The translations under genes were made by a program, and so were the position numbers. Under the pieces are notes generated by a model. The model made no database searches, was not told the DNA's origin, and saw nothing but the letters and a program-made list of their open reading frames with translations. DNA of 64,000 nucleotides from Geomonas subterranea (GTDB lineage Bacteria; Desulfobacterota; Desulfuromonadia; Geobacterales; Geobacteraceae), in NCBI RefSeq assembly GCF_019063845.1, contig NZ_CP077683.1, positions 4,146,501 to 4,210,500 of the forward strand. The letters are read 5' to 3'. This document shows, in pieces, positions 1 through 64,000 of this stretch. Each line of letters starts with the position of its first letter. Positions within the stretch are counted from its first letter, which is position 1.

Positions 1-1
1 C

Positions 2-829
2 GCCGTGGTGCTGCGCGGCGGCTCCGAGGCGATCCACTCGAACCTCGCCATCGCCACCGTCCTCAAGAACGAGCTGGCCAAGCGCAATATCCCTGCTGCT
101 GCACTCTCCCTGATCCCGTTCACGGAGCGCGAGGGGGTCACCGAGATGCTAAAGCAGGAGGAGTTCATCGATGTGATCATCCCGAGAGGGGGCGAGAGCC
201 TGATCCGCTTCGTGGTGGAGAACTCGAAGATCCCGGTCATCAAGCACTACAAGGGGGTCTGCCACGTCTTCGTGGACGCCTCCGCCGACTTCGAGATGGC
301 GCGCGAGATCATCATCAACGCCAAGGTGCAGCGCCCCGGCGTCTGCAACGCCCTGGAGACGCTGTTGATCCACAAGGACATCGCGGAGAGCTTCGTCCCC
401 TTCATCTACCAGGCGCTCGACGCGCAGAAGGTGGAGCTGCGCGGCGACGAGACCTTCCGCCGCTTCGCTCCGCAGGCCGTGCCGGCCACCGAGGATGACT
501 GGTACGCCGAGTACCTGGAGCTGATCCTGGCCGCGCGCGTGGTGGACGGGCTGGACGCCGCCATCGACCACATCAACCGCTACTGCTCGCTGCACACCGA
601 GTCGATCATCACCGGCGACTACGCCAACGCCCAGCGCTTCATCCGTGAGGTCAACTCCGGCGTGGTGATGGTGAACGCCTCGACCCGCTTCTCCGACGGC
701 AACCAGCTGGGTCTGGGGGCCGAAATCGGCATCTCTACGACCAAGCTGCACTCCTTCGGCCCGATGGGGCTCACCGACCTGACCACGACCAAGTTCATCG
801 TGTACGGCTCGGGGCAGGTGCGGCCTTAA
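2..829 (+). CDS. proA: Gamma-glutamyl phosphate reductase, 3' part
   Basis: Carries out the second step of proline synthesis: NADPH-dependent reduction of gamma-glutamyl phosphate to glutamate semialdehyde in the cytosol. The gene runs in from before the window, so only about the last 275 residues are visible of a family that is usually about 415-420 long. The catalytic cysteine lies in the conserved stretch [12 protein letters not shown]. Near the C-terminus are [15 protein letters not shown] and [11 protein letters not shown], both hallmarks of ProA. The GTG near base 5 is only an internal codon. It sits upstream of nadD, rsfS and rlmH, an order common in Geobacteraceae. Confidence 0.95.
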
Positions 830-835
830 AAGCCT

Positions 836-929
836 CAACGCAAAGACGCAGAGCCGCGAAGGCGCAAAGAGAACCAAAAGAAGTCCGGTTTACGTCCTTG
901 CGCCCCTGCGCCGCGGCGGCTTTGCGTTA
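836..929. repeat. Short inverted repeat of the CGCAAAG type
   Basis: Between proA and nadD, AACGCAAAG at 837-845 is matched by its reverse complement CTTTGCGTT at 920-928, and the flanking GCCGCG-like bases extend the arms imperfectly. The motif of CGCAAAGACGCAGAG with CTTTGCG resembles short dispersed repeats often seen between genes in environmental proteobacteria. No T-run follows, so a terminator role is uncertain. Confidence 0.5.
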
Positions 930-968
930 CGGCCTTTGGTCTTCGTCAACAACCGGAGCCTCGACACC

Positions 969-1619
969 ATGAAAACGGGGATACTGGGGGGTACTTTCAA
1001 CCCCATCCATAATGCGCACCTGCGTATCGCCGAGGAGGCGCGCGACCTGTTCCAGCTGGACCGGGTCGTCTTCATCCCGGCTGCCGCACCGCCGCACAAG
1101 CCGCAGGTGGGGGAACTCTCCTTCGCCTGCCGCCTCGAGATGGTCCGCCTCGCGGTCGCCGGCAACCCCTGCTTCGAACTCTCCGACATGGAGGCGGTGC
1201 GCGGCGGACGCTCCTATTCGGTGGACACGCTGCGCCAGTTGCGCGCCGAACATCCCGGGGACGAGCTTTTCTTCATAGTCGGGGCGGACTCCTTCAACGA
1301 CATCTCCACCTGGCACCAGTACGAGGCGATCTTCAGCATGTGCAACATCATCAGCGTGCAGCGCCCCGGCTCCACCATCGCCAGTCTCACCCAGGCCCTC
1401 CCTGTTGCCATAAGTGGGGAGTTCTGCTATGATTCGGCGGCTAAACGCCTGAACCACAGTTCGGGCCACTGTGTCTACGCGCTGGACGGTGTGCTGCTCG
1501 ACATCTCATCCAGCCATATCCGGCAGCTTGTCAAAGCCGGCCGCTCGATCAGGTATCTCCTTCCGGAGGCCGTCGAGCACTACATAAAGGAACAAGGGTT
1601 ATACGTTGATGCAAGATAA
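969..1619 (+). CDS. nadD: Nicotinate-nucleotide adenylyltransferase
   Basis: Adenylates nicotinate mononucleotide to deamido-NAD, the penultimate step of NAD synthesis. The 216-residue product begins MKTGILGGTFNPIHNAHL, which holds the nucleotidyltransferase GGTFNPxHxxH motif. The second signature, ISSSHIRQLV, lies near the C-terminus. The ATG at 969 is chosen because this motif normally starts within the first ten residues; an in-frame start at 936 would add 11 unrelated residues. CGGAG upstream can serve as ribosome binding site. Its last codons overlap the start of rsfS, so the two are probably translationally coupled. Confidence 0.95.
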   Translation: MKTGILGGTFNPIHNAHLRIAEEARDLFQLDRVVFIPAAAPPHKPQVGELSFACRLEMVRLAVAGNPCFELSDMEAVRGGRSYSVDTLRQLRAEHPGDELFFIVGADSFNDISTWHQYEAIFSMCNIISVQRPGSTIASLTQALPVAISGEFCYDSAAKRLNHSSGHCVYALDGVLLDISSSHIRQLVKAGRSIRYLLPEAVEHYIKEQGLYVDAR

Positions 1620-1998
1620 GGAAGTAGTAGTACCGGCAGTGGAACGCGCCGTGAAATGTGCGGCTTTCGCGCTCGACAAGAAGGCGCTCGACGTCAAGGT
1701 GCTCGAGATCAAGAACATCTCCAGCATCGCGGACTACCTGGTGCTCGCCACCGGGCGCTCGGACCGTCAGGTTCAGGCCATGGCCGACTCGGTCAAGCAG
1801 GGGCTCAAGCCCATCGACAGGGCGATCGACACCGAGGGGTACGACGAGGGGCGCTGGGTGGTGGTCGACTTCGGCGACGTGATCGTGCACCTTTTCCAGG
1901 AAGAGGTGCGCAAGATATACAACCTGGACGATCTCTGGAACAGGGCGCCGCAGATCGAGATTCCCGAGGAATACCTCTGGGAGCATAAAGAGAAATGA
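1609..1998 (+). CDS. rsfS: Ribosomal silencing factor RsfS
   Basis: RsfS (Iojap family) binds ribosomal protein L14 on the large subunit, blocks subunit joining and so lowers translation when nutrients are short. The product is about 129 residues, the family's usual size. It carries the typical core KALDVKVLEIKNISSIADY, then VLATGRSDRQVQAMAD and VVVDFGDVIVHLF. The ATG at 1609 overlaps the end of nadD, and a TTG at 1606 is possible. AAGGAACAAGG upstream is a good ribosome binding site. Its stop overlaps the rlmH start as ATGA. Confidence 0.95.
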   Translation: MQDKEVVVPAVERAVKCAAFALDKKALDVKVLEIKNISSIADYLVLATGRSDRQVQAMADSVKQGLKPIDRAIDTEGYDEGRWVVVDFGDVIVHLFQEEVRKIYNLDDLWNRAPQIEIPEEYLWEHKEK

Positions 1999-2459
1999 GG
2001 CTGAAGCTCCTTTGGGTCGGCAAGACCCAGGAGAGCTGGGTCCGCACCGGCATCGACGAGTACGCGGGGAGGGTGAGGCGCTACGCACCGCTGGAGATCC
2101 TGGAGGCCCGCGAGGAAAAGGGGGCGCAGGCGGCCACCATGCGGGAGCGCGAATGCGAGCGCCTCGCGAAGCTGATCCCCAAGGGGGGAAAACTGGTACT
2201 CCTGGATGAGAGGGGGGAGCAGATGAGTTCCCCGGAACTGGCCTCCTTCCTGTCCAGAAACAGGGACCAGGGGACCCAGGACCTGGTCTTCGCCATAGGC
2301 GGGGCCTACGGCTTCACCGACGGTTTCCGGGCCCAGGCTTTCAAGACCATTTCGCTCTCGCGGATGACCCTCACCCACCAGATGGTGAGAGTCTTCCTGC
2401 TGGAGCAGATATACCGCGGCTTCACCATCATTAACGGTGAGCCGTACCATCATGAGTAG
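1995..2459 (+). CDS. rlmH: 23S rRNA (pseudouridine-1915-N3)-methyltransferase RlmH
   Basis: SPOUT-fold methyltransferase that methylates pseudouridine 1915 in helix 69 of 23S rRNA, using S-adenosylmethionine. At 154 residues it matches the family length. It begins MRLKLLWVGKTQ and has the cofactor-site segment FAIGGAYGF. The conserved tail is SLSRMTLTHQMVRVFLLEQ, then YRGFTIINGEPYHHE at the extreme C-terminus. It overlaps rsfS by four bases and is followed by a strong terminator, so it probably ends the transcript. Confidence 0.97.
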   Translation: MRLKLLWVGKTQESWVRTGIDEYAGRVRRYAPLEILEAREEKGAQAATMRERECERLAKLIPKGGKLVLLDERGEQMSSPELASFLSRNRDQGTQDLVFAIGGAYGFTDGFRAQAFKTISLSRMTLTHQMVRVFLLEQIYRGFTIINGEPYHHE

Positions 2460-2478
2460 GGTAAGTGATTGATTGTTT

Positions 2479-2509
2479 AAAGGTGAAGTCGTTCTGCTTC
2501 ACCTTTTTT
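2479..2509 (+). terminator. Rho-independent terminator after rlmH
   Basis: A perfect 10-bp stem, AAAGGTGAAG (2479-2488) with CTTCACCTTT (2497-2506), has an 8-base loop and ends in a run of six T (2504-2509). It lies 20 bases past the rlmH stop. Confidence 0.92.
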
Positions 2510-2546
2510 AATTGGATCTAATACTTCTAATGAGGGAGAAAATGCC

Positions 2547-4085
2547 ATGCCGAAAAAGCCTCTGCTCTTGATGATCCTCGATGGCTGGGGGATCAACCCC
2601 GAACAGGAAGCCAACGCTGTCGCCCAAGCGAAGACACCCAACATGACCCGGCTCACCGCCGAATACCCTTCCGGCCAGATCGACGGCTCCGGCCTCGCGG
2701 TGGGGCTCCCCTCCGGCCAGATGGGGAACTCCGAGGTCGGGCACACCAACATCGGCGCTGGTCGCGTGGTTTACCAGGATCTCACCAGGATCAGCAAATC
2801 GATCAATGACGGCGATTTCTTCACCAATGCGGCCCTGGTCGACTGCATGACCAAGGTGAAGGGGGGAAGCGGCAGGCTGCATCTGGCGGGGCTCCTCTCC
2901 GACGGCGGCGTGCATTCTCATGATACCCACCTCTACGCGCTCCTCGAGATGGCCAAGAGGGAGGGGGTTTCGCAGGTGTTCGTGCACTGCCTCATGGACG
3001 GTCGCGACACCCCGCCGCAGAGCGGGGGCGACTACATCGGGCGCCTGGAAAGGGAGATCGCCCGGCTCGGCTTCGGCCAGATTGCCACAGTGATCGGGCG
3101 CTATTACGCCATGGACCGCGACAACCGCTGGGACCGCGTGGAGAAAGCATACCGCGCCATAGTTTTGGGCGAGGGGAACCCCTTCGCGAGCGCGGAAGCC
3201 GCCATGAAGCAGAGCTACGCCGACGGGGTCACCGACGAGTTCGTCCTCCCCAGCGTGATCATGTCCGGAGGTGCCCCGGTGGGTAGACTTTCCGACGGCG
3301 ACGGCTTCATCTTCTTCAACTTCCGCTCCGACCGTGCCCGCGAGATCACCCGCGCCTTCACCGATCCGCAGTTCAGCGGATTTCAGAGGGAGGCGTGGCC
3401 CAAGCTCTCCTCGTACGTCTGCATGACCTCCTACGACGAGACCTTCGGCCTCCCGGTCGCCTTCGGTCCGGAGGATCTGGTCAACATCTTCCCGGAAGTG
3501 ATCAGTGACGCCGGGCTGACCCAGTTGAGGATCGCGGAGACCGAGAAGTACGCCCATGTCACCTTCTTCTTCAACGGCGGCAGGGAGGAGGCCTTCCCGG
3601 GTGAAGACCGCGCCCTGATCCCGTCCCCGAAGGAGGTCGCCACCTACGACCAGAAGCCGGAGATGAGTGCGTACCTCGTCACCGAGGAACTCATGAAGCG
3701 GCTCGACGAGGACAAGTACGACGTCATCATCCTCAACTTCGCCAATGCCGACATGGTCGGGCACACCGGCATCTTCTCCGCCGCGGTTCAGGCGGTCGAG
3801 GCGGTGGACGAATGCGTGGGCAAGCTGGTGGAGAAGGTGCGGGCGAAGGGAGGCATCACCATCATCACCGCCGACCACGGCAACGCCGAGATGATGCAGG
3901 ACGAGCAGGGGGGACCGCACACGGCCCACACCTGCGACATGGCGCCGGTGGTGCTGGTGGATGACACCAGGAAGGGTGTGAAATTGAGGACCGGTGTCCT
4001 CGCCGACCTGGCCCCCACCATGCTTGAGCTGCTCGGTCTGCCGCAGCCGCCGGAGATGACCGGGAAGAGCCTGCTGGCAGGTTAG
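2547..4085 (+). CDS. gpmI: Phosphoglycerate mutase, cofactor-independent
   Basis: Interconverts 3- and 2-phosphoglycerate in glycolysis and gluconeogenesis using two manganese ions and a phosphoserine intermediate. The 512 residues match the usual length. It opens [15 protein letters not shown], whose Asp is a metal ligand. [15 protein letters not shown] holds the serine nucleophile, [14 protein letters not shown] follows, and the second metal site includes [12 protein letters not shown] and [10 protein letters not shown]. The ribosome binding site is GAGGGAG. It has its own transcription start region after the rlmH terminator. Confidence 0.97.
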
Positions 4086-4105
4086 CTCGGTCGCACTTGT
4101 TTCCC

Positions 4106-4132
4106 GTCCGACTGGTCCGACTGGTCCGACTG
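4106..4132 (+). repeat. Three tandem 9-bp units
   Basis: GTCCGACTG is repeated three times without gaps (4106-4114, 4115-4123, 4124-4132) between gpmI and the next gene, 21 bases before its start. It could vary by slippage and lies where it might affect leader length, but no function is shown. Confidence 0.8.
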
Positions 4133-4153
4133 AAAAGAAAGGGAGAGACCCCC

Positions 4154-4816
4154 ATGAAGATTCTGGCAATCAACGGCAGCCCCCGCGGCATGAACGGCAC
4201 CACTGGGCGGCTTTTGGAAGAGGTGCTGGCCGGAGCGGTGCAGGCGGGGGCCGACATCGAGATCGTCTCGCTTTCCGAGACCCCGATCAAGCCGTGCGTC
4301 GCCTGCGACGCCTGCCACAAGGTGGGCATCTGCCCGGTGAAGGACGAGTACGAAACCCTCAAGGACAAGCTTCTTGCGGCGGATGCCTTCATCCTGGCGA
4401 CGCCCAACTACCTCCTGAGCATCACCGCCCAGTTGAAGGCGTTCCTGGATCGCTGCAACGGGTTGATCCATCTCACCGCTTTGGAAGGGAAGTACTCGGC
4501 CCTGGTCGAAACCTCCGGCGGTGGCGGGGACGAGGAACCGCTTGAGTACATGCAGCGCATCGTCAATGCCATGGGCGCCCAGAACGTCGGCAGCATCGGG
4601 TCGCCCGGCGCCGGGCCGCGCATGTTCCCGGACCAGGAGGCGCTGTTCCAGAAGGCCCGCGCCTTGGGCAAGGAACTCTGCGACAGTGTGCGGGAGAAGC
4701 GCAGCTTCCCGGAACAGGATTGCTTCCGCCTCGGCTTCAAGGAGCGGATGAGCCACCTGATCGGCTTCATGGGCGAGTGCTGGCCGTATGAGAAGGAATA
4801 CCTGGCACAGAGGTAG
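4154..4816 (+). CDS. Iron-sulfur flavoprotein-like NAD(P)H-dependent reductase
   Basis: Flavodoxin-fold protein of 220 residues. The FMN phosphate loop is NGSPRGMNGTTGRL at the N-terminus. A compact cysteine cluster, C-x2-C-x2-C-x5-C (CVACDACHKVGIC), starts near residue 50; this is the signature of the Isf iron-sulfur flavoproteins of anaerobes, where it binds a 4Fe-4S cluster. A further flavin-contact region is ATPNYLLSITAQLKAFLDR. The physiological partner is unknown; family members pass electrons from ferredoxin or NAD(P)H. The start at 4154 follows GGGAGAG and is the first residue of the fold. Confidence 0.85.
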   Translation: MKILAINGSPRGMNGTTGRLLEEVLAGAVQAGADIEIVSLSETPIKPCVACDACHKVGICPVKDEYETLKDKLLAADAFILATPNYLLSITAQLKAFLDRCNGLIHLTALEGKYSALVETSGGGGDEEPLEYMQRIVNAMGAQNVGSIGSPGAGPRMFPDQEALFQKARALGKELCDSVREKRSFPEQDCFRLGFKERMSHLIGFMGECWPYEKEYLAQR

Positions 4817-4825
4817 CCCCGGGGC

Positions 4826-4935
4826 CTCACCCTCACTTTTTCCCTCACCCCGCCCCTCCCCCAGGGGGCGAGGGGTGGATGATGCCTTCTCCCTCCGGGA
4901 GAAGGTGCCCCGCAGGGGCGGATGAGGGATGCGCC
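4826..4935. repeat. GC-rich dispersed repeat with hairpins
   Basis: The gap between the flavoprotein and LUD genes holds pyrimidine-rich tracts with short self-complementary blocks: CCCTCCCCCAGGGGGCGAGGG, then CTTCTCCCTCCGGGAGAAGG and GCCCCGCAGGGGC. It resembles the repeats at 55.7-55.85 kb in this window. Such elements are common between genes in Geobacteraceae. No open reading frame is seen in it. Confidence 0.6.
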
Positions 4936-5004
4936 GTTGCAGTGTAGGAATGGCGGGGCTGGAGCGTTTAGCTGGACGTAGTCAACTGTCACACGGAGGC
5001 GGTA

Positions 5005-5658
5005 ATGAGCAACACTGAAGAGTTGAACGACTGGGCCTATGCCCACAAATGCCAAAAAGCGGTGGAAAACCTGAAGAAGAACGGCTTCGACGCGTTCTAC
5101 TGCCATGACGGCGAAGAGGTCTTCCACTACATCGTGAACGAGGCGGCGGGGGCGCAGAGCGTCGGCTTCGGCGGTTCGCTTTCCATCGCGGACCTGAAAC
5201 TTTCCGACAAGCTGAAGGGGATGGGGAAGGAGATCCTGAACCACGGCCTGCCCGGCCTTTCTCCGGAGGAGAAGCTCGCCATCACCAGGCGGCAGCTCAC
5301 CTGCGACCTCTTCCTGACCGGCAGCAACGCGGTCACCCTCTCCGGTATCCTGGTCAACATCGACGGCAACGGCAACCGCGCCGCCGCCATGTTCTTCGGA
5401 CCGCAGAAGGTGATCGTGGTGGTGGGGCGGAACAAGCTGGTGGATGGCAGCATCGAGGACGCGGTGCAGCGCATCAGGACCTACGCCGCGCCGCCCAACG
5501 CCAAGCGGCTGAACCTCGCCACGCCCTGCACCACCACCGGCTTCTGCTCCGACTGCAACTCTCCGCAGCGCATCTGCCGCGTGACCACCATCATCGAGAA
5601 GAAGCCCAGGAACACCGACATCAAGGTGCTGGTGGTAAACGAGGACATGGGACTTTAG
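5005..5658 (+). CDS. LUD-domain (DUF162, LutC-like) protein
   Basis: The 217-residue protein consists almost entirely of the LUD domain found in lactate-utilisation proteins LutB and LutC. Visible family blocks are VGFGGSLSIADLKL, the segment DLFLTGSNAVTLSG followed by VNIDGNGNRAAAM, and FFGPQKVIVVVGRNKLV. The C-terminal half has several cysteines (TPCTTTGFCSDCNSPQRIC) that may bind metal. It lacks the ferredoxin and Fe-S domains of LutB and has no lut partners here, so a role in lactate oxidation is only a possibility. A good GGAGG site precedes the ATG. Confidence 0.82.
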   Translation: MSNTEELNDWAYAHKCQKAVENLKKNGFDAFYCHDGEEVFHYIVNEAAGAQSVGFGGSLSIADLKLSDKLKGMGKEILNHGLPGLSPEEKLAITRRQLTCDLFLTGSNAVTLSGILVNIDGNGNRAAAMFFGPQKVIVVVGRNKLVDGSIEDAVQRIRTYAAPPNAKRLNLATPCTTTGFCSDCNSPQRICRVTTIIEKKPRNTDIKVLVVNEDMGL

Positions 5659-5766
5659 AGAAGCGGAACCCGTTCCACGTTTTACGTTAGAACCGGAAAG
5701 CCGGGGCTCACCCCCCAACGTGGAACGCCGCATTCAGGACGCAGAACTTTCTTTTTTGGGGTGACA

Positions 5767-6504
5767 ATGCTCTTTCGCCCTCTGATCGATCTGCTGTTTC
5801 CCCCTTTATGCCATGCCTGCAAAGGGGCCATACCTGTAACCGGGGCGGAGGGAACTCCGCCCCAGCCCTTCATATGCGCCGGTTGCCTCGGCAAGATTTC
5901 CTTCCTCGAATCCCCGTTGTGCACCCTCTGCGGGGCCCCCTTTGCCACCGACGCTGGCAGCGACCACGTCTGCGGCGCCTGCCTTTCTCATTCTCCTTTT
6001 CACACCTGCCGCTCGGCGGCCGTCCTGGGAGGACCGCTCCAGGACCTGATCCATCGTTTCAAGTACGGCGGCAAGATGCACCTGGGTGACCCCCTGGGGC
6101 TGCTGGCTTGGCAAAGGCTGGAGCGATTTATTGCCCAAGCCAGGCCGGATTGCGTGGTTCCGGTGCCGCTGCATCGCAGAAGGCTCAGGCAGCGAGGTTA
6201 CAATCAGTCGCAGTTGATAGGAGAAGTGCTCGGGAAGAAGCTGGGGGTGCCGCAAGTGGTGGGGAATCTGAGCCGGTTACGCTGGACGGAGCCCCAGACG
6301 GGACTGGATGCAGGAGACAGGGTGACCAACGTGAAAGGCGCCTTCGGGGTGCGGGAGCCGGAAGCTCTGGCGGGAAAGCGGTTGCTGCTGGTGGATGACG
6401 TCTTCACCACGGGAAGCACGCTGGGGGCCTGCGTCGATGCGCTACGCGAAGTGGAGGTCGCCGCGGTGGTGGCGGTAACGGTGGCGCGGGGGCTCCAGCA
6501 GTAG
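5767..6504 (+). CDS. comF: ComF-family phosphoribosyltransferase-like protein
   Basis: ComF/GntX family protein of about 245 residues. The N-terminal zinc-ribbon part has four CxxC pairs (CHAC, CAGC, CTLC, CGAC). The C-terminal half is a type-I phosphoribosyltransferase fold with the PRPP loop LLLVDDVFTTGSTL and the conserved RGYNQSQLI. Homologues drive uptake of single-stranded DNA in competence, but many non-competent bacteria keep the gene and its substrate is unsettled. A GTG two codons earlier (5761) is an equally possible start. It is followed by a long hairpin. Confidence 0.9.
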   Translation: MLFRPLIDLLFPPLCHACKGAIPVTGAEGTPPQPFICAGCLGKISFLESPLCTLCGAPFATDAGSDHVCGACLSHSPFHTCRSAAVLGGPLQDLIHRFKYGGKMHLGDPLGLLAWQRLERFIAQARPDCVVPVPLHRRRLRQRGYNQSQLIGEVLGKKLGVPQVVGNLSRLRWTEPQTGLDAGDRVTNVKGAFGVREPEALAGKRLLLVDDVFTTGSTLGACVDALREVEVAAVVAVTVARGLQQ

Positions 6505-6632
6505 TGTGGCGCCCGGGTCTGGGCTCTTGGCGAACTCGCGGTGGCCGCGCCGACCGGATAGCCGGCCCAAATCCCCCGAGTCCCCCCTTCGCAAAAGGGA
6601 ACTTGAGGCCTAGTTCAACAGGGGGAAAAGGG

Positions 6633-6697
6633 AAAAGGGGACAGGCTACTTTATAGGGTGTGGCAGCGGGAAATGGAAAAGTAGCCTGTCCCCTTTT
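6633..6697. repeat. Palindromic REP-like element of the GGGGACAGGC family
   Basis: AAAAGGGGACAGGCTACTTT (6633-6652) is matched by its reverse complement at 6678-6697, giving 20-bp arms around a 25-base centre, followed by more T residues. It lies between the convergent comF and helicase genes and could act as a bidirectional terminator. Its outer part, GGGGACAGGC, recurs at 15.1 kb, 31.7 kb and inside asnB at 62.9 kb. Confidence 0.85.
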
Positions 6698-6723
6698 TTT
6701 CTTTTTTTCTCCCGAAGGAGCCT

Positions 6724-9219
6724 CTAGGGGGGCGTTGCAAAGAAGGCCTCTAGTCTGCGGCAGATCTCTTCCTCAGGCGCTTTCTGAACGCTGACACCGT
6801 GCAGCGCAGTCAGGAAGATCTTGCCGTAGTTCTTGGTGAGCACCCGCGAGTCCAGGATCAGCACGGCGCCGCGGTCCTCCTTGCTCCGGATCAGCCTTCC
6901 GAACCCCTGCTTGAACTTGATCACCGCCTGCGGCACGGTGTAGCTCATGAAGGGATCGCCCCCCTTGGCGGTGATGTGCTCGCTCCTCGCCTCCAGGATC
7001 GGTTCGGTGGGAACTCTGAACGGTAGCCGGGTGATCACCACCAGTTCCAGCCCCCGCCCCTGCACGTCCACCCCCTCCCAAAAGGAATCGGTACCGAAGA
7101 GCACCGGGTTGACCGAGTTGCGGAACTTGGAAAGGAGCATGTGCCGGTTGGTCTCCCCCTGGCGCATCGGGGTGAGGCCGGCGCCCTTCAGTGGCTCGGC
7201 GAGGCGGTTGAAGACCCGGATCAGGAGATCGTACGAGGTGAAGAGGACGAAGGCGCGCCCCTGCGAAATTTTGAGCGCGTCCAAGAGGTGGCTGCAGAGC
7301 CGGGCCTCGAACATGGGGGAGGTCGGCTCGGGCATGTCGGATGGAACCGCCACCAGGGCCTGGTGCGCGTAGTCGAAGGGGGAGGGGAGCAACAGCTCGC
7401 TCGTCCGTTCCTTGGGGAGCAGTTCGATCCCGGTGCGGTGCTTTAAAAAGTCGAACTTCTCCCCGATGGCGAGGGTCGCGGAGGTGAGCACGACGGTCTT
7501 GAAGCGGTCCAGGATCGCCTTCTTGATGGACTCGGCCACCTCCAGCGGAGAACAGCAGAGTTTCACCAGCGGCCCCTTCCTCAGCTCGAACCAGCGGCAG
7601 AACTCGTCTTCCCGCGCCATGAAGAAACGCAGGGCATCCACGGCGCACTCGATCCTCCCCTTCACACCGCGAAGATCGGTGAGCGGCCCCGCCAGCTTTT
7701 CCAGCACCTTGTCGGAAAGCTTCTCGCACCCTTTCAGAAAGGCCTGCATGGCGAGGGCGTAGTCCGAGAGCTCCTTGGCCATGTTCTCGATGTGCGGGGT
7801 CACCTCCTGCCAGAGCGGCGTACTGTAAATCGCCGGCGTCACCCGCAGCTTCTGCTCGGCCCCGTCCTTCTTCAGCTTCCTGAACAGCGCTTCGCCGATC
7901 TGGTCCATGCCGCGCGTCACCGCGTCCAGCACCGCGACCCTTCTCGGGATCAGGCGCCCCTCCAGGACCTCGGCGATCTCCAGGTAGAGGTCGTCTTGCG
8001 ATTCGGGGACGGCGGCGGAAAGCTGGGTCGAGAGCTGCGGCAGCACGCCGCGGTGTGCCTTCCTGGGGTGCTGCAGCTTGCCCAAAAGTTTCACCAGCCC
8101 CAGGCGAGACACCTGGCTGGAGAGGAAGCTGGTGGCAACGTCCTCGAGGTGGTGACCTTCGTCGAAAACGAGCCGGGTGAAAGGAGGGAGGATGGCGGTG
8201 GCGTCGTAACCGGTTTCCTGGCGCACCGAGAGGTCCGCGAGGAGCAGGGCGTGGTTGACCACGAGGAGATCGGCGCCGGCGGCCTCGCGTCGTGCCTTGT
8301 AGAAGAAGCAGCGCGGGTACTCCGGGCACTTCACCCGGCCGCACTGGTCCGACTCGCAGCAAAGCTCCTCCCAGACCTCGTCCTTGGGGATGAAGGCCAG
8401 GTCGCCGCGGCAGCCGTCCTCGGTCTTCTTGCTCCAGGTCACGATGGCATCTAGTTCCTGAGCGGTCTCGTCCTTGAACAGCGACGCGTCGGCGGCGTTT
8501 ACCCGCAATTTCCTGAGGCAAAGGTAGTTGCCGCGTCCCTTGACCAGCACCGCCCGGAACTGCACCCCGGCGTGCTGCTGCAAAAACGGGATGTCCTTCT
8601 GGATCAGCTGCTCCTGCAGGTTGATGGTGTTGGTGGAAACCACCACCCGCTCCTTGTTGCGCACGGACCAGAGGGCGGCGGGAAGGAGGTAGGCCAGGGA
8701 TTTCCCAGTCCCGGTACCCGCCTCGACGATGGCCACCTTCTCCTCGTTGAAGGCTTCGGAGAGGTTGAGCGCCATCCGGCTCTGCTCGGGGCGGTGCTCG
8801 TACCCCGGCAGGGCCTGCGCCAGAACGCCGTCGGGCGCGTAGAAGTGCTCCACCTCGGGATAGGAGAGGCGCTCCACCACCTTGCGGGCGAAGGGCGCGA
8901 CCACCTGGTTCGCGCGCGAGGCGTCGTTGTTGACGATGTAGAAGCCGACCCCCTGGTTGCCCAGGAGCGACGCGATCTCTATGTCAGGTTGCGAAGGGGT
9001 GAGGTTGCCGGACGGGTGGTTGTGAATGACCACGTCGCCAAAGGAGCAGGCGATCATGATGGCGGGGACGGCGTCCTTGTTGCCGCGGGCCAGGGGCTCC
9101 ACGGTTACGACGATGCGCGCCTCGTCGGTGCGACCCAAAAAGAAGACTTCGTTGCCGTTTGCTTCTGCGATGGCGCTGCGGAGATGCTCGATGGCGAGAG
9201 CTGAAAAGTATTTTTGCAT
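6724..9219 (-). CDS. DinG/XPD-type ATP-dependent helicase with an N-terminal JAMM (RadC-like) domain
   Basis: Superfamily 2 DNA helicase of about 831 residues with an unusual front end. Residues 1-130 carry a complete JAMM metal motif, HNHPSGNLTPSQPD (H-x-H-x7-S-x2-D), with an upstream glutamate in GNEVFFLG, as in RadC. The helicase core follows: Walker A EAGTGTGKS; four cysteines fitting an XPD-type 4Fe-4S cluster (CCESDQCGRVKCPEYPRC); the DEAH-like box FDEGHH; and the late motifs TDSFWEGVDVQG and GFGRLIRS. It probably unwinds damaged or structured DNA. The ATG at 9219 is preferred because the RadC-like fold starts there; a TTG at 9258 would add 13 residues. Confidence 0.88.
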   Translation of the reverse strand: MQKYFSALAIEHLRSAIAEANGNEVFFLGRTDEARIVVTVEPLARGNKDAVPAIMIACSFGDVVIHNHPSGNLTPSQPDIEIASLLGNQGVGFYIVNNDASRANQVVAPFARKVVERLSYPEVEHFYAPDGVLAQALPGYEHRPEQSRMALNLSEAFNEEKVAIVEAGTGTGKSLAYLLPAALWSVRNKERVVVSTNTINLQEQLIQKDIPFLQQHAGVQFRAVLVKGRGNYLCLRKLRVNAADASLFKDETAQELDAIVTWSKKTEDGCRGDLAFIPKDEVWEELCCESDQCGRVKCPEYPRCFFYKARREAAGADLLVVNHALLLADLSVRQETGYDATAILPPFTRLVFDEGHHLEDVATSFLSSQVSRLGLVKLLGKLQHPRKAHRGVLPQLSTQLSAAVPESQDDLYLEIAEVLEGRLIPRRVAVLDAVTRGMDQIGEALFRKLKKDGAEQKLRVTPAIYSTPLWQEVTPHIENMAKELSDYALAMQAFLKGCEKLSDKVLEKLAGPLTDLRGVKGRIECAVDALRFFMAREDEFCRWFELRKGPLVKLCCSPLEVAESIKKAILDRFKTVVLTSATLAIGEKFDFLKHRTGIELLPKERTSELLLPSPFDYAHQALVAVPSDMPEPTSPMFEARLCSHLLDALKISQGRAFVLFTSYDLLIRVFNRLAEPLKGAGLTPMRQGETNRHMLLSKFRNSVNPVLFGTDSFWEGVDVQGRGLELVVITRLPFRVPTEPILEARSEHITAKGGDPFMSYTVPQAVIKFKQGFGRLIRSKEDRGAVLILDSRVLTKNYGKIFLTALHGVSVQKAPEEEICRRLEAFFATPP

Positions 9220-9258
9220 GGCCCGGTTGAAGATACAGGGTTTACCTGGGGGAGGCAA

Positions 9259-9602
9259 CTGAAAAGCAGGGGCCCTTGGCTCCCCTCTTTTGACGGGAGG
9301 GGCCGGGGGGGGACGCCGCCATCATCGTGGAAGGTGGCGCCCTCCCCACCCCCTGCCCCTTCCGCAAGGGGAGTGGGAAGCATCAGCGTGCTGTTGAGCA
9401 CGAATAAAGCGTTGCGGGCCAAACAGAGGCGGGCGAATGATTATTCGCCCCTACAGGGCAGGCCCTGCGAGACGGTTTTCAACACCCATCCCGCCGTGTT
9501 CCGCAGTGCGCTGGTGGATACGGCAGCAACAGGTGCATGGGCGTGGCAGCGTGATTGATCCGACGGGGCGCTATATGTTAGAAGAGAAGCCGAGGAGATT
9601 TC
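9259..9602. repeat. Gene-free gap filled with dispersed repeats
   Basis: No supported gene lies between the helicase and the radical SAM gene. The left part (about 9280-9375) is GC-rich hairpin repeat of the CCCGCAAGGGGAGGGG type. At 9431-9450 is a perfect palindrome, GGGCGAAT-GATT-ATTCGCCC, a motif also common as a dispersed repeat. The last 100 bases hold the leader of the downstream gene, including its GAGGAG ribosome binding site. Confidence 0.6.
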
Positions 9603-10568
9603 ATGCAACGCTACAACGCATTTTCTGAAGAGCTGAAGCGGGTGTTCGGCTGCAAGGTGCAGCGGCTCTCGGTGGACGCGGGATTCACCTGCCCCAACCG
9701 CGACGGCAGCGTCGGGACGCAAGGGTGCATCTTCTGCGGCGGCAAGGGGTCGGGTTCCTACGGCATCCTGCAGGGGGTGGGGGTGGCCGACCAGCTGGAG
9801 CACGCCAAGGAGGTGATGGTCAGAAAGTACAAGGCCTCCCGCTTCATCGCCTACTTCCAGTCCTACTCCAACACCTACGCCCCGGTGGAACACCTGCGCC
9901 GGCTCTACGACGAGGCGCTTTCCGTGCCGGAGGTGGTGGGGCTGATCGTCGGCACCCGCCCGGACTGCCTACCGCCCGAAACTCTCGACCTCCTCGCCGA
10001 GTACGCCCGGCGCTGCTATTTCTGGCTCGAACTCGGCCTGCAGTCGCCGCTGGACCGCACCCTTTGCGCCATCAACCGCGGGCACGACCTCGCCTCTTTC
10101 AGCGCGGCTGTCAGCGAGTGTCAAAAACGCGGCATCAGGGTCTGCGCACATATAATCCTGGGGCTGCCAGGGGAAAGCCGCGAGGAGATGCTCTCCGGCG
10201 CGGAGTTTTTGAACCGGGCCGGTGTGGACGGCGTCAAGGTCCACCTCCTGCACGTGATGCGCGGCACCCGCCTGGCTGAGCTGTACCAGGCCGGAGAGGT
10301 GTCGCTTCTGGACCGCGACAGCTATGTCGGGCTCGTCAGTGACTTTCTGGAGCGGCTCGACCCGCGCATCGTGGTGCAGCGGCTGACCGGAGACGGCAAC
10401 AGGAAGGACCTGATCGCGCCGCTCTGGTCGCTCGCCAAGTTCGAGGTGCTGAACTGCATAGACCACGAACTGGAGCGGAGAAAGAGCAGGCAGGGCTCGC
10501 GCTTTTGCCAGGCTCGAAGCACTCCGGAAGAAAGCGGACCTCACGCCACCCCGCCGGGGGGTGGGTGA
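9603..10568 (+). CDS. YhcC-type (TIGR01212) radical SAM protein
   Basis: Radical S-adenosylmethionine enzyme of 321 residues. The cluster-binding cysteines are spaced C-x11-C-x2-C (CPNRDGSVGTQGCIFC) rather than C-x3-C-x2-C, as in the E. coli YhcC / TIGR01212 family, whose substrate is not established. Other conserved blocks are YFQSYSNTYAP, WLELGLQS, and AHIILGLPGES followed by the HLLHVMRGT segment. The start has a strong GAGGAG site. The last 15-20 residues, rich in Pro and Gly, are encoded by a dispersed repeat that runs into the 3' end, so the native C-terminus has probably been replaced. Confidence 0.88.
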   Translation: MQRYNAFSEELKRVFGCKVQRLSVDAGFTCPNRDGSVGTQGCIFCGGKGSGSYGILQGVGVADQLEHAKEVMVRKYKASRFIAYFQSYSNTYAPVEHLRRLYDEALSVPEVVGLIVGTRPDCLPPETLDLLAEYARRCYFWLELGLQSPLDRTLCAINRGHDLASFSAAVSECQKRGIRVCAHIILGLPGESREEMLSGAEFLNRAGVDGVKVHLLHVMRGTRLAELYQAGEVSLLDRDSYVGLVSDFLERLDPRIVVQRLTGDGNRKDLIAPLWSLAKFEVLNCIDHELERRKSRQGSRFCQARSTPEESGPHATPPGGG

Positions 10569-10712
10569 AGCCGCAAAGATTGGGAGGTGATGGCACCTTC
10601 CCCCACCCCCTAACCCCCTCCCGCAAGGGGAGGGGGGATGGCGGCGGCAATGATGGCACCTTCCACCCCCTAACCCAGGTCTATAAACCCGCAAGGGGAG
10701 GGGGATGGCGAA
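10550..10712. repeat. GC-rich dispersed repeat overlapping the end of the radical SAM gene
   Basis: The unit GGGTGGGTGAAGCCGCAA, an AT-poor middle, and CTTCCCCCACCCCC is present here and again at 15.04-15.1 kb with only a few changes. It is followed by CTCCCGCAAGGGGAGGGG hairpins, then a second partial copy interrupted near 10677-10690. The TGA stop of the upstream gene falls inside the unit. Confidence 0.7.
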
Positions 10713-10779
10713 CATCCCACCGGAAGTTGTTGAAACTTTTGCAGGCGGCTCCGGGGCAGTGCCCCGGCTGATCCCGTTT

Positions 10780-11457
10780 CTAGTTCCAGGCGCGCGGCCT
10801 GGTGCTCAGGGGGCGGCTCCCTTCCGCGCGGGCCAGCATCTTCGGAGTTTCAATCCTCTTCGCCAGCGCCGGGCGCCAGAAATACGAGTCCTTCCCTTCC
10901 CCGCCGTCATCCCTCTTGATCCTCAGCAGCACGCCGGTTTCAGCGGCAGGTTCATAGCTGAACCTGGTCAGCAGCCGCGCCGGTCTCTTGACCTCGAGGC
11001 TGTAGCTGCCGTCTCCTTCCTCCGTCAGGCGGTCCTTGGTCCCCAGCGCGACCACCCCACGGTTACGCTCGACGCCCTGCCCCTCGCGGCGCTTCTCCAG
11101 ATAGCTCAGCCAGATCTTGTTAGGTTGGCCCACCACCGTTCTCAGACCGACCTCGTCCTCATAACCCATCCTGCCGAAGGAAACCGCCGCGATGTCGTCC
11201 CGTGTCAGTCCGGTGACCCCCTTGCCGTTGCCGTCCCTCACGGTGAAGTCGACGTGCAGGGAGCCGTCGTTGGCGACCGTTACCCAGCCTATTTTCAATT
11301 CCATGCGTTCTGTCTGTTCGGTTGCAGCGGCTTTATAGGCAGACTTCCCGGCTGTGCCGGACCGTTCTCCGGCCGTGGCGGTCAGGGGAGACGCTGCCAG
11401 GAGCGCGGTAGCGATAATGGTGATGAGTGTGACGAGATGTGCGTGTGCCAGTTTCAT
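10780..11457 (-). CDS. Secreted protein resembling the heme-free N-terminal domain of OmcA/MtrC-type cytochromes
   Basis: A 225-residue protein with a clear signal peptide (hydrophobic run ending near TATAGE, about residue 30) and no membrane span after it. The mature part has VDFTVRDGNGKGVTGLTRDDI, then IWLSYLEKRREG, then EEGDGSYSLEV. This order resembles the beta-rich N-terminal region of OmcA/MtrC-family multiheme cytochromes. No CxxCH heme motif is present. I infer an exported, stand-alone relative of that domain; the similarity is recalled, not computed. It is divergent from a MocR-type regulator and shares its promoter region. Confidence 0.55.
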   Translation of the reverse strand: MKLAHAHLVTLITIIATALLAASPLTATAGERSGTAGKSAYKAAATEQTERMELKIGWVTVANDGSLHVDFTVRDGNGKGVTGLTRDDIAAVSFGRMGYEDEVGLRTVVGQPNKIWLSYLEKRREGQGVERNRGVVALGTKDRLTEEGDGSYSLEVKRPARLLTRFSYEPAAETGVLLRIKRDDGGEGKDSYFWRPALAKRIETPKMLARAEGSRPLSTRPRAWN

Positions 11458-11484
11458 AAGGTCCTCCTGGGGTGGGTGAAGTAT

Positions 11485-11509
11485 TTACACCGCTTGCGAT
11501 CTGGTGTAA
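11485..11509. promoter_or_regulatory. Inverted repeat, candidate operator for the MocR-type regulator
   Basis: TTACACC (11485-11491) and GGTGTAA (11503-11509) form a perfect 7-bp inverted repeat around 11 bases, 28 bases upstream of the secreted-protein start and 110 bases upstream of the divergent regulator. The position suits an operator; binding is inferred. Confidence 0.5.
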
Positions 11510-11618
11510 GGATAGGACTCAAACAGTATCCCTGTGAAGGGCCACATTTCATAAATTTTATGGATACACTTCGTTTACAGTTTTTTTCTCAACTGGCGTA
11601 GCTGAGAGAGTGAGTCCC

Positions 11619-13061
11619 ATGATCTACCTGAACCCTGAAAGCAAAAAGCCTTTGTATCAGCAGCTTTATGAGCAGTTAAAGCAGAACATCATCACCGGCG
11701 AATACGAGAAGGGGAGCCGGCTGACATCGACCAGGGATCTGGCGAAAAATTTATCCATCGCGCGCAACACGGTGGAGGCGGCCTACGACCAGCTCTGCAT
11801 CGAAGGGTACGTGGAGGGGCGGCATGGCTCCGGCTACGTGGTGCAGGATCTCCAGGAAGATCTGCTCTATTTTCCTGACATGACAGGGGATGTGGAAGAC
11901 GTGCAGCTCCTGTCCTCGGGCGGCAAAACTCACGAGCCTGAAGCGCCGCCCCCCGCGCAGGCCAGGGCGGTAAAGTACAACTTTTCCTATGGCGACTTCG
12001 ATCCGCACTCCTTTCCCCACGCGCTGTGGCGGCGACTTAACAACGAGGTGCTGACCTCCATGAAGGTCGACTCCATCGCCTACTACGGGGACAAACAGGG
12101 GGAGCTCCAGCTACGGCGGGAACTGACGAAGTACCTGCGCCAGTCAAGGGGTGTCAAATGTTCGCCGGACCAGATCGTGGTCGGCGCGGGGCTCCAGGAC
12201 CTGGCGATGATGATCTGCCTTTTATTTCCGCAAGAGGAGCGGATCCTGGGTATGGAGGAGCCCGGTTACGACTTCACCAGGGTCATCTTCGCGAACCACG
12301 GATACCGGGTGCTCCCGGTCCCGGTGGGCGAATCGGGCATCGACCCGGCGGAGCTCAAGAAAAGCGGGGCGCGGCTCGCCTACGTCACCCCGTCACATCA
12401 GCTTCCCACGGGGGTGGTGATGCCGATCCAGCACCGCATGAGGCTGCTGCAATGGGCGGAGCAAAGCGGCGGGGTCATCATCGAGGACGACTACGACAGC
12501 GAGTTCCGCTACCGTACCCGCCCCATCCCGGCCCTGCAGTCGATCGATCGCCAGGAGCGCGTGATCTACCTGGGAACGTTCTCCAAGGCGTTCGCGCCGG
12601 GGCTGCGCATGGGATACATGGTGCTGCCGCGATGGCTTTTGTCCAGGTACCACACCGTCTTCGAGCGCTATAAATGCACCGTCCCCAGGCTGCAGCAGTA
12701 CGTCGCGGCGAGCCTCTTGTCGGGGGGGCACTGGGACCGGCACCTGCGCAAGGTCTGCCTCGTCAACAAGAAGAAGCACGAGGTACTGGTGCAGTCGATT
12801 CAAAGGGAGATGGGGGACCGGGTGCGGATCTACGGCTCCAACGCGGGGCTGCACGTCCTTTTGGAGCATTTCACCGGGGAGACCCAGGAAGCGATGGTGG
12901 AGCGGGCGGCGGCGTACCAGGTGAAGGTGTCGCCGACCCGGCAGTTCTGGCACAACCCGGACTCCGCGCCGGAAAACCTGATCATGATCGGCTTCGGCGG
13001 CCTCTCCGCGGAGGAGATCGCCGAGGGGATAAAGCTGTTGCGGCAGGCATGGTTCGGGTGA
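11619..13061 (+). CDS. MocR/PdxR-family transcriptional regulator (GntR HTH plus aminotransferase fold)
   Basis: About 480 residues. An N-terminal GntR winged helix (residues 1-75: PLYQQLYEQLKQNIITGEY, then SRLTSTRDLAKNLSIARNTV) is joined to a fold-type-I aminotransferase domain. PLP-site features include EDDYDSEFRY and the lysine in YLGTFSKAFAPGLRMGY. Members bind PLP or PLP-amino acid adducts and usually control a neighbouring gene. The divergent secreted protein with an inverted repeat between them is the obvious candidate target. ATG 11619 is favoured; a GTG at 11610 would add three residues. Confidence 0.88.
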   Translation: MIYLNPESKKPLYQQLYEQLKQNIITGEYEKGSRLTSTRDLAKNLSIARNTVEAAYDQLCIEGYVEGRHGSGYVVQDLQEDLLYFPDMTGDVEDVQLLSSGGKTHEPEAPPPAQARAVKYNFSYGDFDPHSFPHALWRRLNNEVLTSMKVDSIAYYGDKQGELQLRRELTKYLRQSRGVKCSPDQIVVGAGLQDLAMMICLLFPQEERILGMEEPGYDFTRVIFANHGYRVLPVPVGESGIDPAELKKSGARLAYVTPSHQLPTGVVMPIQHRMRLLQWAEQSGGVIIEDDYDSEFRYRTRPIPALQSIDRQERVIYLGTFSKAFAPGLRMGYMVLPRWLLSRYHTVFERYKCTVPRLQQYVAASLLSGGHWDRHLRKVCLVNKKKHEVLVQSIQREMGDRVRIYGSNAGLHVLLEHFTGETQEAMVERAAAYQVKVSPTRQFWHNPDSAPENLIMIGFGGLSAEEIAEGIKLLRQAWFG

Positions 13062-13062
13062 A

Positions 13063-14049
13063 TCATTTCGGCGCGAGCGCCGGCTTCCGGGATGTGACGA
13101 TGCCGGCCCAGTCGGGGGTGGGACTCATTTCAAGCCATGCCAGACTGATTCCGGCTGTGGGCGACGTTTGCCAGTAGTTCGAACGGTAGCCAAGGGACGC
13201 GAAGGCGGCATCGAAATTATCGTGAGTATCGTAGCCACCTGGAACGGTGGGGCTTCCGCTGTCGCCTCCACCCGAGGCGAGGCTCACCGTCCTGGCAGCG
13301 ATGCGTCGAATGGCGGCGCGATTGGTCTCGTCTTTCATCGCTCCGAGGTTGCAAAGTCCCCTGCATCTGGTCGTTGCGTAGAACTGTTCCTGGAACAGGG
13401 TCGCGGTGGGAACCCAGCCTGCTTCTCCGAAATCAGCGAGTGCCGCGGCAAGTTCCTTGTAGCTGGCATAGGTCCCGGCGGCCCGGCGGGACTCCTGGGG
13501 ATCCCCCGCGAGGGAAAGGGCCTTTCGTGCAATGCGTACGATCGCGGCCCCGGTGGCAGTGTCTTTCATTGCGCCGATGGAGCAGTAGGAAGGGAACCTG
13601 CAGGAGGGGGCGGCGGTGTAGAACTGCTCCTGGAACAGAACACGGTCTGCCGGGTCGGCCGCACACCAGTCGATACCGGCGAAAACGGCGGTGAACCGGT
13701 AGTCCGACCAGACCAGGTGTCTTTGGATCTTCACGAAAATCCGGATCTCCTCACCAGCCGCCGCATGCCTTTTGGTCACGGCAGCCAGGGTGCCGCGCAA
13801 GGAGGCGCTGAAATTATCCTGATCCCTGGAGTCGAACTGGGCGTGCGGTACGAGCGCCATGTTGATGACCTTCATGGAGCCCTGGTCGCGGGATACCAGG
13901 GCGACGCGGACTGGGCGCAGCGTCGTGGAGGGGGGAGGCTGTTTCAGTGGGATGATGGACAGGGTGGTGGCGCCGGTAATTCCGCAGGCGGCGAGGAGAG
14001 GGAGCAGTAACGTCAGGGCCAGGTACAGACAACGGATAGCGTGCGTCAT
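13063..14049 (-). CDS. Putative lipoprotein with an internal duplication
   Basis: Unrecognised 328-residue protein. It starts with a lipoprotein signal peptide, with the lipobox LLAAC and the lipidated cysteine at about residue 22. The region of residues 145-260 has two copies of one unit: LFQEQFYTAAPSCRFPSYC + IGAMKDTATGAAIVRIARK, and LFQEQFYATTRCRGLC + LGAMKDETNRAAIRRIAAR. Each unit has paired cysteines that may form a disulfide. It is probably anchored in an outer or inner membrane with its globular part in the periplasm. It ends one base after the convergent regulator's stop. No function can be named. Confidence 0.7.
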   Translation of the reverse strand: MTHAIRCLYLALTLLLPLLAACGITGATTLSIIPLKQPPPSTTLRPVRVALVSRDQGSMKVINMALVPHAQFDSRDQDNFSASLRGTLAAVTKRHAAAGEEIRIFVKIQRHLVWSDYRFTAVFAGIDWCAADPADRVLFQEQFYTAAPSCRFPSYCSIGAMKDTATGAAIVRIARKALSLAGDPQESRRAAGTYASYKELAAALADFGEAGWVPTATLFQEQFYATTRCRGLCNLGAMKDETNRAAIRRIAARTVSLASGGGDSGSPTVPGGYDTHDNFDAAFASLGYRSNYWQTSPTAGISLAWLEMSPTPDWAGIVTSRKPALAPK

Positions 14050-14208
14050 CGTCGCACCTCCAATGAGCTGAAGTAACCGGCCCTTTTAATGTAACACCGA
14101 TTGGGACTACCGCAGCCGGACGAGGCGACGCAGGGGTGCCTGGAAGATTATTTGTGGTTAACTCTTGTGGTGCTGCCGGTGGACGTTAGGGCGGTCAGGG
14201 AGGGCGCT

Positions 14209-15006
14209 ATGGATTTTTCCGGGGAGATCACGTCGTTTGATGACTTCCGCAGGCTGATCATAAAAACGGCCCCGGGGTCGTGGAACTTCTTCCGGGGCGA
14301 GAGCCGCGATTTCTACACCCTGATCCCGAAGATCGGGCGGCTTACCCCGGACCCGGGGGGCGCGGGGCGGCGTCCCGCCGGCGAGGTGATGCCGGCCGAC
14401 ATCTACGGCGAGTACCAGGCGTTGCAGGAGTTCAAGAAGTCGGGGCGCCACCTGGTAGAGGTGCAGCCCGCGACGGAATGGGAGTGGCTGGCCCTGGCGC
14501 AGCATCACGGTTTGCCGACGCGGCTGCTGGACTGGTCGGTGAACCCGCTGATCGCCCTGTACTTCGCCGTCGCGGAGCCGTACTGCGACCTGGACCTGCG
14601 GCGGGACCGGCTCAACAACCCGGACTACTGCGGCGGCGCCGCGCTCTACATCGCCCACACCATGTACGGGCTCTCCGAGATCGACGAGAGGGCCAACCCC
14701 TTCGAGGCCGACACCTGTTTCTTCATGGCGCCGGTGATCGCCTCCCGCATCAAGGCGCAAAGCGGGGTGTTCTCGCTGTTAAGGAACCCGTGGCGGCCGC
14801 TGGAGCAACAGCTTTCCCCGAGGGAGCACATCCGCAAGTACCGCATTCCCTTCGAGTTCCGTGGTTTCTTGGCCCAGGAGCTGAAGCTTTTGGGGATCAA
14901 CCACGCCTTCGTCTTCGCCGATCTGGACGGGCTGGCCCGCTACATCCAGGAGAAGGTTTCCGACAAGATCGATCCCCAGCAGTCCCTGGCCCACAGGCAC
15001 ACCTAG
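14209..15006 (+). CDS. FRG-domain protein
   Basis: 265-residue protein with an FRG domain, named for its F-R-G motif. Visible here are WNFFRGESRDFYTLIPKIGR near residue 30 and ALAQHHGLPTRLLDWSVNP near residue 105, followed by IALYFAV. These match the domain's signature blocks. FRG proteins are cytosolic, scattered by transfer, often next to mobile or defence genes, and biochemically uncharacterised. The ATG at 14209 follows a strong GGGAGGG site and begins just before the domain. The neighbours give no functional hint. Confidence 0.82.
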   Translation: MDFSGEITSFDDFRRLIIKTAPGSWNFFRGESRDFYTLIPKIGRLTPDPGGAGRRPAGEVMPADIYGEYQALQEFKKSGRHLVEVQPATEWEWLALAQHHGLPTRLLDWSVNPLIALYFAVAEPYCDLDLRRDRLNNPDYCGGAALYIAHTMYGLSEIDERANPFEADTCFFMAPVIASRIKAQSGVFSLLRNPWRPLEQQLSPREHIRKYRIPFEFRGFLAQELKLLGINHAFVFADLDGLARYIQEKVSDKIDPQQSLAHRHT

Positions 15007-15120
15007 CGTCGCCCCCCCTCCCTTGACGGGAGGGGGCTGGGGGTGGGTGAAGCCGCAAGGAGTTGGAGGTGATGGCAGCTTCCCCCACCCCCTCCCGCAA
15101 GGGGAGGGGGGATCGTTGGC
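15007..15120. repeat. GC-rich dispersed repeat, second copy of the 10.55-kb unit
   Basis: Starts one base after the FRG stop with CCCCTCCCTTGACGGGAGGGG. It then has GGGTGGGTGAAGCCGCAA, a short variable middle and CTTCCCCCACCCCC followed by TCCCGCAAGGGGAGGGG. The order and sequence match the repeat at 10550-10640 closely. Confidence 0.7.
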
Positions 15121-15139
15121 AAAGTGGCCGAATGCAGAG

Positions 15140-15199
15140 GGGGACAGGCACCTGCGGAGCCAAATGGAAAGGGGACAGGCACCTGCGGAGCCAGTCCCC
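15140..15199. repeat. Two tandem copies of the GGGGACAGGCACCTG element
   Basis: GGGGACAGGCACCTGCGGAG followed by CCA occurs at 15140-15162 and again at 15171-15193. The second copy is completed by GTCCCC, so its ends pair. It belongs to the same family as the elements at 6.6, 31.7 and 62.9 kb. It lies between the FRG gene and the convergent outer-membrane gene. Confidence 0.85.
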
Positions 15200-15238
15200 T
15201 TTGATTTGAAACGTAGAACGTAGAACCTGGAACGTCCG

Positions 15239-16471
15239 TTAGAAGGGATACCCGAGTCCCACGAACACGGCGGCGCCGTCCTTGCCGAAGCCGACGTCGA
15301 TGCGTCCCAGGATGTTGGGGCGCACCACGGCGCGGAAGCCGATGCCCGGATTCACCTCGATGTTCCCCGCCCGCAGGTCTCCCATCGTGTCGGCGACCCC
15401 GCCGATGTCCACGAAAGGCGCCAGCTCCCAGTCCGCCTTGACGTCGAAAACCTCCCACCGGAACAGCCTGATCCGCTCCTCGAGGTTGCACACCACGTAG
15501 CTGCTGTCTATGAAGCGGTTCCTGCCGTACCCCCTGAGGGTGTTCTCGCCGCCCAGGATGCTCTGCTCCAGGAAGGGGATGGAACTCCCGCGCGCCTGTC
15601 CCACCGCAAACCTGCCGGCGCTGATGAAACGGCTGTCCGGAACGGGGAAGAACCCTTTTACCTCCCCCTCGTAACGAACGAAGCGCGCGCTGCTCCCGAG
15701 CCCGGCCAGGCTCCCCTCGATGGTGGCCCGCGCGCGGATGCCGGAACTGGACATGGCGGCGGCGTCGAGGGTGCTGTAGACCAGTGACACGGATTGCGCG
15801 TGCGTGCTGAAGCCGTCGATGCCGGGTACCTCGGCCGCGCTGAACTGCTGCTGCAGGTTCGGGAGCTTTTTGACGGCCCCCTCGTCGATCTCCACCCTTC
15901 TCAGGCGATCCCCCAGGTACAGGGTGGTCTTGTCTGAGAGCGGGTACCCCGCCGACACGGTGTAGCCGAATTCGCGGTCGGCGAAGTTGGACTCGTCGGC
16001 GGCGCTGCTGCCGGACCCGAAGCCGAAAAAGCGGGCCGAGCCGTCGGTGAAGTTGTAGAGGAAGGCGTTGAGCTCGAGCTTCCGCTCCATGAGACTCTGG
16101 TCCCGTAGCCGCACCTCGTAGTCGGAATTCACCTTGCTGGATTTGGAGAGGTTGAACTCGATGCTGCGCAAGGGGGAGGGGTACATGGCGCCGTAGAGGG
16201 TCCCGGTCGTGCCGAAGTTCTCGTTGCGGTTCACCTGCGGGGCGAACAGGGCGGAAACCTCGTCCTTGTCGTTGTGCAAAAGGAACGCGGTGAGCGCTCC
16301 CCAGGTCACCCCTTCGTTGGGGCTCGAGGCGATGACGGGAAGCGGGATGGTAACCAGCTTCACGTACGGCTGTGCAGGCGAGGGGGCCGGGAGCACCGTC
16401 GACGGGATGTAGCTGGTGCAGCCGGTCAGAAGTGAAAAGAGGATCAGCGATAAGAGCGATAGCGCGCGCAT
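15239..16471 (-). CDS. Omp85/D15-type outer-membrane beta-barrel lipoprotein
   Basis: 410-residue protein with a signal peptide ending in the lipobox LLTGC (Cys about residue 17), then a domain that looks like a 16-stranded bacterial surface antigen (D15) barrel. Evidence: alternating amphipathic strands, the late block LGGENTLRGYGRNRFID followed by paired strands, and a C-terminal phenylalanine in VGLGYPF, the usual barrel-insertion signal. There is no room for POTRA repeats, so it is not BamA or TamA. ATG 16471 is chosen because the signal peptide begins there; an upstream in-frame start would add 30 unlikely residues. Confidence 0.78.
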   Translation of the reverse strand: MRALSLLSLILFSLLTGCTSYIPSTVLPAPSPAQPYVKLVTIPLPVIASSPNEGVTWGALTAFLLHNDKDEVSALFAPQVNRNENFGTTGTLYGAMYPSPLRSIEFNLSKSSKVNSDYEVRLRDQSLMERKLELNAFLYNFTDGSARFFGFGSGSSAADESNFADREFGYTVSAGYPLSDKTTLYLGDRLRRVEIDEGAVKKLPNLQQQFSAAEVPGIDGFSTHAQSVSLVYSTLDAAAMSSSGIRARATIEGSLAGLGSSARFVRYEGEVKGFFPVPDSRFISAGRFAVGQARGSSIPFLEQSILGGENTLRGYGRNRFIDSSYVVCNLEERIRLFRWEVFDVKADWELAPFVDIGGVADTMGDLRAGNIEVNPGIGFRAVVRPNILGRIDVGFGKDGAAVFVGLGYPF

Positions 16472-16747
16472 TGTGGTCCGTTTCTGGGGAGACTCCTGGG
16501 AGAGCTGCGGGGAGCCTCCGTCGGGCGGGGAAAACATAGCGGCTCCCGCTCTTTTTGACAAGAAAAAAAGAATGCTTTAACCGTGAGGGTGCTGCGCCGG
16601 TCAAAAAAATGACTGGCGTGACTCTCCAAAACTGACGTCGGCGGCCCCGTCCCCTCCGGCCGCGCCGGATCCCCCCGGATCGCGCTCCCCGCTGTATTCA
16701 CTCCGGTTTTCGCCCGGCACGCTGCCGCTGAACGGGGCTCCGGAAAA

Positions 16748-16763
16748 TGGCACAGCGGTTGCA
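16748..16763 (+). promoter_or_regulatory. Sigma-54 promoter upstream of flhA
   Basis: TGGCACAGCGGTTGCA matches the sigma-54 consensus TGGCAC-N5-TTGCW exactly. GG (16749-16750) and GC (16761-16762) have the required spacing, and the site lies 52 bases before the flhA ATG. The 16472-16814 gap otherwise holds only AT-rich and GC-rich tracts without a gene. Confidence 0.85.
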
Positions 16764-16814
16764 CAAGGTCCCTCTGCAGAGAAAACCCCCAGGCAAGGCA
16801 AAGGAAACTGACGC

Positions 16815-18896
16815 ATGGCAAACCCCTCGACGGACGCCCTGGCGCTCCCGGGACCCAAAAGCAATTCGGACATCTACATGGCCATCGCCCTGATCGGGGT
16901 GCTGGCCCTGATGGTGGTCCCCCTGCCTGCGTTCATGCTCGACATCTTCCTGGCGACCAACATCACCGTGGCGCTCGTGATCCTGCTGGTCTGCCTCTAC
17001 ACGGTGCAGCCGCTCGATTTCTCGGTGTTCCCCTCGATACTCCTCGTCACGACGCTGTTCCGGCTGGCCCTCAACATCGCTTCGACCCGGCTCATCCTGA
17101 TGCATGGCAGCGAGGGTGTGGAGGCGGCCGGCGGCGTCATCAAGGCCTTCGGCCAGTTCGTGGTCGGCGGCAACTACGTGGTCGGCGCCGTCATCTTCCT
17201 GATCCTGGTCATCATCAACTTCGTGGTCATCACCAAGGGCGCCGGGCGCGTGGCCGAGGTGGCCGCCCGCTTCACCCTGGACGCCATGCCGGGCAAGCAG
17301 ATGGCCATCGACGCCGACCTCTCCAACGGCATCCTGACCGACAAGGAAGCGAAGCTCCGCCGCAAGAAAATCGCCCGCGAGGCGGACTTCTACGGTTCCA
17401 TGGACGGTGCCTCCAAGTTCGTGCGCGGGGACGCCGTCGCCGGGATCATGATCGTTCTCGTGAACATCATCGGCGGCTTCGTGATCGGCGTCTGGCAGAA
17501 GGGGATGCCGCTGGACCAGGCGCTGCAGAACTACACCCTGCTCACCATCGGCGAAGGGCTGGTGGCCCAGATCCCGGCCCTGATCATCTCCACCGCGGCA
17601 GGTATCATCGTGACCCGCTCCGCCGACGAGAACAACTTCGGGCACGAGATCGCCGGGCAGCTCTTGAACTACCCGAAGGCCTTCCAGGTCGCCTCGGGGG
17701 TCCTGTTCCTGTTCGCCATGATCCCCGGCCTGCCGCACTTCGCCTTCTTCCTCCTCTCAGGGGTTTCCTACATGGTGAGCAAGATGGCGGTGGAGAAGAA
17801 GGCCGAGATCGAGGACGTGGTGGAAACGACCGCCGGCGGCGCCGAGGAGAGCGACCAGATCAGTTCCATCCGTCCGCTGGACATGCTGGAGCTGGAAGTC
17901 GGCTACGGCCTGGTCCCCATGGTGGACGCGAGCCAGCAGGGGGAACTCCTGGACCGGATCCGCTCCATCAGGAAGCAGGTGGCGGACCGCATGGGCTTCA
18001 TCGTCCCGCCGATCCACATTCACGACAACCTGCAGTTGAAACCCTACGAGTACAACATCCTCATCAATGGCGCCAAGGTCGGCGGCGGCGAGCTCTCGGG
18101 GCAGTACCTGGCCATGGACTCCGGCGGCGCGGTCGGGCAGCTGGAAGGGATCAAGACCACGGAGCCGGTCTTCGGCCTCCCGGCGGTCTGGATCAAGGGG
18201 AAGGAGCGGGAGAAGGCGCAGGTCTCCGGCTACACCGTGGTGGACAACACCACCATCCTCGCCACCCACATCAGCGAAACCATCAAGAAGCACGCCCACG
18301 AGCTGGTGGGGCGGCAGGAGCTGCAGCAGCTTCTGGACAGCATCGCGGCGACCCTGCCCAAGGTGGTCGAGGAGCTGGTTCCGTCGCTCCTCTCCCTGGG
18401 GAGCGTGCTGCGCGTGGTGAAGAACCTTCTGAAAGAAAACGTCTCCATCCGCGACCTGCGCTCCATCCTGGAGACCCTGGCCGACTACGGCGGGGTGACC
18501 AAGGACCCGGAGATGCTCACCGAGTTCGTGCGGCAGAGCCTCGGGCGCTACATCGTGGAGCAGTACAAGCGCGAGGATGACACCCTCTGCGTGCTCACCC
18601 TGGACCACGACATCGAGGAGACCATCATCGACTCGGTCCAGCTTTCGGAGCAGGGGAGCTACCTGGCCATCGACCCGCACGTGGCGCAGCGCGTCCTGGC
18701 CGCCATCCGCAGGAACGCCGAGCAGTTCGACGCCATCGGCGCGCTCCCGGTCCTGATGGCTTCCCCCTCCATCCGCCGTCACGTGAAGAAACTCACCGAA
18801 CGGTTCATGCCCAACCTGGCGGTCATCTCGCACAACGAGATCCCGCCCAACATAAAAATCCAATCCTTAGGCGTGGTGGTGATCAATGCTAGTTAA
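16815..18896 (+). CDS. flhA: Flagellar biosynthesis protein FlhA
   Basis: Inner-membrane core of the flagellar type III export gate; its cytoplasmic ring docks substrate-chaperone complexes. 693 residues, the family length. The N-terminal half has eight predicted hydrophobic segments (for example IALIGVLALMVVPLPAFML), with the conserved FHIPEP-region equivalent LFRLALNIASTRLIL and the GDAVAGIMIVLVNIIGG block. The C-terminal cytoplasmic domain follows from about residue 340. It is the first gene after the sigma-54 promoter and overlaps flhF by 11 bases. Confidence 0.97.
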   Translation: MANPSTDALALPGPKSNSDIYMAIALIGVLALMVVPLPAFMLDIFLATNITVALVILLVCLYTVQPLDFSVFPSILLVTTLFRLALNIASTRLILMHGSEGVEAAGGVIKAFGQFVVGGNYVVGAVIFLILVIINFVVITKGAGRVAEVAARFTLDAMPGKQMAIDADLSNGILTDKEAKLRRKKIAREADFYGSMDGASKFVRGDAVAGIMIVLVNIIGGFVIGVWQKGMPLDQALQNYTLLTIGEGLVAQIPALIISTAAGIIVTRSADENNFGHEIAGQLLNYPKAFQVASGVLFLFAMIPGLPHFAFFLLSGVSYMVSKMAVEKKAEIEDVVETTAGGAEESDQISSIRPLDMLELEVGYGLVPMVDASQQGELLDRIRSIRKQVADRMGFIVPPIHIHDNLQLKPYEYNILINGAKVGGGELSGQYLAMDSGGAVGQLEGIKTTEPVFGLPAVWIKGKEREKAQVSGYTVVDNTTILATHISETIKKHAHELVGRQELQQLLDSIAATLPKVVEELVPSLLSLGSVLRVVKNLLKENVSIRDLRSILETLADYGGVTKDPEMLTEFVRQSLGRYIVEQYKREDDTLCVLTLDHDIEETIIDSVQLSEQGSYLAIDPHVAQRVLAAIRRNAEQFDAIGALPVLMASPSIRRHVKKLTERFMPNLAVISHNEIPPNIKIQSLGVVVINAS

Positions 18897-20304
18897 AACA
18901 TTCCAAGCAGGCGAGATGTCGGAAGCTCTCAGGATGGTCAAGGCCGAGATGGGTCTGGACGCCATGATCCTCTCCTCCAAGAAGGAGCGCAAGAAGGGTA
19001 TCCTCGGCTTCTTCTCCAAGCCCTACTACGAGGTGACCGCGGCCCTGGAGCCCAGGCCGCAGCAGCGCCCCAACCCGTACCGGGAGGAGCCGGCGCCGGC
19101 GCCCGAGCGCGAACTTTCCACCCGCGAGGAGTTCCAGAACTCGATGCTCGGCCCCCTGGCGCGCGAGGTGCGCGAGCTGAAGCAGCGCATCGAGGCGCTC
19201 ACCAAGAAGGAGGCGCAGCAGGCGGCACAGCAGGCAGCGCCCCAGGCACAGGAACCCCAGCCGGAAGCCGCCGCCAGGACCTTCGGAAAGGAGGAGCTCG
19301 AGGAGATCAAGCAGCTCCTCTACAACGCCGTCTCCGGCAACAAGGAGAAGGGGCAGCCCAAGCCGGTGACCTTCCAACTGGCCGGGCAGGCGCTCGAGCA
19401 GACCGTGTCCAAGGGCGCGCTCCAGCCCGACCCCCCGGCAGTCTCCTTCCCGGTCGAGCAGCCCCACGCCCCGGCGCCGGCGCTCAAGCTGGTCAAGGCG
19501 GCGGGGAAGGCGAGCGAGGAGGAGCTTCTTTTGGAACAGCTCGCCGACGAGCTCAGGAGCGAGGAGGTCGGACCGGAGGCGGTGGAGGCCCTCACCACGT
19601 CGGTGCGCGCCGCAGCCGAGGAGGGGGCGTCCCTGGAGGAGCTCCGCTCGCTGATGGCCGACAACCTGGCCGGCATGGTGAAATGCTCCGGCTCGCTGCG
19701 CATCAAGAAGACCGGCCCGCGCATCGTGGCCGTGGTGGGGCCGACCGGCGTCGGCAAGACCACCACCATCGCGAAGATCGCGGCCATGTACGCCTTGAAC
19801 CGCCGCGTCTCCGTCGCCATGGTCACCATGGACAACTTCAGGGTCGGCGCGGTCGAGCAGCTGAAGACCTACGCCAAGATCATGGACCTCCCGCTGGAGG
19901 TGGCCGGCAACTCCCAGGAGCTCTCCGGCGCGCTGGCCCGTCATTCCGACAAGGACCTGATCCTCATCGACACCGCCGGCCGCAGCCCCAAGGATGCCGA
20001 CCGTCTCGACGAGCTCAAGGGGTACCTGGAGAGCCAGAGCGGCATCGACGTCTACCTCTGCCTGTCGGCCACCACGAGGAGCCGCGAGATCGACGAGATC
20101 ATCGCCACCTTCGGCACGCTGCCGGTGACCAAGCTCCTCTTCACCAAGCTCGACGAGAGCCGGACCTTCGGCTGCATCGTCGACACCTGTTTGAAGCACA
20201 AGATCCCCCTTTCCTATTTCAGCACCGGGCAGAAGGTGCCCGAGGACATCGAGGTGGCGACCTCCAGAAAGCTCGCCGCCATGGTAGTGCAGGAGTCTAA
20301 CTGA
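18886..20304 (+). CDS. flhF: Flagellar SRP-type GTPase FlhF
   Basis: GTPase of the signal-recognition-particle family that sets the place and number of polar flagella. 472 residues: a short N-terminal B-domain, a long low-complexity middle rich in Gln, Ala, Glu and Pro (about residues 60-150), and the NG domain. Nucleotide motifs are VVGPTGVGKTTTIAKIA (G1), DTAGRSPKD (G3) and FTKLDES (G4). Its stop overlaps the next ATG as TGATGA, as is usual for the flhF-flhG pair. Confidence 0.97.
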   Translation: MLVKTFQAGEMSEALRMVKAEMGLDAMILSSKKERKKGILGFFSKPYYEVTAALEPRPQQRPNPYREEPAPAPERELSTREEFQNSMLGPLAREVRELKQRIEALTKKEAQQAAQQAAPQAQEPQPEAAARTFGKEELEEIKQLLYNAVSGNKEKGQPKPVTFQLAGQALEQTVSKGALQPDPPAVSFPVEQPHAPAPALKLVKAAGKASEEELLLEQLADELRSEEVGPEAVEALTTSVRAAAEEGASLEELRSLMADNLAGMVKCSGSLRIKKTGPRIVAVVGPTGVGKTTTIAKIAAMYALNRRVSVAMVTMDNFRVGAVEQLKTYAKIMDLPLEVAGNSQELSGALARHSDKDLILIDTAGRSPKDADRLDELKGYLESQSGIDVYLCLSATTRSREIDEIIATFGTLPVTKLLFTKLDESRTFGCIVDTCLKHKIPLSYFSTGQKVPEDIEVATSRKLAAMVVQESN

Positions 20305-21221
20305 TGACAATGTCTTGCCTAGCAACAGACCAGGCCGAATCGCTCAGGAGACTGGCGGGGCGCGCCAACAAGACCGAAGTGCCGGACCAGCTCCAGGTGC
20401 GCGAAGGGCTCAGGGTGATCTCGGTCACCAGCGGCAAGGGGGGGGTCGGCAAGACCTCGGTGGTGGTGAACCTGGCCGCCTCCCTCGCCGCCTGCGGCCA
20501 GCGGGTGCTGATCGTGGACTCGAATCCCGGGGTAGGCGACATCTGCCTGCGCCTCGGGAAGGACGCCCCCTTCCGCCTGGGGCAGGTGCTCTCCGGGGAC
20601 ATCGCCCTCAACGACACGGTGGTGGACCTGGGTGGCGGCGTGAGCGTCCTTCCCGCGGGAATGGAGATGCAGCAGTACAGCGCCCTCTCCCCCTGGGAGC
20701 GGAGCGCCCTCCTGCAGTCGATGCTCCGGCTGCAAAACGATTACGACTGCTTCCTGATCGACACCGGCTCCGGCATGGCCGCCAACCTGACCAGCTTCGC
20801 CGCCATCGCCCGCGAGATCATGCTGGTGGTGACCCCCGAGCCCACCTCCATCACCGACGCCTACGCGCTCATCAAGATGCTTTCCGGCCGCGACAGCTCC
20901 TTCCGTTTCCGGCTCCTGATCAACATGTGCCGCGACAACCAGGAGGGGGAAACACTCTTTTCAAAATTGGCCGCAATTACGGGCCGCTTTTTGCAGGTAC
21001 AGTTTGACCACGCAGGAACGATCCTGCACGACGAGCTCCTGGTGGAGTCCGTGAGGCGCCGCGGGGCTTTATGCCGGCTCTTCCCGGATGCCAAGGCGTC
21101 GACTGGGTTCAAAAATTTGGCACAGAAAATCAATGCGGAGCGGCCGGGGGGCGCAGCGACCATGCCGGTGGCTTCGGTGGCATCTAGCACCATGTGGAGG
21201 AACCATGAACTGTCTTCTTAA
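20304..21221 (+). CDS. flhG: MinD-like ATPase FlhG (FleN)
   Basis: ParA/MinD-type ATPase, partner of FlhF, limiting flagellar number. 305 residues. The deviant Walker A is SGKGGVGKTSVVVNLA near residue 45, and the Walker B region includes CFLIDTGSGM. The N-terminus has the short DQ-containing helix (ATDQAESLRRLAG) that in other FlhG proteins activates FlhF. Its end overlaps the fliA start by 17 bases, so the pair and fliA are coupled. Confidence 0.95.
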   Translation: MTMSCLATDQAESLRRLAGRANKTEVPDQLQVREGLRVISVTSGKGGVGKTSVVVNLAASLAACGQRVLIVDSNPGVGDICLRLGKDAPFRLGQVLSGDIALNDTVVDLGGGVSVLPAGMEMQQYSALSPWERSALLQSMLRLQNDYDCFLIDTGSGMAANLTSFAAIAREIMLVVTPEPTSITDAYALIKMLSGRDSSFRFRLLINMCRDNQEGETLFSKLAAITGRFLQVQFDHAGTILHDELLVESVRRRGALCRLFPDAKASTGFKNLAQKINAERPGGAATMPVASVASSTMWRNHELSS

Positions 21222-21957
21222 GGCGTATGAGCATGAGGCGCAACGCGGGGTCCCGATGAGCAGGGATGAACTGGTGGTCACCCACCTCCCGCTGGTTAAG
21301 TTCATTGTCGACCGGATCGCCTCGTCACTCCCCCCGCACCTCGACCGGGACGACCTGAGAAGCGCCGCGGTGATCGGCCTGATCTCCGCCGCCGAGCGCT
21401 TCGATCCCAGCCGCGGGGTACAGTTCAAGACCTTCGCGGAGCAGCGCATCCGGGGCACCATCATGGATGAGCTGAGGGCCCAGGACTGGCTCACCAGGAG
21501 TCTCCGGGACAAGTTCAAGAAGCTGGAGAAGGAGTTCTCCCAGCTCGAGCAGCGCCTGGGGCGCAACCCCTCCAGCGACGAGGTGGCCACCGCCATGGGG
21601 CTCGAGCTGAAGGACTACTTCAGGCTCCTGGAGGAGATCCATCTCCTCTCCTTCGTCTCACTTGACGACGCCTGGCACGACGAGGACGGCGCCCCCTTCG
21701 GCCTTCTCGACGTCCTGGAGGACAAGGGGACCGAGAGCCCGCAGAGCCAGCTCATCGCGCGCCAGACCGTGGAGCGGCTCGCCGAGGCGATCGACTCCCT
21801 CCCCGAGAAGGAGCGCATCGTCATCACGCTCTACTACTACGAGGAACTGAACCTGAAGGAGATCGGCGCCGTGCTCGATCTCACCGAGTCGCGCATCTCG
21901 CAGCTGCACAGCCAGGCCATCGTCAGGCTGCGCGGCAAGATGAAGCGCGTGGCCTAG
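21205..21957 (+). CDS. fliA: RNA polymerase sigma-28 factor FliA
   Basis: Sigma factor for late flagellar genes (flagellin, motor, chemotaxis). 250 residues with regions 2 to 4: LPLVKFIVDRIASSLPP and FKTFAEQRIRGTIMDELRAQDW (region 2), SLPEKERIVITLYYYEEL, and LKEIGAVLDLTESRISQLH (the region 4 helix-turn-helix). The ATG at 21205 lies inside the end of flhG; longer in-frame extensions lack homology. Its antagonist FlgM is encoded 4.5 kb downstream, and two candidate target promoters lie at 29762 and 40275. Confidence 0.96.
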   Translation: MNCLLKAYEHEAQRGVPMSRDELVVTHLPLVKFIVDRIASSLPPHLDRDDLRSAAVIGLISAAERFDPSRGVQFKTFAEQRIRGTIMDELRAQDWLTRSLRDKFKKLEKEFSQLEQRLGRNPSSDEVATAMGLELKDYFRLLEEIHLLSFVSLDDAWHDEDGAPFGLLDVLEDKGTESPQSQLIARQTVERLAEAIDSLPEKERIVITLYYYEELNLKEIGAVLDLTESRISQLHSQAIVRLRGKMKRVA

Positions 21958-21966
21958 GGGGAGAGC

Positions 21967-22683
21967 ATGAACGCAGGGATGTACGCAGCCCTAACCGGCA
22001 ACCTTTCCGCGCAGCGCAGGCTGGACGTGATCTCCAACAACCTGGCCAACGCCAGCACCACCGGTTTCAAGGCGGACCAGATCCAGTTCGAAAGCGTGCT
22101 GGCCAATGTCAAAAATTCGACACAGGGGCCGGTGTTCAGCAACGACCGCTACTCGACCGACTTTTCCGCCGGCAGCCTGCAGCGCACCGACAACGCGCTC
22201 GACGTGGCGCTGGAGGGTGACGGGTTCTTCGCGGTGAGCACGCCGCAGGGGACGGCCTATACCCGCCAGGGGAACTTCCACCTGGCCTCGAACGGCAGGC
22301 TCGTGACCGCGGACGGCTACGAGCTGCAGGGGGGAGGCGGCCCGATCACGGTCCCCGCCAACGGCAAGGTCGAGATCGGCCCCACCGGGCAGGTGAGCGT
22401 GAACGGCAACACGGTAGGGACCATCAGCGCGGTCGATTTCGCCAAGCCCTACGCCTTCAACAAGCTTGGCAACGGCCTGTTCCAGCCGGCCGACCCCAAC
22501 GCCGCGACCACCGCCTCCACGGCCGGGATCAAGCAGGGGTACCTGGAGACCTCCAACGTGAAGGCCGTGGTGGAGATGTCGCGCCTGATCGAGACGAGCC
22601 GCTACTTCGAGATCTGCGCCAAGGCCGTCAAGACCTACGACGACCTCACCTCCCGCGCCGCCAACGACCTCGGGAAGGTCTAA
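21967..22683 (+). CDS. flgF: Flagellar basal-body rod protein FlgF
   Basis: Proximal rod subunit exported through the flagellar gate. 238 residues, with the rod/hook-family N-terminal block LDVISNNLANASTTGFKADQ and the matching C-terminal helix (GYLETSNVKAVVEMSRLIET then RYFEICAKAVKTYDD). Two conserved flagellar motifs flank the central domain GEGDGFFAV-like segment (LEGDGFFAVSTPQG). It lies directly upstream of flgG, as in most flagellates, ten bases past fliA. Confidence 0.93.
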   Translation: MNAGMYAALTGNLSAQRRLDVISNNLANASTTGFKADQIQFESVLANVKNSTQGPVFSNDRYSTDFSAGSLQRTDNALDVALEGDGFFAVSTPQGTAYTRQGNFHLASNGRLVTADGYELQGGGGPITVPANGKVEIGPTGQVSVNGNTVGTISAVDFAKPYAFNKLGNGLFQPADPNAATTASTAGIKQGYLETSNVKAVVEMSRLIETSRYFEICAKAVKTYDDLTSRAANDLGKV

Positions 22684-22729
22684 ACCCCTTAGAACGTAGA
22701 ACGGCCGTCAAGCCGTTAAGGAGATTTCG

Positions 22730-23518
22730 ATGATCAGAGCACTTTGGACCGCCGCATCCGGGATGCAGGCTCAGCAGCTCAACATAGACGTGGTGGCCAA
22801 CAACCTGGCCAACTCCAGCACCACCGGCTTCAAGAAAAGCCGCGCGGACTTCCAGGACCTCATGTACCAGACCGAGAAGACCACGGGCGCTCCGGCCACC
22901 AACACCACCACCATCCCGACCGGCATCCAGGTCGGCCTCGGCGTCCGCCCCGGCGCGGTGAGCAAGATCTTCACCACCGGGACCATGGTCCACACGGGGA
23001 ACGAGCTGGACATGGCCATAGAGGGGGACGGCTTCCTCCAGGTGCAGCAGTCCGACGGCACCACCGCCTACACCCGCGCCGGCTCGCTCAAGAAGGACGG
23101 GCAGGGGAGGGTGGTCACCTCCGACGGCCAACCGGTAATCCCGGAGATCGTCATCCCCAGCAATGCCACCAGCATCAACATCGGTTCCGACGGCACCGTG
23201 TCGGTGCAGCAGGCCGGACAGACCGCCTCCACCACGGTGGGGACCATCCAGCTCGCCTCCTTCACCAACCCCGCCGGGCTCAACGCCATCGGCAAGAACC
23301 TCTTCCTCCCCACCGATTCCTCGGGCAACGCCACCACCGGCACCGCCGGGCAGAACGGGCTGGGGACCCTCGAGCAGGGGTACATCGAGCAGAGCAACGT
23401 GAGCGTCATGGAGGAGATGGTGAGCATGATCGTCTCCCAGCGCGCCTACGAGATCAACTCCAAGGCGATCCAGGCCTCGGACGACATGCTGCAGCAGGCC
23501 GCTGCGCTCAAGAGGTAG
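22730..23518 (+). CDS. flgG: Flagellar basal-body rod protein FlgG
   Basis: Distal rod subunit. 262 residues, the standard FlgG length. It begins [20 protein letters not shown], then [20 protein letters not shown]; the C-terminus has [20 protein letters not shown] and the helix ending [13 protein letters not shown]. The FlgG-specific insertion around residue 50 ([10 protein letters not shown]) is present. Ribosome binding site AAGGAG. Confidence 0.97.
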
Positions 23519-23524
23519 CTCCTG

Positions 23525-24244
23525 ATGCGCGGGTTTGTGCTGGCTCTCGCGATGCTCGCCCTGCCGCTCGCAGGCTTCGCCCGCGCCGCGGCCCCGGCCC
23601 CGGTCAACGTGGTGAGCGAGGCAACCGTCAAGGCGGCCATCAACGACTACCTGGTGCGGAAGGCGGCCCCCCTGAACGCCGACATCACCGTGAAGAAGAT
23701 CAACTACCAGGGGGACCTGAAGCTCCCCGCCGGGAAGGTGACCTTCGACGTGGTGGCCCCGGAGCGCTGGGAGGGGTACGGCCCGGCCTCGGTGGCCCTC
23801 ATGGTGCGGGTCGACGACCAGGTGAAGAAGAACCAGACCGTGCTGGTCGAGGTCGAGGCCCTGGCCGAGATGGTGGTGGCCGCGCGCACCCTGGAGCGGG
23901 GCGAGGTGCTCTCGGCCTCCGACCTCGCCATCGTGAAGCGGGACCTGGCCCAGGTGCAGGGGCGTTATTTCAACAACATCGACGAGGCTGTGGGGCTCCG
24001 CGTGAAGAGCACGCTCAGGGCCAACGCCCCGGTCAGAAAGGACAATCTCGAGAAGGTGCCCATCGTCAAGAGCGGCCAGGTGGTGACCATCGTGGCAGAG
24101 AACGACGTGGTGCGCATCACCGCGACGGGAAGGGCCAAGGGGGCCGGCGCCTCGGGCGACCTGATCACGGTGCAGAACCTCTCCTCGCAGAAGGAGATCG
24201 CGGCGCGCGTGATCGACGCGACCACGGTAAAGGTGGATTTTTGA
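23525..24244 (+). CDS. flgA: Flagellar P-ring assembly chaperone FlgA
   Basis: Periplasmic chaperone for the P-ring protein FlgI. 239 residues. A signal peptide (MRGFVLALAMLALPLAGFAR) leads into an N-terminal domain and a C-terminal SAF domain recognisable from VVVAARTLERGEVLSASDLA and the end IAARVIDATTVKVDF. Placement between flgG and flgH-flgI suits the role. It overlaps the flgH start by one base. Confidence 0.93.
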   Translation: MRGFVLALAMLALPLAGFARAAAPAPVNVVSEATVKAAINDYLVRKAAPLNADITVKKINYQGDLKLPAGKVTFDVVAPERWEGYGPASVALMVRVDDQVKKNQTVLVEVEALAEMVVAARTLERGEVLSASDLAIVKRDLAQVQGRYFNNIDEAVGLRVKSTLRANAPVRKDNLEKVPIVKSGQVVTIVAENDVVRITATGRAKGAGASGDLITVQNLSSQKEIAARVIDATTVKVDF

Positions 24245-24945
24245 TGGACCGCAAGAAAAACGACAGCTTGACCATAGTGAAGGCGGCGGCCCTGTGCCTG
24301 CCGCTGTTCTGGCTTTCGGCCTGCGCGCACCAGACCGCGGAGGTGGCCACCCCCACCTTCGATGAACAGATCCCGGCGCCGCAGGTGAGCTACGCCACCG
24401 GCTCATTGTGGCAGGCCTCCTCCACGGGGCTCGCCGAGGACATGAAGGCGAGAAGGCGCGGCGACATCATCACCGTGGTGATCTCCGAGAACGCCAGCGC
24501 CAGCAAGAAGGCCGCCACCGGGACCTCGCGCGACTCCTCGATCAGCGGTGGCATCCCGAAGCTCCTCGGCCTGGAGAAGACCCCGATCAAGAGCTGGGCC
24601 GACCTCGCCAACATGCTGAGCGCAAGCTACGGCTCCAAGTTCGACGGCGCCGGTTCCACCTCGCGCCAGGAAACCCTGCAGGCGACCATCTCCGCCAAGG
24701 TGGTGGAGGTGATCCCCAACGGCAACATGCTCATCGAGGGAAGGCGCAACGTCAAGGTGAACAACGAGGACCAGATAATCGTCCTCACCGGCACCGTGCG
24801 CGGGCGCGACGTCAGCACGGACAACACCATCAACTCGGCGCTCATCGCCGACGCCAGGATCTCCTATTCCGGCAAGGGGATCATCTCGGACCGCCAGAAA
24901 CCGGGGTGGCTCTTGAACGCGCTGGACAAGATCTGGCCGTTCTAG
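24244..24945 (+). CDS. flgH: Flagellar L-ring lipoprotein FlgH
   Basis: Outer-membrane lipoprotein of the L-ring. 233 residues with a lipobox ending LSACAH (lipidated Cys about residue 26). Family blocks are RRRGDIITVVISENASASKK, the segment FDGAGSTSRQETLQATISAK, VVEVIPNGNMLIEGRRNVKV and the C-terminal half ending IWPF. The ATG at 24244 overlaps the flgA stop. A much longer in-frame extension upstream would lie inside flgG and flgA and is not real. Confidence 0.95.
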   Translation: MDRKKNDSLTIVKAAALCLPLFWLSACAHQTAEVATPTFDEQIPAPQVSYATGSLWQASSTGLAEDMKARRRGDIITVVISENASASKKAATGTSRDSSISGGIPKLLGLEKTPIKSWADLANMLSASYGSKFDGAGSTSRQETLQATISAKVVEVIPNGNMLIEGRRNVKVNNEDQIIVLTGTVRGRDVSTDNTINSALIADARISYSGKGIISDRQKPGWLLNALDKIWPF

Positions 24946-25013
24946 GCGGGCCGCCTGTTTGGGAATTGACGCTTCTCTGTCAAGATTCCGACGCGGCGGC
25001 CGAAAAGGGTTAG

Positions 25014-26129
25014 GTGAAACGCTTGAAAATTAACGTTATTTCAAAAAGCTCGCTGGCACTGCTCATCCTTTTGCTGCTCCCCCAGTTCGCCCTGGGGGCG
25101 CGCATCAAGGACATCGCCGCCTTCGACGGCGTGCGCGACAACCAGCTCATCGGCTACGGCCTCGTGGTCGGCCTGAATGGCAGCGGCGACTCGGACCAGA
25201 CCAAGTTCCCGGTGCAGTCCCTGGTGGGCGCCCTGGAGCGGCTGGGGCTTACCGTGAACCGCGCCGACATCACGGTGAAGAACGTGGCCGCCGTCATGGT
25301 GACCGCCCAGCTTCCCCCCTTCGCCAAGCAGGGGAACAAGCTCGACGTGCTGGTCTCGTCGATGGGCGACGCCAAGAGCCTCGCCGGCGGCACCCTGATG
25401 TTGGCTCCCTTGAAGGGCGCGGACGGCCAGGTCTACGCGGTGGCGCAGGGGCCGGTCTTGACCAACTCCTTCTCCTACGGGGGGCAGGCCACCACCGCGG
25501 TGAAGAACCATCCCACCGCGGGCACCGTCCCCGAAGGGGCGCTCGTGGAGCGTGAGATCCCCAACGTGCTGGCCAACCGCCCGGTCTTGAAGCTCAACCT
25601 GCACCAGTCCGACTTCACCACCGCCGCCCGGGTCGCCGCCGCCATCAACGGCCGCTTCCAGGGCTCGGCGTCCTTGAACGACCCCGGGAGCGTGCAGATC
25701 AGCATCCCGGGCGAGTACAAGAACCGCGTGGTGGAGTTCGTGGCCGACCTGGAGCGGCTCGAGGTGAACCCGGACGTGCTGGCCAAGGTGGTCATGAACG
25801 AGCGAACCGGCACCATCGTCATGGGCGAAAACGTGCGCATCTCGACCGTGGCCGTCTCCCACGGCAACCTGACCGTGGTGGTCAAGGAGAGCCCGAGGGT
25901 CTCCCAGCCCGCTCCCTTCTCGAAGACCGGCACCACCACCGTGGTCCCGAGGACCGACCTGAAGATCGCCGAGGAGAAGGTGAACCTCTCCCTGGTGCGC
26001 GAAGGGGCCAACCTGGGCGAGGTGGTGCGGGGGCTCAACACCCTCGGGGTGACCCCCAGGGACCTCCTCGGCATCATGCAGGCCATCAAGGCCGCCGGTG
26101 CGCTCAACGCCGAGCTGAACGTGATGTAG
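25014..26129 (+). CDS. flgI: Flagellar P-ring protein FlgI
   Basis: Forms the periplasmic P-ring. 371 residues with a signal peptide (hydrophobic ALLILLLLPQFALGA), then the hallmark RIKDIAAFDGVRDNQLIGYG and LVVGLNGSGDSDQTKFP. Later blocks LDVLVSSMGDAKSLAGGTL and VVMNERTGTIVMGENVRIS are also typical. The predicted start is a GTG. A 68-base spacer separates it from flgH. Confidence 0.96.
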   Translation: MKRLKINVISKSSLALLILLLLPQFALGARIKDIAAFDGVRDNQLIGYGLVVGLNGSGDSDQTKFPVQSLVGALERLGLTVNRADITVKNVAAVMVTAQLPPFAKQGNKLDVLVSSMGDAKSLAGGTLMLAPLKGADGQVYAVAQGPVLTNSFSYGGQATTAVKNHPTAGTVPEGALVEREIPNVLANRPVLKLNLHQSDFTTAARVAAAINGRFQGSASLNDPGSVQISIPGEYKNRVVEFVADLERLEVNPDVLAKVVMNERTGTIVMGENVRISTVAVSHGNLTVVVKESPRVSQPAPFSKTGTTTVVPRTDLKIAEEKVNLSLVREGANLGEVVRGLNTLGVTPRDLLGIMQAIKAAGALNAELNVM

Positions 26130-26142
26130 GGAGGGCGCGGCC

Positions 26143-26484
26143 ATGGATGTGAAGCCGATACCGGATAACGCGCTCCCCGTCACCGACCTGAAGGTGCAGA
26201 AGCGGAGCCAGGAGCAGAACCCGGAGCAGATCAAGAAGGTGGCGCGCGAGTTCGAGTCGATGTTCGTCGCCATGATGCTGAAGTCGATGCGGGACACGGT
26301 GGGAAAGGACACCCTGACCGGCGGGGGGAAAGGCGAAGAGACCTTCCGTTCCCTGCTGGACCAGGAATACGCCAACGCCGCGGTGCAGGGAGGCGGCATA
26401 GGACTGGCGCAAACCATAGAGAGGGAGCTGTCGCGCGCCTACGGCACGCCGGCTCCGGCTAAGGGGGTGCGGGATGCGGATTGA
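26143..26484 (+). CDS. flgJ: Rod-binding protein, FlgJ N-terminal domain only
   Basis: 113-residue rod-capping protein. It has the rod-binding domain EFESMFVAMMLKSMRDTVGK and the tail LAQTIERELSRAYG, but no C-terminal glucosaminidase domain. This short form is common outside the gammaproteobacteria, where another enzyme opens the peptidoglycan. It lies between flgI and flgM; flgM starts within its last codons. Confidence 0.92.
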   Translation: MDVKPIPDNALPVTDLKVQKRSQEQNPEQIKKVAREFESMFVAMMLKSMRDTVGKDTLTGGGKGEETFRSLLDQEYANAAVQGGGIGLAQTIERELSRAYGTPAPAKGVRDAD

Positions 26485-26776
26485 AGGTTCAGCTTACGTA
26501 GTCGACCTGAACCGATCGCAGCAGGTCCGGAACGACGCGCAACAGACGCAGGCGGTGCAGGGGAGCCGTCCGGCGGGGCGGGTGATCCCGTTCGACCGGG
26601 TGGAGATCTCGCCGCAGGCGAAGGAGCTGCAAAAGCTCAAGTCCGAGGTGGCGGCGATGCCCGACGTGAGGACGGACCGGGTGGCGCTCGCCAAGCAGAA
26701 CCTGCAAAACGGCTCCTACCGCGTGGAGGCGTCGGCGCTGGCGCAAAAGATGATGGACGCGTACAAGACGCGTTAA
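26474..26776 (+). CDS. flgM: Anti-sigma-28 factor FlgM
   Basis: 100-residue inhibitor of FliA, exported through the finished hook so that late genes switch on. The C-terminal half has the sigma-binding helices (VAAMPDVRTDRVALAKQNLQ and VEASALAQKMMDA); the N-terminus is polar and probably disordered. VEISPQAKELQKL is a typical FlgM stretch. It overlaps flgJ by 11 bases and precedes flgN, its usual order. Confidence 0.93.
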   Translation: MRIEGSAYVVDLNRSQQVRNDAQQTQAVQGSRPAGRVIPFDRVEISPQAKELQKLKSEVAAMPDVRTDRVALAKQNLQNGSYRVEASALAQKMMDAYKTR

Positions 26777-26786
26777 GGGGGAATCG

Positions 26787-27287
26787 ATGGATCGTAACGT
26801 AGTCGAACTGATAGCGGCCCTGTGCGAGAAGGGGGTGCTCCTCGACCAGATGCAGGCGCTGTTGCAGGAGGAGCAGGAGTGCATGGCTTCCCTGGACATG
26901 GCCAGGATGGAGGAGAACCAGCAGGAGATCACCGCCGGGATGGAACGGCTCGCCAGGCTCTCCGGGCAGTGCCAGGGGATGATCGCCGCCATAGGCGCCG
27001 ACCTCGGCATGCCGGGGGAGAGCACGCTGTCGCCCATCATCGAGCGGCTCGGCGCGCCGGAAAAACAGGCGCTCAAGGAGGCGCAGGATTCGGTGACCGG
27101 CAACGCCCGCGCGCTGCATGGGGCGCTCGCGCTGCACCGGAGGCTGATAGAGGATTCCCTTAACGTGGTAGGGCGCTCGGTCAACTTCTTCAACCGTCTT
27201 TTCAACCCCGGGCAGACCTACGGCGGGGCGGGTGCCTTCGTGAACGCCGGGCGCGGCGCCAGCGGCTTCGTCAGCAAGGAGATCTAG
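26787..27287 (+). CDS. flgN: Flagellar hook-filament junction chaperone FlgN
   Basis: 166-residue, largely helical cytosolic chaperone for FlgK and FlgL. Sequence identity in this family is low, so the call rests on the length, the coiled-coil N-terminal helices (LLDQMQALLQEEQECMASLD), the FlgN-like central region, and its place between flgM and flgK with a one-base gap to flgK. Confidence 0.87.
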   Translation: MDRNVVELIAALCEKGVLLDQMQALLQEEQECMASLDMARMEENQQEITAGMERLARLSGQCQGMIAAIGADLGMPGESTLSPIIERLGAPEKQALKEAQDSVTGNARALHGALALHRRLIEDSLNVVGRSVNFFNRLFNPGQTYGGAGAFVNAGRGASGFVSKEI

Positions 27288-27288
27288 C

Positions 27289-28734
27289 ATGGGCATCAAC
27301 ACCCTCTTCGACATAGCCTCCTCGGGGATCACGGCCAACCGCCTGGCCATCGAGGTCACCGGCGAGAACATCTCCAACGTCAACACCGAGGGGTATTCGC
27401 GCCAGCGGGTGATCATGGAGAACAAGCCGGTGGGAACGGCCAACGGCTTTCCGCTTGGGACCGGGGTGCAGATCTCGGCGGTGCAGCGCAGCTACGACAA
27501 CATGCTGCAACTGCAGCTGGTGAACGCCAACAGCAGCTACCAGGAGGGGCTCGCGCAGCAGTCGGCGCTGGAGCAGATCGAGCCGAGCTTCAACTCGCTC
27601 ACCTCCGACGGCGTGGGGACCGCGGTCGCCAACTACTTCGGCGCCTTCCAGGACCTCTCCGTCAACCCCTCCGGCGCGGCCGAGCGGCAGGCGGTGCTGA
27701 CCCGCGCCCAGATCATGGTGGACAGCTTCCACCAGGCCGACTACGGGCTCACCTCGGTCGCCTCGACGGCGGACAGCAACCTGGTCGGCATCACCGCCGA
27801 GGTGACCGACAACGCCCGGAACCTCGCCCTGGTGAACCAGCAGATCCTCGCCACGAGCGCCGTGGGGGGGAACCCCAACGAACTTTTGGACCAGCGGGAC
27901 CTCCTGCTTAGAAAGCTATCCGAACAGACCGGCATGAGCTACAGCATCGCCAACGACAACACCGCCTCGGTCACCCTGGCCGGCGGGGGAACCCTGGTCT
28001 CCAGCACCAGGTACGCGACGCTCTACACCAACGCTACCGGTTCGCCCGCGACCAACGACATCATGCTCTCGGGGCTGGGCAACCCGCCCCCGGCCAACGC
28101 CCCCGGCACCGACACCCTGGTGGGCACCGTAGGCGACGGCGCAGCGATCGGAGGGAAGCTCGGCGGCACCATGGAGGTGCGTGACAGCATCGTCCCCAAG
28201 TACCGCTCCCTTTTGGACGAGATGGCCAACCAGGTCGCCACCCAGGTGAACACGCTGCACAGGGCGGGGTACGCGCTGGACGGCACTACCGGCAACAACT
28301 TCTTCGACCCGGCCGGCGTCACCGCCGGGAGCATCGCGCTCGACTCCGGTATCTCCGCCATCAAGATCGCGGCGGCCTTGCCAACCGGAAGTGATCCGAT
28401 ACCGACCAGCAGCGGCAACAACGTGAACGCGGTGAAGCTCGCCAACCTCGGCAGCACCACCTTCGCCTTCAGCACCGGGAGCGCCACCTTCGGCAACTTC
28501 TACAACTCGATGGTTTCCCAGGTGGGCGTCGATACCGAGGGGAAGCAGAACGTCACCGCCCAAAACGCCGCCTTCTTGAAGCAGCTGAACGCGCTTCGCT
28601 CTTCCAACTCCGAGGTGTCCCTGGACGAGGAACTTCTGAACCTGACCAAGTACCAGCGCGCCTTCCAGGGCTCCGCCAAGATGGTCAACGCGGGGAGCGA
28701 CATGCTGGACACCATCCTGAACATGGTGCGATAG
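27289..28734 (+). CDS. flgK: Flagellar hook-associated protein FlgK
   Basis: First junction protein between hook and filament. 481 residues. N-terminal block: LFDIASSGITANRLAIEVTG and ENISNVNTEGYSRQRV. C-terminal block: LDEELLNLTKYQRAFQGSAK then MVNAGSDMLDTILNM. The middle is a variable surface domain. It follows its chaperone gene flgN and precedes flgL. Confidence 0.96.
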   Translation: MGINTLFDIASSGITANRLAIEVTGENISNVNTEGYSRQRVIMENKPVGTANGFPLGTGVQISAVQRSYDNMLQLQLVNANSSYQEGLAQQSALEQIEPSFNSLTSDGVGTAVANYFGAFQDLSVNPSGAAERQAVLTRAQIMVDSFHQADYGLTSVASTADSNLVGITAEVTDNARNLALVNQQILATSAVGGNPNELLDQRDLLLRKLSEQTGMSYSIANDNTASVTLAGGGTLVSSTRYATLYTNATGSPATNDIMLSGLGNPPPANAPGTDTLVGTVGDGAAIGGKLGGTMEVRDSIVPKYRSLLDEMANQVATQVNTLHRAGYALDGTTGNNFFDPAGVTAGSIALDSGISAIKIAAALPTGSDPIPTSSGNNVNAVKLANLGSTTFAFSTGSATFGNFYNSMVSQVGVDTEGKQNVTAQNAAFLKQLNALRSSNSEVSLDEELLNLTKYQRAFQGSAKMVNAGSDMLDTILNMVR

Positions 28735-28745
28735 GAGAAACGATC

Positions 28746-29665
28746 ATGAGAATCACGCCGGGCATGAGCGCCGACAACGCTATTTACAACCTGCAGCAGG
28801 GGCGAACCGCCATCGACCAGCTCCAGGAGCAGATCGCCTCGGGCAACAACATCAACCGCCCCAGCGACGATCCCCTTTCCACCAGGCAGCTCCTGGACCT
28901 GCAGGAGCAGATCGCCTCGGGGGACCAGTACAGCTCCAACATCACCAAGTCGGAGACGCTCCTGAACGTGACCAACACCGCTCTCTCCGGGATGGCGGAC
29001 CTCATGCAGCAGGTGAAAAAGATCGCCGGCGACATGGTGGCCGGCACCCTGGACGCCGCCGGCAGCGCGAGCGCGGTGACCAACCTGACCCAGTTGAAGA
29101 GCCAGCTGATCGACATGGGTAACACCCGCCTGGGGGACCAGTACGTCTTCGGCGGCTTCTCCACCAGCCAGCCCTTCAGCTCCACCGGCGTCTTCAGCGG
29201 CACCACCGATATTCCGCAGGTCGAGATCGCCCCGAACAGCTCAGTGGGGACCACGGTGTCGGGAGGGACCTCCTAAACGGCGGCAAACCGCCGGCGGCGG
29301 TGGGGAGCGGGGCCACCGCGGGGCAGGGACCGGTCAACATCCTCGGTTCCATCGACGCGCTGATCCTCGCCATCAACAACAAGGACAGCGCCGGGATCCT
29401 GGACGGCGTCAAGAACGTGAAGGCGGGCGCCGACCAGATCACCGTGGCGCAGAGCGACGTCGGGGGGCGCCTGGTGCGCCTGGACAACATGAAGAGCATG
29501 ATCGCCAACAACCAGAACACGCTGAAGACGGTTTTCGGGGACATCCAGAATGTGGATTACGCCAAGGCCGGCGTGCTGCTCTCCCAGCAGACCACCGCCT
29601 TCAACGCGGCGCTGTCGGCCACCTCCAAGCTGAGCCAGCTCTCGCTTTTGGACTACTTGAAGTAG
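28746..29665 (+). pseudogene. flgL: Flagellar hook-associated protein FlgL, split by a one-base frameshift
   Basis: Second junction protein. Bases 28746-29276 encode 176 residues starting MRITPGMSADNAIYNLQQGR, the FlgL N-terminal helix region (GNNINRPSDDPLSTRQLL), and stop at TAA 29274. The rest of FlgL, including the C-terminal helix (NTLKTVFGDIQNVDYAKAGV and LLSQQTTAFNAALSATSKLS), is in another frame to 29665. Restoring one base in the GGG run at 29261-29263 joins the parts as VSGRDLLNGGKPPAAV and gives 306 residues, a normal FlgL length. Either a real mutation or a sequencing error. The second part has no good start of its own. Confidence 0.85.
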
Positions 29666-29693
29666 GGTCGCCGCGTACCCCCGCGCCACCAAG

Positions 29694-29728
29694 GGCCGTG
29701 TGAGCTGGCCAGGCTCGCACGGCCTTTT
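29694..29728 (+). terminator. Rho-independent terminator after flgL
   Basis: GGCCGTGTGAG (29694-29704) pairs with CTCGCACGGCC (29714-29724) with one mismatch around a 9-base loop, followed by TTTT and a further T-rich stretch. It ends the flhA-flgL transcript. Confidence 0.88.
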
Positions 29729-29761
29729 CAGTTTCTTTTTTGACAAGGGCGGTGATAGCGC

Positions 29762-29788
29762 TAAAGCTTTCGGGGATGCATCCGAAAA
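29762..29788 (+). promoter_or_regulatory. Sigma-28-like promoter upstream of flbD
   Basis: TAAAGCTT at 29762 and TCCGAAAA at 29781-29788 are separated so that TAAA is followed by exactly 15 bases, as in the FliA consensus TAAA-N15-GCCGATAA (6 of 8 in the second box). It directly follows the terminator and lies 35 bases before the flbD ATG. Confidence 0.65.
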
Positions 29789-29822
29789 ACAAACTATCTG
29801 CCGCATTCCGCAGGGGGAGCAC

Positions 29823-30080
29823 ATGGTCAAGGTGACAACACGAGACGGTACCGAGATGTACCTGAACCCGGACCTGATAGAGGTCATCACGGAGACCCCG
29901 GATACGCACATCACCCTTTCCAACGGCAACCGGTACCTGGTGCTGGAGCCGGCGCGGGTGGTGATCGGCCGGATCGTCAACTTCAAGGCGCACCTGTTCC
30001 GGCACGCCTCGTCGGGCGTGCCCCGGCGCTACCTGCGCAAACGGGATGCGGAATGCTACCATCCCAACTGCAGGATCTAA
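29823..30080 (+). CDS. flbD: FlbD-family flagellar protein
   Basis: Small 85-residue protein of the PF06289 FlbD family found next to motA in many bacteria (not the Caulobacter response regulator of the same name). The conserved block is YLNPDLIEVITETPDTHITL followed by GNRYLVLEPARVVIGRI. The C-terminal 25 residues (FRHASSGVPRRYLRKRDAE and on) are basic and specific to this copy. ATG 29823 has a GGGGGAG site. Its molecular role is unclear. Confidence 0.85.
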   Translation: MVKVTTRDGTEMYLNPDLIEVITETPDTHITLSNGNRYLVLEPARVVIGRIVNFKAHLFRHASSGVPRRYLRKRDAECYHPNCRI

Positions 30081-30120
30081 CCCGCTCGCAGGTGAGCGTT
30101 GACACGATCCAGGAAAAGAT

Positions 30121-30885
30121 ATGGATTTATCGACCATAATCGGAATCGTCCTGGGGCTTTTCGCCGTTTTCGGCGGCGCGGCCCTGGAAGGGCTGCACAT
30201 GTCGGCGCTGATACAGCCGACGGCAGCCATCATCGTGCTCGGCGGCACCGCTGCGGCGACCATCGTCAGTTTCCCGCTGCCGATCCTGATGACCGCGGTC
30301 AAGGACCTGAAGAAGGTCTTCATGCCCCCCAAGGAAGACCCCGAGGCGGTGATCAAGAACATCATCAACTATGCAGCCAAGGCCCGTAGAAACGGCCTGA
30401 TCTCCCTGGAGCAGGAAGCCCAGACGGTCAAGGATTCCTTCACCAAGAAGGGGATATCGCTGGTGGTGGACGGCATCGACCCGCAAAAGCTCAGGGAGAC
30501 CATGGAGATCGAACTCAGCTCCTTCGAGGCGCACGGCAAGCACAGCGCCGAGGTCTTCGAGTCCGCCGGCGGCTTCGCCCCCACCATCGGCATCATCGGC
30601 GCGGTGCTCGGCCTGATCCACGTCATGAGTAACCTCTCCGACCCGTCCAAGCTCGGCGGCGGCATCGCCGTCGCCTTCGTCGCCACCATCTACGGCCTGA
30701 TGACAGCCAACATCTTCTGCATCCCCTTCGGCACCAAGCTGAAGATCCGCCTGAAGGAGGAACTCCTGCAGAAGGAGATGGTGATCGAGGGGCTCATCGC
30801 CATCCAGAACGGCGAGAACCCCCACTTCATCGAGCAGAAGCTCAGGGCTTACCTGCATGACGGCGGCGAGAAGAAGGGGAAGTAA
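30121..30885 (+). CDS. motA: Flagellar motor stator protein MotA
   Basis: Inner-membrane stator subunit that, with MotB, couples ion flow to rotation. 254 residues with four membrane helices, for example IGIVLGLFAVFGGAALEGL and IGIIGAVLGLIHVMSNL. The cytoplasmic loop includes the charged region KARRNGLISLEQEAQ. Family blocks GGGIAVAFVATIYGLMTAN and FCIPFGTKLKIRL are present. It abuts motB with no gap. Confidence 0.95.
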   Translation: MDLSTIIGIVLGLFAVFGGAALEGLHMSALIQPTAAIIVLGGTAAATIVSFPLPILMTAVKDLKKVFMPPKEDPEAVIKNIINYAAKARRNGLISLEQEAQTVKDSFTKKGISLVVDGIDPQKLRETMEIELSSFEAHGKHSAEVFESAGGFAPTIGIIGAVLGLIHVMSNLSDPSKLGGGIAVAFVATIYGLMTANIFCIPFGTKLKIRLKEELLQKEMVIEGLIAIQNGENPHFIEQKLRAYLHDGGEKKGK

Positions 30886-31656
30886 ATGGCTAGGAAAAAG
30901 GAGCACGAAAAAGAACCCAACCACGAGCGCTGGCTGGTATCCTACGCCGACTTCATCACGCTTTTGTTCGCCGTGTTCGTGACGCTCTATGCCATGAGCC
31001 AGACCGACAAGAAGAAGGCCGAGGAGGTGCTCGCCTCCATGCGCGAGTCCTTCGGTTACAGCACGACCTCCGCAGGCGCCAAGCCCACCGTCATCGACGC
31101 CGGTTCCATGAGCGTCATCCCCTCCATTCACAAGGTGACGCAGGCTCCCAAACGGATGAGCAGCACCAGGACCCGCGGCAGCGAGCAGGATTTCCGTGCC
31201 ACCAAGGCCTCCATCGAGGCGTACCTGATGAAGGCGGGGGCGCAGAACAAGGTCTCCGTTTCGGTGACCCAGCGCGGCCTGGTGGTGAGCCTGAAGGAGG
31301 CGGGATTCTTCGACAGCGGGAGCGCCACGCTCAAGCAGAGTTCGCTGACCCTCCTGAAGGACGTCATCGCCTCCCTGGCCAGCTATTCCAACGCGGTCCG
31401 CGTCGAGGGGCACACCGACAACATTCCCATCAGTACCGCCTCCTTCCCGTCCAACTGGGAGCTCTCCACCACGCGTGCCACCAACGTGCTGCAGTATCTC
31501 ACCAAACAGGAAGATTTCGACCCCGCCAGGATCTCCGCGGCCGGCTACGGCGAGTACCGCCCGGTAGCCGACAACAGCGACGAAGAAGGGCGCGCCAAAA
31601 ACCGCCGCGTCGACATCGTCCTTCTCTCCGAGCAGAGCGAGCGCAACGAGCCGTAG
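30886..31656 (+). CDS. motB: Flagellar motor stator protein MotB
   Basis: 256-residue partner of MotA. A single N-terminal membrane helix carries the ion-binding aspartate in WLVSYADFITLLFAVFVTLY. The plug and linker follow, then a C-terminal OmpA-like peptidoglycan-binding domain (VRVEGHTDNIPI, ELSTTRATNVLQYL, AAGYGEYRPVADN, GRAKNRRVDIVL). The Asp in the helix and the absence of sodium-type residues I can name leave the coupling ion open. Confidence 0.95.
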   Translation: MARKKEHEKEPNHERWLVSYADFITLLFAVFVTLYAMSQTDKKKAEEVLASMRESFGYSTTSAGAKPTVIDAGSMSVIPSIHKVTQAPKRMSSTRTRGSEQDFRATKASIEAYLMKAGAQNKVSVSVTQRGLVVSLKEAGFFDSGSATLKQSSLTLLKDVIASLASYSNAVRVEGHTDNIPISTASFPSNWELSTTRATNVLQYLTKQEDFDPARISAAGYGEYRPVADNSDEEGRAKNRRVDIVLLSEQSERNEP

Positions 31657-31674
31657 TCTCGGCGCGCGTCCGAG

Positions 31675-31740
31675 GGTCCGCCTATTAAAAGGGGACTGGC
31701 TCCGCCAGGTGCCTGTCCCCTTTTAATGGGCGGACGCCCT
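31675..31740. repeat. Palindromic REP-like element of the GGGGACAGGC family
   Basis: GGGGACTGGCTCCGCCAGG followed by TGCCTGTCCCC (31691-31720) lies inside the perfect flanks ATTAAAA / TTTTAAT and the further GTCCGCC / GGCGGAC arms, forming a long stem after motB. The reverse complement of its core, GGGGACAGGCACCTGGCGG then AGCCAGTCCCC, is almost the same as the 15.17-kb and 62.9-kb copies. It may end the flbD-motAB transcript. Confidence 0.88.
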
Positions 31741-31819
31741 GTCAAACAAATGACCCCATCATCACCGCCCTACCATAAACCCTATTCTTTTCAATGTATT
31801 AGCCACCTGGCTACTCCGC

Positions 31820-31835
31820 TGGTACGGTAGTTGCT
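31820..31835 (+). promoter_or_regulatory. Sigma-54 promoter upstream of the glycosyltransferase genes
   Basis: TGGTACGGTAGTTGCT fits TGGCAC-N5-TTGCW with one change (C to T). GG at 31821-31822 and GC at 31833-31834 have the exact spacing. It lies 43 bases before the ATG at 31878, so the glycosyltransferase genes are likely controlled by the same sigma factor as flhA. Confidence 0.75.
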
Positions 31836-31877
31836 CACGTGTAGTGGTCGACCCATCACCACTGAGAGGTTTCTATC

Positions 31878-32930
31878 ATGAAAGTTTCCATGCCCAGCGG
31901 CTCCATGCATGGCTGGGGCATTGCCGGCACCTACCTCGAGCGCGAGATCGCCCAGCTCCCCCCGGTACCGGGGGTGACGCTGCATTGCATGTCGCAGAAC
32001 CTCGCGCCGCTGAACCCCGAGGCCTGGGACAGCATCAACATCGGCTACTGCTTCTTCGAGAACAGCATCGAGATCCTCAACTTCACCCGTCAGGCCGCGC
32101 GCCAGTGGGACTTCATCGTGGCCGGCTCCAAGTGGTGCGAGTACCTGCTCCGAATCGGCGGGGTGAAAAACTGCTGCACCATCCTCCAGGGGGTCGACCC
32201 CGAACGCTTCTACCCGCTGCCGCTCCCGCCGGATGACCGCTTCGTGGTCTTCTCCGGCGGCAAGTTCGAACTCAGGAAAGGGCAGGACCTGGTCATCGTC
32301 GCCATGAAGGTGCTGATGCAGCGCCACAGTGACGTCTACCTCTCCTGCAGCTGGACCAACCAGTGGCCCTTTTCACTTCTCACCATGGAAAACTCCCCTT
32401 TCATCACCTACCGCCACGACGACGAGGACTTCCTGAGCGTCCCGGGACGCTGCGCACTCGATAACGGGCTCGACCCGGCGCGCACCTTCGTGCACCCGCT
32501 GGTGCACAACGACGCCATCAGGGAAATCTTCGCCGGTACCCACGTGGGCCTGTTCCCGAACCGCTGCGAAGGGGGGAACAACATGGTGATGTGCGAGTAC
32601 ATGGCCTGCGGCAGGTCGGTGATCGCCTCCGACACGAGCGGCCACGCCGACGTGATCAACTCCACCATCGCCTACCCGCTCACCCGCTACCGCCCCATGG
32701 TGATCAACAGCGGCGGCGTGCAGACCGGCGTCTGGGAGGAACCGGACCTGGAGGAGATCATCGAAACGCTGGAACAGGTCTACCGCAACCGGCACGAACT
32801 CCCGGGTAAGGGGGCGCTGGCCGCCGAGGAGATGAAGAGGCTCACCTGGGGGGGCGCCGCGCGCCAGTTCCACTACCTGGCTACCAAGCTCGCCAACCAG
32901 GCGGAGCTCGCCCGGATGCGGGATGCCTAG
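31878..32930 (+). CDS. Glycosyltransferase, GT-B fold (GT4-like)
   Basis: 350-residue cytosolic protein. The N-terminal region opens MKVSMPSGSMHGWGIAGTYL. The donor-binding half has VFSGGKFELRKGQDLVI and the block RCEGGNNMVMCEYMACGRSV followed by IASDTSGHADVI, the GT4-type nucleotide-sugar site. Its substrates cannot be read from sequence. It is the first gene after a sigma-54 promoter and overlaps the next TPR/GT9 gene by eight bases, so it probably works on the same target, most likely flagellin. Confidence 0.85.
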   Translation: MKVSMPSGSMHGWGIAGTYLEREIAQLPPVPGVTLHCMSQNLAPLNPEAWDSINIGYCFFENSIEILNFTRQAARQWDFIVAGSKWCEYLLRIGGVKNCCTILQGVDPERFYPLPLPPDDRFVVFSGGKFELRKGQDLVIVAMKVLMQRHSDVYLSCSWTNQWPFSLLTMENSPFITYRHDDEDFLSVPGRCALDNGLDPARTFVHPLVHNDAIREIFAGTHVGLFPNRCEGGNNMVMCEYMACGRSVIASDTSGHADVINSTIAYPLTRYRPMVINSGGVQTGVWEEPDLEEIIETLEQVYRNRHELPGKGALAAEEMKRLTWGGAARQFHYLATKLANQAELARMRDA

Positions 32931-35900
32931 CCTCATGATGCACAAGGACGACATGGCGCAGGAGTTCTCCCGCGCCCTGCAACTGCAGCGCGCCGGGCGC
33001 CTGGCCGAGGCGGAGCCGCTCTACCGCGGATTGGCCTCGGCGGGAGGGGCGCTGGCCGCCGACGCCCATATCAACCTCGGGGCGCTCCTCGATGAGACGG
33101 GGCGCCACGAGGAGGCGCTCGAGGAGTACCGCACGGCGCTCTCCCTACGGGAAGGCGACCCGCTCGCCCTGAACAACATGGGCTCTTCACTCTTTAAACT
33201 GGGACGCTTCGCCGAGGCCGCCGGGTTGTTCCGCCTCGCGCTTGTCAAGGCGCCCGACGCACTGGAGCCGGCCATCGCACTGGGAGGTGCGCTGCAGCGC
33301 AGCGGTGACGTTGACGGCGCCATCGCCTGCTTCAGGGACCTGGTGCGGCGCCGCCCCGACTGCGCCGACGCGCACTGGAACCTGGCCCTGGCCCTCCTCA
33401 TGGCCGGCGAATTCCGGGAGGGGTGGGCGGAGTACCAGTGGCGCTGGCAACGGGACGACTTCACCTCGCCCAGGCGCGGCTTCCACGCGCCCGCCTGGGA
33501 CGGCGCTCCGCTCGACGGCCGGCGCATCCTCGTGCACGGGGAGCAGGGGTTCGGGGATACCATCCAGTTCGCCCGCTACCTACCCATGGTGGCGCAGCGC
33601 GGCGGCATCGTCATCGCCGAGTGCCAGTCGGCCGCGCTGGCCCCCATCCTGCGCGGCATGCCGGGGGTGGCCGAGGTCTGCGTCATGGGGGAGCCGCTCC
33701 CCCCCTTCGACGTCGAGGTCCCACTGCTTTCGCTGCCGCACCTCTTCGATACGACCCTCGCCACCGTTCCCAACCACGTCCCCTACCTCTCCCCGCCGCC
33801 GCAGAGGCTCGGGCTCTGGCGGGCGAAGCTCTCCGCGGACGCGGGCTTCAAGGTGGGGGTGGTGTGGGCCGGCAAGCCGGTTCCCGACCCGTTCCGCTCC
33901 TGCCCGCTCGCGGCCCTGGCGCCGCTTGGCGGCATCCCGGGGGCGACGCTGTACTCGCTGCAGGTGGGCGAGGCGGCGGCCGCGCCGGGGGAGTACCCGG
34001 GGCTCATCGACTTCACCTCCGCCATCCGCGATTTCGGCGACACCGCCGCCTTCATCGCCCAGCTCGACCTGGTTATTTCCATCGATACCTCCGTGGCGCA
34101 CCTGGCCGGGGCGCTGGGGAAGCCCGTCTGGCTGATGCTTCCCATGGCGGGCGACTACAGGTGGCTGTGCGGACGGGAGGATTCACCCTGGTACCCAACC
34201 ATGCGCCTGTTCCGGCAGCAGACCCAGGGGGAGTGGGGCGAGGTGGTCGAGCGCCTGGCCGCGGCCCTCGCCGCTGCCGTGCAGGAGTTCCTGGAGCGGC
34301 GGCTCGCGGCGCACCCCTTCGACGGCGGTAGCCACTATCTCCTGGGCGCCTTCCTGGCCGCGGCGGGAAAGCCGCGCGAGGCGACGGTCCGCTTCACCAA
34401 GGCCGCCCAGCTTCTGCCCCGGCAGTGGCAGCCGCACTATGCCCTGGCGCAGGCACTGCAGCAGCAGGGGCGGTTCGCCGAGGCGGCGGTGAGCCTGGAA
34501 GAGGCGCTCGCCCTGGAACGGGAGGTGCCCGAACTGCACGAGGGGGTGGGGATCGTGAAGCAGGTGCTGGGGGAGCTGGAGGGTGCGCTGCAAAGCTACC
34601 GCGAGGCCCTGCGGCTTGACCCCGCCCTGGTCAAGGCACGCTACAACCTGGCAACGACTCTGAAGGAGCTGGGGCGCTTCGAGGAGGCGCTTGGCGAGTT
34701 CAGGGAAGTGGTGCGGCGCTCCCCGGGGTACGCGGATGCGCACTGGAACCTGGCGGTCTTCCTGCTCATGAACGGGGAGCTTCCCGAGGGGTGGCGCGAG
34801 TTCTCCTGGCGTTTCCAGAAAAGCAGCCAGGCGCCGCTGCGCAGGTGGGAGGAGTACCCCGCCTGGGACGGCGCGCCGCTCTCGGGGAGGACCATCCTCC
34901 TCTACGGCGAGCAGGGGGCGGGGGACACGCTCCAGTTCGTGCGCTACGCACCGCTGGTGGCCGGGCGCGGGGGGCGGGTGCTGATCGAGGTGCAGTCGCC
35001 CGGGCTCGTGCCGCTGGTGGAGACGGTGGCCGGCGTCGAGGCGGTCTTCGCCTGCGGCGACACCATCCCGCGGTTTGAGCTGCAGGCGTCGCTCATGGAC
35101 CTGCCGGGGATCTTCGGGACCGACCTTGCCGGCATACCGGCAGAGGTCCCCTACCTGCACGTCGATCCCGCCCGGCTGGCGGCGTGCGGCTCCCTCTTCC
35201 CCGACGACGGCAGCCTCAAGGTGGGGCTCGCCTGGCGGGGGAACCCCGGACACCCCAACGACCTGAACCGTTCGCTTGCGGCGGAAAAGCTCTCCGCGCT
35301 CTCCGCGCTTTCCGGTGTGGGGTTCTACTCCCTGCAGTTCGGCGCCGGGGGCGAGCTCGCCGGGATCCTCCCCGTGACCGATCTCACCCCGGCCATCCGC
35401 GACTACGCGGACACCGCCGCGCTCGCCGCCCGGCTCGACCTGGTGCTTTCGGTGGACACCTCGGTGGCGCACCTCTGCGGGGCGCTGGGGCTCCCGGTAT
35501 GGCTCCTGGTCCCCTTCGTGCCGGACTGGCGCTGGCTGACCCGCCGCGACGACTCGCCATGGTACCCGACCATGCGGCTGTTCCGGCAATCCGCCCCGGG
35601 GGATTGGGATGGCGTGCTGCAGCGGGTGGTGCGCGCCCTGGGCGAGCTCATTGCGACAAAACGGGGGGCACGGCAGGCACCGGCGGCGGATTCGATGCGG
35701 CAGGCCGAGCGCTACAACGACGAGGGGTGCACCCTCGACGGCGCGGGCAGACATGCCGAGGCCATCGCGCGCTACCGGCAGGCCGTCGCGCTCTGTCCCG
35801 GCTTCGCGGCACCGCACTACAACATGGGCAACAGTCTCTACATCTTGGGGCGGTTCGCCGAGGCTGCCGGCTGCTACCGGCACGCCCTGGCCGCCGATCC

Positions 35901-37262
35901 GTCCCTGGCGCAGGCATGGCACAACCTGGCCCTGACCCTCAAGGAGCAGGGTGAGTTCGAGGGGGCGCTGCAGGCGCTGCAGCGGGCGGTCGCGGTCGCG
36001 CCGGACTACCTGGAGGCCCGGCACAACCTGGGCGAGCTGCAGCACGCCATGGGGGACCTCGACACGGCCGCCGCCACCTTCCGCGCCATCCTGGCCGACG
36101 ACCCCGGCTACCTCCCCTCCTGGAACGCGTTCGGTATCACGCTGCAGGTGCAGGGACGGCTGGAAGAGGCGGTGGCGTGCTACCGCCATGCGCTGCGCAT
36201 AAAGCCCGACTACCTGCACGCGCTCAACAACCTCGGTGCCGCAAGCCGCGCCCTGTGCGACGTCGACACGGCCGTCGACTGCTACCGGAAGGTGCTCGCC
36301 CTCGATCCCGGCTATGCCGACGCGCGCTGGAACCTGGCCCTGGTGCAACTGCAGCTGGGGAGTACCGGGACGGCTGGCAGGGGTACCGAGCGGCGCTTCG
36401 ACAAGGTGGATCCCTCCCGCGCCTGAACCTGCCGCAACCGCTTTGGGACGGCTCTCCCCTCCAGGGAAAGACCATCCTGCTCCACGCCGAACAGGGGTTT
36501 GGCGACACCTTCCAGTTCGTGCGCTACGCGCCTCTCCTGGCGGCGCAGGGGGCGACCGTACTGGTGCAGTGCCAGGCCAGGCCGATAGCGCCGGTGCTGG
36601 CCACGGTGCCGGGCGTGGCGCGGGTGCTGGTGCGGGGCGAACCACTCCCCGCGTTCGACTGTCACGCGCCCCTCATGAGTCTGCCGCACCTGTGCGGCAC
36701 GCTCCTGGAGACGATCCCGGCGCCCATCCCGTACCTTGCTGCCGATGCTACCCTGGTGGAGCGCTGGCGCGCCGCCATGCCGCAGGGCGCTTTCCGCGTC
36801 GGGCTCGTGTGGGCGGGTAGGAAAACGTACAAGGACGATCTGAAACGCTCGCTTACCCTCTCGCTCTTCGCGCCGCTGGCGCAGGTTGCCGGGGCCCGCT
36901 TCTGCGCCCTGCAGGTCGGGGACGGGGCGGAACAGGCCGCGACCCCGCCGCCGGGGATGGAACTGACCGACCTCGGCGCCGGGATCAAGAGCTTCGCGGA
37001 CACCGCCGCCATCCTGACCCAGCTCGACCTGGTCATCTCGGCCGACACCGCCGTGGCCCACCTGGCCGGGGGGCTCGGGGTGCCGGTCTGGGTGCTCCTC
37101 CCCATGGCCTGCGACTGGCGCTGGCTCATGGAGCGGGAGGATTCCCCCTGGTACCCGACCGCCCGGCTGTTCCGCCAGAAGCGCCGGGGCGAGTGGGGCG
37201 AAGTGCTGGAGCGGGTGGCGCGGCAGCTGGAACTGCTGGTCCGGGCCAAAGGAGATCGATAG
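32923..37262 (+). pseudogene. Giant TPR/GT9-like glycosyltransferase, three modules, split by a frameshift
   Basis: One gene of about 1446 residues if a single base is restored. Each module has TPR repeats followed by a heptosyltransferase-like (GT9) domain with HGEQGFGDTIQFARY-type and ISIDTSVAHLAGALGKPVW-type motifs, ending DSPWYPTMRLFRQ. Module 1 is about residues 1-450, module 2 about 465-910, module 3 TPRs about 925-1145. At 36357-36361 the frame breaks after LVQLQLG: the expected GGG-GAG (G-E-Y-R-D-G-W) has one G too few. The first frame stops at 36426 and the third GT9 domain continues in another frame to 37262. Substrate unknown; context suggests a flagellar protein or glycan. Confidence 0.8.
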
Positions 37263-37265
37263 TAG

Positions 37266-40238
37266 ATGCAAAGCCGCGACGAATTGAAACAGGCCCTGGC
37301 GGAAAACCGCGTCGAGCGGGCGGACGAGCTGTGCCGGGAGCAGTTGCGGGAGACGCCCGAGGACGTCGACCTGCTTACCCTCTCGGGCGTGCTCGCGCGT
37401 CTCCTGGACCGCCCGGACCAGGCGCTGGAGGCCTTCTCCCGCGCCGCGACCCTCGACCCGGCGCAGGCCGAGCTGCACAACAACCTCGGCGTGATCCTCG
37501 AGGACCTGGGACGGTTCGAGGAGGCGCAGCAGCGCTACCGTGCCGCTCTGGAGCTGAAGCCCGATTACCCGGAAGCGATGGGAAACCTCGGCAACGCGCT
37601 TCTCAAGCTGGGGCGCCTGGACGAGGCCGTGGCGCGCTTTTGCGACGCCATAGCGCTCGACCCCGGCTACGGCAACGCCTACTACCACCTGGGGCACGCC
37701 CTGCGCGCGCAGGGAGAGTGGCAGGGGGCGGCGCGATGCTACAGGAAGGTGGTCGACCTGCAGCCGGACCACCTGAAGGGGTGGGTGAACCTGGGAGGTT
37801 CGCTGCTCGCCCTCAACGATTTCGAAGAGGCACTGGCCGCCCTGCGCATGGCGCTGTCGCTCGATCACGACAGCGTCGACGCCCACTGGAACCTCGCCCT
37901 CGTCCTCCTCGCCCTCGGGGAGTACCGTGAGGGGTGGCGCGAATACCAGTGGCGCCTGAAGGACCCGGCCGGGGGCTTTTCCGCCGGGGTCCCGGGAAGG
38001 CAGATGTGGGACGGGTCGCCGCTTGCGGGGCGGACCCTGCTCGTGCGGGCCGAGCAGGGGTTCGGCGACGCCATCCAGTTCTTCCGCTACGCCCGCCTGC
38101 TGGCGCGCCGCGGTGAAAAGGTGGTGCTCGAGTGCCGCCGCGAACTGCTGCCGCTTTTCGCCGCGCAGGGAGACCCGATGCTGCTCTGCGCCGCCGGTGA
38201 CGCTCCCCCCCCCTTCGACACCTTCACGTATCTCATGAGCCTGCCGCACCTTCTGGGGACCACCCTCGAATCCATCCCGCCGCAGGGGGCGCCGCTCCGG
38301 GCCGATGCAGCGCTCAGAGAGCTGTGGCGCGAGCAGGCGGCCAAGGGCCCGGGGCTCAAGGTAGGGGTGGTCTGGGCGGGTAGCGCCGGTTACAAGAGGG
38401 ACCGCTACCGCTCGCTCCCGGCGCGGGCCTTGGCCCCCCTGGCGTCGCTGCCGGGGGTGACCCTGTTCAACCTGCAGCTGGGCGCGGCTGCCGAGGACCT
38501 GGCCATCCTGTCCGCTGCCGGTACCGTTATCGACCTCACTCCCGCCCTCAAGGACTTCGCGCACACCGCCGCCTTGATCGACAACCTCGACCTGGTGGTC
38601 TCGGTCGACACCGCCGTGGCCCACCTCGCGGCGGCCATGGGGAAGCCGGTGCACCTCCTGCTCCCCTTCTCCTGCGACTGGCGCTGGCTGCACGGCCGCT
38701 CCGACTCCCCCTGGTACCCGAGCGTGACCCTGCACCGCCAGCCGGCTCCGGGGGAGTGGCAGCCGGTGGTCGACTCCGTCAGGGGCCGGATCGCCGCTCT
38801 TTGCGGCGGGGGAGGGCAGGACCCGAACCTGTTGTTTCGCGAGGCGAACCGGCTCAGGATGCAGGGGGATACCGACGGCGCCGTCACCCTCTACCGCGCC
38901 CTCCTGGCCCGGCTCCCGGAGTGCGCCGAGGTCTACAACAACCTGGGGCTCGCCCTGCAGGACCAGGGGCTTTGGGCCGAGGCGGAGGCGAGCTACCGGC
39001 GCGCCATGGAGCTGAAGCCGCAGTTGGCCGACGCCTACAACAACCTGGGGACGCTCCTGGTCGGCCGCGCGGAGCACGACGACGCCGAGCCCCTCTTTCG
39101 GCGCGCCGTCGCACTCGACCCGGCCTACCTCCCCGCCTATGTGAACCTGGGTTCCTGCCTGCAGGTGCTGGAAGAGCCGGCCCAGGCGGTCGATCTGTAC
39201 CGCCATGCCATCGCGCTCGACCCCGGCTACCTGGAGGCGCGCATCAACCTCGGCACCGCCTGGCAGGATCTCATGCAGCCGCAGCAGGCCATAGAAACCT
39301 ACCGGGAACTGTTGCGCCTGGCGCCCGAACACCCGGAGGCCCACTGGAACCTCGCCCTGAGCCTGCTGTCGGTGGGGGATTTTCAAGAGGGGTGGCGCGA
39401 GTACGAGTGGCGCCTGGCGGGATGCCAACCGGAGCTCGCCGTCCCGCTCTGGCGCGGCGAGGAGCTTTCCGGGCGCACCATCCTGTTGCAGTGCGAGCAG
39501 GGGCTGGGCGACACGCTGCAGTTCATCCGGTACGCGCCGCTGGTGGCGCAGCGGGGAGGGCGGGTGGTGGTGCGCTGCCAGATCCCGGCGCTCAAGCCCC
39601 TCCTGGCGCGGGTTCCCGGAGTGGCGGCGGTCTACGCGCCGGCAGACGAGCTCCCGCCCTGCGACTGGCAGGTCCAGCTCCTTAGCCTGCCGCACCTGTT
39701 CGGGACCACGCTCGAAAAGATGCCTCCCTGGCGCCCCTACCTCTTCCCCGAGGAGCGGCGCGCCGCGCTCTGGAGCCTCATGCTGGAGGAGGGGGCGACG
39801 CTCAAGGTCGGGCTGGTCTGGCGCGGGGGGCCGCTTCCCAGAAACCGCGCCTGCCCGTTCAAGGAGTTCGCCCCTCTTGCCGATATGCCGGGTGTGATAT
39901 TTTATTCCCTGCAGCTGGGCGAGGCCCCGGATCCGGACCTCCTCCCCGCCGTCGACCTCGCGCCGCAGATCAAGGACTTCGGCGACACCGCCGCCATCCT
40001 GGCCGGGCTCGACCTGCTCGTCACGGTGGACACGGCGGCGGCGCACCTGGCCGGCGGCATGGGGATGCCGGTCTGGCTCCTCCTCCCTTACTCATGCGAC
40101 TGGCGCTGGTTCGCCGAGCGCGAGGACTCCCCCTGGTACCCCGCCATGCGCATCTTCCGGCAGGGGCGCCCCGGCGACTGGCCCGGCGTGATGGGGCGGA
40201 TCCGTGCCGCCCTGCAAGAGAGGTTGAGCTGCCAATAA
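37266..40238 (+). CDS. TPR/GT9-like glycosyltransferase, two modules
   Basis: 990-residue protein with the same plan as its upstream neighbour. TPR repeats (about residues 1-230; blocks such as LHNNLGVILEDLGRFEEAQQ) lead to a GT9-like domain (AEQGFGDAIQFFRYARL, VVSVDTAVAHLAAAMGKPV). A second TPR set (about 530-700) leads to a second GT9-like domain (QCEQGLGDTLQFIRYAPL, VTVDTAAAHLAGGMGMPVW). It begins three bases past the neighbour. TPRs probably bind a protein substrate. Such TPR-GT9 proteins occur near flagellin genes in other bacteria, so flagellin glycosylation is the leading guess. Confidence 0.82.
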   Translation: MQSRDELKQALAENRVERADELCREQLRETPEDVDLLTLSGVLARLLDRPDQALEAFSRAATLDPAQAELHNNLGVILEDLGRFEEAQQRYRAALELKPDYPEAMGNLGNALLKLGRLDEAVARFCDAIALDPGYGNAYYHLGHALRAQGEWQGAARCYRKVVDLQPDHLKGWVNLGGSLLALNDFEEALAALRMALSLDHDSVDAHWNLALVLLALGEYREGWREYQWRLKDPAGGFSAGVPGRQMWDGSPLAGRTLLVRAEQGFGDAIQFFRYARLLARRGEKVVLECRRELLPLFAAQGDPMLLCAAGDAPPPFDTFTYLMSLPHLLGTTLESIPPQGAPLRADAALRELWREQAAKGPGLKVGVVWAGSAGYKRDRYRSLPARALAPLASLPGVTLFNLQLGAAAEDLAILSAAGTVIDLTPALKDFAHTAALIDNLDLVVSVDTAVAHLAAAMGKPVHLLLPFSCDWRWLHGRSDSPWYPSVTLHRQPAPGEWQPVVDSVRGRIAALCGGGGQDPNLLFREANRLRMQGDTDGAVTLYRALLARLPECAEVYNNLGLALQDQGLWAEAEASYRRAMELKPQLADAYNNLGTLLVGRAEHDDAEPLFRRAVALDPAYLPAYVNLGSCLQVLEEPAQAVDLYRHAIALDPGYLEARINLGTAWQDLMQPQQAIETYRELLRLAPEHPEAHWNLALSLLSVGDFQEGWREYEWRLAGCQPELAVPLWRGEELSGRTILLQCEQGLGDTLQFIRYAPLVAQRGGRVVVRCQIPALKPLLARVPGVAAVYAPADELPPCDWQVQLLSLPHLFGTTLEKMPPWRPYLFPEERRAALWSLMLEEGATLKVGLVWRGGPLPRNRACPFKEFAPLADMPGVIFYSLQLGEAPDPDLLPAVDLAPQIKDFGDTAAILAGLDLLVTVDTAAAHLAGGMGMPVWLLLPYSCDWRWFAEREDSPWYPAMRIFRQGRPGDWPGVMGRIRAALQERLSCQ

Positions 40239-40274
40239 TTTGACAAAAATAATCGTAAGGTGGCGCTTTTCCGT

Positions 40275-40302
40275 TAAAGTTCTGGGGCCGCCGTGTCGAT
40301 AT
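40275..40302 (+). promoter_or_regulatory. Sigma-28-like promoter upstream of flagellin
   Basis: TAAA (40275-40278, in TAAAGTTC) and GTCGATAT (40295-40302) resemble the FliA boxes TAAAGTTT and GCCGATAA; the spacer is 16 rather than 15 bases. It lies 154 bases before the flagellin ATG, leaving a long untranslated leader. Confidence 0.6.
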
Positions 40303-40326
40303 TCTTTACAAACGCGCAGGACGCGC

Positions 40327-40430
40327 CGGCGATGAGGGGGTGAAATTCATCAGTTACTCGCCGTAGGGCAGGATGCCCGATAGTGAAGAAGACAGCATCG
40401 GCACGGTTTTCAACCCGGCAAGAATGCCGG
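40327..40430 (+). promoter_or_regulatory. Structured 5' leader of the flagellin mRNA
   Basis: Three hairpins can form: CGGCGA (40327) with TCGCCG (40358-40363); GGGCA (40366) with TGCCC (40374-40378); and CCGGC (40415-40419) with GCCGG (40426-40430). They lie just before the AAGGAGA ribosome binding site. In Caulobacter, FlbT acts on the flagellin leader RNA, and flbT is encoded 1.7 kb downstream, so post-transcriptional control is plausible. Confidence 0.45.
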
Positions 40431-40456
40431 CAAACACCCAGAAAAGGAGAAGTACC

Positions 40457-41275
40457 ATGGCAACTAGCGACATCTCTCTCACCGCAGGCATGAGGACCAA
40501 CCTTCTCAACCTCCAATCGACCAGCAAGCTCCTGAACAGGACCCAGGAAAGGCTCTCTTCCGGCAAGCAGGTCAACAGCGCTCTGGACAACCCGACCAAC
40601 TACTTCGCAGCACAGAACGCCAACCAGCGCGCCAGCGACCTCGCCGACCGTAAGGACGGCATGGCCGAGGCGGTTCAGACGGTTTCGGCTACCAATGCAG
40701 GTATCACCGCCATCACCGGCCTGATCAACGCAGCAAAAGGTATCGCGCAATCCGCCCTTTCCACCAGCGACACCGGCACCAGGTCGAAACTGGCCACCCA
40801 GTACGACACCATTCGTAGCCAGATCGACAACATCTCCTCTGACTCCGGTTACCGTGGTCTGAACCTGCTGAGCTCCACCAACACCCTGACCGTAAACTTC
40901 AACGAAGATGCGAGCTCCAGCCTCAACGTCGTCGGCTTCCTCGGCAACGCAAGCGGCCTGAGCCTCAGCGGCGCCAGCGGCAGCTGGGCTACCAACTCCG
41001 ACATCACCACCGACACGGCGAAGATGGATACGGCGATCTCGACCCTCAGGTCGAACACCCAGACCCTGGCGGCGAACCTGAACATCATCACCACCCGTCA
41101 GAACTTCACCGACTCCATGATCAACACGCTGCAGACCGGTGCTGACAACCTGACCCTGGCCGACATGAACCAGGAAGGTGCCAACATGCTGATGCTGCAG
41201 ACCCGTCAGAGCTTGGGTACCACCTCGCTCTCGATGTCTTCGCAGGCAGCCCAGGCAGTACTCAGACTGTTCTAA
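40457..41275 (+). CDS. Flagellin, alphaproteobacterial type
   Basis: Filament subunit of 272 residues. The N-terminal D0/D1 part is LTAGMRTNLLNLQSTSKLLN then RTQERLSSGKQVNSALDNPT; the C-terminal part is ADMNQEGANMLMLQTRQSLG then SLSMSSQAAQAVLRLF. The middle is short and rich in Ser and Thr (for example SLSGASGSWATNSD), so it offers O-glycosylation sites. The NYFAAQNANQRASDLADRKD type of D1 resembles flagellins of Magnetospirillum or Azospirillum more than enteric FliC. ATG 40457 has an AAGGAGA site. It lies between the glycosyltransferases and flbT-flaF. Confidence 0.94.
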   Translation: MATSDISLTAGMRTNLLNLQSTSKLLNRTQERLSSGKQVNSALDNPTNYFAAQNANQRASDLADRKDGMAEAVQTVSATNAGITAITGLINAAKGIAQSALSTSDTGTRSKLATQYDTIRSQIDNISSDSGYRGLNLLSSTNTLTVNFNEDASSSLNVVGFLGNASGLSLSGASGSWATNSDITTDTAKMDTAISTLRSNTQTLAANLNIITTRQNFTDSMINTLQTGADNLTLADMNQEGANMLMLQTRQSLGTTSLSMSSQAAQAVLRLF

Positions 41276-41280
41276 CCCTA

Positions 41281-41326
41281 GCTTTGCGGAGCGGGGTAAC
41301 CCGCTCCGCAAGCCCTCTTCAGAGGG
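41281..41326 (+). promoter_or_regulatory. Two hairpins between flagellin and the next gene
   Basis: GCTTTGCGGAGCGGG (41281-41295) pairs with CCCGCTCCGCAAGC (41300-41313) with one bulged T and no following T-run, so it may be an RNA-stability or partial-termination element. CCCTC (41313-41317) pairs with GAGGG (41322-41326) and would mask the GAGGGGG ribosome binding site of the gene at 41335. Confidence 0.6.
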
Positions 41327-41334
41327 GGTAGCAT

Positions 41335-42078
41335 ATGTTAATAGATCGACTGCAACCCGAGAGCGTTTCAGTCAGCAGTTCCTCTCCCCAACTCACCTCC
41401 CTCTCCAGCTCTGTCCAAAATCCCCAACCAGAAAAGCAGAAAGCCGAAGACCCCGCAATCACAGACCAGGTGCTCTTTTCCGGGCAGGGAGACCGCAGGC
41501 TGGCGGGTATCCGCCTGCAAAACGAGCGGCAAAACAGCGCCGCAGCCGCCATCAGGGAGACGGACAAGGCGGCCCAGGATCTGGGTCAAAAGATTGACAA
41601 GCTGAAGGAACCTCTGGAAACGATAGTTAAAAATTTTCCTCCCTTCGCACCGCAAGACAAGGAAAGGGTCAGGCTCCTGAGAAGCTACACGGCGCTTCGC
41701 AAGGAGATCGACCAGCTCACTCTTCCTCCCCCTCCTTCCATCGTCGAGGCCCGCAAGCAGGTGGCGCTTCCCGAGCCGCTCGGTATGAATGCGGACGACA
41801 GTCAAATTGCTGACCACGTGGACAAACTTGACGCGGCGGCGCAGTCGCTGACGGCGCTGCGCGGCGACATTGCCGCCGGGACCACCTCGTTTGTGGCCGA
41901 CGGGCGTTTCGCCAGCATCTTCTCCGCGCCCAAGGGCCCGGAAACACAGGTTTCGGAGCCCATCGCCAGCGAATCGCGCGCGGCAGAAAAAAGTGCCGAG
42001 ATTGGCCAGCAATTTGCAGAATCGGTAACTCAGGGGGTGGCGCAACAGCACCCTCAATTCCTGAAAGGGTTGAGTTAA
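41335..42078 (+). CDS. Unknown protein of the flagellin-flbT operon
   Basis: 247 residues, not recognised. The N-terminus is low complexity (Ser, Pro, Gln: VSVSSSSPQLTSLSSSVQNP). The middle has charged, probably coiled-coil helices (AIRETDKAAQDLGQKIDKLK and KERVRLLRSYTALRKEIDQL). The C-terminus is polar and helical. It has no signal peptide or membrane segment. Its place between flagellin and flbT, with a six-base gap to flbT, suggests a flagellar role such as a secreted filament-associated protein or chaperone. FlaG-like length and a Ser/Gln-rich start fit loosely, but I see no FlaG motif. Confidence 0.6.
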   Translation: MLIDRLQPESVSVSSSSPQLTSLSSSVQNPQPEKQKAEDPAITDQVLFSGQGDRRLAGIRLQNERQNSAAAAIRETDKAAQDLGQKIDKLKEPLETIVKNFPPFAPQDKERVRLLRSYTALRKEIDQLTLPPPPSIVEARKQVALPEPLGMNADDSQIADHVDKLDAAAQSLTALRGDIAAGTTSFVADGRFASIFSAPKGPETQVSEPIASESRAAEKSAEIGQQFAESVTQGVAQQHPQFLKGLS

Positions 42079-42083
42079 CCGAC

Positions 42084-42473
42084 ATGTCCCTGAAAATTAC
42101 CTTGAAGAGCAACGAGCGGCTGATCGTAGGCGGCGCCGTGGTCAGAAACGGCGGCAAGGGGACGGTTCTCTTCATCGAGAACACGGTCCCCATACTGCGC
42201 GAAAAGGACATCCTGGGCGAAAAGGACACCACCACGCCCTGCAAGAGGGTCTACTTCACCATCCAGCTCATGTATATCGACGAGCCGAACGTCCCGAACT
42301 ACGTCAAGGCGTACTCGGAACTGGCGGCCGAGATACTGAAGGCGGCCCCGAGCACCAGGAGCTACATCGAGCAGTTGAACGAACGGATAGAGGCCGGGAA
42401 CTACTACCAGGCACTCAAACTTGCGAAGAATCTCATCGAGTACGAAGAGGAGCTACTGAAAAATGCAAACTAA
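42084..42473 (+). CDS. flbT: Flagellin regulator FlbT
   Basis: 129-residue FlbT-family protein. Typical blocks are LKITLKSNERLIVGGAVVRN, then VLFIENTVPILREKDIL, and FTIQLMYIDEPNVPNYVKAY. In Caulobacter FlbT limits flagellin translation through the mRNA leader. Such proteins are best known in Alphaproteobacteria, where flaF accompanies flbT as here. It overlaps flaF by 11 bases, and it probably acts on the adjacent flagellin. Confidence 0.9.
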   Translation: MSLKITLKSNERLIVGGAVVRNGGKGTVLFIENTVPILREKDILGEKDTTTPCKRVYFTIQLMYIDEPNVPNYVKAYSELAAEILKAAPSTRSYIEQLNERIEAGNYYQALKLAKNLIEYEEELLKNAN

Positions 42474-42852
42474 CAACGCGATCAAGGAGTACGTCGGTAT
42501 CCAGAAGGAGAGCATGTCGGGACGCGAGCTCGAAGCCTCCGTGCTGACCAAGGCGGGGCTGATGCTCAAGGCCGTCCAGGAAAACTGGGATGCCCCGGAC
42601 CGCGAAGCCAAGATGCTGGAGGCGATAAAGTACAACCAGAAGGTCTGGAGCTTCTTCCAGGCCGAGCTGACCGAGCCCAACCACCCGATGCCCAAGAAGC
42701 TGCGCGAGGACCTCTTGAACCTGAGCCTGTTCGTGGACAAGAGGTTCTTCGAGGTGATGGCTTTCCCGACCGCGGAAAAGCTCTCCATCGTCATCGACAT
42801 CAACTTCAACATCGCCGCGGGCTTGCGGACCAACCCCGAGAACGCGGGTTAG
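42463..42852 (+). CDS. flaF: Flagellar biosynthesis regulator FlaF
   Basis: 129-residue helical FlaF-family protein. Characteristic stretches are TKAGLMLKAVQENWD, then ALKYNQ-like EAIKYNQKVWSFFQAELTE, and LREDLLNLSLFVDKRFFEVM. FlaF is a flagellin-binding factor that opposes FlbT in Caulobacter, promoting flagellin production and secretion. It overlaps flbT and ends the operon. Confidence 0.9.
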   Translation: MQTNNAIKEYVGIQKESMSGRELEASVLTKAGLMLKAVQENWDAPDREAKMLEAIKYNQKVWSFFQAELTEPNHPMPKKLREDLLNLSLFVDKRFFEVMAFPTAEKLSIVIDINFNIAAGLRTNPENAG

Positions 42853-42988
42853 TCGCCGAAGCAGCTGATCTTCGAGGGGGATTGCCACAGGGTGGTCCCC
42901 CTCGCTCACGTTCTCACGCGTCGCTATCCCCGCGCGCCCGCATCATCCCGCCCAAGCAGAACATCAAAACCTCGAAACCAAAACCATC

Positions 42989-43104
42989 AGCCACGGAGAA
43001 AATCTGAGGAAATCCGAGAAAGCCTAAAAACACAAGCACGACACTTTGGGGTAAACCCAAAGACGTTAGGTTCCCTCAGAAGTTCTCAGATTTCCTCCGT
43101 GGCT
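42989..43104. repeat. Imperfect inverted repeat with about 23-bp arms
   Basis: AGCCACGGAGAAAATCTGAG (42989-43008) is matched, with two changes, by the reverse complement at 43081-43104 (TTCTCAGATTTCCTCCGTGG). The loop is about 70 bases and rich in A and C. The right arm encodes the last residues of the minus-strand OGT gene (its stop is at 43086). The motif resembles dispersed repeats of environmental genomes. It separates the convergent flaF and OGT genes. Confidence 0.7.
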
Positions 43105-44869
43105 AGCTTTTCGCGCGACGTCGCCCAAAGCTCCGCCAGCACCCCCTCCAGTTCCCGCGTGACGCCGGCCGCGTCCAGAAGCGGCGAGCGCCGCATCCTT
43201 TCCCGGGCACCCGCCCGGAACTCCCGTAGCGTCTCCCGGTCGCGCGCCACCTGCCGCGCCATGTCGACGTAGGCCGCCTCGCTGGTCGTCACCAGGTCGG
43301 CCAGCCCGCAGTTGGTGAGCAGGCTCGCGCCGGTGCGCGAACAGTGGCGGTCGCCGGCGAGGGAGATCACCGGTACCCCCATCCAGAGCGCCTCGCAGGT
43401 CGTGGTGGTGCCGTTGTAGGGGAAGGTGTCGAGCCCGATGTCCACGCGCTGGTACTGCTCCAGGTGCTCCCGGGTGCCGGGTTGTCCCTGGTCCAGCTCG
43501 ATGCGCTCGGCCGCCACCCCCTGCTCCAGGAACTGCTCCAGGATGCGCTGGCGCACCCCCCGGTCCGCCAGCGGCTTCGCCTTCAGGAGCAGGCGCGAGT
43601 CGCCGACGGCGCGCAGCACGCGGCTCCAGAGCGCGATCACCTCCGGGGTCACCTTGGAGAGGTTGTTGAACGAGCCGAAGGTGATGTAGCCGTTGGCGCC
43701 GCAGGGGGGAGGGGCGATCTCCGGGGCCTCGGCAGGGGGGGCGTAGCAGCAGAAGGAGCGGGGAGCCTGAGCAGCACCTCGCTGTGCAGGCGGTCTTCGA
43801 TCCCGGGGGGGTCGGCGAGCGCATCGGTGATGCGGTAGTCCATCTCCTTCAGCCCGGTAGTGTCGGGGTAGCCGATCCAGGTGACCTGGATGGGGGCGGG
43901 ACGATGACAGAAGACGGGGAGCCGGCTGCCGGAGGTGTGCCCGGCCAGGTCGACGAGGATGTCGATGCCGTCGCCGGCGATGAGGGCCGCGGCGTTGTGG
44001 TCGGCCATGCCGTGGATGTCGCGCCACTGATCGCAAAGTTCCCTGAGGCGCCCGGTGGTCGCATCGGGAGCGGGGACGTTGGCGTAGCAGAAGATCTCGA
44101 AGCGGTCGCGGTCGTGCTGCTTGAGCACCGGCTCGATGAAGCTCGCCACCGCGTGTCCCCGGAAGTCCGGGGAGAGGTAGCCGACCCTGATGCGGCCGCC
44201 GCGATGGGGACGGTCCACTGTCTGGCGGTTGGGGCGGAAGGGACGGCTGCGCGCAGCCTTCAGATGCTCGGCGTAGATCCCGCGCCTGGTGAACTGCGGC
44301 GCGTAGTGCAGGGCGAAGAGGAGGTTCTGCCGGGCGTCCAGGTGGTCCGGGTCGAGGCGCAGCGTCTCCCGGTAGGCCGCCACCGCTTCCAGGCTCCTCC
44401 CCTGCGCGTGCAGCACGTTGGCGAGGTTGTAGGCGAGGCGCACCGAGCCGGGTGCCAGCTCGACCCCTGCGCGCAGCAGCGCCTCGGCCTCGGTCAAGCG
44501 CAGCGCCTCCTTCAAAAGGAGGGCGAGGTTGATGCGTGCCTCGCCGAAGCCCGGTTCGATGCGCAGCGCCTGTGCGAAGGCGGCCGCCGCCCGCTCCAGC
44601 TGCCCCAGTTGCCGCAGCGCGCCCCCCAGGGCGTTGAGGGCCTTGGTGTTCTCCGGCTCCAGGCTCAGGGTCCGGGCCAGCAAGCCGGCCGCCTCCCGCG
44701 CCTGGCCGTCCTCCCCCTTGAGCACCGCGAGTAGGTAGCAGGCCGCGGCGGAAGGAGGCTCCTGCCGCACCAGCTCCTCGAGCCGGGCGCGCGCCTCCTC
44801 CTGCATCCCCTTGCGCAGGAGAAGCTCCACGTATTTGAGCTGTGCCTGCCCCGAGTGCTCCTGGTTCAT
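43086..44869 (-). pseudogene. TPR O-GlcNAc-transferase-like protein (GT41), split by a one-base frameshift
   Basis: About 594 residues when one base is restored. The first part (to about residue 369) holds TPR repeats, then the OGT domain start: RIRVGYLSPDFRGHAVASFI, NAAALIAGDGIDILVDLAGH and IQVTWIGYPDTTGLKEMDYR. At 43759-43764 the frame changes in LRLP: the intact paralogue next door reads RLPGTFSCFAPP and here RLP-GSFCCYAPP appears only if one base is added. The rest continues to 43086: ITFGSFNNLSKVTPEVIALW and DIGLDTFPYNGTTTTCEALW. A real mutation or an error in sequence. The C-terminal residues come from a repeat. Confidence 0.85.
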
Positions 44870-44870
44870 G

Positions 44871-47800
44871 TCAGCTCCGGTACAGGGTGAGCTGGCGCAG
44901 GTAGTCGAGCCGGGTGCCGAAGAGCCGGCAGGTCCCGGGCGTCCAGCGCCTCATCTGCGCCACGGCCAGCGACACGTTGGAGAGGCCGTTGCCCAGGAAG
45001 CGGTCGCAGCGCGCGGCGAGGAGGGTGTCGATGAGCACCTCTTCCCCCAGTGCCCGCCGGCTCGCCTGCTTCTGGTAGTGCACCCCCTGCACGTTCGCGG
45101 TGCGGGTTGAGACGGTGTAGACGAGCCGGCTGCCGAAGCGTTCCCGGTAGCGGGCCAGGATCCGGTCGTCGTCGGTGCTCAGGAAGATGCGGGCTTGCGG
45201 CGTCTCGCGCAAAAGCCGCTCCAACTCCGGGAGGTAGAGGGCGTTCAGCCTGGCGAGCCCCGGGTCCTCCCCCACCTTGTCCCCCCCCCGCACGTGCAGC
45301 CCGACGACCGGCGCGCCCGCCAGCTGCTGGCGGTAAAACGCCTCCACCCGCTCCAGGATGCGGGGCTGCACCTTCAGGTAGCGGTCGAACAGGTAGAGGT
45401 AGATCTCCTCCGTGGAGCGTCCGTGCAGCGGGTGACCGGCGGGGATCCAGGGGGCGAGGTCGTTGACCGCGTAATGGAAGTCGCTCACCACGACCTCCTC
45501 GTTGCGTTCCAGGTTCCAGAGCGCGGAGCAGCGGGACCAGGGACCGTCGAACTTGGCCAGGTTCTCGTGGCGCACGTTGTCGCGCTGCCACTTGGGGGGG
45601 TAGAAGCTGCGCCGGCGCGAGATCACGTCGTTGATGGTGACCTGCGAGACCGGCTCGAAGAAGTTGTTGAAGGCGTTCTCCAGCGGATCGTCGCTGAAAA
45701 GGGAATTGGTGCCCCAATGCACCACCGGCGAGCGCCCGGTCATCTCGGCCGCGAGGAGCTGCCCCAGCACGTGGTTCACGTCGCTCCAGAAGCCGTAGCC
45801 CCAGGCCTTGATGAGCAGCAGACGCTCACCCTGTGGCCGCTGCGGTGGAAGCTCGGCCGCCTGTTGTGCCTTCACCAGGAGGATGCGGGTGGCGCGCGAG
45901 TCGTCCCCCTGTTCCAGGGCGCGGGAGAGCGCGGCCGCCGCGGCGCCCGGCTGTCCGATGGCCAGGGCCACCGCGCCGAGGGTACGGCTCACGCGGGGAC
46001 TCTGGTAGCCGCGGTCCCCGAGGTAGCGGCAGATCAGGTCGGCGGGGGTGACGAACCCCGCGCTGCCGAGAAGCTCGGCGCACTCGGCCAGGGTTTCGCT
46101 GGCGATCCCCTCGGCGGGGGATTCCTCTTCCCGTCCCTCCTCGCGCGTCAGGGCGCGCGCCTGGTCGGTGGCGGTCTGGGCGTTCAGGGTGTCCTGGATC
46201 TCGGTGAGGGTCGACTTGTCGCCCGCGCGCAGCGGCTCGAGGAAGCGCCGCAGAGCGGCGTCGAGCCTCCCCTCGCGCAACAGGTCGAGCCCCTCCTGTT
46301 TCGGGTCCGCTGCGGGAGGGACGTGGCGGCGGCACCATCTCCCCCAGGCGGCCAGCAGTTCCTGTTCCAGTCCCCTGGTGAAGCCGGCGCCGTCGGTGAG
46401 CGAGGCGGCGGCCATGGTGGCGCGCAGCGTCTCCCTGAGTCCACGCAGCCGGTGCCGGTCCAGCGCCAGGGCGTGGGCGATCTGCACGAAGCTGCGACCG
46501 TCGTGGGCGACGAGGGCGTCCAGCCCGACGCTGTGCAGAAGGGTCGCGCCGACGCGGGAGCGATGCGTGGAGCCGGCGAGCGTCACCACCGGGACCCCCA
46601 TCCAGAGCGCCTCGCAGGTGGTGGTGGTGCCGTTGTAGGGGAAGGTGTCCAGGGCGATATCGACCCTGCCGTAGAGCGCGAGGTGATCCCGGTAGGACGG
46701 GGTGTTGCCGATGAGTTCCAGCCGTTCGCTGTCGATCCCGGCCGCGGTGAAGGCGTCGAGGAAGCGCTGCCGCCCCTGCGGGCAGGCGAGCGAGTATCCC
46801 TTGAGCAGGAGCCGTGAGCCGGGGACCGCGCGCAGCACGTCGCCCCACATGGCCAGGGTCTCGCCGGTGATCTTCGCCGGGTTGTTGAACGAGCCGAAGG
46901 TGATCCCCCCGGAGGCGAGGCAGGGGAGCGGTGCGACGGCCGGGGCATCCCCGGGGGGCGCGAAGCAGGAGAAGGTGCCCGGGAGCCTGATCAGCTCCTC
47001 GCTGTGGTAGCGCTCGGTCTCGCCGGGAGGATCGCAGATGGCGTCGCTGATGCGGTAGTCGATGCCGGTGAGCCCGGTGCTGAAGGGATAGCCGATCCAG
47101 GTGACCTGCACCGGCGCCGGCTTGCGGGCGAAGAGCGGCAGGCGGTTCCCCGCGGAGTGGCCGGAAAGGTCGACCAGGATGTCGATGCCGTCCTCGCGCA
47201 GCAGCTCTTCCGCCTGGTCGTCGGGGAGCCCGGCGATGTTGACGAAACGGTCGCACCGCTCGGCGAGCTCCGAGCTCTTCCCGTCCGGGACCGCGACGTT
47301 GGAATAGCACAGGACCCGGAAGCGGCTCCGGTCGTGGTGGGAGAGGACCGGGGCGATGAAGCGGGCGACGGCGTGCTCCCGGAAGTCGGCGGAAACGTAG
47401 CCGATGGTGAGGACCCGGTCCGGGTCGGGGACGTTGGCGTGGGGCTTCACCGCGCGGCGCTGCGAGGCGCCGAAGGCGGCGTGCTCGGCGAAGACGGTCT
47501 CTTCCGCGACGTGGGTGCCGTAGAGGAGGGCGAAGAGGAGCGAGCTCTGCGCCTCCAGGTAATCGGGCTTGAGCCGGAGCGCCTCGCGGTAATGGGCGAT
47601 GGCCTCCTCGTGGCGCCCCTGCGACTTGAGCGCGTTGGCCAGGTTGTGGTGCGCCTCGGGGTAGTCGGGGCGGAGCCTCAGCGCCTGGCGCAGCGACTCG
47701 ATGGCGGCGGCGCCGTTGCCGAAGCGCTCGTAGAGGATGGCGAGGTTGCTGTGCGGTTCCGGGTAGCGGGGATCGAGGCGGATCGCCTCCTGGAAACTCG

Positions 47801-48188
47801 CCTGCGCCTCTTCGCCGCGCCCGAGCGCGCTCAGGGCGAGCCCCAGGTTGTTGCGGTATCCGGCGTGGTCGGGCGCCAGGCGGCAGGCCTCTTGGAGTTC
47901 GCCCGCCGCCTCCTCCATGCGCCCCACCCGCGCCAGCGCGAAACCGAGGTTGCCGTGCGCCTCGCTCCACTGCGGGACGAGCTGCGCCGCCCGCTCGAAG
48001 TGGGGGAGCGCCTCGCCGGGACCGCAGAGCCGCTCCAGGGTGCAGCCCAGGTTGAAGCTGGCCTGGGCGAAATAGGGATCGAGCTGCAGCACGCGCCGGT
48101 AGCGCTCGGCGGCGCGGGAAAGGTCGCCGGAGGCGAACAGGGCGTTGGCCGCCGCGAAGAGCTCCTTCAGACTCTGTGACTCGGTCAT
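44871..48188 (-). CDS. TPR O-GlcNAc-transferase-like (GT41) domain fused to a fucosyltransferase-like (GT23/NodZ-type) domain
   Basis: 1105 residues. TPRs (about 1-240) select a protein. The GT41 domain (about 255-640) has IGYVSADFREHAVARFIAPV, LREDGIDILVDLSGHSAGNR and DIALDTFPYNGTTTTCEALW. A linker precedes the C-terminal domain (about 775-1105) with KAWGYGFWSDVNHVLGQL and the motif VGLHVRGGDKVGED near residue 960, the HxRxGDK signature of alpha-1,6-fucosyltransferases, and RFLGNGLSNVSLAVAQMR. I infer that the first domain adds a sugar and the second extends it. Neighbours are other glycosyltransferases; it overlaps the gene upstream by four bases. Confidence 0.82.
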   Translation of the reverse strand: MTESQSLKELFAAANALFASGDLSRAAERYRRVLQLDPYFAQASFNLGCTLERLCGPGEALPHFERAAQLVPQWSEAHGNLGFALARVGRMEEAAGELQEACRLAPDHAGYRNNLGLALSALGRGEEAQASFQEAIRLDPRYPEPHSNLAILYERFGNGAAAIESLRQALRLRPDYPEAHHNLANALKSQGRHEEAIAHYREALRLKPDYLEAQSSLLFALLYGTHVAEETVFAEHAAFGASQRRAVKPHANVPDPDRVLTIGYVSADFREHAVARFIAPVLSHHDRSRFRVLCYSNVAVPDGKSSELAERCDRFVNIAGLPDDQAEELLREDGIDILVDLSGHSAGNRLPLFARKPAPVQVTWIGYPFSTGLTGIDYRISDAICDPPGETERYHSEELIRLPGTFSCFAPPGDAPAVAPLPCLASGGITFGSFNNPAKITGETLAMWGDVLRAVPGSRLLLKGYSLACPQGRQRFLDAFTAAGIDSERLELIGNTPSYRDHLALYGRVDIALDTFPYNGTTTTCEALWMGVPVVTLAGSTHRSRVGATLLHSVGLDALVAHDGRSFVQIAHALALDRHRLRGLRETLRATMAAASLTDGAGFTRGLEQELLAAWGRWCRRHVPPAADPKQEGLDLLREGRLDAALRRFLEPLRAGDKSTLTEIQDTLNAQTATDQARALTREEGREEESPAEGIASETLAECAELLGSAGFVTPADLICRYLGDRGYQSPRVSRTLGAVALAIGQPGAAAAALSRALEQGDDSRATRILLVKAQQAAELPPQRPQGERLLLIKAWGYGFWSDVNHVLGQLLAAEMTGRSPVVHWGTNSLFSDDPLENAFNNFFEPVSQVTINDVISRRRSFYPPKWQRDNVRHENLAKFDGPWSRCSALWNLERNEEVVVSDFHYAVNDLAPWIPAGHPLHGRSTEEIYLYLFDRYLKVQPRILERVEAFYRQQLAGAPVVGLHVRGGDKVGEDPGLARLNALYLPELERLLRETPQARIFLSTDDDRILARYRERFGSRLVYTVSTRTANVQGVHYQKQASRRALGEEVLIDTLLAARCDRFLGNGLSNVSLAVAQMRRWTPGTCRLFGTRLDYLRQLTLYRS

Positions 48189-51100
48189 GGCCGTCCCCCC
48201 GCCTGGAGCCGCGCCGCCAGGTCGGCAAGAGGGGCGGCCAAATGCTGCAAGCCGCCTCGCTGCAATCCGCCCGCGTATTCGTTCAGGAAATCGCCGCAGT
48301 CAAAGCCCTGTGCCGCCAGGCGCGCCACCTCGGCCTCCCCCCCGGCGCGGTCCCCTTGGAGCAGCAGGCAGACCGCGCAGAGCGAGCGGGCCGCCGGGTA
48401 GTCGGGCCACTTCTGCAGCATGGCCCGGCAGCGCGCGAGCGCCGCCGAGGTCTGCCCCAGGTAGAGCTCGCACTTGGCCAGGTTGAAGGTGGCCTCCTTG
48501 AGTTCCGGGGCGAGCTCGACCCCCCTCGCGGCGTGGGCCTGCGCCTGCGGGTAATCCCCCGAGCACAAGTACAGGTAGCCCAGGTTGAAGTAGGCCTCGG
48601 CATGGTCGGGCTTGACCCGGAGCAGCCGCTGCCAGAGTTGTTCCGCCTCCCCGGTGAGCCCGAGTTCCGTGGCCTGGCGCGCGAGTTCCGCCAGCGCCTC
48701 GTGGCTGGTGCCGGTCTCCTCGAGCTTCTGCAGCCCCAGCCGATAGTACAGCTCCTGCTTGGCGCGGTTTCCCGCCTGGTCCAGCTTGCCGTAGTGGTGC
48801 ACCGGCACGTCGCAGGCGTGGATCGGGATCTCCTCACGGAGCAGGGAGAGCTCCAAAAGCTCGTGCACCGCCCCCTCGAAGCGCAGCGCCGGGAGGTTCG
48901 GGAACAGGCGCACCTTGTCGCTGCCGGTCCAGCCGCGCCCCCGCTCCTGTTCCGGGTACTCGCCGCCGTTGGCGACCCAGCCGCGCCGGGCCAGTTCTTC
49001 GGTGTAGTTCCTGGTGGTGAAGGAGTAGGCGATGCGCCCACCCTTGCGGGCCAGGTCGGCGAGCGGGCCGAGGTCGGTGGGGGCCAGCACCTCGTCGGCG
49101 TCCAGCACCAGGATCCAGTCCCCTGCCGCCTGGGCCAGCGAGAAGTTCCTGGCATCCGCGAAGCTCCCGGTCCAGGGGAACTCGAACAGCCGGGCCCCGA
49201 AGATGCGGGCGATGTCGCGGGTCCGATCAGTGGAGCCGGTGTCCACCACGACCAGCTCGTCGGCCAGGCCGCGCAGCGAATCGAGCGCGGCGGCAAGGTC
49301 GTGCGCCTCGTCCTTGACGATCATGCAGAGCGAGACGCTCCCGGTGCCTTTCACGGCGGGGGACGGGGCGCCGGCGAGCCCCCGGATCTGCAGGGCGGCG
49401 TCGATGCCGGAGTCGTCGAGCCCGAAGCGGGCGGCGGCGCGCTCGATCTCCCGGATCGCCTCGCCGTAGCGGGCGCTCCTGATCAGGAGTTCGATGAGGC
49501 CGTAGCAGAGTCCCTTGTGCTCCGGGTAGAGGGCGATGGCGTCGCGCAGGCGCTCCTCTTCGCGCGGCAGGAGGTCGAGCGCGGTGGCGAATTCGTGGTA
49601 GCGGCCGAGCGAGGCGATCTGCAGCGGGTCGAGGAGGAAGGCCCGCTCGGCGAGTTGCAGCCCCTGTTTTCTTTCGCCCCGCTCCCAGACCATAGCCGCC
49701 AGGGCACAGTAGGCCCGGGCGCAGCCGGGATCGGCCACCAGGACGCGGCGCAGGAGATCCTCGGCCCGGTCCCGCTCGCCCGCCTGCAGCGCCAGCACCC
49801 CTTGCTGCTCGAGGAGTTCGGGCGCCTGGTCATCAAGTGCGGCGGCCCGCTCCAGCTCGGAGAGCGCCAGGTCGCGCTCCCCGGCGGCCTCGTGGCAGCG
49901 CGCCCGCAACAGGTGCGTCGCCTGCGCCTCTCCCGGCGGGACGTGGGTGAGCACCTCCAGCGCCTCGCGGGTCTGCCCCGCCTCGGAAAGCACCCGGGCC
50001 AGGGCGAGGTAGGGGGCGGGGTCACCGTCGGCCAGGTGCACCCCCTGTTCAATCATGAGGTCCACCGCCTGCTTGAGCCTCCCGGCGCGGGCCAGCCGGG
50101 TCCCCTCGACCGCCGCCCGGTGCCTGAACAGACGCGCGGCCAGCTCCGGCGCCAGGGCCCCCGGCTCCCACTTCCGCTCCAGGAGCGGTCGCTCCCGGCG
50201 CAGTAGGAAATCGTCGTCGGGGCTGCCGTAGCGGTGCACGAAGACGTCACCGGCGACGATGCAGCCGTACCCCTTGAGCGCCGCGCGCAGCGAATAATCC
50301 TCGCCCCAGGCGTCCGAGGCGAAGCTGCCGTCCGGCTCGCCGACCTCGTCCAAAAGCTCGCGCGAGAACAGCAGGCAAAAGCCCGCCAGGCGCGGCACGG
50401 CGATGCGGCGGCCGTAGTGGTCCCCGGCGAAGGTCTCGGCGCGGCTCTCCAGCCCGGCGAGGTTCCGGTAGTCGCAGGCCACCTTCCCCTGGAGCCCGGG
50501 CGCCCGGTTGGTCATGGGGCCGCACAGGCCGGCCTTTTGCTCCCGGGCGAGTGTGTCCAGCATCCGCGCCAGCCACCCCCGGGTCACCACCACGTCCCCC
50601 TGCATGAGGACCAGCTCCCTCCCGACCGCCTCGCGCAGGCCGGCGCCGAAGCCGGCCGCGGGGGAGCGCCCGCCGCAGTCGATGAGGAGGTGGCCGCTGT
50701 GCCCGGTGCAGAACTCCTGCAGTTCAGCGAGCGCGGCGTCGTCGCCGCCTCGGAACACCAGGATCACCTCGTGCGGCTCCGGGGTATGGCGCTCGATGCT
50801 CTCCAGGGACTCGCGGGTGCAGGCGGCGTTGTCGCCGGCCGCCACCACGATCGAGGTGAGCGGGTGCACCTTGGGGCGGAGCTCCCGCTCCAGGAAGGCG
50901 ATGTTCTCGCGGGCGGGCGCGCTGTCCGGGTTGATCTCCAGGGCGCGGCGGTAGTGCGGCAGGGCCGCCTGGTAGCGCTCCATGAGTATGAGGATCATCC
51001 CCGCGCAGAGGTGGGCCTCCAGGTCGTCCGGGTTCGCCGCCACGAACGCGGTCTGGTGCTGCAGCGCCTGGTAGAGCTCGCTTTTCAGGAAGGAAAGGAG

Positions 51101-52069
51101 GGCGTCCCGGTAGGTCTCGTTGCCGGGGTCGATGATGGCGGCCTTTTCGAAGTACTTCTTGGCGTAGCCGATCTCCCCCTTCTTGTAGAAGATGCGGGCC
51201 AGTTCCAGGTGGAAGCGGGGCGCGCGCGGGTGCAACTCGCTGAAGCGCTCCAACTCCGGGAGTATGGCTCCCTCCCCGGCCTCCAGCAGCGCCGAGAGGG
51301 TCTGGAACTGCTGCCACTCGTGGGGCTCCAGTTCCATCGGCGGGGGGGCGAGCGGTGCGAAGCGGGGGCGGTATTCCTTCTGCACCTCCAGGTACTCCAA
51401 GGTGGGGAGATCCCCCTTGCGGGACACGGTCTCCTCGGAAAGCCAGTAGAGCCCGAGGAACTGCGGGACGTGGACGAAGTCGCGCCTGAGCGCCGCGCGC
51501 AGCCACAGTTCGTAATCGGCGGCGCTCTTGAAACGCTCGTCGAAGTAGCCGATGTCGTCGTGCAGCGCTTTTCTCCAGAGCGGGAAGGGGCCGACGCAGC
51601 AGAGCTCCAGGAGGTTCAGCCGGTTGAATTCGGGCCAGTCGCGAAAGCCGAAGGACTCGTGCCGCTCGAAGGTGGCGTTCTCCTGTTTGGTGATGCGCAT
51701 GTCCGGGTAGGCGAGCACGCACTCCGGGCGCTCCCGCAAGGCGCGCACCAGGATCTCGTAGGCGTCGTGCCTCAACCGGTCGTCCGTGTTGGCGTTGGTG
51801 ACGAACTCGCCGGTCGCCATGCGGATGCCGCGGTTCCAGGCCTGGTAGACGGTCTCGCGCTTCCCGGTCCGCAGGTACCGGATGTTGTCGTAGCGGGCCT
51901 GGAACTCCGCCACGATGGCGCCCTCGTTTCCCGGCGAGGCGGAGTCGATGACGATGATCTCCAGCTCGGGGGCGATGGTCTGCGCCTCCAGGTCCTCGAG
52001 CTTGCCGCGCAAAAAGCGCTCGGAGTCGTAGGTGGAGACGATGGCGGAAACCAGGTATTTCTTCGACAT
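48185..52069 (-). CDS. Three-domain GT2 glycosyltransferase with TPR repeats
   Basis: 1294 residues. GT2 domain 1, residues 1-230 (SAIVSTYDSERFLRGKLED, IIVIDSASPGNEG, TNANTDDRLRHDAY). TPRs to about 400. GT2 domain 2, about 403-640 (TSIVVAAGDNAACTRESLES; its Asp-x-Asp site is less clear). TPRs about 650-890. GT2 domain 3, about 908-1110 (SLCMIVKDEAHDLAAALDSL, VVVDTGSTDRTRDIARIFGA, DWILVLDADEVLAPTDLG). Then more TPRs to the C-terminus. The start at 52069 (MSKKYLVSAIVSTYD) is chosen because it begins the first GT2 fold; a longer in-frame extension lies inside the upstream gene. It could build a three-sugar chain or act in turn on several acceptors. Confidence 0.85.
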   Translation of the reverse strand: MSKKYLVSAIVSTYDSERFLRGKLEDLEAQTIAPELEIIVIDSASPGNEGAIVAEFQARYDNIRYLRTGKRETVYQAWNRGIRMATGEFVTNANTDDRLRHDAYEILVRALRERPECVLAYPDMRITKQENATFERHESFGFRDWPEFNRLNLLELCCVGPFPLWRKALHDDIGYFDERFKSAADYELWLRAALRRDFVHVPQFLGLYWLSEETVSRKGDLPTLEYLEVQKEYRPRFAPLAPPPMELEPHEWQQFQTLSALLEAGEGAILPELERFSELHPRAPRFHLELARIFYKKGEIGYAKKYFEKAAIIDPGNETYRDALLSFLKSELYQALQHQTAFVAANPDDLEAHLCAGMILILMERYQAALPHYRRALEINPDSAPARENIAFLERELRPKVHPLTSIVVAAGDNAACTRESLESIERHTPEPHEVILVFRGGDDAALAELQEFCTGHSGHLLIDCGGRSPAAGFGAGLREAVGRELVLMQGDVVVTRGWLARMLDTLAREQKAGLCGPMTNRAPGLQGKVACDYRNLAGLESRAETFAGDHYGRRIAVPRLAGFCLLFSRELLDEVGEPDGSFASDAWGEDYSLRAALKGYGCIVAGDVFVHRYGSPDDDFLLRRERPLLERKWEPGALAPELAARLFRHRAAVEGTRLARAGRLKQAVDLMIEQGVHLADGDPAPYLALARVLSEAGQTREALEVLTHVPPGEAQATHLLRARCHEAAGERDLALSELERAAALDDQAPELLEQQGVLALQAGERDRAEDLLRRVLVADPGCARAYCALAAMVWERGERKQGLQLAERAFLLDPLQIASLGRYHEFATALDLLPREEERLRDAIALYPEHKGLCYGLIELLIRSARYGEAIREIERAAARFGLDDSGIDAALQIRGLAGAPSPAVKGTGSVSLCMIVKDEAHDLAAALDSLRGLADELVVVDTGSTDRTRDIARIFGARLFEFPWTGSFADARNFSLAQAAGDWILVLDADEVLAPTDLGPLADLARKGGRIAYSFTTRNYTEELARRGWVANGGEYPEQERGRGWTGSDKVRLFPNLPALRFEGAVHELLELSLLREEIPIHACDVPVHHYGKLDQAGNRAKQELYYRLGLQKLEETGTSHEALAELARQATELGLTGEAEQLWQRLLRVKPDHAEAYFNLGYLYLCSGDYPQAQAHAARGVELAPELKEATFNLAKCELYLGQTSAALARCRAMLQKWPDYPAARSLCAVCLLLQGDRAGGEAEVARLAAQGFDCGDFLNEYAGGLQRGGLQHLAAPLADLAARLQAGGRP

Positions 52070-52077
52070 GGAGAGAG

Positions 52078-54159
52078 TCACAGGATCACCCGGTCGCCCT
52101 GGATCAGTATGGGGAGCGGCGCCGGCGGGTTGAAGGGCGTCTTCTCGGCGGCGAAAAGCTCGCGCTCGCGGGCGAGCACCCGGTCCGCCTCGGCGGTGTA
52201 GCCCGCCTTGTCCTTGGATTTCTGCAGCGGGTGGTCGCGGAAGCCGGCGAGCATCATGTCGACGGAGAAGAGGCGCGCGCTCCTGAAGAAGCGGGCCCAC
52301 AGTTCCAGGTCGGCGGCCAGCGGCAGGGTCTTGTCGATGCAGGCCCCGCTTCTCTCCCACAGGCCGCGGCGCCAGAACACCCCTTCCTGCTGGATGAACT
52401 CCTGGTCTGCCAGGTACTTGGCCCGGGAGTTGAGGGGGAGGTAGGAGAGGATGTGCTTTTGTCTCCCCTGCTCGTCGAAGCTGTTGGGGCGCCCCATGAG
52501 CCACTCCACCTCGGCGCATTCGGCGAAGATGCGGCCGGCCGCGTCGAAGGCGCCGGGGTGGAACATGTCGTCGGCGTTCAGCCAGGTCATGATCTCGCCG
52601 GTGGCGCGGTTCAGCCCCTCCTCGATGGCGGCGTACTGGCCGGCGTCCTTATGGCTGCGCCAGTAGGCGATGTGCTTCTCGTAGCGCCGGATCACCTCGA
52701 CCGTGTCGTCGCTGGAGCCTCCGTCCAGGATGATCAGCTCCAGGTTCGGGTACCCCTGGGACAGGATCGACTCCAGGCAGTCCTTGAGGAAGTGGCCGTA
52801 GTTGTAGGAGGGGATCACCACGGAGAGGCGCGGCCGGGTGGGTGCGGCGGGGCGCGGCGCCGGGCTCTGCGTCATTTCCTGGAGCTGCTCCCAGCGCTCC
52901 CGGTAGTAGCGCACGTGCTCGCCGCGCACCGGGTAGACCAGGTCGCTCCTGCTGCCGTGCTTCAGGAGTTCCAGCGCCGTCGCGTAGTTGCGGTTCTGGG
53001 CGGCGAAGAAGGAGAGCCAGAAGTAGATGATGCCGTAGTTGCAGTTGAAGCTGTAGGAGACCACCTCGAAGTGCCGGATGAACTCCTGGACCCTGGCCTG
53101 CGGCAGCGCCGCGATGCGGCTGTCGGCGGCGAGGATCGCCTCGCGCCGGGCGGGATCGGCGAGGTCGCCGCGCATGGAGGTGATGAAGTCCTCGAAGGTC
53201 GGCCCTTCCGGCTCCGGCCCCCCCTGCGCCTGCTCCTCCAGGAAGCGGCAGATCTTCCCCACCGTGTCCAGGGTGCGCAGGTCCACGTCGTAGACGATCT
53301 CCATGCCGATGCTGTTCACCGCGAAGGTGTAGGTCTCCACCAGGTTCAGCGAGTCGAGGAGCCCCGAGTCGACCAGCTCCGTTTCCGCGTCGATGTCGAG
53401 CTCGAGCCCCTTGCCGCGCAACAACTCCGCCACGAAGTCGAGGAGCCTGTCTTCCAGCCCGGCGAGCCCCCCTTGCCGTTGGTGCGGCATGTCCAGCGCG
53501 TTCAACAACAGCGAAACGAAGGACTCCGGCTCGTCCGCCGGCTCGAATGGGGGTGTATCGCTTTGGAATTCGAGCGAGATGCCGGTGAGCTGGGCGATGT
53601 CGTCCAGGTAGCAGCGCGCCGCCTGCACGTTCAGGTGGATGCCGTCCTTTTGCAACAGGTGCGGCAGGGGGGTGCCGTCCTCCCCGAGGATGCGGTCCGC
53701 CGGGTCGATGACCGCGACCCCGGCCTGGGCGCACCACTGTTTCATGTGCGAGTTGAAGGTGCGCGCGATCTGAAGTACCTCGTCCGGGGAGACGCCTGGG
53801 AAGGTGAGTTCGTGCGCCGGCTGCGGAAAGACCAGCCAGCCGAACCTGCCCAAGCGGGAGAGTTCGGTGAAGAGCTGCTCGTAGAGCTGCTGCAGCGCCC
53901 TGAGCGCGTTGTTCAGCTGGAATTGCGAGGCGGCGCCGCAGAGGTCGTAGATGTCGTGGATGCCGAGGCTCAGGAACTTCCACTCATCGCGGTGTTCGGC
54001 GAAGAGCTCGCGCACCTTGTGCCCGGCGGGGTGCCCGTTGTAGAAGTCCGGGGCGGTGAGCGCACCGACCCATATGACGCTGACCTGCTCGGCGCCGGCC
54101 AGGGTCACCAGTCCCTGCTGCTTGAAGGTGTTCACGTTGCTGTTGCCGACTACTATCAT
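52078..54159 (-). CDS. SGNH-hydrolase-like / acyl carrier / GT2 glycosyltransferase fusion
   Basis: 693 residues in three parts. Residues 1-205: SGNH/GDSL-like fold with VVGNSNVNTFK at the start, LGIHDIYDLCG and a DGIHLN block near residue 173 that supplies the Asp/His pair. Residues 234-312: acyl carrier domain with a phosphopantetheine serine in ELVDSGLLDSLNLVETYTF (about residue 269). Residues 440-690: GT2 fold, SVVIPSYNYGHFLKDCLESI and MTWLNADDMFHPGAF. The carrier could hold an acyl group loaded by the overlapping AMP ligase, the SGNH part could hand it on, and the GT2 could add the sugar that bears it. Each domain is evident; the joint function is inferred. Confidence 0.82.
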   Translation of the reverse strand: MIVVGNSNVNTFKQQGLVTLAGAEQVSVIWVGALTAPDFYNGHPAGHKVRELFAEHRDEWKFLSLGIHDIYDLCGAASQFQLNNALRALQQLYEQLFTELSRLGRFGWLVFPQPAHELTFPGVSPDEVLQIARTFNSHMKQWCAQAGVAVIDPADRILGEDGTPLPHLLQKDGIHLNVQAARCYLDDIAQLTGISLEFQSDTPPFEPADEPESFVSLLLNALDMPHQRQGGLAGLEDRLLDFVAELLRGKGLELDIDAETELVDSGLLDSLNLVETYTFAVNSIGMEIVYDVDLRTLDTVGKICRFLEEQAQGGPEPEGPTFEDFITSMRGDLADPARREAILAADSRIAALPQARVQEFIRHFEVVSYSFNCNYGIIYFWLSFFAAQNRNYATALELLKHGSRSDLVYPVRGEHVRYYRERWEQLQEMTQSPAPRPAAPTRPRLSVVIPSYNYGHFLKDCLESILSQGYPNLELIILDGGSSDDTVEVIRRYEKHIAYWRSHKDAGQYAAIEEGLNRATGEIMTWLNADDMFHPGAFDAAGRIFAECAEVEWLMGRPNSFDEQGRQKHILSYLPLNSRAKYLADQEFIQQEGVFWRRGLWERSGACIDKTLPLAADLELWARFFRSARLFSVDMMLAGFRDHPLQKSKDKAGYTAEADRVLARERELFAAEKTPFNPPAPLPILIQGDRVIL

Positions 54160-55703
54160 AAAAGGCTGAATCCTTTGTTCAGGTAGAGTTCCTTGTTGCG
54201 GGCCCGGGAGATCTTGCCGCTGGAGGTCTTCACCAGCGTCATGTGCTCGACCACCTCGACCCTCTTGGGGACGGTCCCCACCTCCTCCATGACCGCCTTC
54301 TGCACCGCGATCTTGATCGGCGTCGGGGTGGCATTCGGGACCCGTTCCACCACCACGTACAGTTCCTCGGTCCCCAGCTCGTCGTCCCAGACGCCGAAGC
54401 AGACGGTGCGCCCGGAGTAGACCCCCGGCACCTCGGAGGCGACGTATTCCACGTCCTGGGGATAGATGTTCTTGCCGTGCACGATGAGGATGTCCTTCTT
54501 GCGGCCGGTGATGTAGACCTCGCCATCCTCGTCCAGGAAACCGAGGTCGCCGGTCAGGCAGAATCCGTCGCGCAAGGGGCGCGTCCCGTCCAGGAAACGG
54601 TGGAACAAAAACGGGGAGCGGATGCCCACCTCGCCGTCGCCGCTTTCCATCGGGTCGAAGATGCGCACCTCGACCCCGGGGATCGGTTTGCCGCAGGAGA
54701 GGACGTTGCGGGCCGGGTGCACCCTGGTCGAGTTGCCGCTCCAGGGGAGGGTCTGGGAGACCGCGAAGGTGTTCTCGGCCAGTGCGTAGCAGACGGTGAG
54801 CGACTCCGGCTTGACGGTGGGGAAGCGCTCCGCGAACATGGCGTGGCTCTTGGCGCGCGCCGGCTCGGAGCAGTTGATCCAGAGCCGGACGCTGGAGAGG
54901 TCGCGCACTTTCCCCTTCTGGGCCAGCACCTGGTAGGTGAAGTTGGGGAGGAAGCAGATGGTCGGGCGGCGCTCCTCGACGAGCTGCAGCAACAGGTCGG
55001 GCTGCATGATCCAGTCGAAGGGGTCGATCTGGTAGAAGGGGATCCCGGTCATGAGCGGCATCAGGTAGCAGGCGATCAGTCCCATGTCGTGGTACAGCGG
55101 CAGCCAGGTGGCGATGGCGTCCCCTTCGGTGAGGCGCAGGGTGGCGGCGTAGCTCTTCATGTGCTCAACCACCCCCTCGTGGGTCAGCACCACACCTTTC
55201 TGCATCCCGGTGGAGCCGGAGGAGAACTGCACCAGGGCGTTTTCGTTGGCGCGCGAAAAGTCCTCGTCCGACGGCTCCGCAGCGGAGCCGGGGGTGAAGA
55301 TGGGGAGCGACCCGAACTGCTCGAACAGGTGCTCCCCTTCCTGGTCGGTGAAGACCGCGCCGAAACGGGTGATCTCGTGGATGTGCCCGAGCTTCTTGCC
55401 GTATTCCGCCGGGTTCACCTTGGAGGAGGGGTAGCTGATCTGTGCCGGGAGGTGCCCGGCTTTCATGGCGCCGATGTAGGCGGCCAGAAGGTGTATGTCG
55501 AGCTGCTTCACGAACAGCACGATGCTCTGGTGCGGCAGCGGGGCGAACAGGCCGGCGTAGTGGCAGACCCGGTCCCAGAACTCCCGGCGCGAGAACTCCT
55601 GCCAGGTTCCCTTGACCCGGACGGAGCAGCAGTGCGCGGCGGGGTTGTCCCGGACCAGCTCTTCGATGCAGCCGGGGACGTCAGGGGCGGCGGGGAATTT
55701 CAT
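54156..55703 (-). CDS. Acyl-AMP ligase (adenylate-forming, fatty-acyl-AMP-ligase-like)
   Basis: 515-residue adenylate-forming enzyme. ATP loop FSSGSTGMQKGVVLTHEG near residue 180; WLPLYHDMGLIACYLMP; the hinge region GDLGFLDEDGEVYITGRKKD followed by ILIVHGKNIYPQDVE; and the C-terminal lysine in TSSGKISRARNKELYL. WLPLYHDMGLIA and RKKDILIVHGKNIYPQDVE are seen in fatty-acyl-AMP ligases that load acyl carriers. Its stop overlaps the start of the SGNH/carrier/GT2 gene as ATGA, so the two are probably coupled and the carrier domain is its likely acceptor. Substrate unknown. AAAGGAG precedes the ATG. Confidence 0.88.
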   Translation of the reverse strand: MKFPAAPDVPGCIEELVRDNPAAHCCSVRVKGTWQEFSRREFWDRVCHYAGLFAPLPHQSIVLFVKQLDIHLLAAYIGAMKAGHLPAQISYPSSKVNPAEYGKKLGHIHEITRFGAVFTDQEGEHLFEQFGSLPIFTPGSAAEPSDEDFSRANENALVQFSSGSTGMQKGVVLTHEGVVEHMKSYAATLRLTEGDAIATWLPLYHDMGLIACYLMPLMTGIPFYQIDPFDWIMQPDLLLQLVEERRPTICFLPNFTYQVLAQKGKVRDLSSVRLWINCSEPARAKSHAMFAERFPTVKPESLTVCYALAENTFAVSQTLPWSGNSTRVHPARNVLSCGKPIPGVEVRIFDPMESGDGEVGIRSPFLFHRFLDGTRPLRDGFCLTGDLGFLDEDGEVYITGRKKDILIVHGKNIYPQDVEYVASEVPGVYSGRTVCFGVWDDELGTEELYVVVERVPNATPTPIKIAVQKAVMEEVGTVPKRVEVVEHMTLVKTSSGKISRARNKELYLNKGFSLL

Positions 55704-55727
55704 GGTGCGTCTCCTTTATCTTTCCAA

Positions 55728-55850
55728 ATCCCCTCTCCCCCAGGAGAGGGTCAGGGTGCGGGCGTTGTTGTCAGATGATCTGATGCTTGCGTGGCGACTC
55801 CCTCACCCCCCCTCCGGGCACCCTCTCCCAGGGGAGAGGGGAATGGGGGA
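55728..55850. repeat. GC-rich dispersed repeat
   Basis: CCCCTCTCCCCCAGGAGAGG and CCCTCTCCCAGGGGAGAGGGG can each form hairpins, with GGGTGCGGG and CACCCCCCCTCCGGGCACC between them. It resembles 4826-4935. It splits the minus-strand island into two parts and could influence transcription passing through it. No promoter can be recognised in the 172-base gap. Confidence 0.6.
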
Positions 55851-55875
55851 GAGAATCGCTAATTCTGGTTCTTTC

Positions 55876-56934
55876 TTACGCCAGCAGCGCTTCCAGGCGG
55901 TTGATGAGCGGCAGCGCGTGGTCGCGGTTGCCCGGGTTGCAGTGGTAGTCCTGACGCGCCCAGATGAGCGCCTCGCGCGGCTGCCCGAGACAGGTGAGGC
56001 AGTGCGCCTTCAACAGCGACAGCCCGTCGATCCTCTGGCTCTGGTTGATGTTGCGCCGCAGCGCCTCGTCGATGATGGCGAGCGCGGCGGCCGCGTTGCC
56101 CGAATCGATGAGCGCCATGGCCCCCTCTAAAAGGGCGCGCTGCTCCAGTCCGGGCCCCTTCGCGGCGCCCTTCGCCGGGGCGGGGACGAACAGTGACTCG
56201 AACTCCACGCGCGGGAAGTATTCCAGGCAGCCCCCCTTGGTGGCGTTGAAGACGTTGTGCCCCCAGCGCCTGGCGTAGTGGGCGAGCCTCTGGTACTGGT
56301 CGCGCAGCCGGTTCATGCACGCCTCGAACTCGAGCCACTCGAACTCCAGGTCGTAGCGCGCCGGCTGGGACTCCGAGTAGAAGTGCTCCTCCTTGTGGTT
56401 GGCGTAGCTCTCCTTGGTGATGGCCAGGAAATCGTGGTCGCAGCCGATGAAGTAAACCGGGTCGCACCCCATGTAGAAGGCGAGCATCAGGCTCGAGAGC
56501 ACCACGTTCTGGGAGTAGGGGGGGACCGGCTGGGTGAAGTCGATCACGTCGTGGTCCAGCCTGGTGTAGTCGAAGTGGTAGAAGTGGGTCTCGATGAGCG
56601 GCCCGTTGTTCAGGTTGCTGTAGTACTGGTAGCCGGCGCTCGGCACGAAGAGCCGGGTATGGATGTTGAGCGATTTCACGTGGTTGATTGCCGGCAGGAA
56701 GGGCTGGTCCGGGCGGTCCCAGCCGGCCGGGTCGGCGAGCACCCAGTAGCCAGGGCGGATCAGGGTGGCCAGCGGGTGGTTGTGGAACCAGCTCGCCACG
56801 ATGGTGACCTCGCCCGCCAGGTGGGAGAGATCCTGGCTCGCCAGCGACGGGCCGTTGCCGATCACGAAGGCGCGTCGCCCGGCGTGGCAGTTTTTCAGTG
56901 GTGCGTTCTTGCTCAGGAGTTCCTGGATGGTCAT
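55876..56934 (-). CDS. DUF115 / Maf-like protein
   Basis: 352-residue protein with the DUF115 (MptE-like) core found in flagellin glycosyltransferases of the Maf family. Visible blocks are RAFVIGNGPSLASQDLSHLA near residue 20 and PVYFIGCDHDFLAI near residue 165. The C-terminal 100 residues look like TPR helices (ALIDSGNAAAALAIIDEALR). Maf proteins transfer nonulosonic acids to flagellin; this copy is shorter and no nonulosonic-acid synthesis genes are in the window, so the donor is unknown. It begins five bases after its upstream neighbour. Confidence 0.75.
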   Translation of the reverse strand: MTIQELLSKNAPLKNCHAGRRAFVIGNGPSLASQDLSHLAGEVTIVASWFHNHPLATLIRPGYWVLADPAGWDRPDQPFLPAINHVKSLNIHTRLFVPSAGYQYYSNLNNGPLIETHFYHFDYTRLDHDVIDFTQPVPPYSQNVVLSSLMLAFYMGCDPVYFIGCDHDFLAITKESYANHKEEHFYSESQPARYDLEFEWLEFEACMNRLRDQYQRLAHYARRWGHNVFNATKGGCLEYFPRVEFESLFVPAPAKGAAKGPGLEQRALLEGAMALIDSGNAAAALAIIDEALRRNINQSQRIDGLSLLKAHCLTCLGQPREALIWARQDYHCNPGNRDHALPLINRLEALLA

Positions 56935-56938
56935 TCCT

Positions 56939-58540
56939 TTACCTCGGTGCGGCGGCTCTCAGTGCCATCCGGTTATGATGCGTGCTGACGGCGGACATCA
57001 TCATGCGCCGCCCCGCCTCGCCGTCGAAGAGGAGGCGGGCGTCGTACTTGTCGGGGTCGAAAGGGTGCGGCGTCACCCCGGGGGCGAGCCGGTACAGCAC
57101 GAAGTTGTCGGAGAGGTCGACGATGTCGTAGCTAACCCCGCAGGCCACTTCCAGGTAGAACAGGTTCAGGATCGGGTACTCGTGCGGCGACTGCACCACG
57201 TAGGTCGGGGGGCTGGTGCAGAAGGCGGCCACGATGTCGGCCCCCTCCTGGTACAGGTTGGGGGGCATCAGGTCGAGGTTGATCTTGCCCGGCCCGTAGG
57301 CCCCCATGAGCACGTGGCAGAAAAAGCCGGTGAAGCCGCGTCCGGCCATCAGGTAGACGTTGGAGTAGCCGTTGTTGACGTTGAAGAGCCAGGACTCTTC
57401 CGGTTTCAACAGGCGCGCCATGAAGGCGGCGATGTCGGTGAGCGGCGAGGCGTTGGAGCCCGAAGGGAGAAAGAGCCGCTTGAAGTACGGGTAGCGCACG
57501 ATGGCGGCGCCGCAGAGCGGTACCGTCGCGGTGAACAGGATGAGCGCCAGCCCCGACCCCGCGCTGACCACGATGCCCATGCCGTAGGCCGCCGCGATGC
57601 AGAGAAAGACCGTGAGCGACTGGGTGTACCAGAGCGTCATCCGGAGCGGGAAGATCAGGCAGAGAAAGAGCATGGCGCAGCCGATGAGGAGCGCCGCGCG
57701 GGGGTCGCCGAAAAAGAAGAAGAGCGCCGCCAGGAAGATGAGCGGCAGGTGCTGCAGCGAGTAGTCCCGGGCCCGGTCGGAGAACATCGACTTCAGGTAC
57801 GCCTTGGGGTCGAGCCGATAGCGGTAGTAGTAGTAGCCGAAGATGCGCGCGAAGAAGTTCCCTTCCGCGGCCACCTTCTGCATCGGCCGTTTGGGCAAAA
57901 GGAGCTTCACGACCACGAAGAGCAGCGCCGGGGCCGCGTAGCAGCCGGCGACGATCATCATGTCGTCCCTCCCCGGGAGGAGGCCATAGCAGAGGTAGGC
58001 CAAGGTCCAGACCGACAACAGCCCCGGGAACTTGCAGAGCTGTGAGAGCCCCAAGAGCACGCCCCCCGCCGCGACGACCGGCAGCGCGCCCGTCGAGGCG
58101 CCGTAGAACGCGACGCTCCCCCCAAAAAGCGTGAAGAAGAGCTCGTAGTGCTCCGGTTCCACGAACCAGTTCAGGTTGATGGGGAAACTGAAGCTCAGGC
58201 CGTAGAGACAGGCGGCGGCGAGGGCGACGGAGTCCGAGCCGGTCAGACCCAAGGCGAACAGGTACACGAGCGGAGTGAGCGTCGCGATGAACAGGACGTG
58301 GCAGCGCTGGAACTTCTCCAGCTTGTTGCCGAACAGGTCCCACTGCAGCGACAGGGAGAGCATCGGGATGGGAAAGCCGGTCTCCGCGAAGAACACCCGC
58401 GTCAGCGAGAGCCCCGCCACGCGGTACCCCGCCATGTTGCCGATGTGGTAGGCGTCGTAACCCGGCAACTGGCGCCAGAGCGGCACCAGGGCGACCAGGT
58501 AGAGGGTGAGGCATTTCAGGAGCAAGACAAGGATCGCCAC
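56939..58540 (-). CDS. Multi-membrane-span protein, GT39/ArnT-like glycosyltransferase candidate
   Basis: 533 residues with at least ten hydrophobic spans, for example LVLLLKCLTLYLVALVPLW and LIFLAALFFFFGDPRAALLI. An acidic pair in the first periplasmic loop (GYDAYHIGNMAGYR, about residue 25-40) and a soluble C-terminal tail of about 130 residues suit polyprenyl-phosphate-sugar dependent transferases (GT-C). I do not see a diagnostic motif, so this is by topology and neighbourhood: it follows a polyprenyl-phosphate-type GT2. It would act at the outer face of the inner membrane. Confidence 0.6.
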   Translation of the reverse strand: MAILVLLLKCLTLYLVALVPLWRQLPGYDAYHIGNMAGYRVAGLSLTRVFFAETGFPIPMLSLSLQWDLFGNKLEKFQRCHVLFIATLTPLVYLFALGLTGSDSVALAAACLYGLSFSFPINLNWFVEPEHYELFFTLFGGSVAFYGASTGALPVVAAGGVLLGLSQLCKFPGLLSVWTLAYLCYGLLPGRDDMMIVAGCYAAPALLFVVVKLLLPKRPMQKVAAEGNFFARIFGYYYYRYRLDPKAYLKSMFSDRARDYSLQHLPLIFLAALFFFFGDPRAALLIGCAMLFLCLIFPLRMTLWYTQSLTVFLCIAAAYGMGIVVSAGSGLALILFTATVPLCGAAIVRYPYFKRLFLPSGSNASPLTDIAAFMARLLKPEESWLFNVNNGYSNVYLMAGRGFTGFFCHVLMGAYGPGKINLDLMPPNLYQEGADIVAAFCTSPPTYVVQSPHEYPILNLFYLEVACGVSYDIVDLSDNFVLYRLAPGVTPHPFDPDKYDARLLFDGEAGRRMMMSAVSTHHNRMALRAAAPR

Positions 58541-58548
58541 CGGTTACC

Positions 58549-59475
58549 TCACATGAACTCGTTGGTGCGCTTGAAGGAGGAGATCCTGATGATGTCGCCG
58601 AGCGCCCCCATCCCCACCATGAGCGAAACGGCGACGCCGAAGATCATGTAGTAGAGCGACAGGGTGGGCATGCGCAGCATCGCGATCACCATGGCCGGGA
58701 TGCAGACGAAGGCCACCATGGCCAGGGCCAGGATGATGAAGAACTTGATCGGGTTGAAGAAGACGATCCCCTGCACGATGAACTGCATGGTCCGGATCGA
58801 GTCGCGCAGGTGCTTCACCTTGGTCTTGCCGTCCCGCTTGGAGTACTGGATCGGGATGAACTTGACGAAGTAGAAGAGCCCCGAGGTCAGGATACTGATG
58901 CTGGTGGTGAAGGAGAAGGTGCCGCACAGAAAGGGCATCAGGTTGATGACGATCTCGCGCTTGAAGAGCCGGAAGCCGCTGTTGGGGTCCTCGATGCGGC
59001 TGTCGTTCAAAAACGACACGATCTTCTTGTAGATGCGGCGGAAGATCCGCTTGGCGAAGCAGTCGATGTCGTCGATGTTGGCCCGGTGCCCCACCACCAT
59101 GTCGAACCCCTTCTCCATCTCGGCCACGAAACGGGGCAGGTCCTCGATGGGGTAGGAGCCGTCGGCGTCGACGATGCCGATCCACTGGTAGTGGGCCCGG
59201 TTCACGCCCGACTTGATGGAGTTGCCGTAGCCGATGTTGAGCGGGTGGTGCACGACGTGGATCCCCGGGATCTCTTCCAGCAGTTCCCCGGTGCCGTCGG
59301 TGGAGCCGTCGTTGACCACGATAAGTTCGCTGGCGATATGCAGCGCCGCCAGTGCCTTCTGGATGCGCTGCACCGTCTCTGCGATGCTCCCCACCTCGTT
59401 GTAGGCCGGAACCACCATGGTGAGTCCCGGCAGGGAGCTGGTCTCCCTCTCCCGTCTGTCTCTGTGTGGTGTCAC
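58549..59475 (-). CDS. Polyprenyl-phosphate-type GT2 glycosyltransferase
   Basis: 308 residues. An N-terminal GT2 domain has MVVPAYNEVGSIAETVQRIQ, VVNDGSTDGTGELLEEIPG and the catalytic Asp block IGIVDADGSYPIEDLPRFV; DSRIEDPNSGFRLFKREI follows. The C-terminus has two hydrophobic helices (FFIILALAMVAFVCIPAMVI and MIFGVAVSLMVGMGALGDII), as in dolichol-phosphate-mannose/ArnC-type enzymes that charge polyprenyl phosphate. It likely supplies the lipid-linked sugar used by the GT-C-like neighbour. Overlaps the next gene upstream by four bases. Confidence 0.85.
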   Translation of the reverse strand: MTPHRDRRERETSSLPGLTMVVPAYNEVGSIAETVQRIQKALAALHIASELIVVNDGSTDGTGELLEEIPGIHVVHHPLNIGYGNSIKSGVNRAHYQWIGIVDADGSYPIEDLPRFVAEMEKGFDMVVGHRANIDDIDCFAKRIFRRIYKKIVSFLNDSRIEDPNSGFRLFKREIVINLMPFLCGTFSFTTSISILTSGLFYFVKFIPIQYSKRDGKTKVKHLRDSIRTMQFIVQGIVFFNPIKFFIILALAMVAFVCIPAMVIAMLRMPTLSLYYMIFGVAVSLMVGMGALGDIIRISSFKRTNEFM

Positions 59476-60935
59476 TTGTTCTTCCCTTTCCCGGTGATGA
59501 ACATGACCGCGTCGTTCTTTAGTGCCGCGAAGCCGAGCCTCAGGTAGTCGGAGGCGGAGTAGCGTATCGGCACGATGTATTTGCTGAACTGGTAGTTCTT
59601 GACGAGAAAATAGATCAGGAAAAACAGCTTGTTGTTGGGGAGGTAGATGAGCCTTTTGGTGATCAGGTTCTTAAGCCACGGGAAGGTCACCGCCACGGTC
59701 CCCAGAAGCGAGATGTTCTTCTGCACCTCCTTCTCCTTGGCGCTGAAGCTGTCCAGCATGGAGTAGTCGCCGGAGGTCCGGTTGATCTCCTCGTGGGTCA
59801 GGTCGGCGCGCACCAGGCCGTTCTTGACGCAGTAGCTGAAGAGCTCGGTGCCGGGGTAGGGGACGCAGATGGTGAACAGCCCGCACTTGGGCTTCGCCTT
59901 CAGGTAGAGCTCGATGGTGTCCAGCTCGTCCTGGATGGTCGAGTGCGGCAGCCCGATCATGGAATTGGTGTAGATGTTGATGCCCGCCTCGTTGAACAGA
60001 TCGAAGGAGCGGAGCATCTGCTCGTTGTTCTGCCCCTTGCGGCTCAGGACCTGGCTTCTCAGCTCCTCGTTGGCGGTCTCGATGCTCATGCAGACCGAGG
60101 CGCACCCCGCCTTCTTCAGCACCGCGACCAGCTCGGGGGTGATGATGTCCGACTTGATCAGGCAGTAGAACGGGATGCCCACCCGCTTGCTGTACTTGTC
60201 GGCGAATTCCTCGATCCACTCGTCGTGGCGCACGATGAAGACGTCGTCGGAGAAGCGGATGTACTCGGTCGGGTACTTCGCCGTCACCTCGAGGATCTCG
60301 GCGATGACGTTGTCGACGCTCCTTTTGCGGTAGGTGGGGCCCAGGCCGTGGTAGACCCTGCGGTAGCCGTGGTTGAAGCAGTAGGCGCAGCTGTACGGGC
60401 AGCCGCGCGAGGTGTAGAAGGAGCGGAGCTTGAAGTGCTTCCAGTCCGAGTTCTGGTAGACGAGGTCGCGGTCGATGAAGGGGAGGGCGTCGAGGTCGGT
60501 GATGAGCGGCCGGATGGCCGTCCTCTGCTCTTTGGTCTGGATGTTGAGGATGCCGGAGAAGTTGCGAATCCCCTGCTCCAGGCGCTCCAGCACCTCGGCG
60601 AAGGCTTCTTCCCCCTCGCCGATGCAGACCCCGTCCGCCTCGACGTCGTCGACGGCGTCCGGAACGAAAGTGGTGTGCGGCCCGCCGAGGAGTATGGGGA
60701 GTTCCGGGTGGCTGCGGCGCAGCTGCGCGATGGTTTCCTTGAGGTCGGAGTAGTCACCGGACATGCAGGAGACCGCCACCAGCTCAGGGGCCTCGTCGGC
60801 CACCGCTTTCAGGGCCTCGGGCGAGACGGCGACCCGGCTCTCCCAGCCGCGCTTGCGGGCGATGGCGGAGAGTTGCATGATCCCCATCGGTTCCCCCGCT
60901 ATGGTGATCCGTCTTACGACGAACAGTACTTTCAT
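59472..60935 (-). CDS. B12-binding radical SAM protein
   Basis: 487 residues. An N-terminal cobalamin-binding-like domain (about 1-150; VSCMSGDYSDLKETIAQLRR, PILLGGPHTTFVPDAVD, EADGVCIGEGEEAFAEVLE) precedes a radical SAM core with C-x3-C-x2-C in SRGCPYSCAYCFNHGYRR near residue 190. CMSIETANEELRS and NSMIGLPHSTIQDELD follow. Members carry out methylations or rearrangements; in glycan clusters they may modify a sugar or lipid. ATG 60935 is preferred over a longer in-frame extension and has GGAG upstream. Confidence 0.85.
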   Translation of the reverse strand: MKVLFVVRRITIAGEPMGIMQLSAIARKRGWESRVAVSPEALKAVADEAPELVAVSCMSGDYSDLKETIAQLRRSHPELPILLGGPHTTFVPDAVDDVEADGVCIGEGEEAFAEVLERLEQGIRNFSGILNIQTKEQRTAIRPLITDLDALPFIDRDLVYQNSDWKHFKLRSFYTSRGCPYSCAYCFNHGYRRVYHGLGPTYRKRSVDNVIAEILEVTAKYPTEYIRFSDDVFIVRHDEWIEEFADKYSKRVGIPFYCLIKSDIITPELVAVLKKAGCASVCMSIETANEELRSQVLSRKGQNNEQMLRSFDLFNEAGINIYTNSMIGLPHSTIQDELDTIELYLKAKPKCGLFTICVPYPGTELFSYCVKNGLVRADLTHEEINRTSGDYSMLDSFSAKEKEVQKNISLLGTVAVTFPWLKNLITKRLIYLPNNKLFFLIYFLVKNYQFSKYIVPIRYSASDYLRLGFAALKNDAVMFITGKGKNK

Positions 60936-60949
60936 CGGTGCTCCGTTGG

Positions 60950-61681
60950 TCAGCGGCGCCGCGCCGCCACCAGGAGCTGATACCCCCCAAAGGGGAGGGA
61001 GAGCCGGAAGGAGACGTACACGAGCGAAGCGAGAAGCTTCTGTGCCGCGGAGTAGCTGCCGGACTCGAGGAAGGCCGCGCAGGCCCGGTCCGGGTTGAGG
61101 TTGATCAGGTGCTTGTACAGGTTGAAGAACGGGAAGCCCCAGGCCTGGCAGCGGACCACCGTGAGCCCGGCCGCCTCCAGCGCCTCCCGGATCTCGCCGG
61201 GGGAGAAGTGGCGGGTGTGGCCGACGCGCCGGTCGATCTCGAAGAGCGGGCCGCAGGGGACGGTGACGAAGAGCCACTGTCCGGTCATCGCCGCGAGCCT
61301 CGCGATCGCCTCGCGGTGATCGGCGCAGTGTTCGACCACCTCCATGCAGGTGACCACGTCGTAGCGCCCGGGCAGCTCCTCCCGGTTCAGGTCCAGCGTG
61401 GCGAAGTTCATGCCGGGGAGCTGGGCCCGGTTCGCCTCGATGACGGCGGGGGACACGTCTGCTCCAGCAAATTCCGTGCCCTGCAGCTCCCGGCTTGCCT
61501 GGAGCAGGAATTCGCCGTTGCCGCACCCCACGTCGAGGAGGGTGCGGGGGGCGGCCAGCTCCCTGACCCAGGAGAGGATCCGGGTGCGCCGGAAGCGGGG
61601 GGCCGGGGAGTAGCGGATCATGTCGTTCCACTTGTCCCAGGCGGCGTCGTAGAAGGCGGTCAGGTTCTCAGGCTGCGACAT
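60950..61681 (-). CDS. Class I SAM-dependent methyltransferase
   Basis: 243 residues with the Rossmann methyltransferase motif I LLDVGCGNGEFLLQA at about residue 48, the acidic motif II region FAGADVSPAVIEANRAQL, and EVVEHCADHREAIARLA. UbiG/methyltransf_11-like. It begins within the end of asnB (22-base overlap) and is followed by the B12-binding radical SAM gene after 14 bases. It might O- or C-methylate a sugar of the glycan. Confidence 0.85.
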   Translation of the reverse strand: MSQPENLTAFYDAAWDKWNDMIRYSPAPRFRRTRILSWVRELAAPRTLLDVGCGNGEFLLQASRELQGTEFAGADVSPAVIEANRAQLPGMNFATLDLNREELPGRYDVVTCMEVVEHCADHREAIARLAAMTGQWLFVTVPCGPLFEIDRRVGHTRHFSPGEIREALEAAGLTVVRCQAWGFPFFNLYKHLINLNPDRACAAFLESGSYSAAQKLLASLVYVSFRLSLPFGGYQLLVAARRR

Positions 61682-63576
61682 GCGAGACTCCAGTTGATGA
61701 ATTGCAGGATGCCCAGAAGGGGAAAGCCGGCGCGGATGGAACCCTTCTTGTGCTCGTCCCAGAGGCGCTGCACCTGGTTCCAGTCCAGTTCGGCAATGTT
61801 TTCGCGTCCTTGCGCCAGGTAGTCGCGGAAGACCCCGGCCATCGGTCCCTCCTGGGCGAACCAGCGGTCCACCGGCGGCAGGAACCCGGCCTTGCGGCGG
61901 GTGAGGGCGGCGGCGGGGATGTCGTCGGCGAGCGCCTGCCGGAGGATCAGCTTCCCCTTGCGGCCGCGCCGCTTGGCCTCGTCGGGGAGGTCCAGGCAGA
62001 AGCCGACCAGGTCGTCGGCGAGGATGGGGACCCGCACCTCCAGCCCGTGCGCCATGCTGGTGCGGTCCACCTTGGCCAGCACCGAGGGGAGGTGGAACTG
62101 GATGTCGGCTTGTTGACGTGCCCCCAAAGATGAACGCGTTTTTGACGCCTCTCCAATGAGAGCGGCGTATTCCGCCACCGGGTCCGAGCCGGAGAGGGCC
62201 GACTGCAACCCGGGTGAGAAAATCCTGTTTTTCAGTGCGTTGCCGCAGATCCTGCGGAAGGTGGCGTGGTCCCGGTCAGGCCCCTCGGCCGCCGCGTCAA
62301 GAATCCGTTCCACCAGGATGCGCGCGCCATAGCGCTGACTGTCGGAGGGGAGGAAGCGGGCAAGGGAGCGGACGGCGTCGCGCAGCGGCGCGGGTAGGCG
62401 CCGGATGAGCGGGGTAAGCTCGCCGGCGAGGTAGGTGTCGTAGCCGGCCAGGAGCTCGTCGCCGCCGTCCCCGGCCAGGATCACGGTCGCTTCCTTGCGT
62501 GCGAAGGCGCAGAGCTGGTGCATGGGGAAGAGCGAGGCGTCGGCCAGAAGCTCCCGCATGCTGGCGAGCGTATCCCGGATGGTCTCCTCGTTCCATTGAA
62601 AGCGCACCACCCGGTGCTCGATCCCCAGGTGCCGGGCGTAGTCGGCCGCGGCGGGGCTTTCGTCGAAGCCCGCCTCGTCGAAGGCGAGGGTGAAGGCGGT
62701 AGGGCGCAGGCCGGCGCGGGTAGCCGAGCGGGCCACGGCGTAGGAGTCCAGCCCCCCGGAGAGGAAGAGCCCGAGCGGCGCGTCGGAGACGGTCTGGGCG
62801 GCCACGGCGCGGTCGAGCCGGGCGCGGAACTCCGCCACGCGCTCTTCCTGCGCGGCCGTCTTACCGGCTTCGCAAGGGGACTGGCCCCTGGCGGAGCCAG
62901 TCCCCGCCGGGCGCCAGAAGCGCTTCAGCTCGGTGCGTGCGGGGGTGGCCTTCAAAAGGGTGCCGGGGGGGAGCTGGCGCACCCCGGCGAGCCCGGTGCG
63001 GGGCGCGGGGAGGTAGTTGAAGGTGAAGTAGCTGTCGAGATCGCAGGGATCGTGGGGCGGCACCGGGTTCAGGGGGCCGAACAGGGCGAGCAGTTCCGAG
63101 GCGAAGAAAATCTCGCCCCCTTTGTCCTGGTAGAAGAGCGGCTTGATGCCGAGCGGGTCGCGCGCGAGCCACAGCGTCCGCTCGTAGCGGTCGGCCACGG
63201 CGAAGGCGAAGATGCCGTCCAGGCGTGACAGTGCAGCCTCACCCCACTGTACCCAGGCCGCCAGGAGCACCTCGGTGTCGGTACGGGTCGTGAAGCTGTG
63301 TCCCAGCGCCTGGAGCTCGGCGCGCAGCTCGCGGAAGTTGTAGATCTCGCCGTTGTAGGTGATGAGGTACCTGCCGTCGGGGGAGGGCATCGGCTGGCGC
63401 CCGGCCTCCGACAGGTCGAGGACGGCCAGGCGGGCGTGCCCGAAGAAGAGCCCCGGCTCCAGGTGCATCCCCTCGCCGTCCGGGCCGCGGTGGCGCACCC
63501 GCCCCAGCATGGCGGCGAGCCCGGCGCGGTCCCACTCCCCCTTGCCGGGGGCGTATATGCCGACAATGCCGCACAT
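61660..63576 (-). CDS. asnB: Asparagine synthase-like, glutamine-hydrolysing amidotransferase
   Basis: 638-residue AsnB-family protein. Cys2 of MCGIVGIYAPGKG is the glutaminase nucleophile; VRHRGPDGEGMHLEPGL and NGEIYNFRELRAELQ follow. The synthetase half has the PP-loop LFLSGGLDSYAVARSA and ILAGDGGDELLAGYDTYL. Paralogues in polysaccharide loci amidate sugar acids or other acceptors rather than make asparagine. A repeat-like 30-bp element (62876-62905) encodes residues about 224-234, in the linker between the two halves. The start follows a short upstream reading frame. Confidence 0.87.
   Translation of the reverse strand: MCGIVGIYAPGKGEWDRAGLAAMLGRVRHRGPDGEGMHLEPGLFFGHARLAVLDLSEAGRQPMPSPDGRYLITYNGEIYNFRELRAELQALGHSFTTRTDTEVLLAAWVQWGEAALSRLDGIFAFAVADRYERTLWLARDPLGIKPLFYQDKGGEIFFASELLALFGPLNPVPPHDPCDLDSYFTFNYLPAPRTGLAGVRQLPPGTLLKATPARTELKRFWRPAGTGSARGQSPCEAGKTAAQEERVAEFRARLDRAVAAQTVSDAPLGLFLSGGLDSYAVARSATRAGLRPTAFTLAFDEAGFDESPAAADYARHLGIEHRVVRFQWNEETIRDTLASMRELLADASLFPMHQLCAFARKEATVILAGDGGDELLAGYDTYLAGELTPLIRRLPAPLRDAVRSLARFLPSDSQRYGARILVERILDAAAEGPDRDHATFRRICGNALKNRIFSPGLQSALSGSDPVAEYAALIGEASKTRSSLGARQQADIQFHLPSVLAKVDRTSMAHGLEVRVPILADDLVGFCLDLPDEAKRRGRKGKLILRQALADDIPAAALTRRKAGFLPPVDRWFAQEGPMAGVFRDYLAQGRENIAELDWNQVQRLWDEHKKGSIRAGFPLLGILQFINWSLACRSLRT
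62876..62905. repeat. REP-like GGGGACAGGC-family element inside asnB
   Basis: On the plus strand the 30 bases read GGGGACTGGCCCCTGGCGG followed by AGCCAGTCCCC; the family core at 31.7 kb (reverse complement) reads GGGGACAGGCACCTGGCGG followed by AGCCAGTCCCC. Only two positions differ. In this copy it is read in frame as about eleven residues of the asnB linker, without a stop. Confidence 0.85.
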
Positions 63577-63579
63577 CGC

Positions 63580-63660
63580 TCAGCCCCGTTTCGGTCCGCG
63601 CAGGGACCGGGGCCGGGGCGCTAACGGTGGCGCGGCGATGTTGCAGGGGTGCAGGTTCAT
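63580..63660 (-). CDS. Possible 26-residue peptide upstream of asnB
   Basis: An ATG preceded by AAAGGAAACCAC opens a 26-codon frame, MNLHPCNIAAPPLAPRPRSL then RGPKRG, whose TGA lies four bases before the asnB ATG. The fit with a ribosome binding site and the position suggest a leader or coupled peptide; it could also be chance. Rich in Pro and Arg, one Cys, no hydrophobic segment. Tentative. Confidence 0.3.
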   Translation of the reverse strand: MNLHPCNIAAPPLAPRPRSLRGPKRG

Positions 63661-63678
63661 GTGGTTTCCTTTCCCGGA

Positions 63679-64000
63679 CTAGCGGAACCTGGAGGTGAAA
63701 AAGTTGAAGGCGGCGGATTCGAGCAGCAGGGCGGAAATGCCGTGGCGAACGCGCAGCCGCGCGAAAGGCGCGTAGAAGAGCGCCAACAGGCGGGTGATCC
63801 TGAACTTCAACGTGTTGCCGGTGTCGACCTTGTTGATCTTGCCGTCGATGAAGTAGGAGCAGATCTGGATCATCCTGATCTCACGTTCCTGCTGTTCACT
63901 GTACCAGGGGGGAGTGTAATCCCCTTCGGCCTCGATTTCCACCCAGTCCTCCAGCCGCTGCGGCTTGCGGTAGCCGCTTTGCACGGCGAGCGCGTAAAGC
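63679..64000 (-). CDS. C-terminal part of a protein, probably a radical SAM protein (runs off the window)
   Basis: The last 107 or so codons of a gene that begins past base 64000. The fragment ends with KFRITRLLALFYAPFARLRV, ISALLLESAAFNFFTSRFR. Its layout (a short TPPWYSEQQEREI segment, then hydrophobic helices) resembles the tail of the B12-binding radical SAM proteins, such as the one at 59472-60935, but no motif of the core is in view. It probably starts the island's operon upstream of asnB. Confidence 0.5.
   Translation of the reverse strand, partial: LYALAVQSGYRKPQRLEDWVEIEAEGDYTPPWYSEQQEREIRMIQICSYFIDGKINKVDTGNTLKFRITRLLALFYAPFARLRVRHGISALLLESAAFNFFTSRFR

Follow-up and report, generated by a model that had tools for sequence, protein, structure and literature searches.

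A FAAL-like ligase and a single-chain SGNH-carrier-GT2 protein in a Geomonas flagellin island: a candidate membrane-free acyl-transfer cassette

We analyzed a 64,000-nucleotide stretch of the Geomonas subterranea genome (the window), in which two coupled genes sit in a gene island around a flagellin gene. The host of the pair is a soil bacterium. The two genes and the parts of their products are as follows:

54156..55703, minus strand: FAAL-like adenylate-forming ligase of 515 residues (PF00501, 8.4e-42)
54156..54159, minus strand: ATGA overlap of the ligase stop with the start of the SGNH-protein gene
52078..54159, minus strand: single-chain protein of 693 residues with SGNH-like, carrier-like, helical and GT2 parts
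53560..54159, minus strand: SGNH-like domain, residues 1 to about 200 (PF13472, Foldseek and invariant residues)
53224..53466, minus strand: divergent carrier-like domain, residues about 232-312 (profile methods)
53350-53352, minus strand: codon of Ser270 in the DSL motif
52870..53202, minus strand: helical stretch, residues about 320-430, without a Pfam match
52081..52833, minus strand: GT2 domain, residues about 443-693 (PF00535, 1.5e-25)

Both frames stand as the first-pass annotation had described them, with a ligase overlapping a 693-residue protein by ATGA, and both have GC contents by codon position of the coding type (0.61/0.41/0.92 and 0.65/0.40/0.94). The same overlap joins ligase and SGNH gene in all three pairs, including the orthologous pairs G005 and G014. 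The annotation had further divided the 693-residue protein into SGNH, carrier and GT2 domains. Of these the GT2 and SGNH-like assignments held, and the carrier was recovered by profile methods with Pfam silent.

The nearest solved structure to the ligase is the fatty acyl-adenylate ligase 3pbk (1.9e-43), and its closest relatives by sequence are also FAALs. Since it scores far below the NCBIfam FAAL cut-offs, we label it FAAL-like. Core motifs are present and kept in 3/3 ligases, as is the C-terminal TSSGK lysine K497, which is invariant in the two orthologues (94% and 78% identical). FAALs carry a FAAL-specific insertion, and the stretch from YALAE to SCG spans about 24 residues in our ligase versus about 50 in 3pbk; acyl transfer to a carrier rather than to CoA is therefore not assured. 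A draw of 395 genomes, with three candidates scored per genome, gave relatives of the ligase at 32-42% identity in 15 others, and at four readable loci among these the protein ended with no obvious fused carrier.

For the N-terminal domain of the partner protein, PF13472 gives 31.6 bits in the whole protein, just under its cut-off of 32.9, and 33.6 bits, just over it, when the domain is searched alone. AlphaFold and Foldseek assign an SGNH/GDSL fold. Block I reads GNSN at residues 5-8 and includes Ser7, while block V holds Asp172 and His175, and these three residues are invariant in 4/4 aligned rows. The SGNH block III motif is GxND; here it is GIHD at 66-69, with His replacing Asn in 4/4 rows, and for this reason we call the domain SGNH-like. 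It starts at residue 1 and has no signal peptide or membrane-like segment, the highest 19-residue Kyte-Doolittle mean being 1.45. Its PDB matches in Foldseek are mainly GDSL/SGNH esterases (best E 2.6e-4), and the folds nearest to it belong to hydrolases, sialate O-acetylesterases among them.

The carrier-like domain is the weak part of the assignment, its homology coming from profile methods alone. A Pfam scan of the region gave no match at E 10, a setting at which HMMER filters discard most matches above 0.1, and a PF00550 (PP-binding) search across the organism's own genome gave no match at this domain. Matches to NCBIfam carrier models are weak (best 0.0015), and a flavodoxin model ranks higher (0.00041). 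When a profile built from five members was compared with the PDB, 36 of the 44 matches at E up to 10 were named carrier proteins, which are related to one another and so are not independent; the best of them (0.0052) stood behind two flavodoxins (0.0017). As the PDB alignment gaps at the motif serine and covers only part of the flavodoxin, we treat the flavodoxin matches as probably due to chance. Alignment by hhalign with six carrier domains from the same genome gave a probability of 80%, a P of 1.4e-5 and a score of 32.3, versus a best score of 17.1 in 300 column shuffles. This homology spans the whole carrier domain and puts Ser270, the DSL serine singled out in the first-pass annotation, in register with the phosphopantetheine serine of the carriers. 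The domain-by-domain structure prediction suggested there gave the SGNH/GDSL fold, but left the carrier region at pLDDT <50, both in a 429-residue model and alone; the strands drawn after the serine in the latter model are likewise at pLDDT <50. We take these models as speaking neither for nor against the four-helix fold of a carrier.

These results bear on the alternative that the carrier-like domain is merely structural and that the ligase makes acyl-CoA or acyl-AMP which serves the SGNH-like domain directly or is consumed elsewhere. The silence of Pfam, the low pLDDT and the shortness of the ligase where 3pbk is long would all fit this, as would the loss of the Asp before the serine in 2/5 members (the two relatives outside Geomonas, which have Arg-Ser in place of Asp-Ser). 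However, Ser270 itself is invariant in 5/5 members, the Asp is kept in the 3/5 that have the ligase, and the profile homology runs across the whole domain, and we regard a purely structural role as distinctly unlikely.

The surroundings of the pair include the following genes:

55876..56934, minus strand: MptE-like protein, directly upstream of the ligase (PF01973, 29.1 bits, under the cut-off of 34.6)
48185..52081, minus strand: GT2-TPR protein of about 1298 residues from its likely GTG start
44871..48188, minus strand: TPR-GT41 protein, an island backbone gene used as a tree marker (PF13844, 1e-54)
40373..41275, plus strand: flagellin gene (PF00669, 2.5e-9)

The likely start of the GT2-TPR gene overlaps the stop of the SGNH gene as GTGA, and a longer frame begins at 52519. 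The MptE-like protein is one that we take to be related to the Maf flagellin-modification proteins. In the three Geomonas genomes with the pair, it occupies a slot between the MptE-like gene and the GT2-TPR/GT41 genes, beside flagellar genes. In 12/12 genomes that have the slot, TPR-GT41 comes after GT2; in nine of these, flagellar genes, among them what we presume to be FlaF and FlbT, lie within the examined stretch, the other three stretches ending first. Glycosyltransferases and sugar genes stand beside the flagellin gene in the same order in related genomes. A few kb outside the window are NeuC-, NeuB- and PseF-like genes and an N-acetyl-sugar amidotransferase, which suggests that modified nonulosonic acids are made. 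The locus is thus supported as a flagellin-glycosylation-type island, as had been proposed from the sequence. The earlier remark that no MBOAT is nearby was also borne out, one of the genome's two matches being at 4.643 Mb, about 0.44 Mb from the locus, and the other at 4.897 Mb, about 0.70 Mb away (window at 4.147-4.211 Mb). Among 18 neighbouring proteins scanned, which are part of the island's frames, we recognised no separate acyltransferase and no FabG, LuxC or LuxE. Glycan genes of several kinds are present in the same island.

The ligase was found in 3/58 relatives (E 1e-60); these are also the three genomes in which the SGNH-carrier part was found, or 3/277 of the class (E 1e-10), so that the two occur together in 3/19 Geomonas genomes. 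Geomonas paludis is a carrier of the pair. Two gene trees reject a single clade for the owners of the pair. This occurrence and the tree discordance indicate that the pair acts like a cassette that occupies one fixed slot. On the TPR-GT41 tree G014, with the cassette, and G006, lacking it, are close neighbours. The GT2 domain is distributed differently: nine other genomes have it at 70-89% identity (tblastn), and the cassette was not found in them. It thus appears to be the resident glycosyltransferase domain of the slot and not dedicated to acyl chemistry; the glycosyltransferase fusion reported earlier is real.

Outside Geomonas, two remote relatives keep the SGNH-carrier-helical order, the helical stretch being conserved along with the SGNH-carrier part. 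One of them (L036) is near a flagellin gene, stretches of which are 51-58% identical to the Geomonas flagellin. At L036 the same ATGA joins an MptE-like gene, whose product is 42% identical to the Geomonas protein, straight to the SGNH gene. In G279, from a class represented by one genome, a single protein joins the SGNH-carrier relative to the N-terminal GT2 of a homologue of GT2-TPR, the next gene in Geomonas. In the class of G655 a relative was seen in 1/85 genomes, G655 itself. No SGNH-carrier relative was found in plasmids or phages by tblastn, or in viral contigs by a pattern scan. Within the genus, a weak match in genome G003 (4.2e-4, 25%, one internal stop) was dropped as spurious, and an SGNH-only match in G588 (1.2e-10) belongs to a TPR/glycosyltransferase protein of 2404 residues, for which 25 of the 33 Pfam families include no carrier, and is not counted as a member. 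No close ligase was found in the genome of either relative outside Geomonas, and this, with their Arg-Ser motif, makes the carrier reading weaker for the family as a whole.

Two further alternatives can be weighed at this point. The pair could modify another polymer or a small molecule, its proximity to flagellin being incidental, given that the island's glycan genes are of several kinds. Against this, the slot lies beside flagellar genes in three Geomonas, and L036 keeps MptE-like, GT2-TPR and flagellin neighbours, which leaves this alternative very improbable. The SGNH-like domain could instead be a hydrolase that edits the carrier or de-O-acetylates the flagellin glycan, with the loaded carrier serving another enzyme. 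This has the GDSL esterases and sialate O-acetylesterases among the nearest folds in its favor, along with the nonulosonic-acid-type genes nearby and the two remote relatives, in which SGNH is retained, the carrier motif is changed and a close ligase was not found. It accords poorly with a ligase and an SGNH gene that overlap and occur together in 3/3 Geomonas, as an activation step is hardly sensible for a pure esterase, and with the failure to recognise a separate acyltransferase among the 18 neighbours scanned from part of the island's frames. We consider the hydrolase alternative unlikely, though still one to be taken seriously.

Our best explanation, to which we assign a probability of about 0.5, is that the two genes act as a membrane-free cassette for acyl transfer to the flagellin glycan. 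Specifically, the FAAL-like ligase would activate a carboxylic acid, at a guess a short or hydroxylated one, as acyl-AMP and load the acyl group onto a phosphopantetheine arm at Ser270 of the carrier-like domain. The SGNH-like domain would accept the acyl group on Ser7 and donate it to a sugar at a hydroxyl or amino position; that sugar may be a sugar nucleotide or part of a growing glycan bound to the attached GT2 and the GT2-TPR protein. Transfer to the flagellin-glycan sugar would take place in the cytoplasm, and gain or loss of the ligase would go along with that of the N-terminal SGNH-carrier-helical module, ahead of the resident GT2. Glycosylation of flagellins generally takes place in the cytoplasm and precedes export, and an MBOAT would be unnecessary because the acyl group crosses no membrane as it does in Dlt systems; an SGNH-like domain with no signal or membrane segment would explain the absent MBOAT. 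This explanation is favored by the ligase motifs, the carrier register, the SGNH triad, the overlap in 3/3 pairs, the co-occurrence and the flagellar context, and further by the G279 fusion, the nonulosonic-acid-type genes and the absence of a membrane segment and of a nearby MBOAT, with the route proposed for Pseudomonas syringae (see below) as a functional precedent. It is weakened by the carrier pLDDT <50, the silent Pfam and the flavodoxins that outscore carriers, as well as by the block III His, the hydrolase-like nearest folds, the short ligase stretch and the Arg-Ser relatives, in whose genomes no close ligase was found.

A comparison with known systems shows which features are shared. 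The Dlt system includes DltA, the D-alanine ligase. In sequence, the Geomonas ligase has fatty acyl-AMP ligases as its nearest relatives. As in Dlt, ligase, carrier (by profile) and SGNH partner are encoded together, so that the activation-carry-transfer logic recognised in the first-pass annotation would seem to hold. The parts resemble those of Dlt, but a DltD-like placement does not fit a domain that begins at residue 1 with no membrane segment. Unlike Dlt, whose DltB/C/D/X mechanism has been described (PMC12148441), the Geomonas locus has no MBOAT (DltB) nearby, its SGNH-like part is fused to the carrier and unanchored, and its expected acceptor is the flagellin glycan; with no MBOAT near and no membrane anchor, membership in Dlt was rejected. 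In PatA/PatB and other MBOAT-SGNH acyltransferases the SGNH protein is likewise the final transferase onto the glycan, and these enzymes, as summarized in that source, work outside the membrane, with acyl-tyrosine intermediates as the source (PMC12148441), whereas the Geomonas donor would be a carrier in the same chain.

A functional precedent is the carrier-linked N-(3-hydroxybutyryl) viosamine route for Pseudomonas syringae flagellin, whose VioS/VioR/ACP/VioB/VioT island was assigned this pathway by its authors from homology and mutant mass spectra (PMC3927599). The likeness is that a sugar of the flagellin glycan would, in both proposals, carry an acyl group supplied by way of a carrier. 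In the P. syringae proposal, however, the acyl group is built by a ketoacyl-ACP synthase and a reductase, and the seven genes listed there include no ligase or SGNH protein (PMC3927599). By analogy, the Geomonas acyl group could be joined to a sugar nucleotide, after which the attached GT2 would transfer specifically the acylated sugar as a glycan end cap, for which the location of GT2 in the same chain and the report that VioT accepts only the acylated sugar nucleotide (PMC3927599) can be cited. This variant is a sub-form of the best explanation, with which its odds overlap, so that the likelihoods expressed here do not sum to one; as GT2 is present at 70-89% identity in nine genomes where the cassette was not found, such specificity is improbable and we hold the variant to be unlikely. 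The Campylobacter dimethylglyceric acid route was dropped as a precedent, since 'acyl' and three locus names associated with carrier or ligase genes are absent from PMC3068675.

Flagellin islands of Aeromonas Group II (PMC7874193) and Enterobacteriaceae (PMC4875605) are described as having an AMP-dependent synthetase/CaiC-type ligase, an acyl carrier protein and many glycosyltransferases, which led their authors to suggest a liposugar in the glycan. These are separate genes accompanied by a FabG-type reductase, LuxC and LuxE, and the island descriptions name no SGNH partner, whereas in Geomonas carrier, SGNH-like and GT2 parts form one chain. The earlier view of an undescribed system may hold for the SGNH-carrier-GT2 architecture, of which literature searches, conducted partly by title or abstract start, returned no description, and does not hold for ligase and carrier genes in flagellin islands, which are already published (PMC7874193, PMC4875605), as is the proposed carrier-linked acyl sugar route of P. 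syringae. What is new here is the single chain, the soluble SGNH partner and the cassette behavior.

A broader proposal, which we advance tentatively and at somewhat less than even odds, is one of MBOAT-free cytoplasmic carrier-SGNH glycan acylation, in which one polypeptide serves as carrier, SGNH transacylase and glycosyltransferase, is fed by the ligase, and is exchanged as a cassette before the resident glycosyltransferase, altering the acyl decoration of the flagellum; phages or surface recognition may exert the pressure behind this. For the Aeromonas and enterobacterial islands, the accounts cited explain the ligase and carrier genes solely by a possible liposugar (PMC7874193, PMC4875605). 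With putative activation, carrier, SGNH-like and glycosyltransferase functions in two coupled genes, the Geomonas pair offers a small, cloneable test case. If the proposal is true, SGNH glycan acylation would need no membrane relay when the acceptor is cytoplasmic, and the acyl decoration of flagella would be exchangeable as a cassette.

The host genome of the window is a single 4.99 Mb Geomonas contig, in which the window covers 4146501-4210500, and the two frames that the first-pass annotation had described, an acyl-AMP ligase and an SGNH-carrier-GT2 protein, are both present, with codon GC of the coding type and a real ATGA overlap between them. This confirms the observation itself, while the interpretation placed on it, a Dlt-like logic that yields an acylated sugar, is supported in part only. 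The features concerned are:

54156-55703, minus strand: fatty acyl-AMP ligase-like protein, 515 residues
52078-54159, minus strand: 693-residue protein with the four parts that follow
residues 1 to ~200: SGNH-like domain (Pfam 33.6 bits when searched alone, 31.6 in the whole protein, cut-off 32.9)
residues ~232-312: carrier-like domain, seen by profile methods only
residues ~320-430: stretch that is helical in the AlphaFold model and unnamed in Pfam
residues ~443-693: GT2 domain (Pfam)
48185-52081, minus strand: GT2-TPR protein
44871-48188, minus strand: TPR-GT41 protein
55876-56934, minus strand: MptE-like protein
40373-41275: flagellin gene

The ligase matches PF00501 at 8.4e-42, has the fatty acyl-adenylate ligase 3pbk as its nearest solved relative (1.9e-43), and contains a TSSGK stretch along with hinge, P-loop, YALAE and TGD motifs. 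It shares 94% and 78% identity with two orthologues. Because the segment from YALAE to SCG is ~24 residues long versus ~50 in 3pbk, we do not claim carrier-only specificity for this enzyme. The SGNH-like domain starts at the start codon and lacks any membrane-like segment, and its AlphaFold confidence is mostly 60-89. Foldseek returned mainly GDSL esterases and sialate O-acetylesterases together with some designed scaffolds (best E 2.6e-4). Ser7, Asp172 and His175 are invariant in all four alignment rows, and His replaces Asn in block III.

The proposed carrier domain is upheld by profile homology but not by Pfam, which gave no match, or by AlphaFold, where its pLDDT is <50. Specifically, hhalign against six carrier domains from the same genome gave P 1.4e-5, a probability of 80% and a score of 32.3, compared with a maximum of 17.1 among 300 column shuffles. 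When a five-member profile was searched against the PDB, 36 of the 44 matches were to named carrier proteins of the acyl, peptidyl or aminoacyl type (best E 0.0052), with two flavodoxins ranking above them (0.0017).

The first-pass assignment of the pair to a flagellar glycosylation island is borne out by gene content, which includes flagellin, glycosyltransferases and sugar genes, so the region is a predicted flagellin glycosylation island. The GT2-TPR and TPR-GT41 proteins lie downstream of the pair; upstream are MptE-like and PMT-like proteins (each under its Pfam cut-off), another GT2, a B12 radical SAM protein and an Asn-synthase-like amidotransferase. A few kb outside the window are matches to NeuC and an N-acetyl-sugar amidotransferase above cut-offs, and to NeuB and PseF below them. 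The 719-residue B12 radical SAM frame (59472-61681) looks too long: its first third is overlapped by a 243-residue frame (60950-61681) that agrees in place and length with a separate frame in G. paludis, a methyltransferase by eye. Elsewhere in the genome, a 95-residue carrier-protein frame just ahead of one of the two MBOAT matches (G000:C1:4642382-4643669, L089 region) is possibly part of a separate carrier-MBOAT acylation locus.

At E 1e-60 the ligase was found in three of 58 relatives, and the SGNH-carrier part in the same three of 19 genus genomes (one spurious match left out) and in three of 277 class genomes at 1e-10. A 395-genome draw from the phylum gave three matches, namely this genome, G279 and G588 (SGNH part only), and a scan of an 84,980-species collection, in which short exact patterns reach near relatives only and the window's own record was possibly left out, gave G. 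paludis and L036, a MAG of the Desulfobacteraceae. The L036 protein shows 34% identity along the full SGNH-carrier-helical part and then continues into an unnamed region and TPRs. Its gene comes directly after an MptE-like gene via the same ATGA overlap, with a GT2-TPR gene next and flagellin near. In G279 this module is fused in a single chain with the N-terminal part of the GT2-TPR protein (52% identity to the window GT2-TPR over 216 residues), and the module is therefore functionally tied to that glycosyltransferase. The L036 (10001-12607) and G279 (L062:3-3698) relatives share 46% identity across 744 residues, and both run into an unnamed region ahead of TPRs. Neither genome yielded a close ligase: the best in L036 is 30% identical (5.5e-23), and none of three candidates scored in G279, an 84% complete genome, reached 1e-50. 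The carrier motif is Asp-Ser in the three Geomonas proteins, all with the ligase, and Arg-Ser in these two relatives, both without a close one; Arg-Ser-Val/Met there replaces Asp-Ser-Leu. This pattern, drawn from few data, agrees with a carrier that functions in Geomonas and is questionable outside it.

We compared the island position occupied by the GT2 domain in 12 genomes: this one, ten more Geomonas and G023 from a different genus; the arrangement around the GT2 was resolved in the 11 Geomonas. TPR-GT41 is present in all 12 and GT2-TPR in the frame tables of 11, the G002 table being without it. The GT2 domain is preceded by the SGNH-carrier-helical part in the same chain and by the ligase gene in three genomes, namely this one, G. 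paludis Red736 (G005) and G014. In five others (G002, G003, G004, G012 and G013) it forms the C-terminal end of other proteins, 735 to 2609 residues long, those scanned (G002, G003, G012) carrying GT4, GT2 or GT9 domains; it stands alone in G006 (269 aa) and lies in open frames of 345 residues in G010 and G017. At L044:1699-9528, L045:1993-8901 and L049:9346-16476 of other Geomonas this position is filled by single frames of ~2300-2600 residues, each with the resident GT2 at its end; the one in L044 strings together several glycosyltransferase domains and also has a methyltransferase domain.

A single clade of the three cassette genomes is rejected on both the GT2 tree (p-AU 0.0015; this tree is otherwise weak, with five of nine inner branches open) and the TPR-GT41 tree (p-AU 5e-69). 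G014 pairs with cassette-free G006 on both, and G005 pairs with cassette-free G002 on the TPR-GT41 tree. This discordance and these partners argue that the ligase and the SGNH-carrier-helical part have been gained or lost jointly more than once at one place. The simplest explanation is recombination joining close to the linker that precedes the GT2; repeated loss could also have produced the pattern. Both G005 and G014 carry the cassette, yet the MptE-like protein is 97% identical in the former and only ~49% in the latter, so that this neighbour may be swapped independently.

Related islands are known. Those of Aeromonas Group II encode an AMP-dependent synthetase, 3-oxoacyl-ACP reductase, LuxE and LuxC alongside an acyl carrier protein (PMC7874193), enterobacterial flagellin islands have a similar set (PMC4875605), and a liposugar is suggested in both papers. 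A carrier-linked pathway that places 3-hydroxybutyryl viosamine on flagellin has been proposed for P. syringae on the basis of homology and the mass spectra of mutants (PMC3927599). Literature searches, with most subscription papers outside their reach, found no paper that brings SGNH and an acyl carrier protein together with flagellin glycosylation, none on flagellin glycosylation with an SGNH hydrolase, and none on Geobacter flagellin glycosylation and glycosyltransferases. Judged by title, the papers naming flagellin and glycosyltransferase along with GDSL and acyl carrier protein were only a proteome and a transcriptome study, and those with three out of acyl-AMP ligase, glycan, SGNH and acyl carrier protein looked unrelated; Geomonas with flagellin gave only nitrogen-fixation work by title and abstract start.

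The best reading of the predicted chemistry is load, hold and transfer, in which the ligase would charge Ser270 of the carrier and the acyl group would pass through Ser7 of the SGNH domain to a sugar of the flagellin glycan. The Dlt mechanism uses an MBOAT and shuttle steps (PMC12148441), whereas the route proposed here would run entirely in the cytoplasm and so would need neither. The same GT2 also occurs where the cassette is absent, which makes it more likely that the acyl group is a decoration than that it is the substrate code of this GT2.
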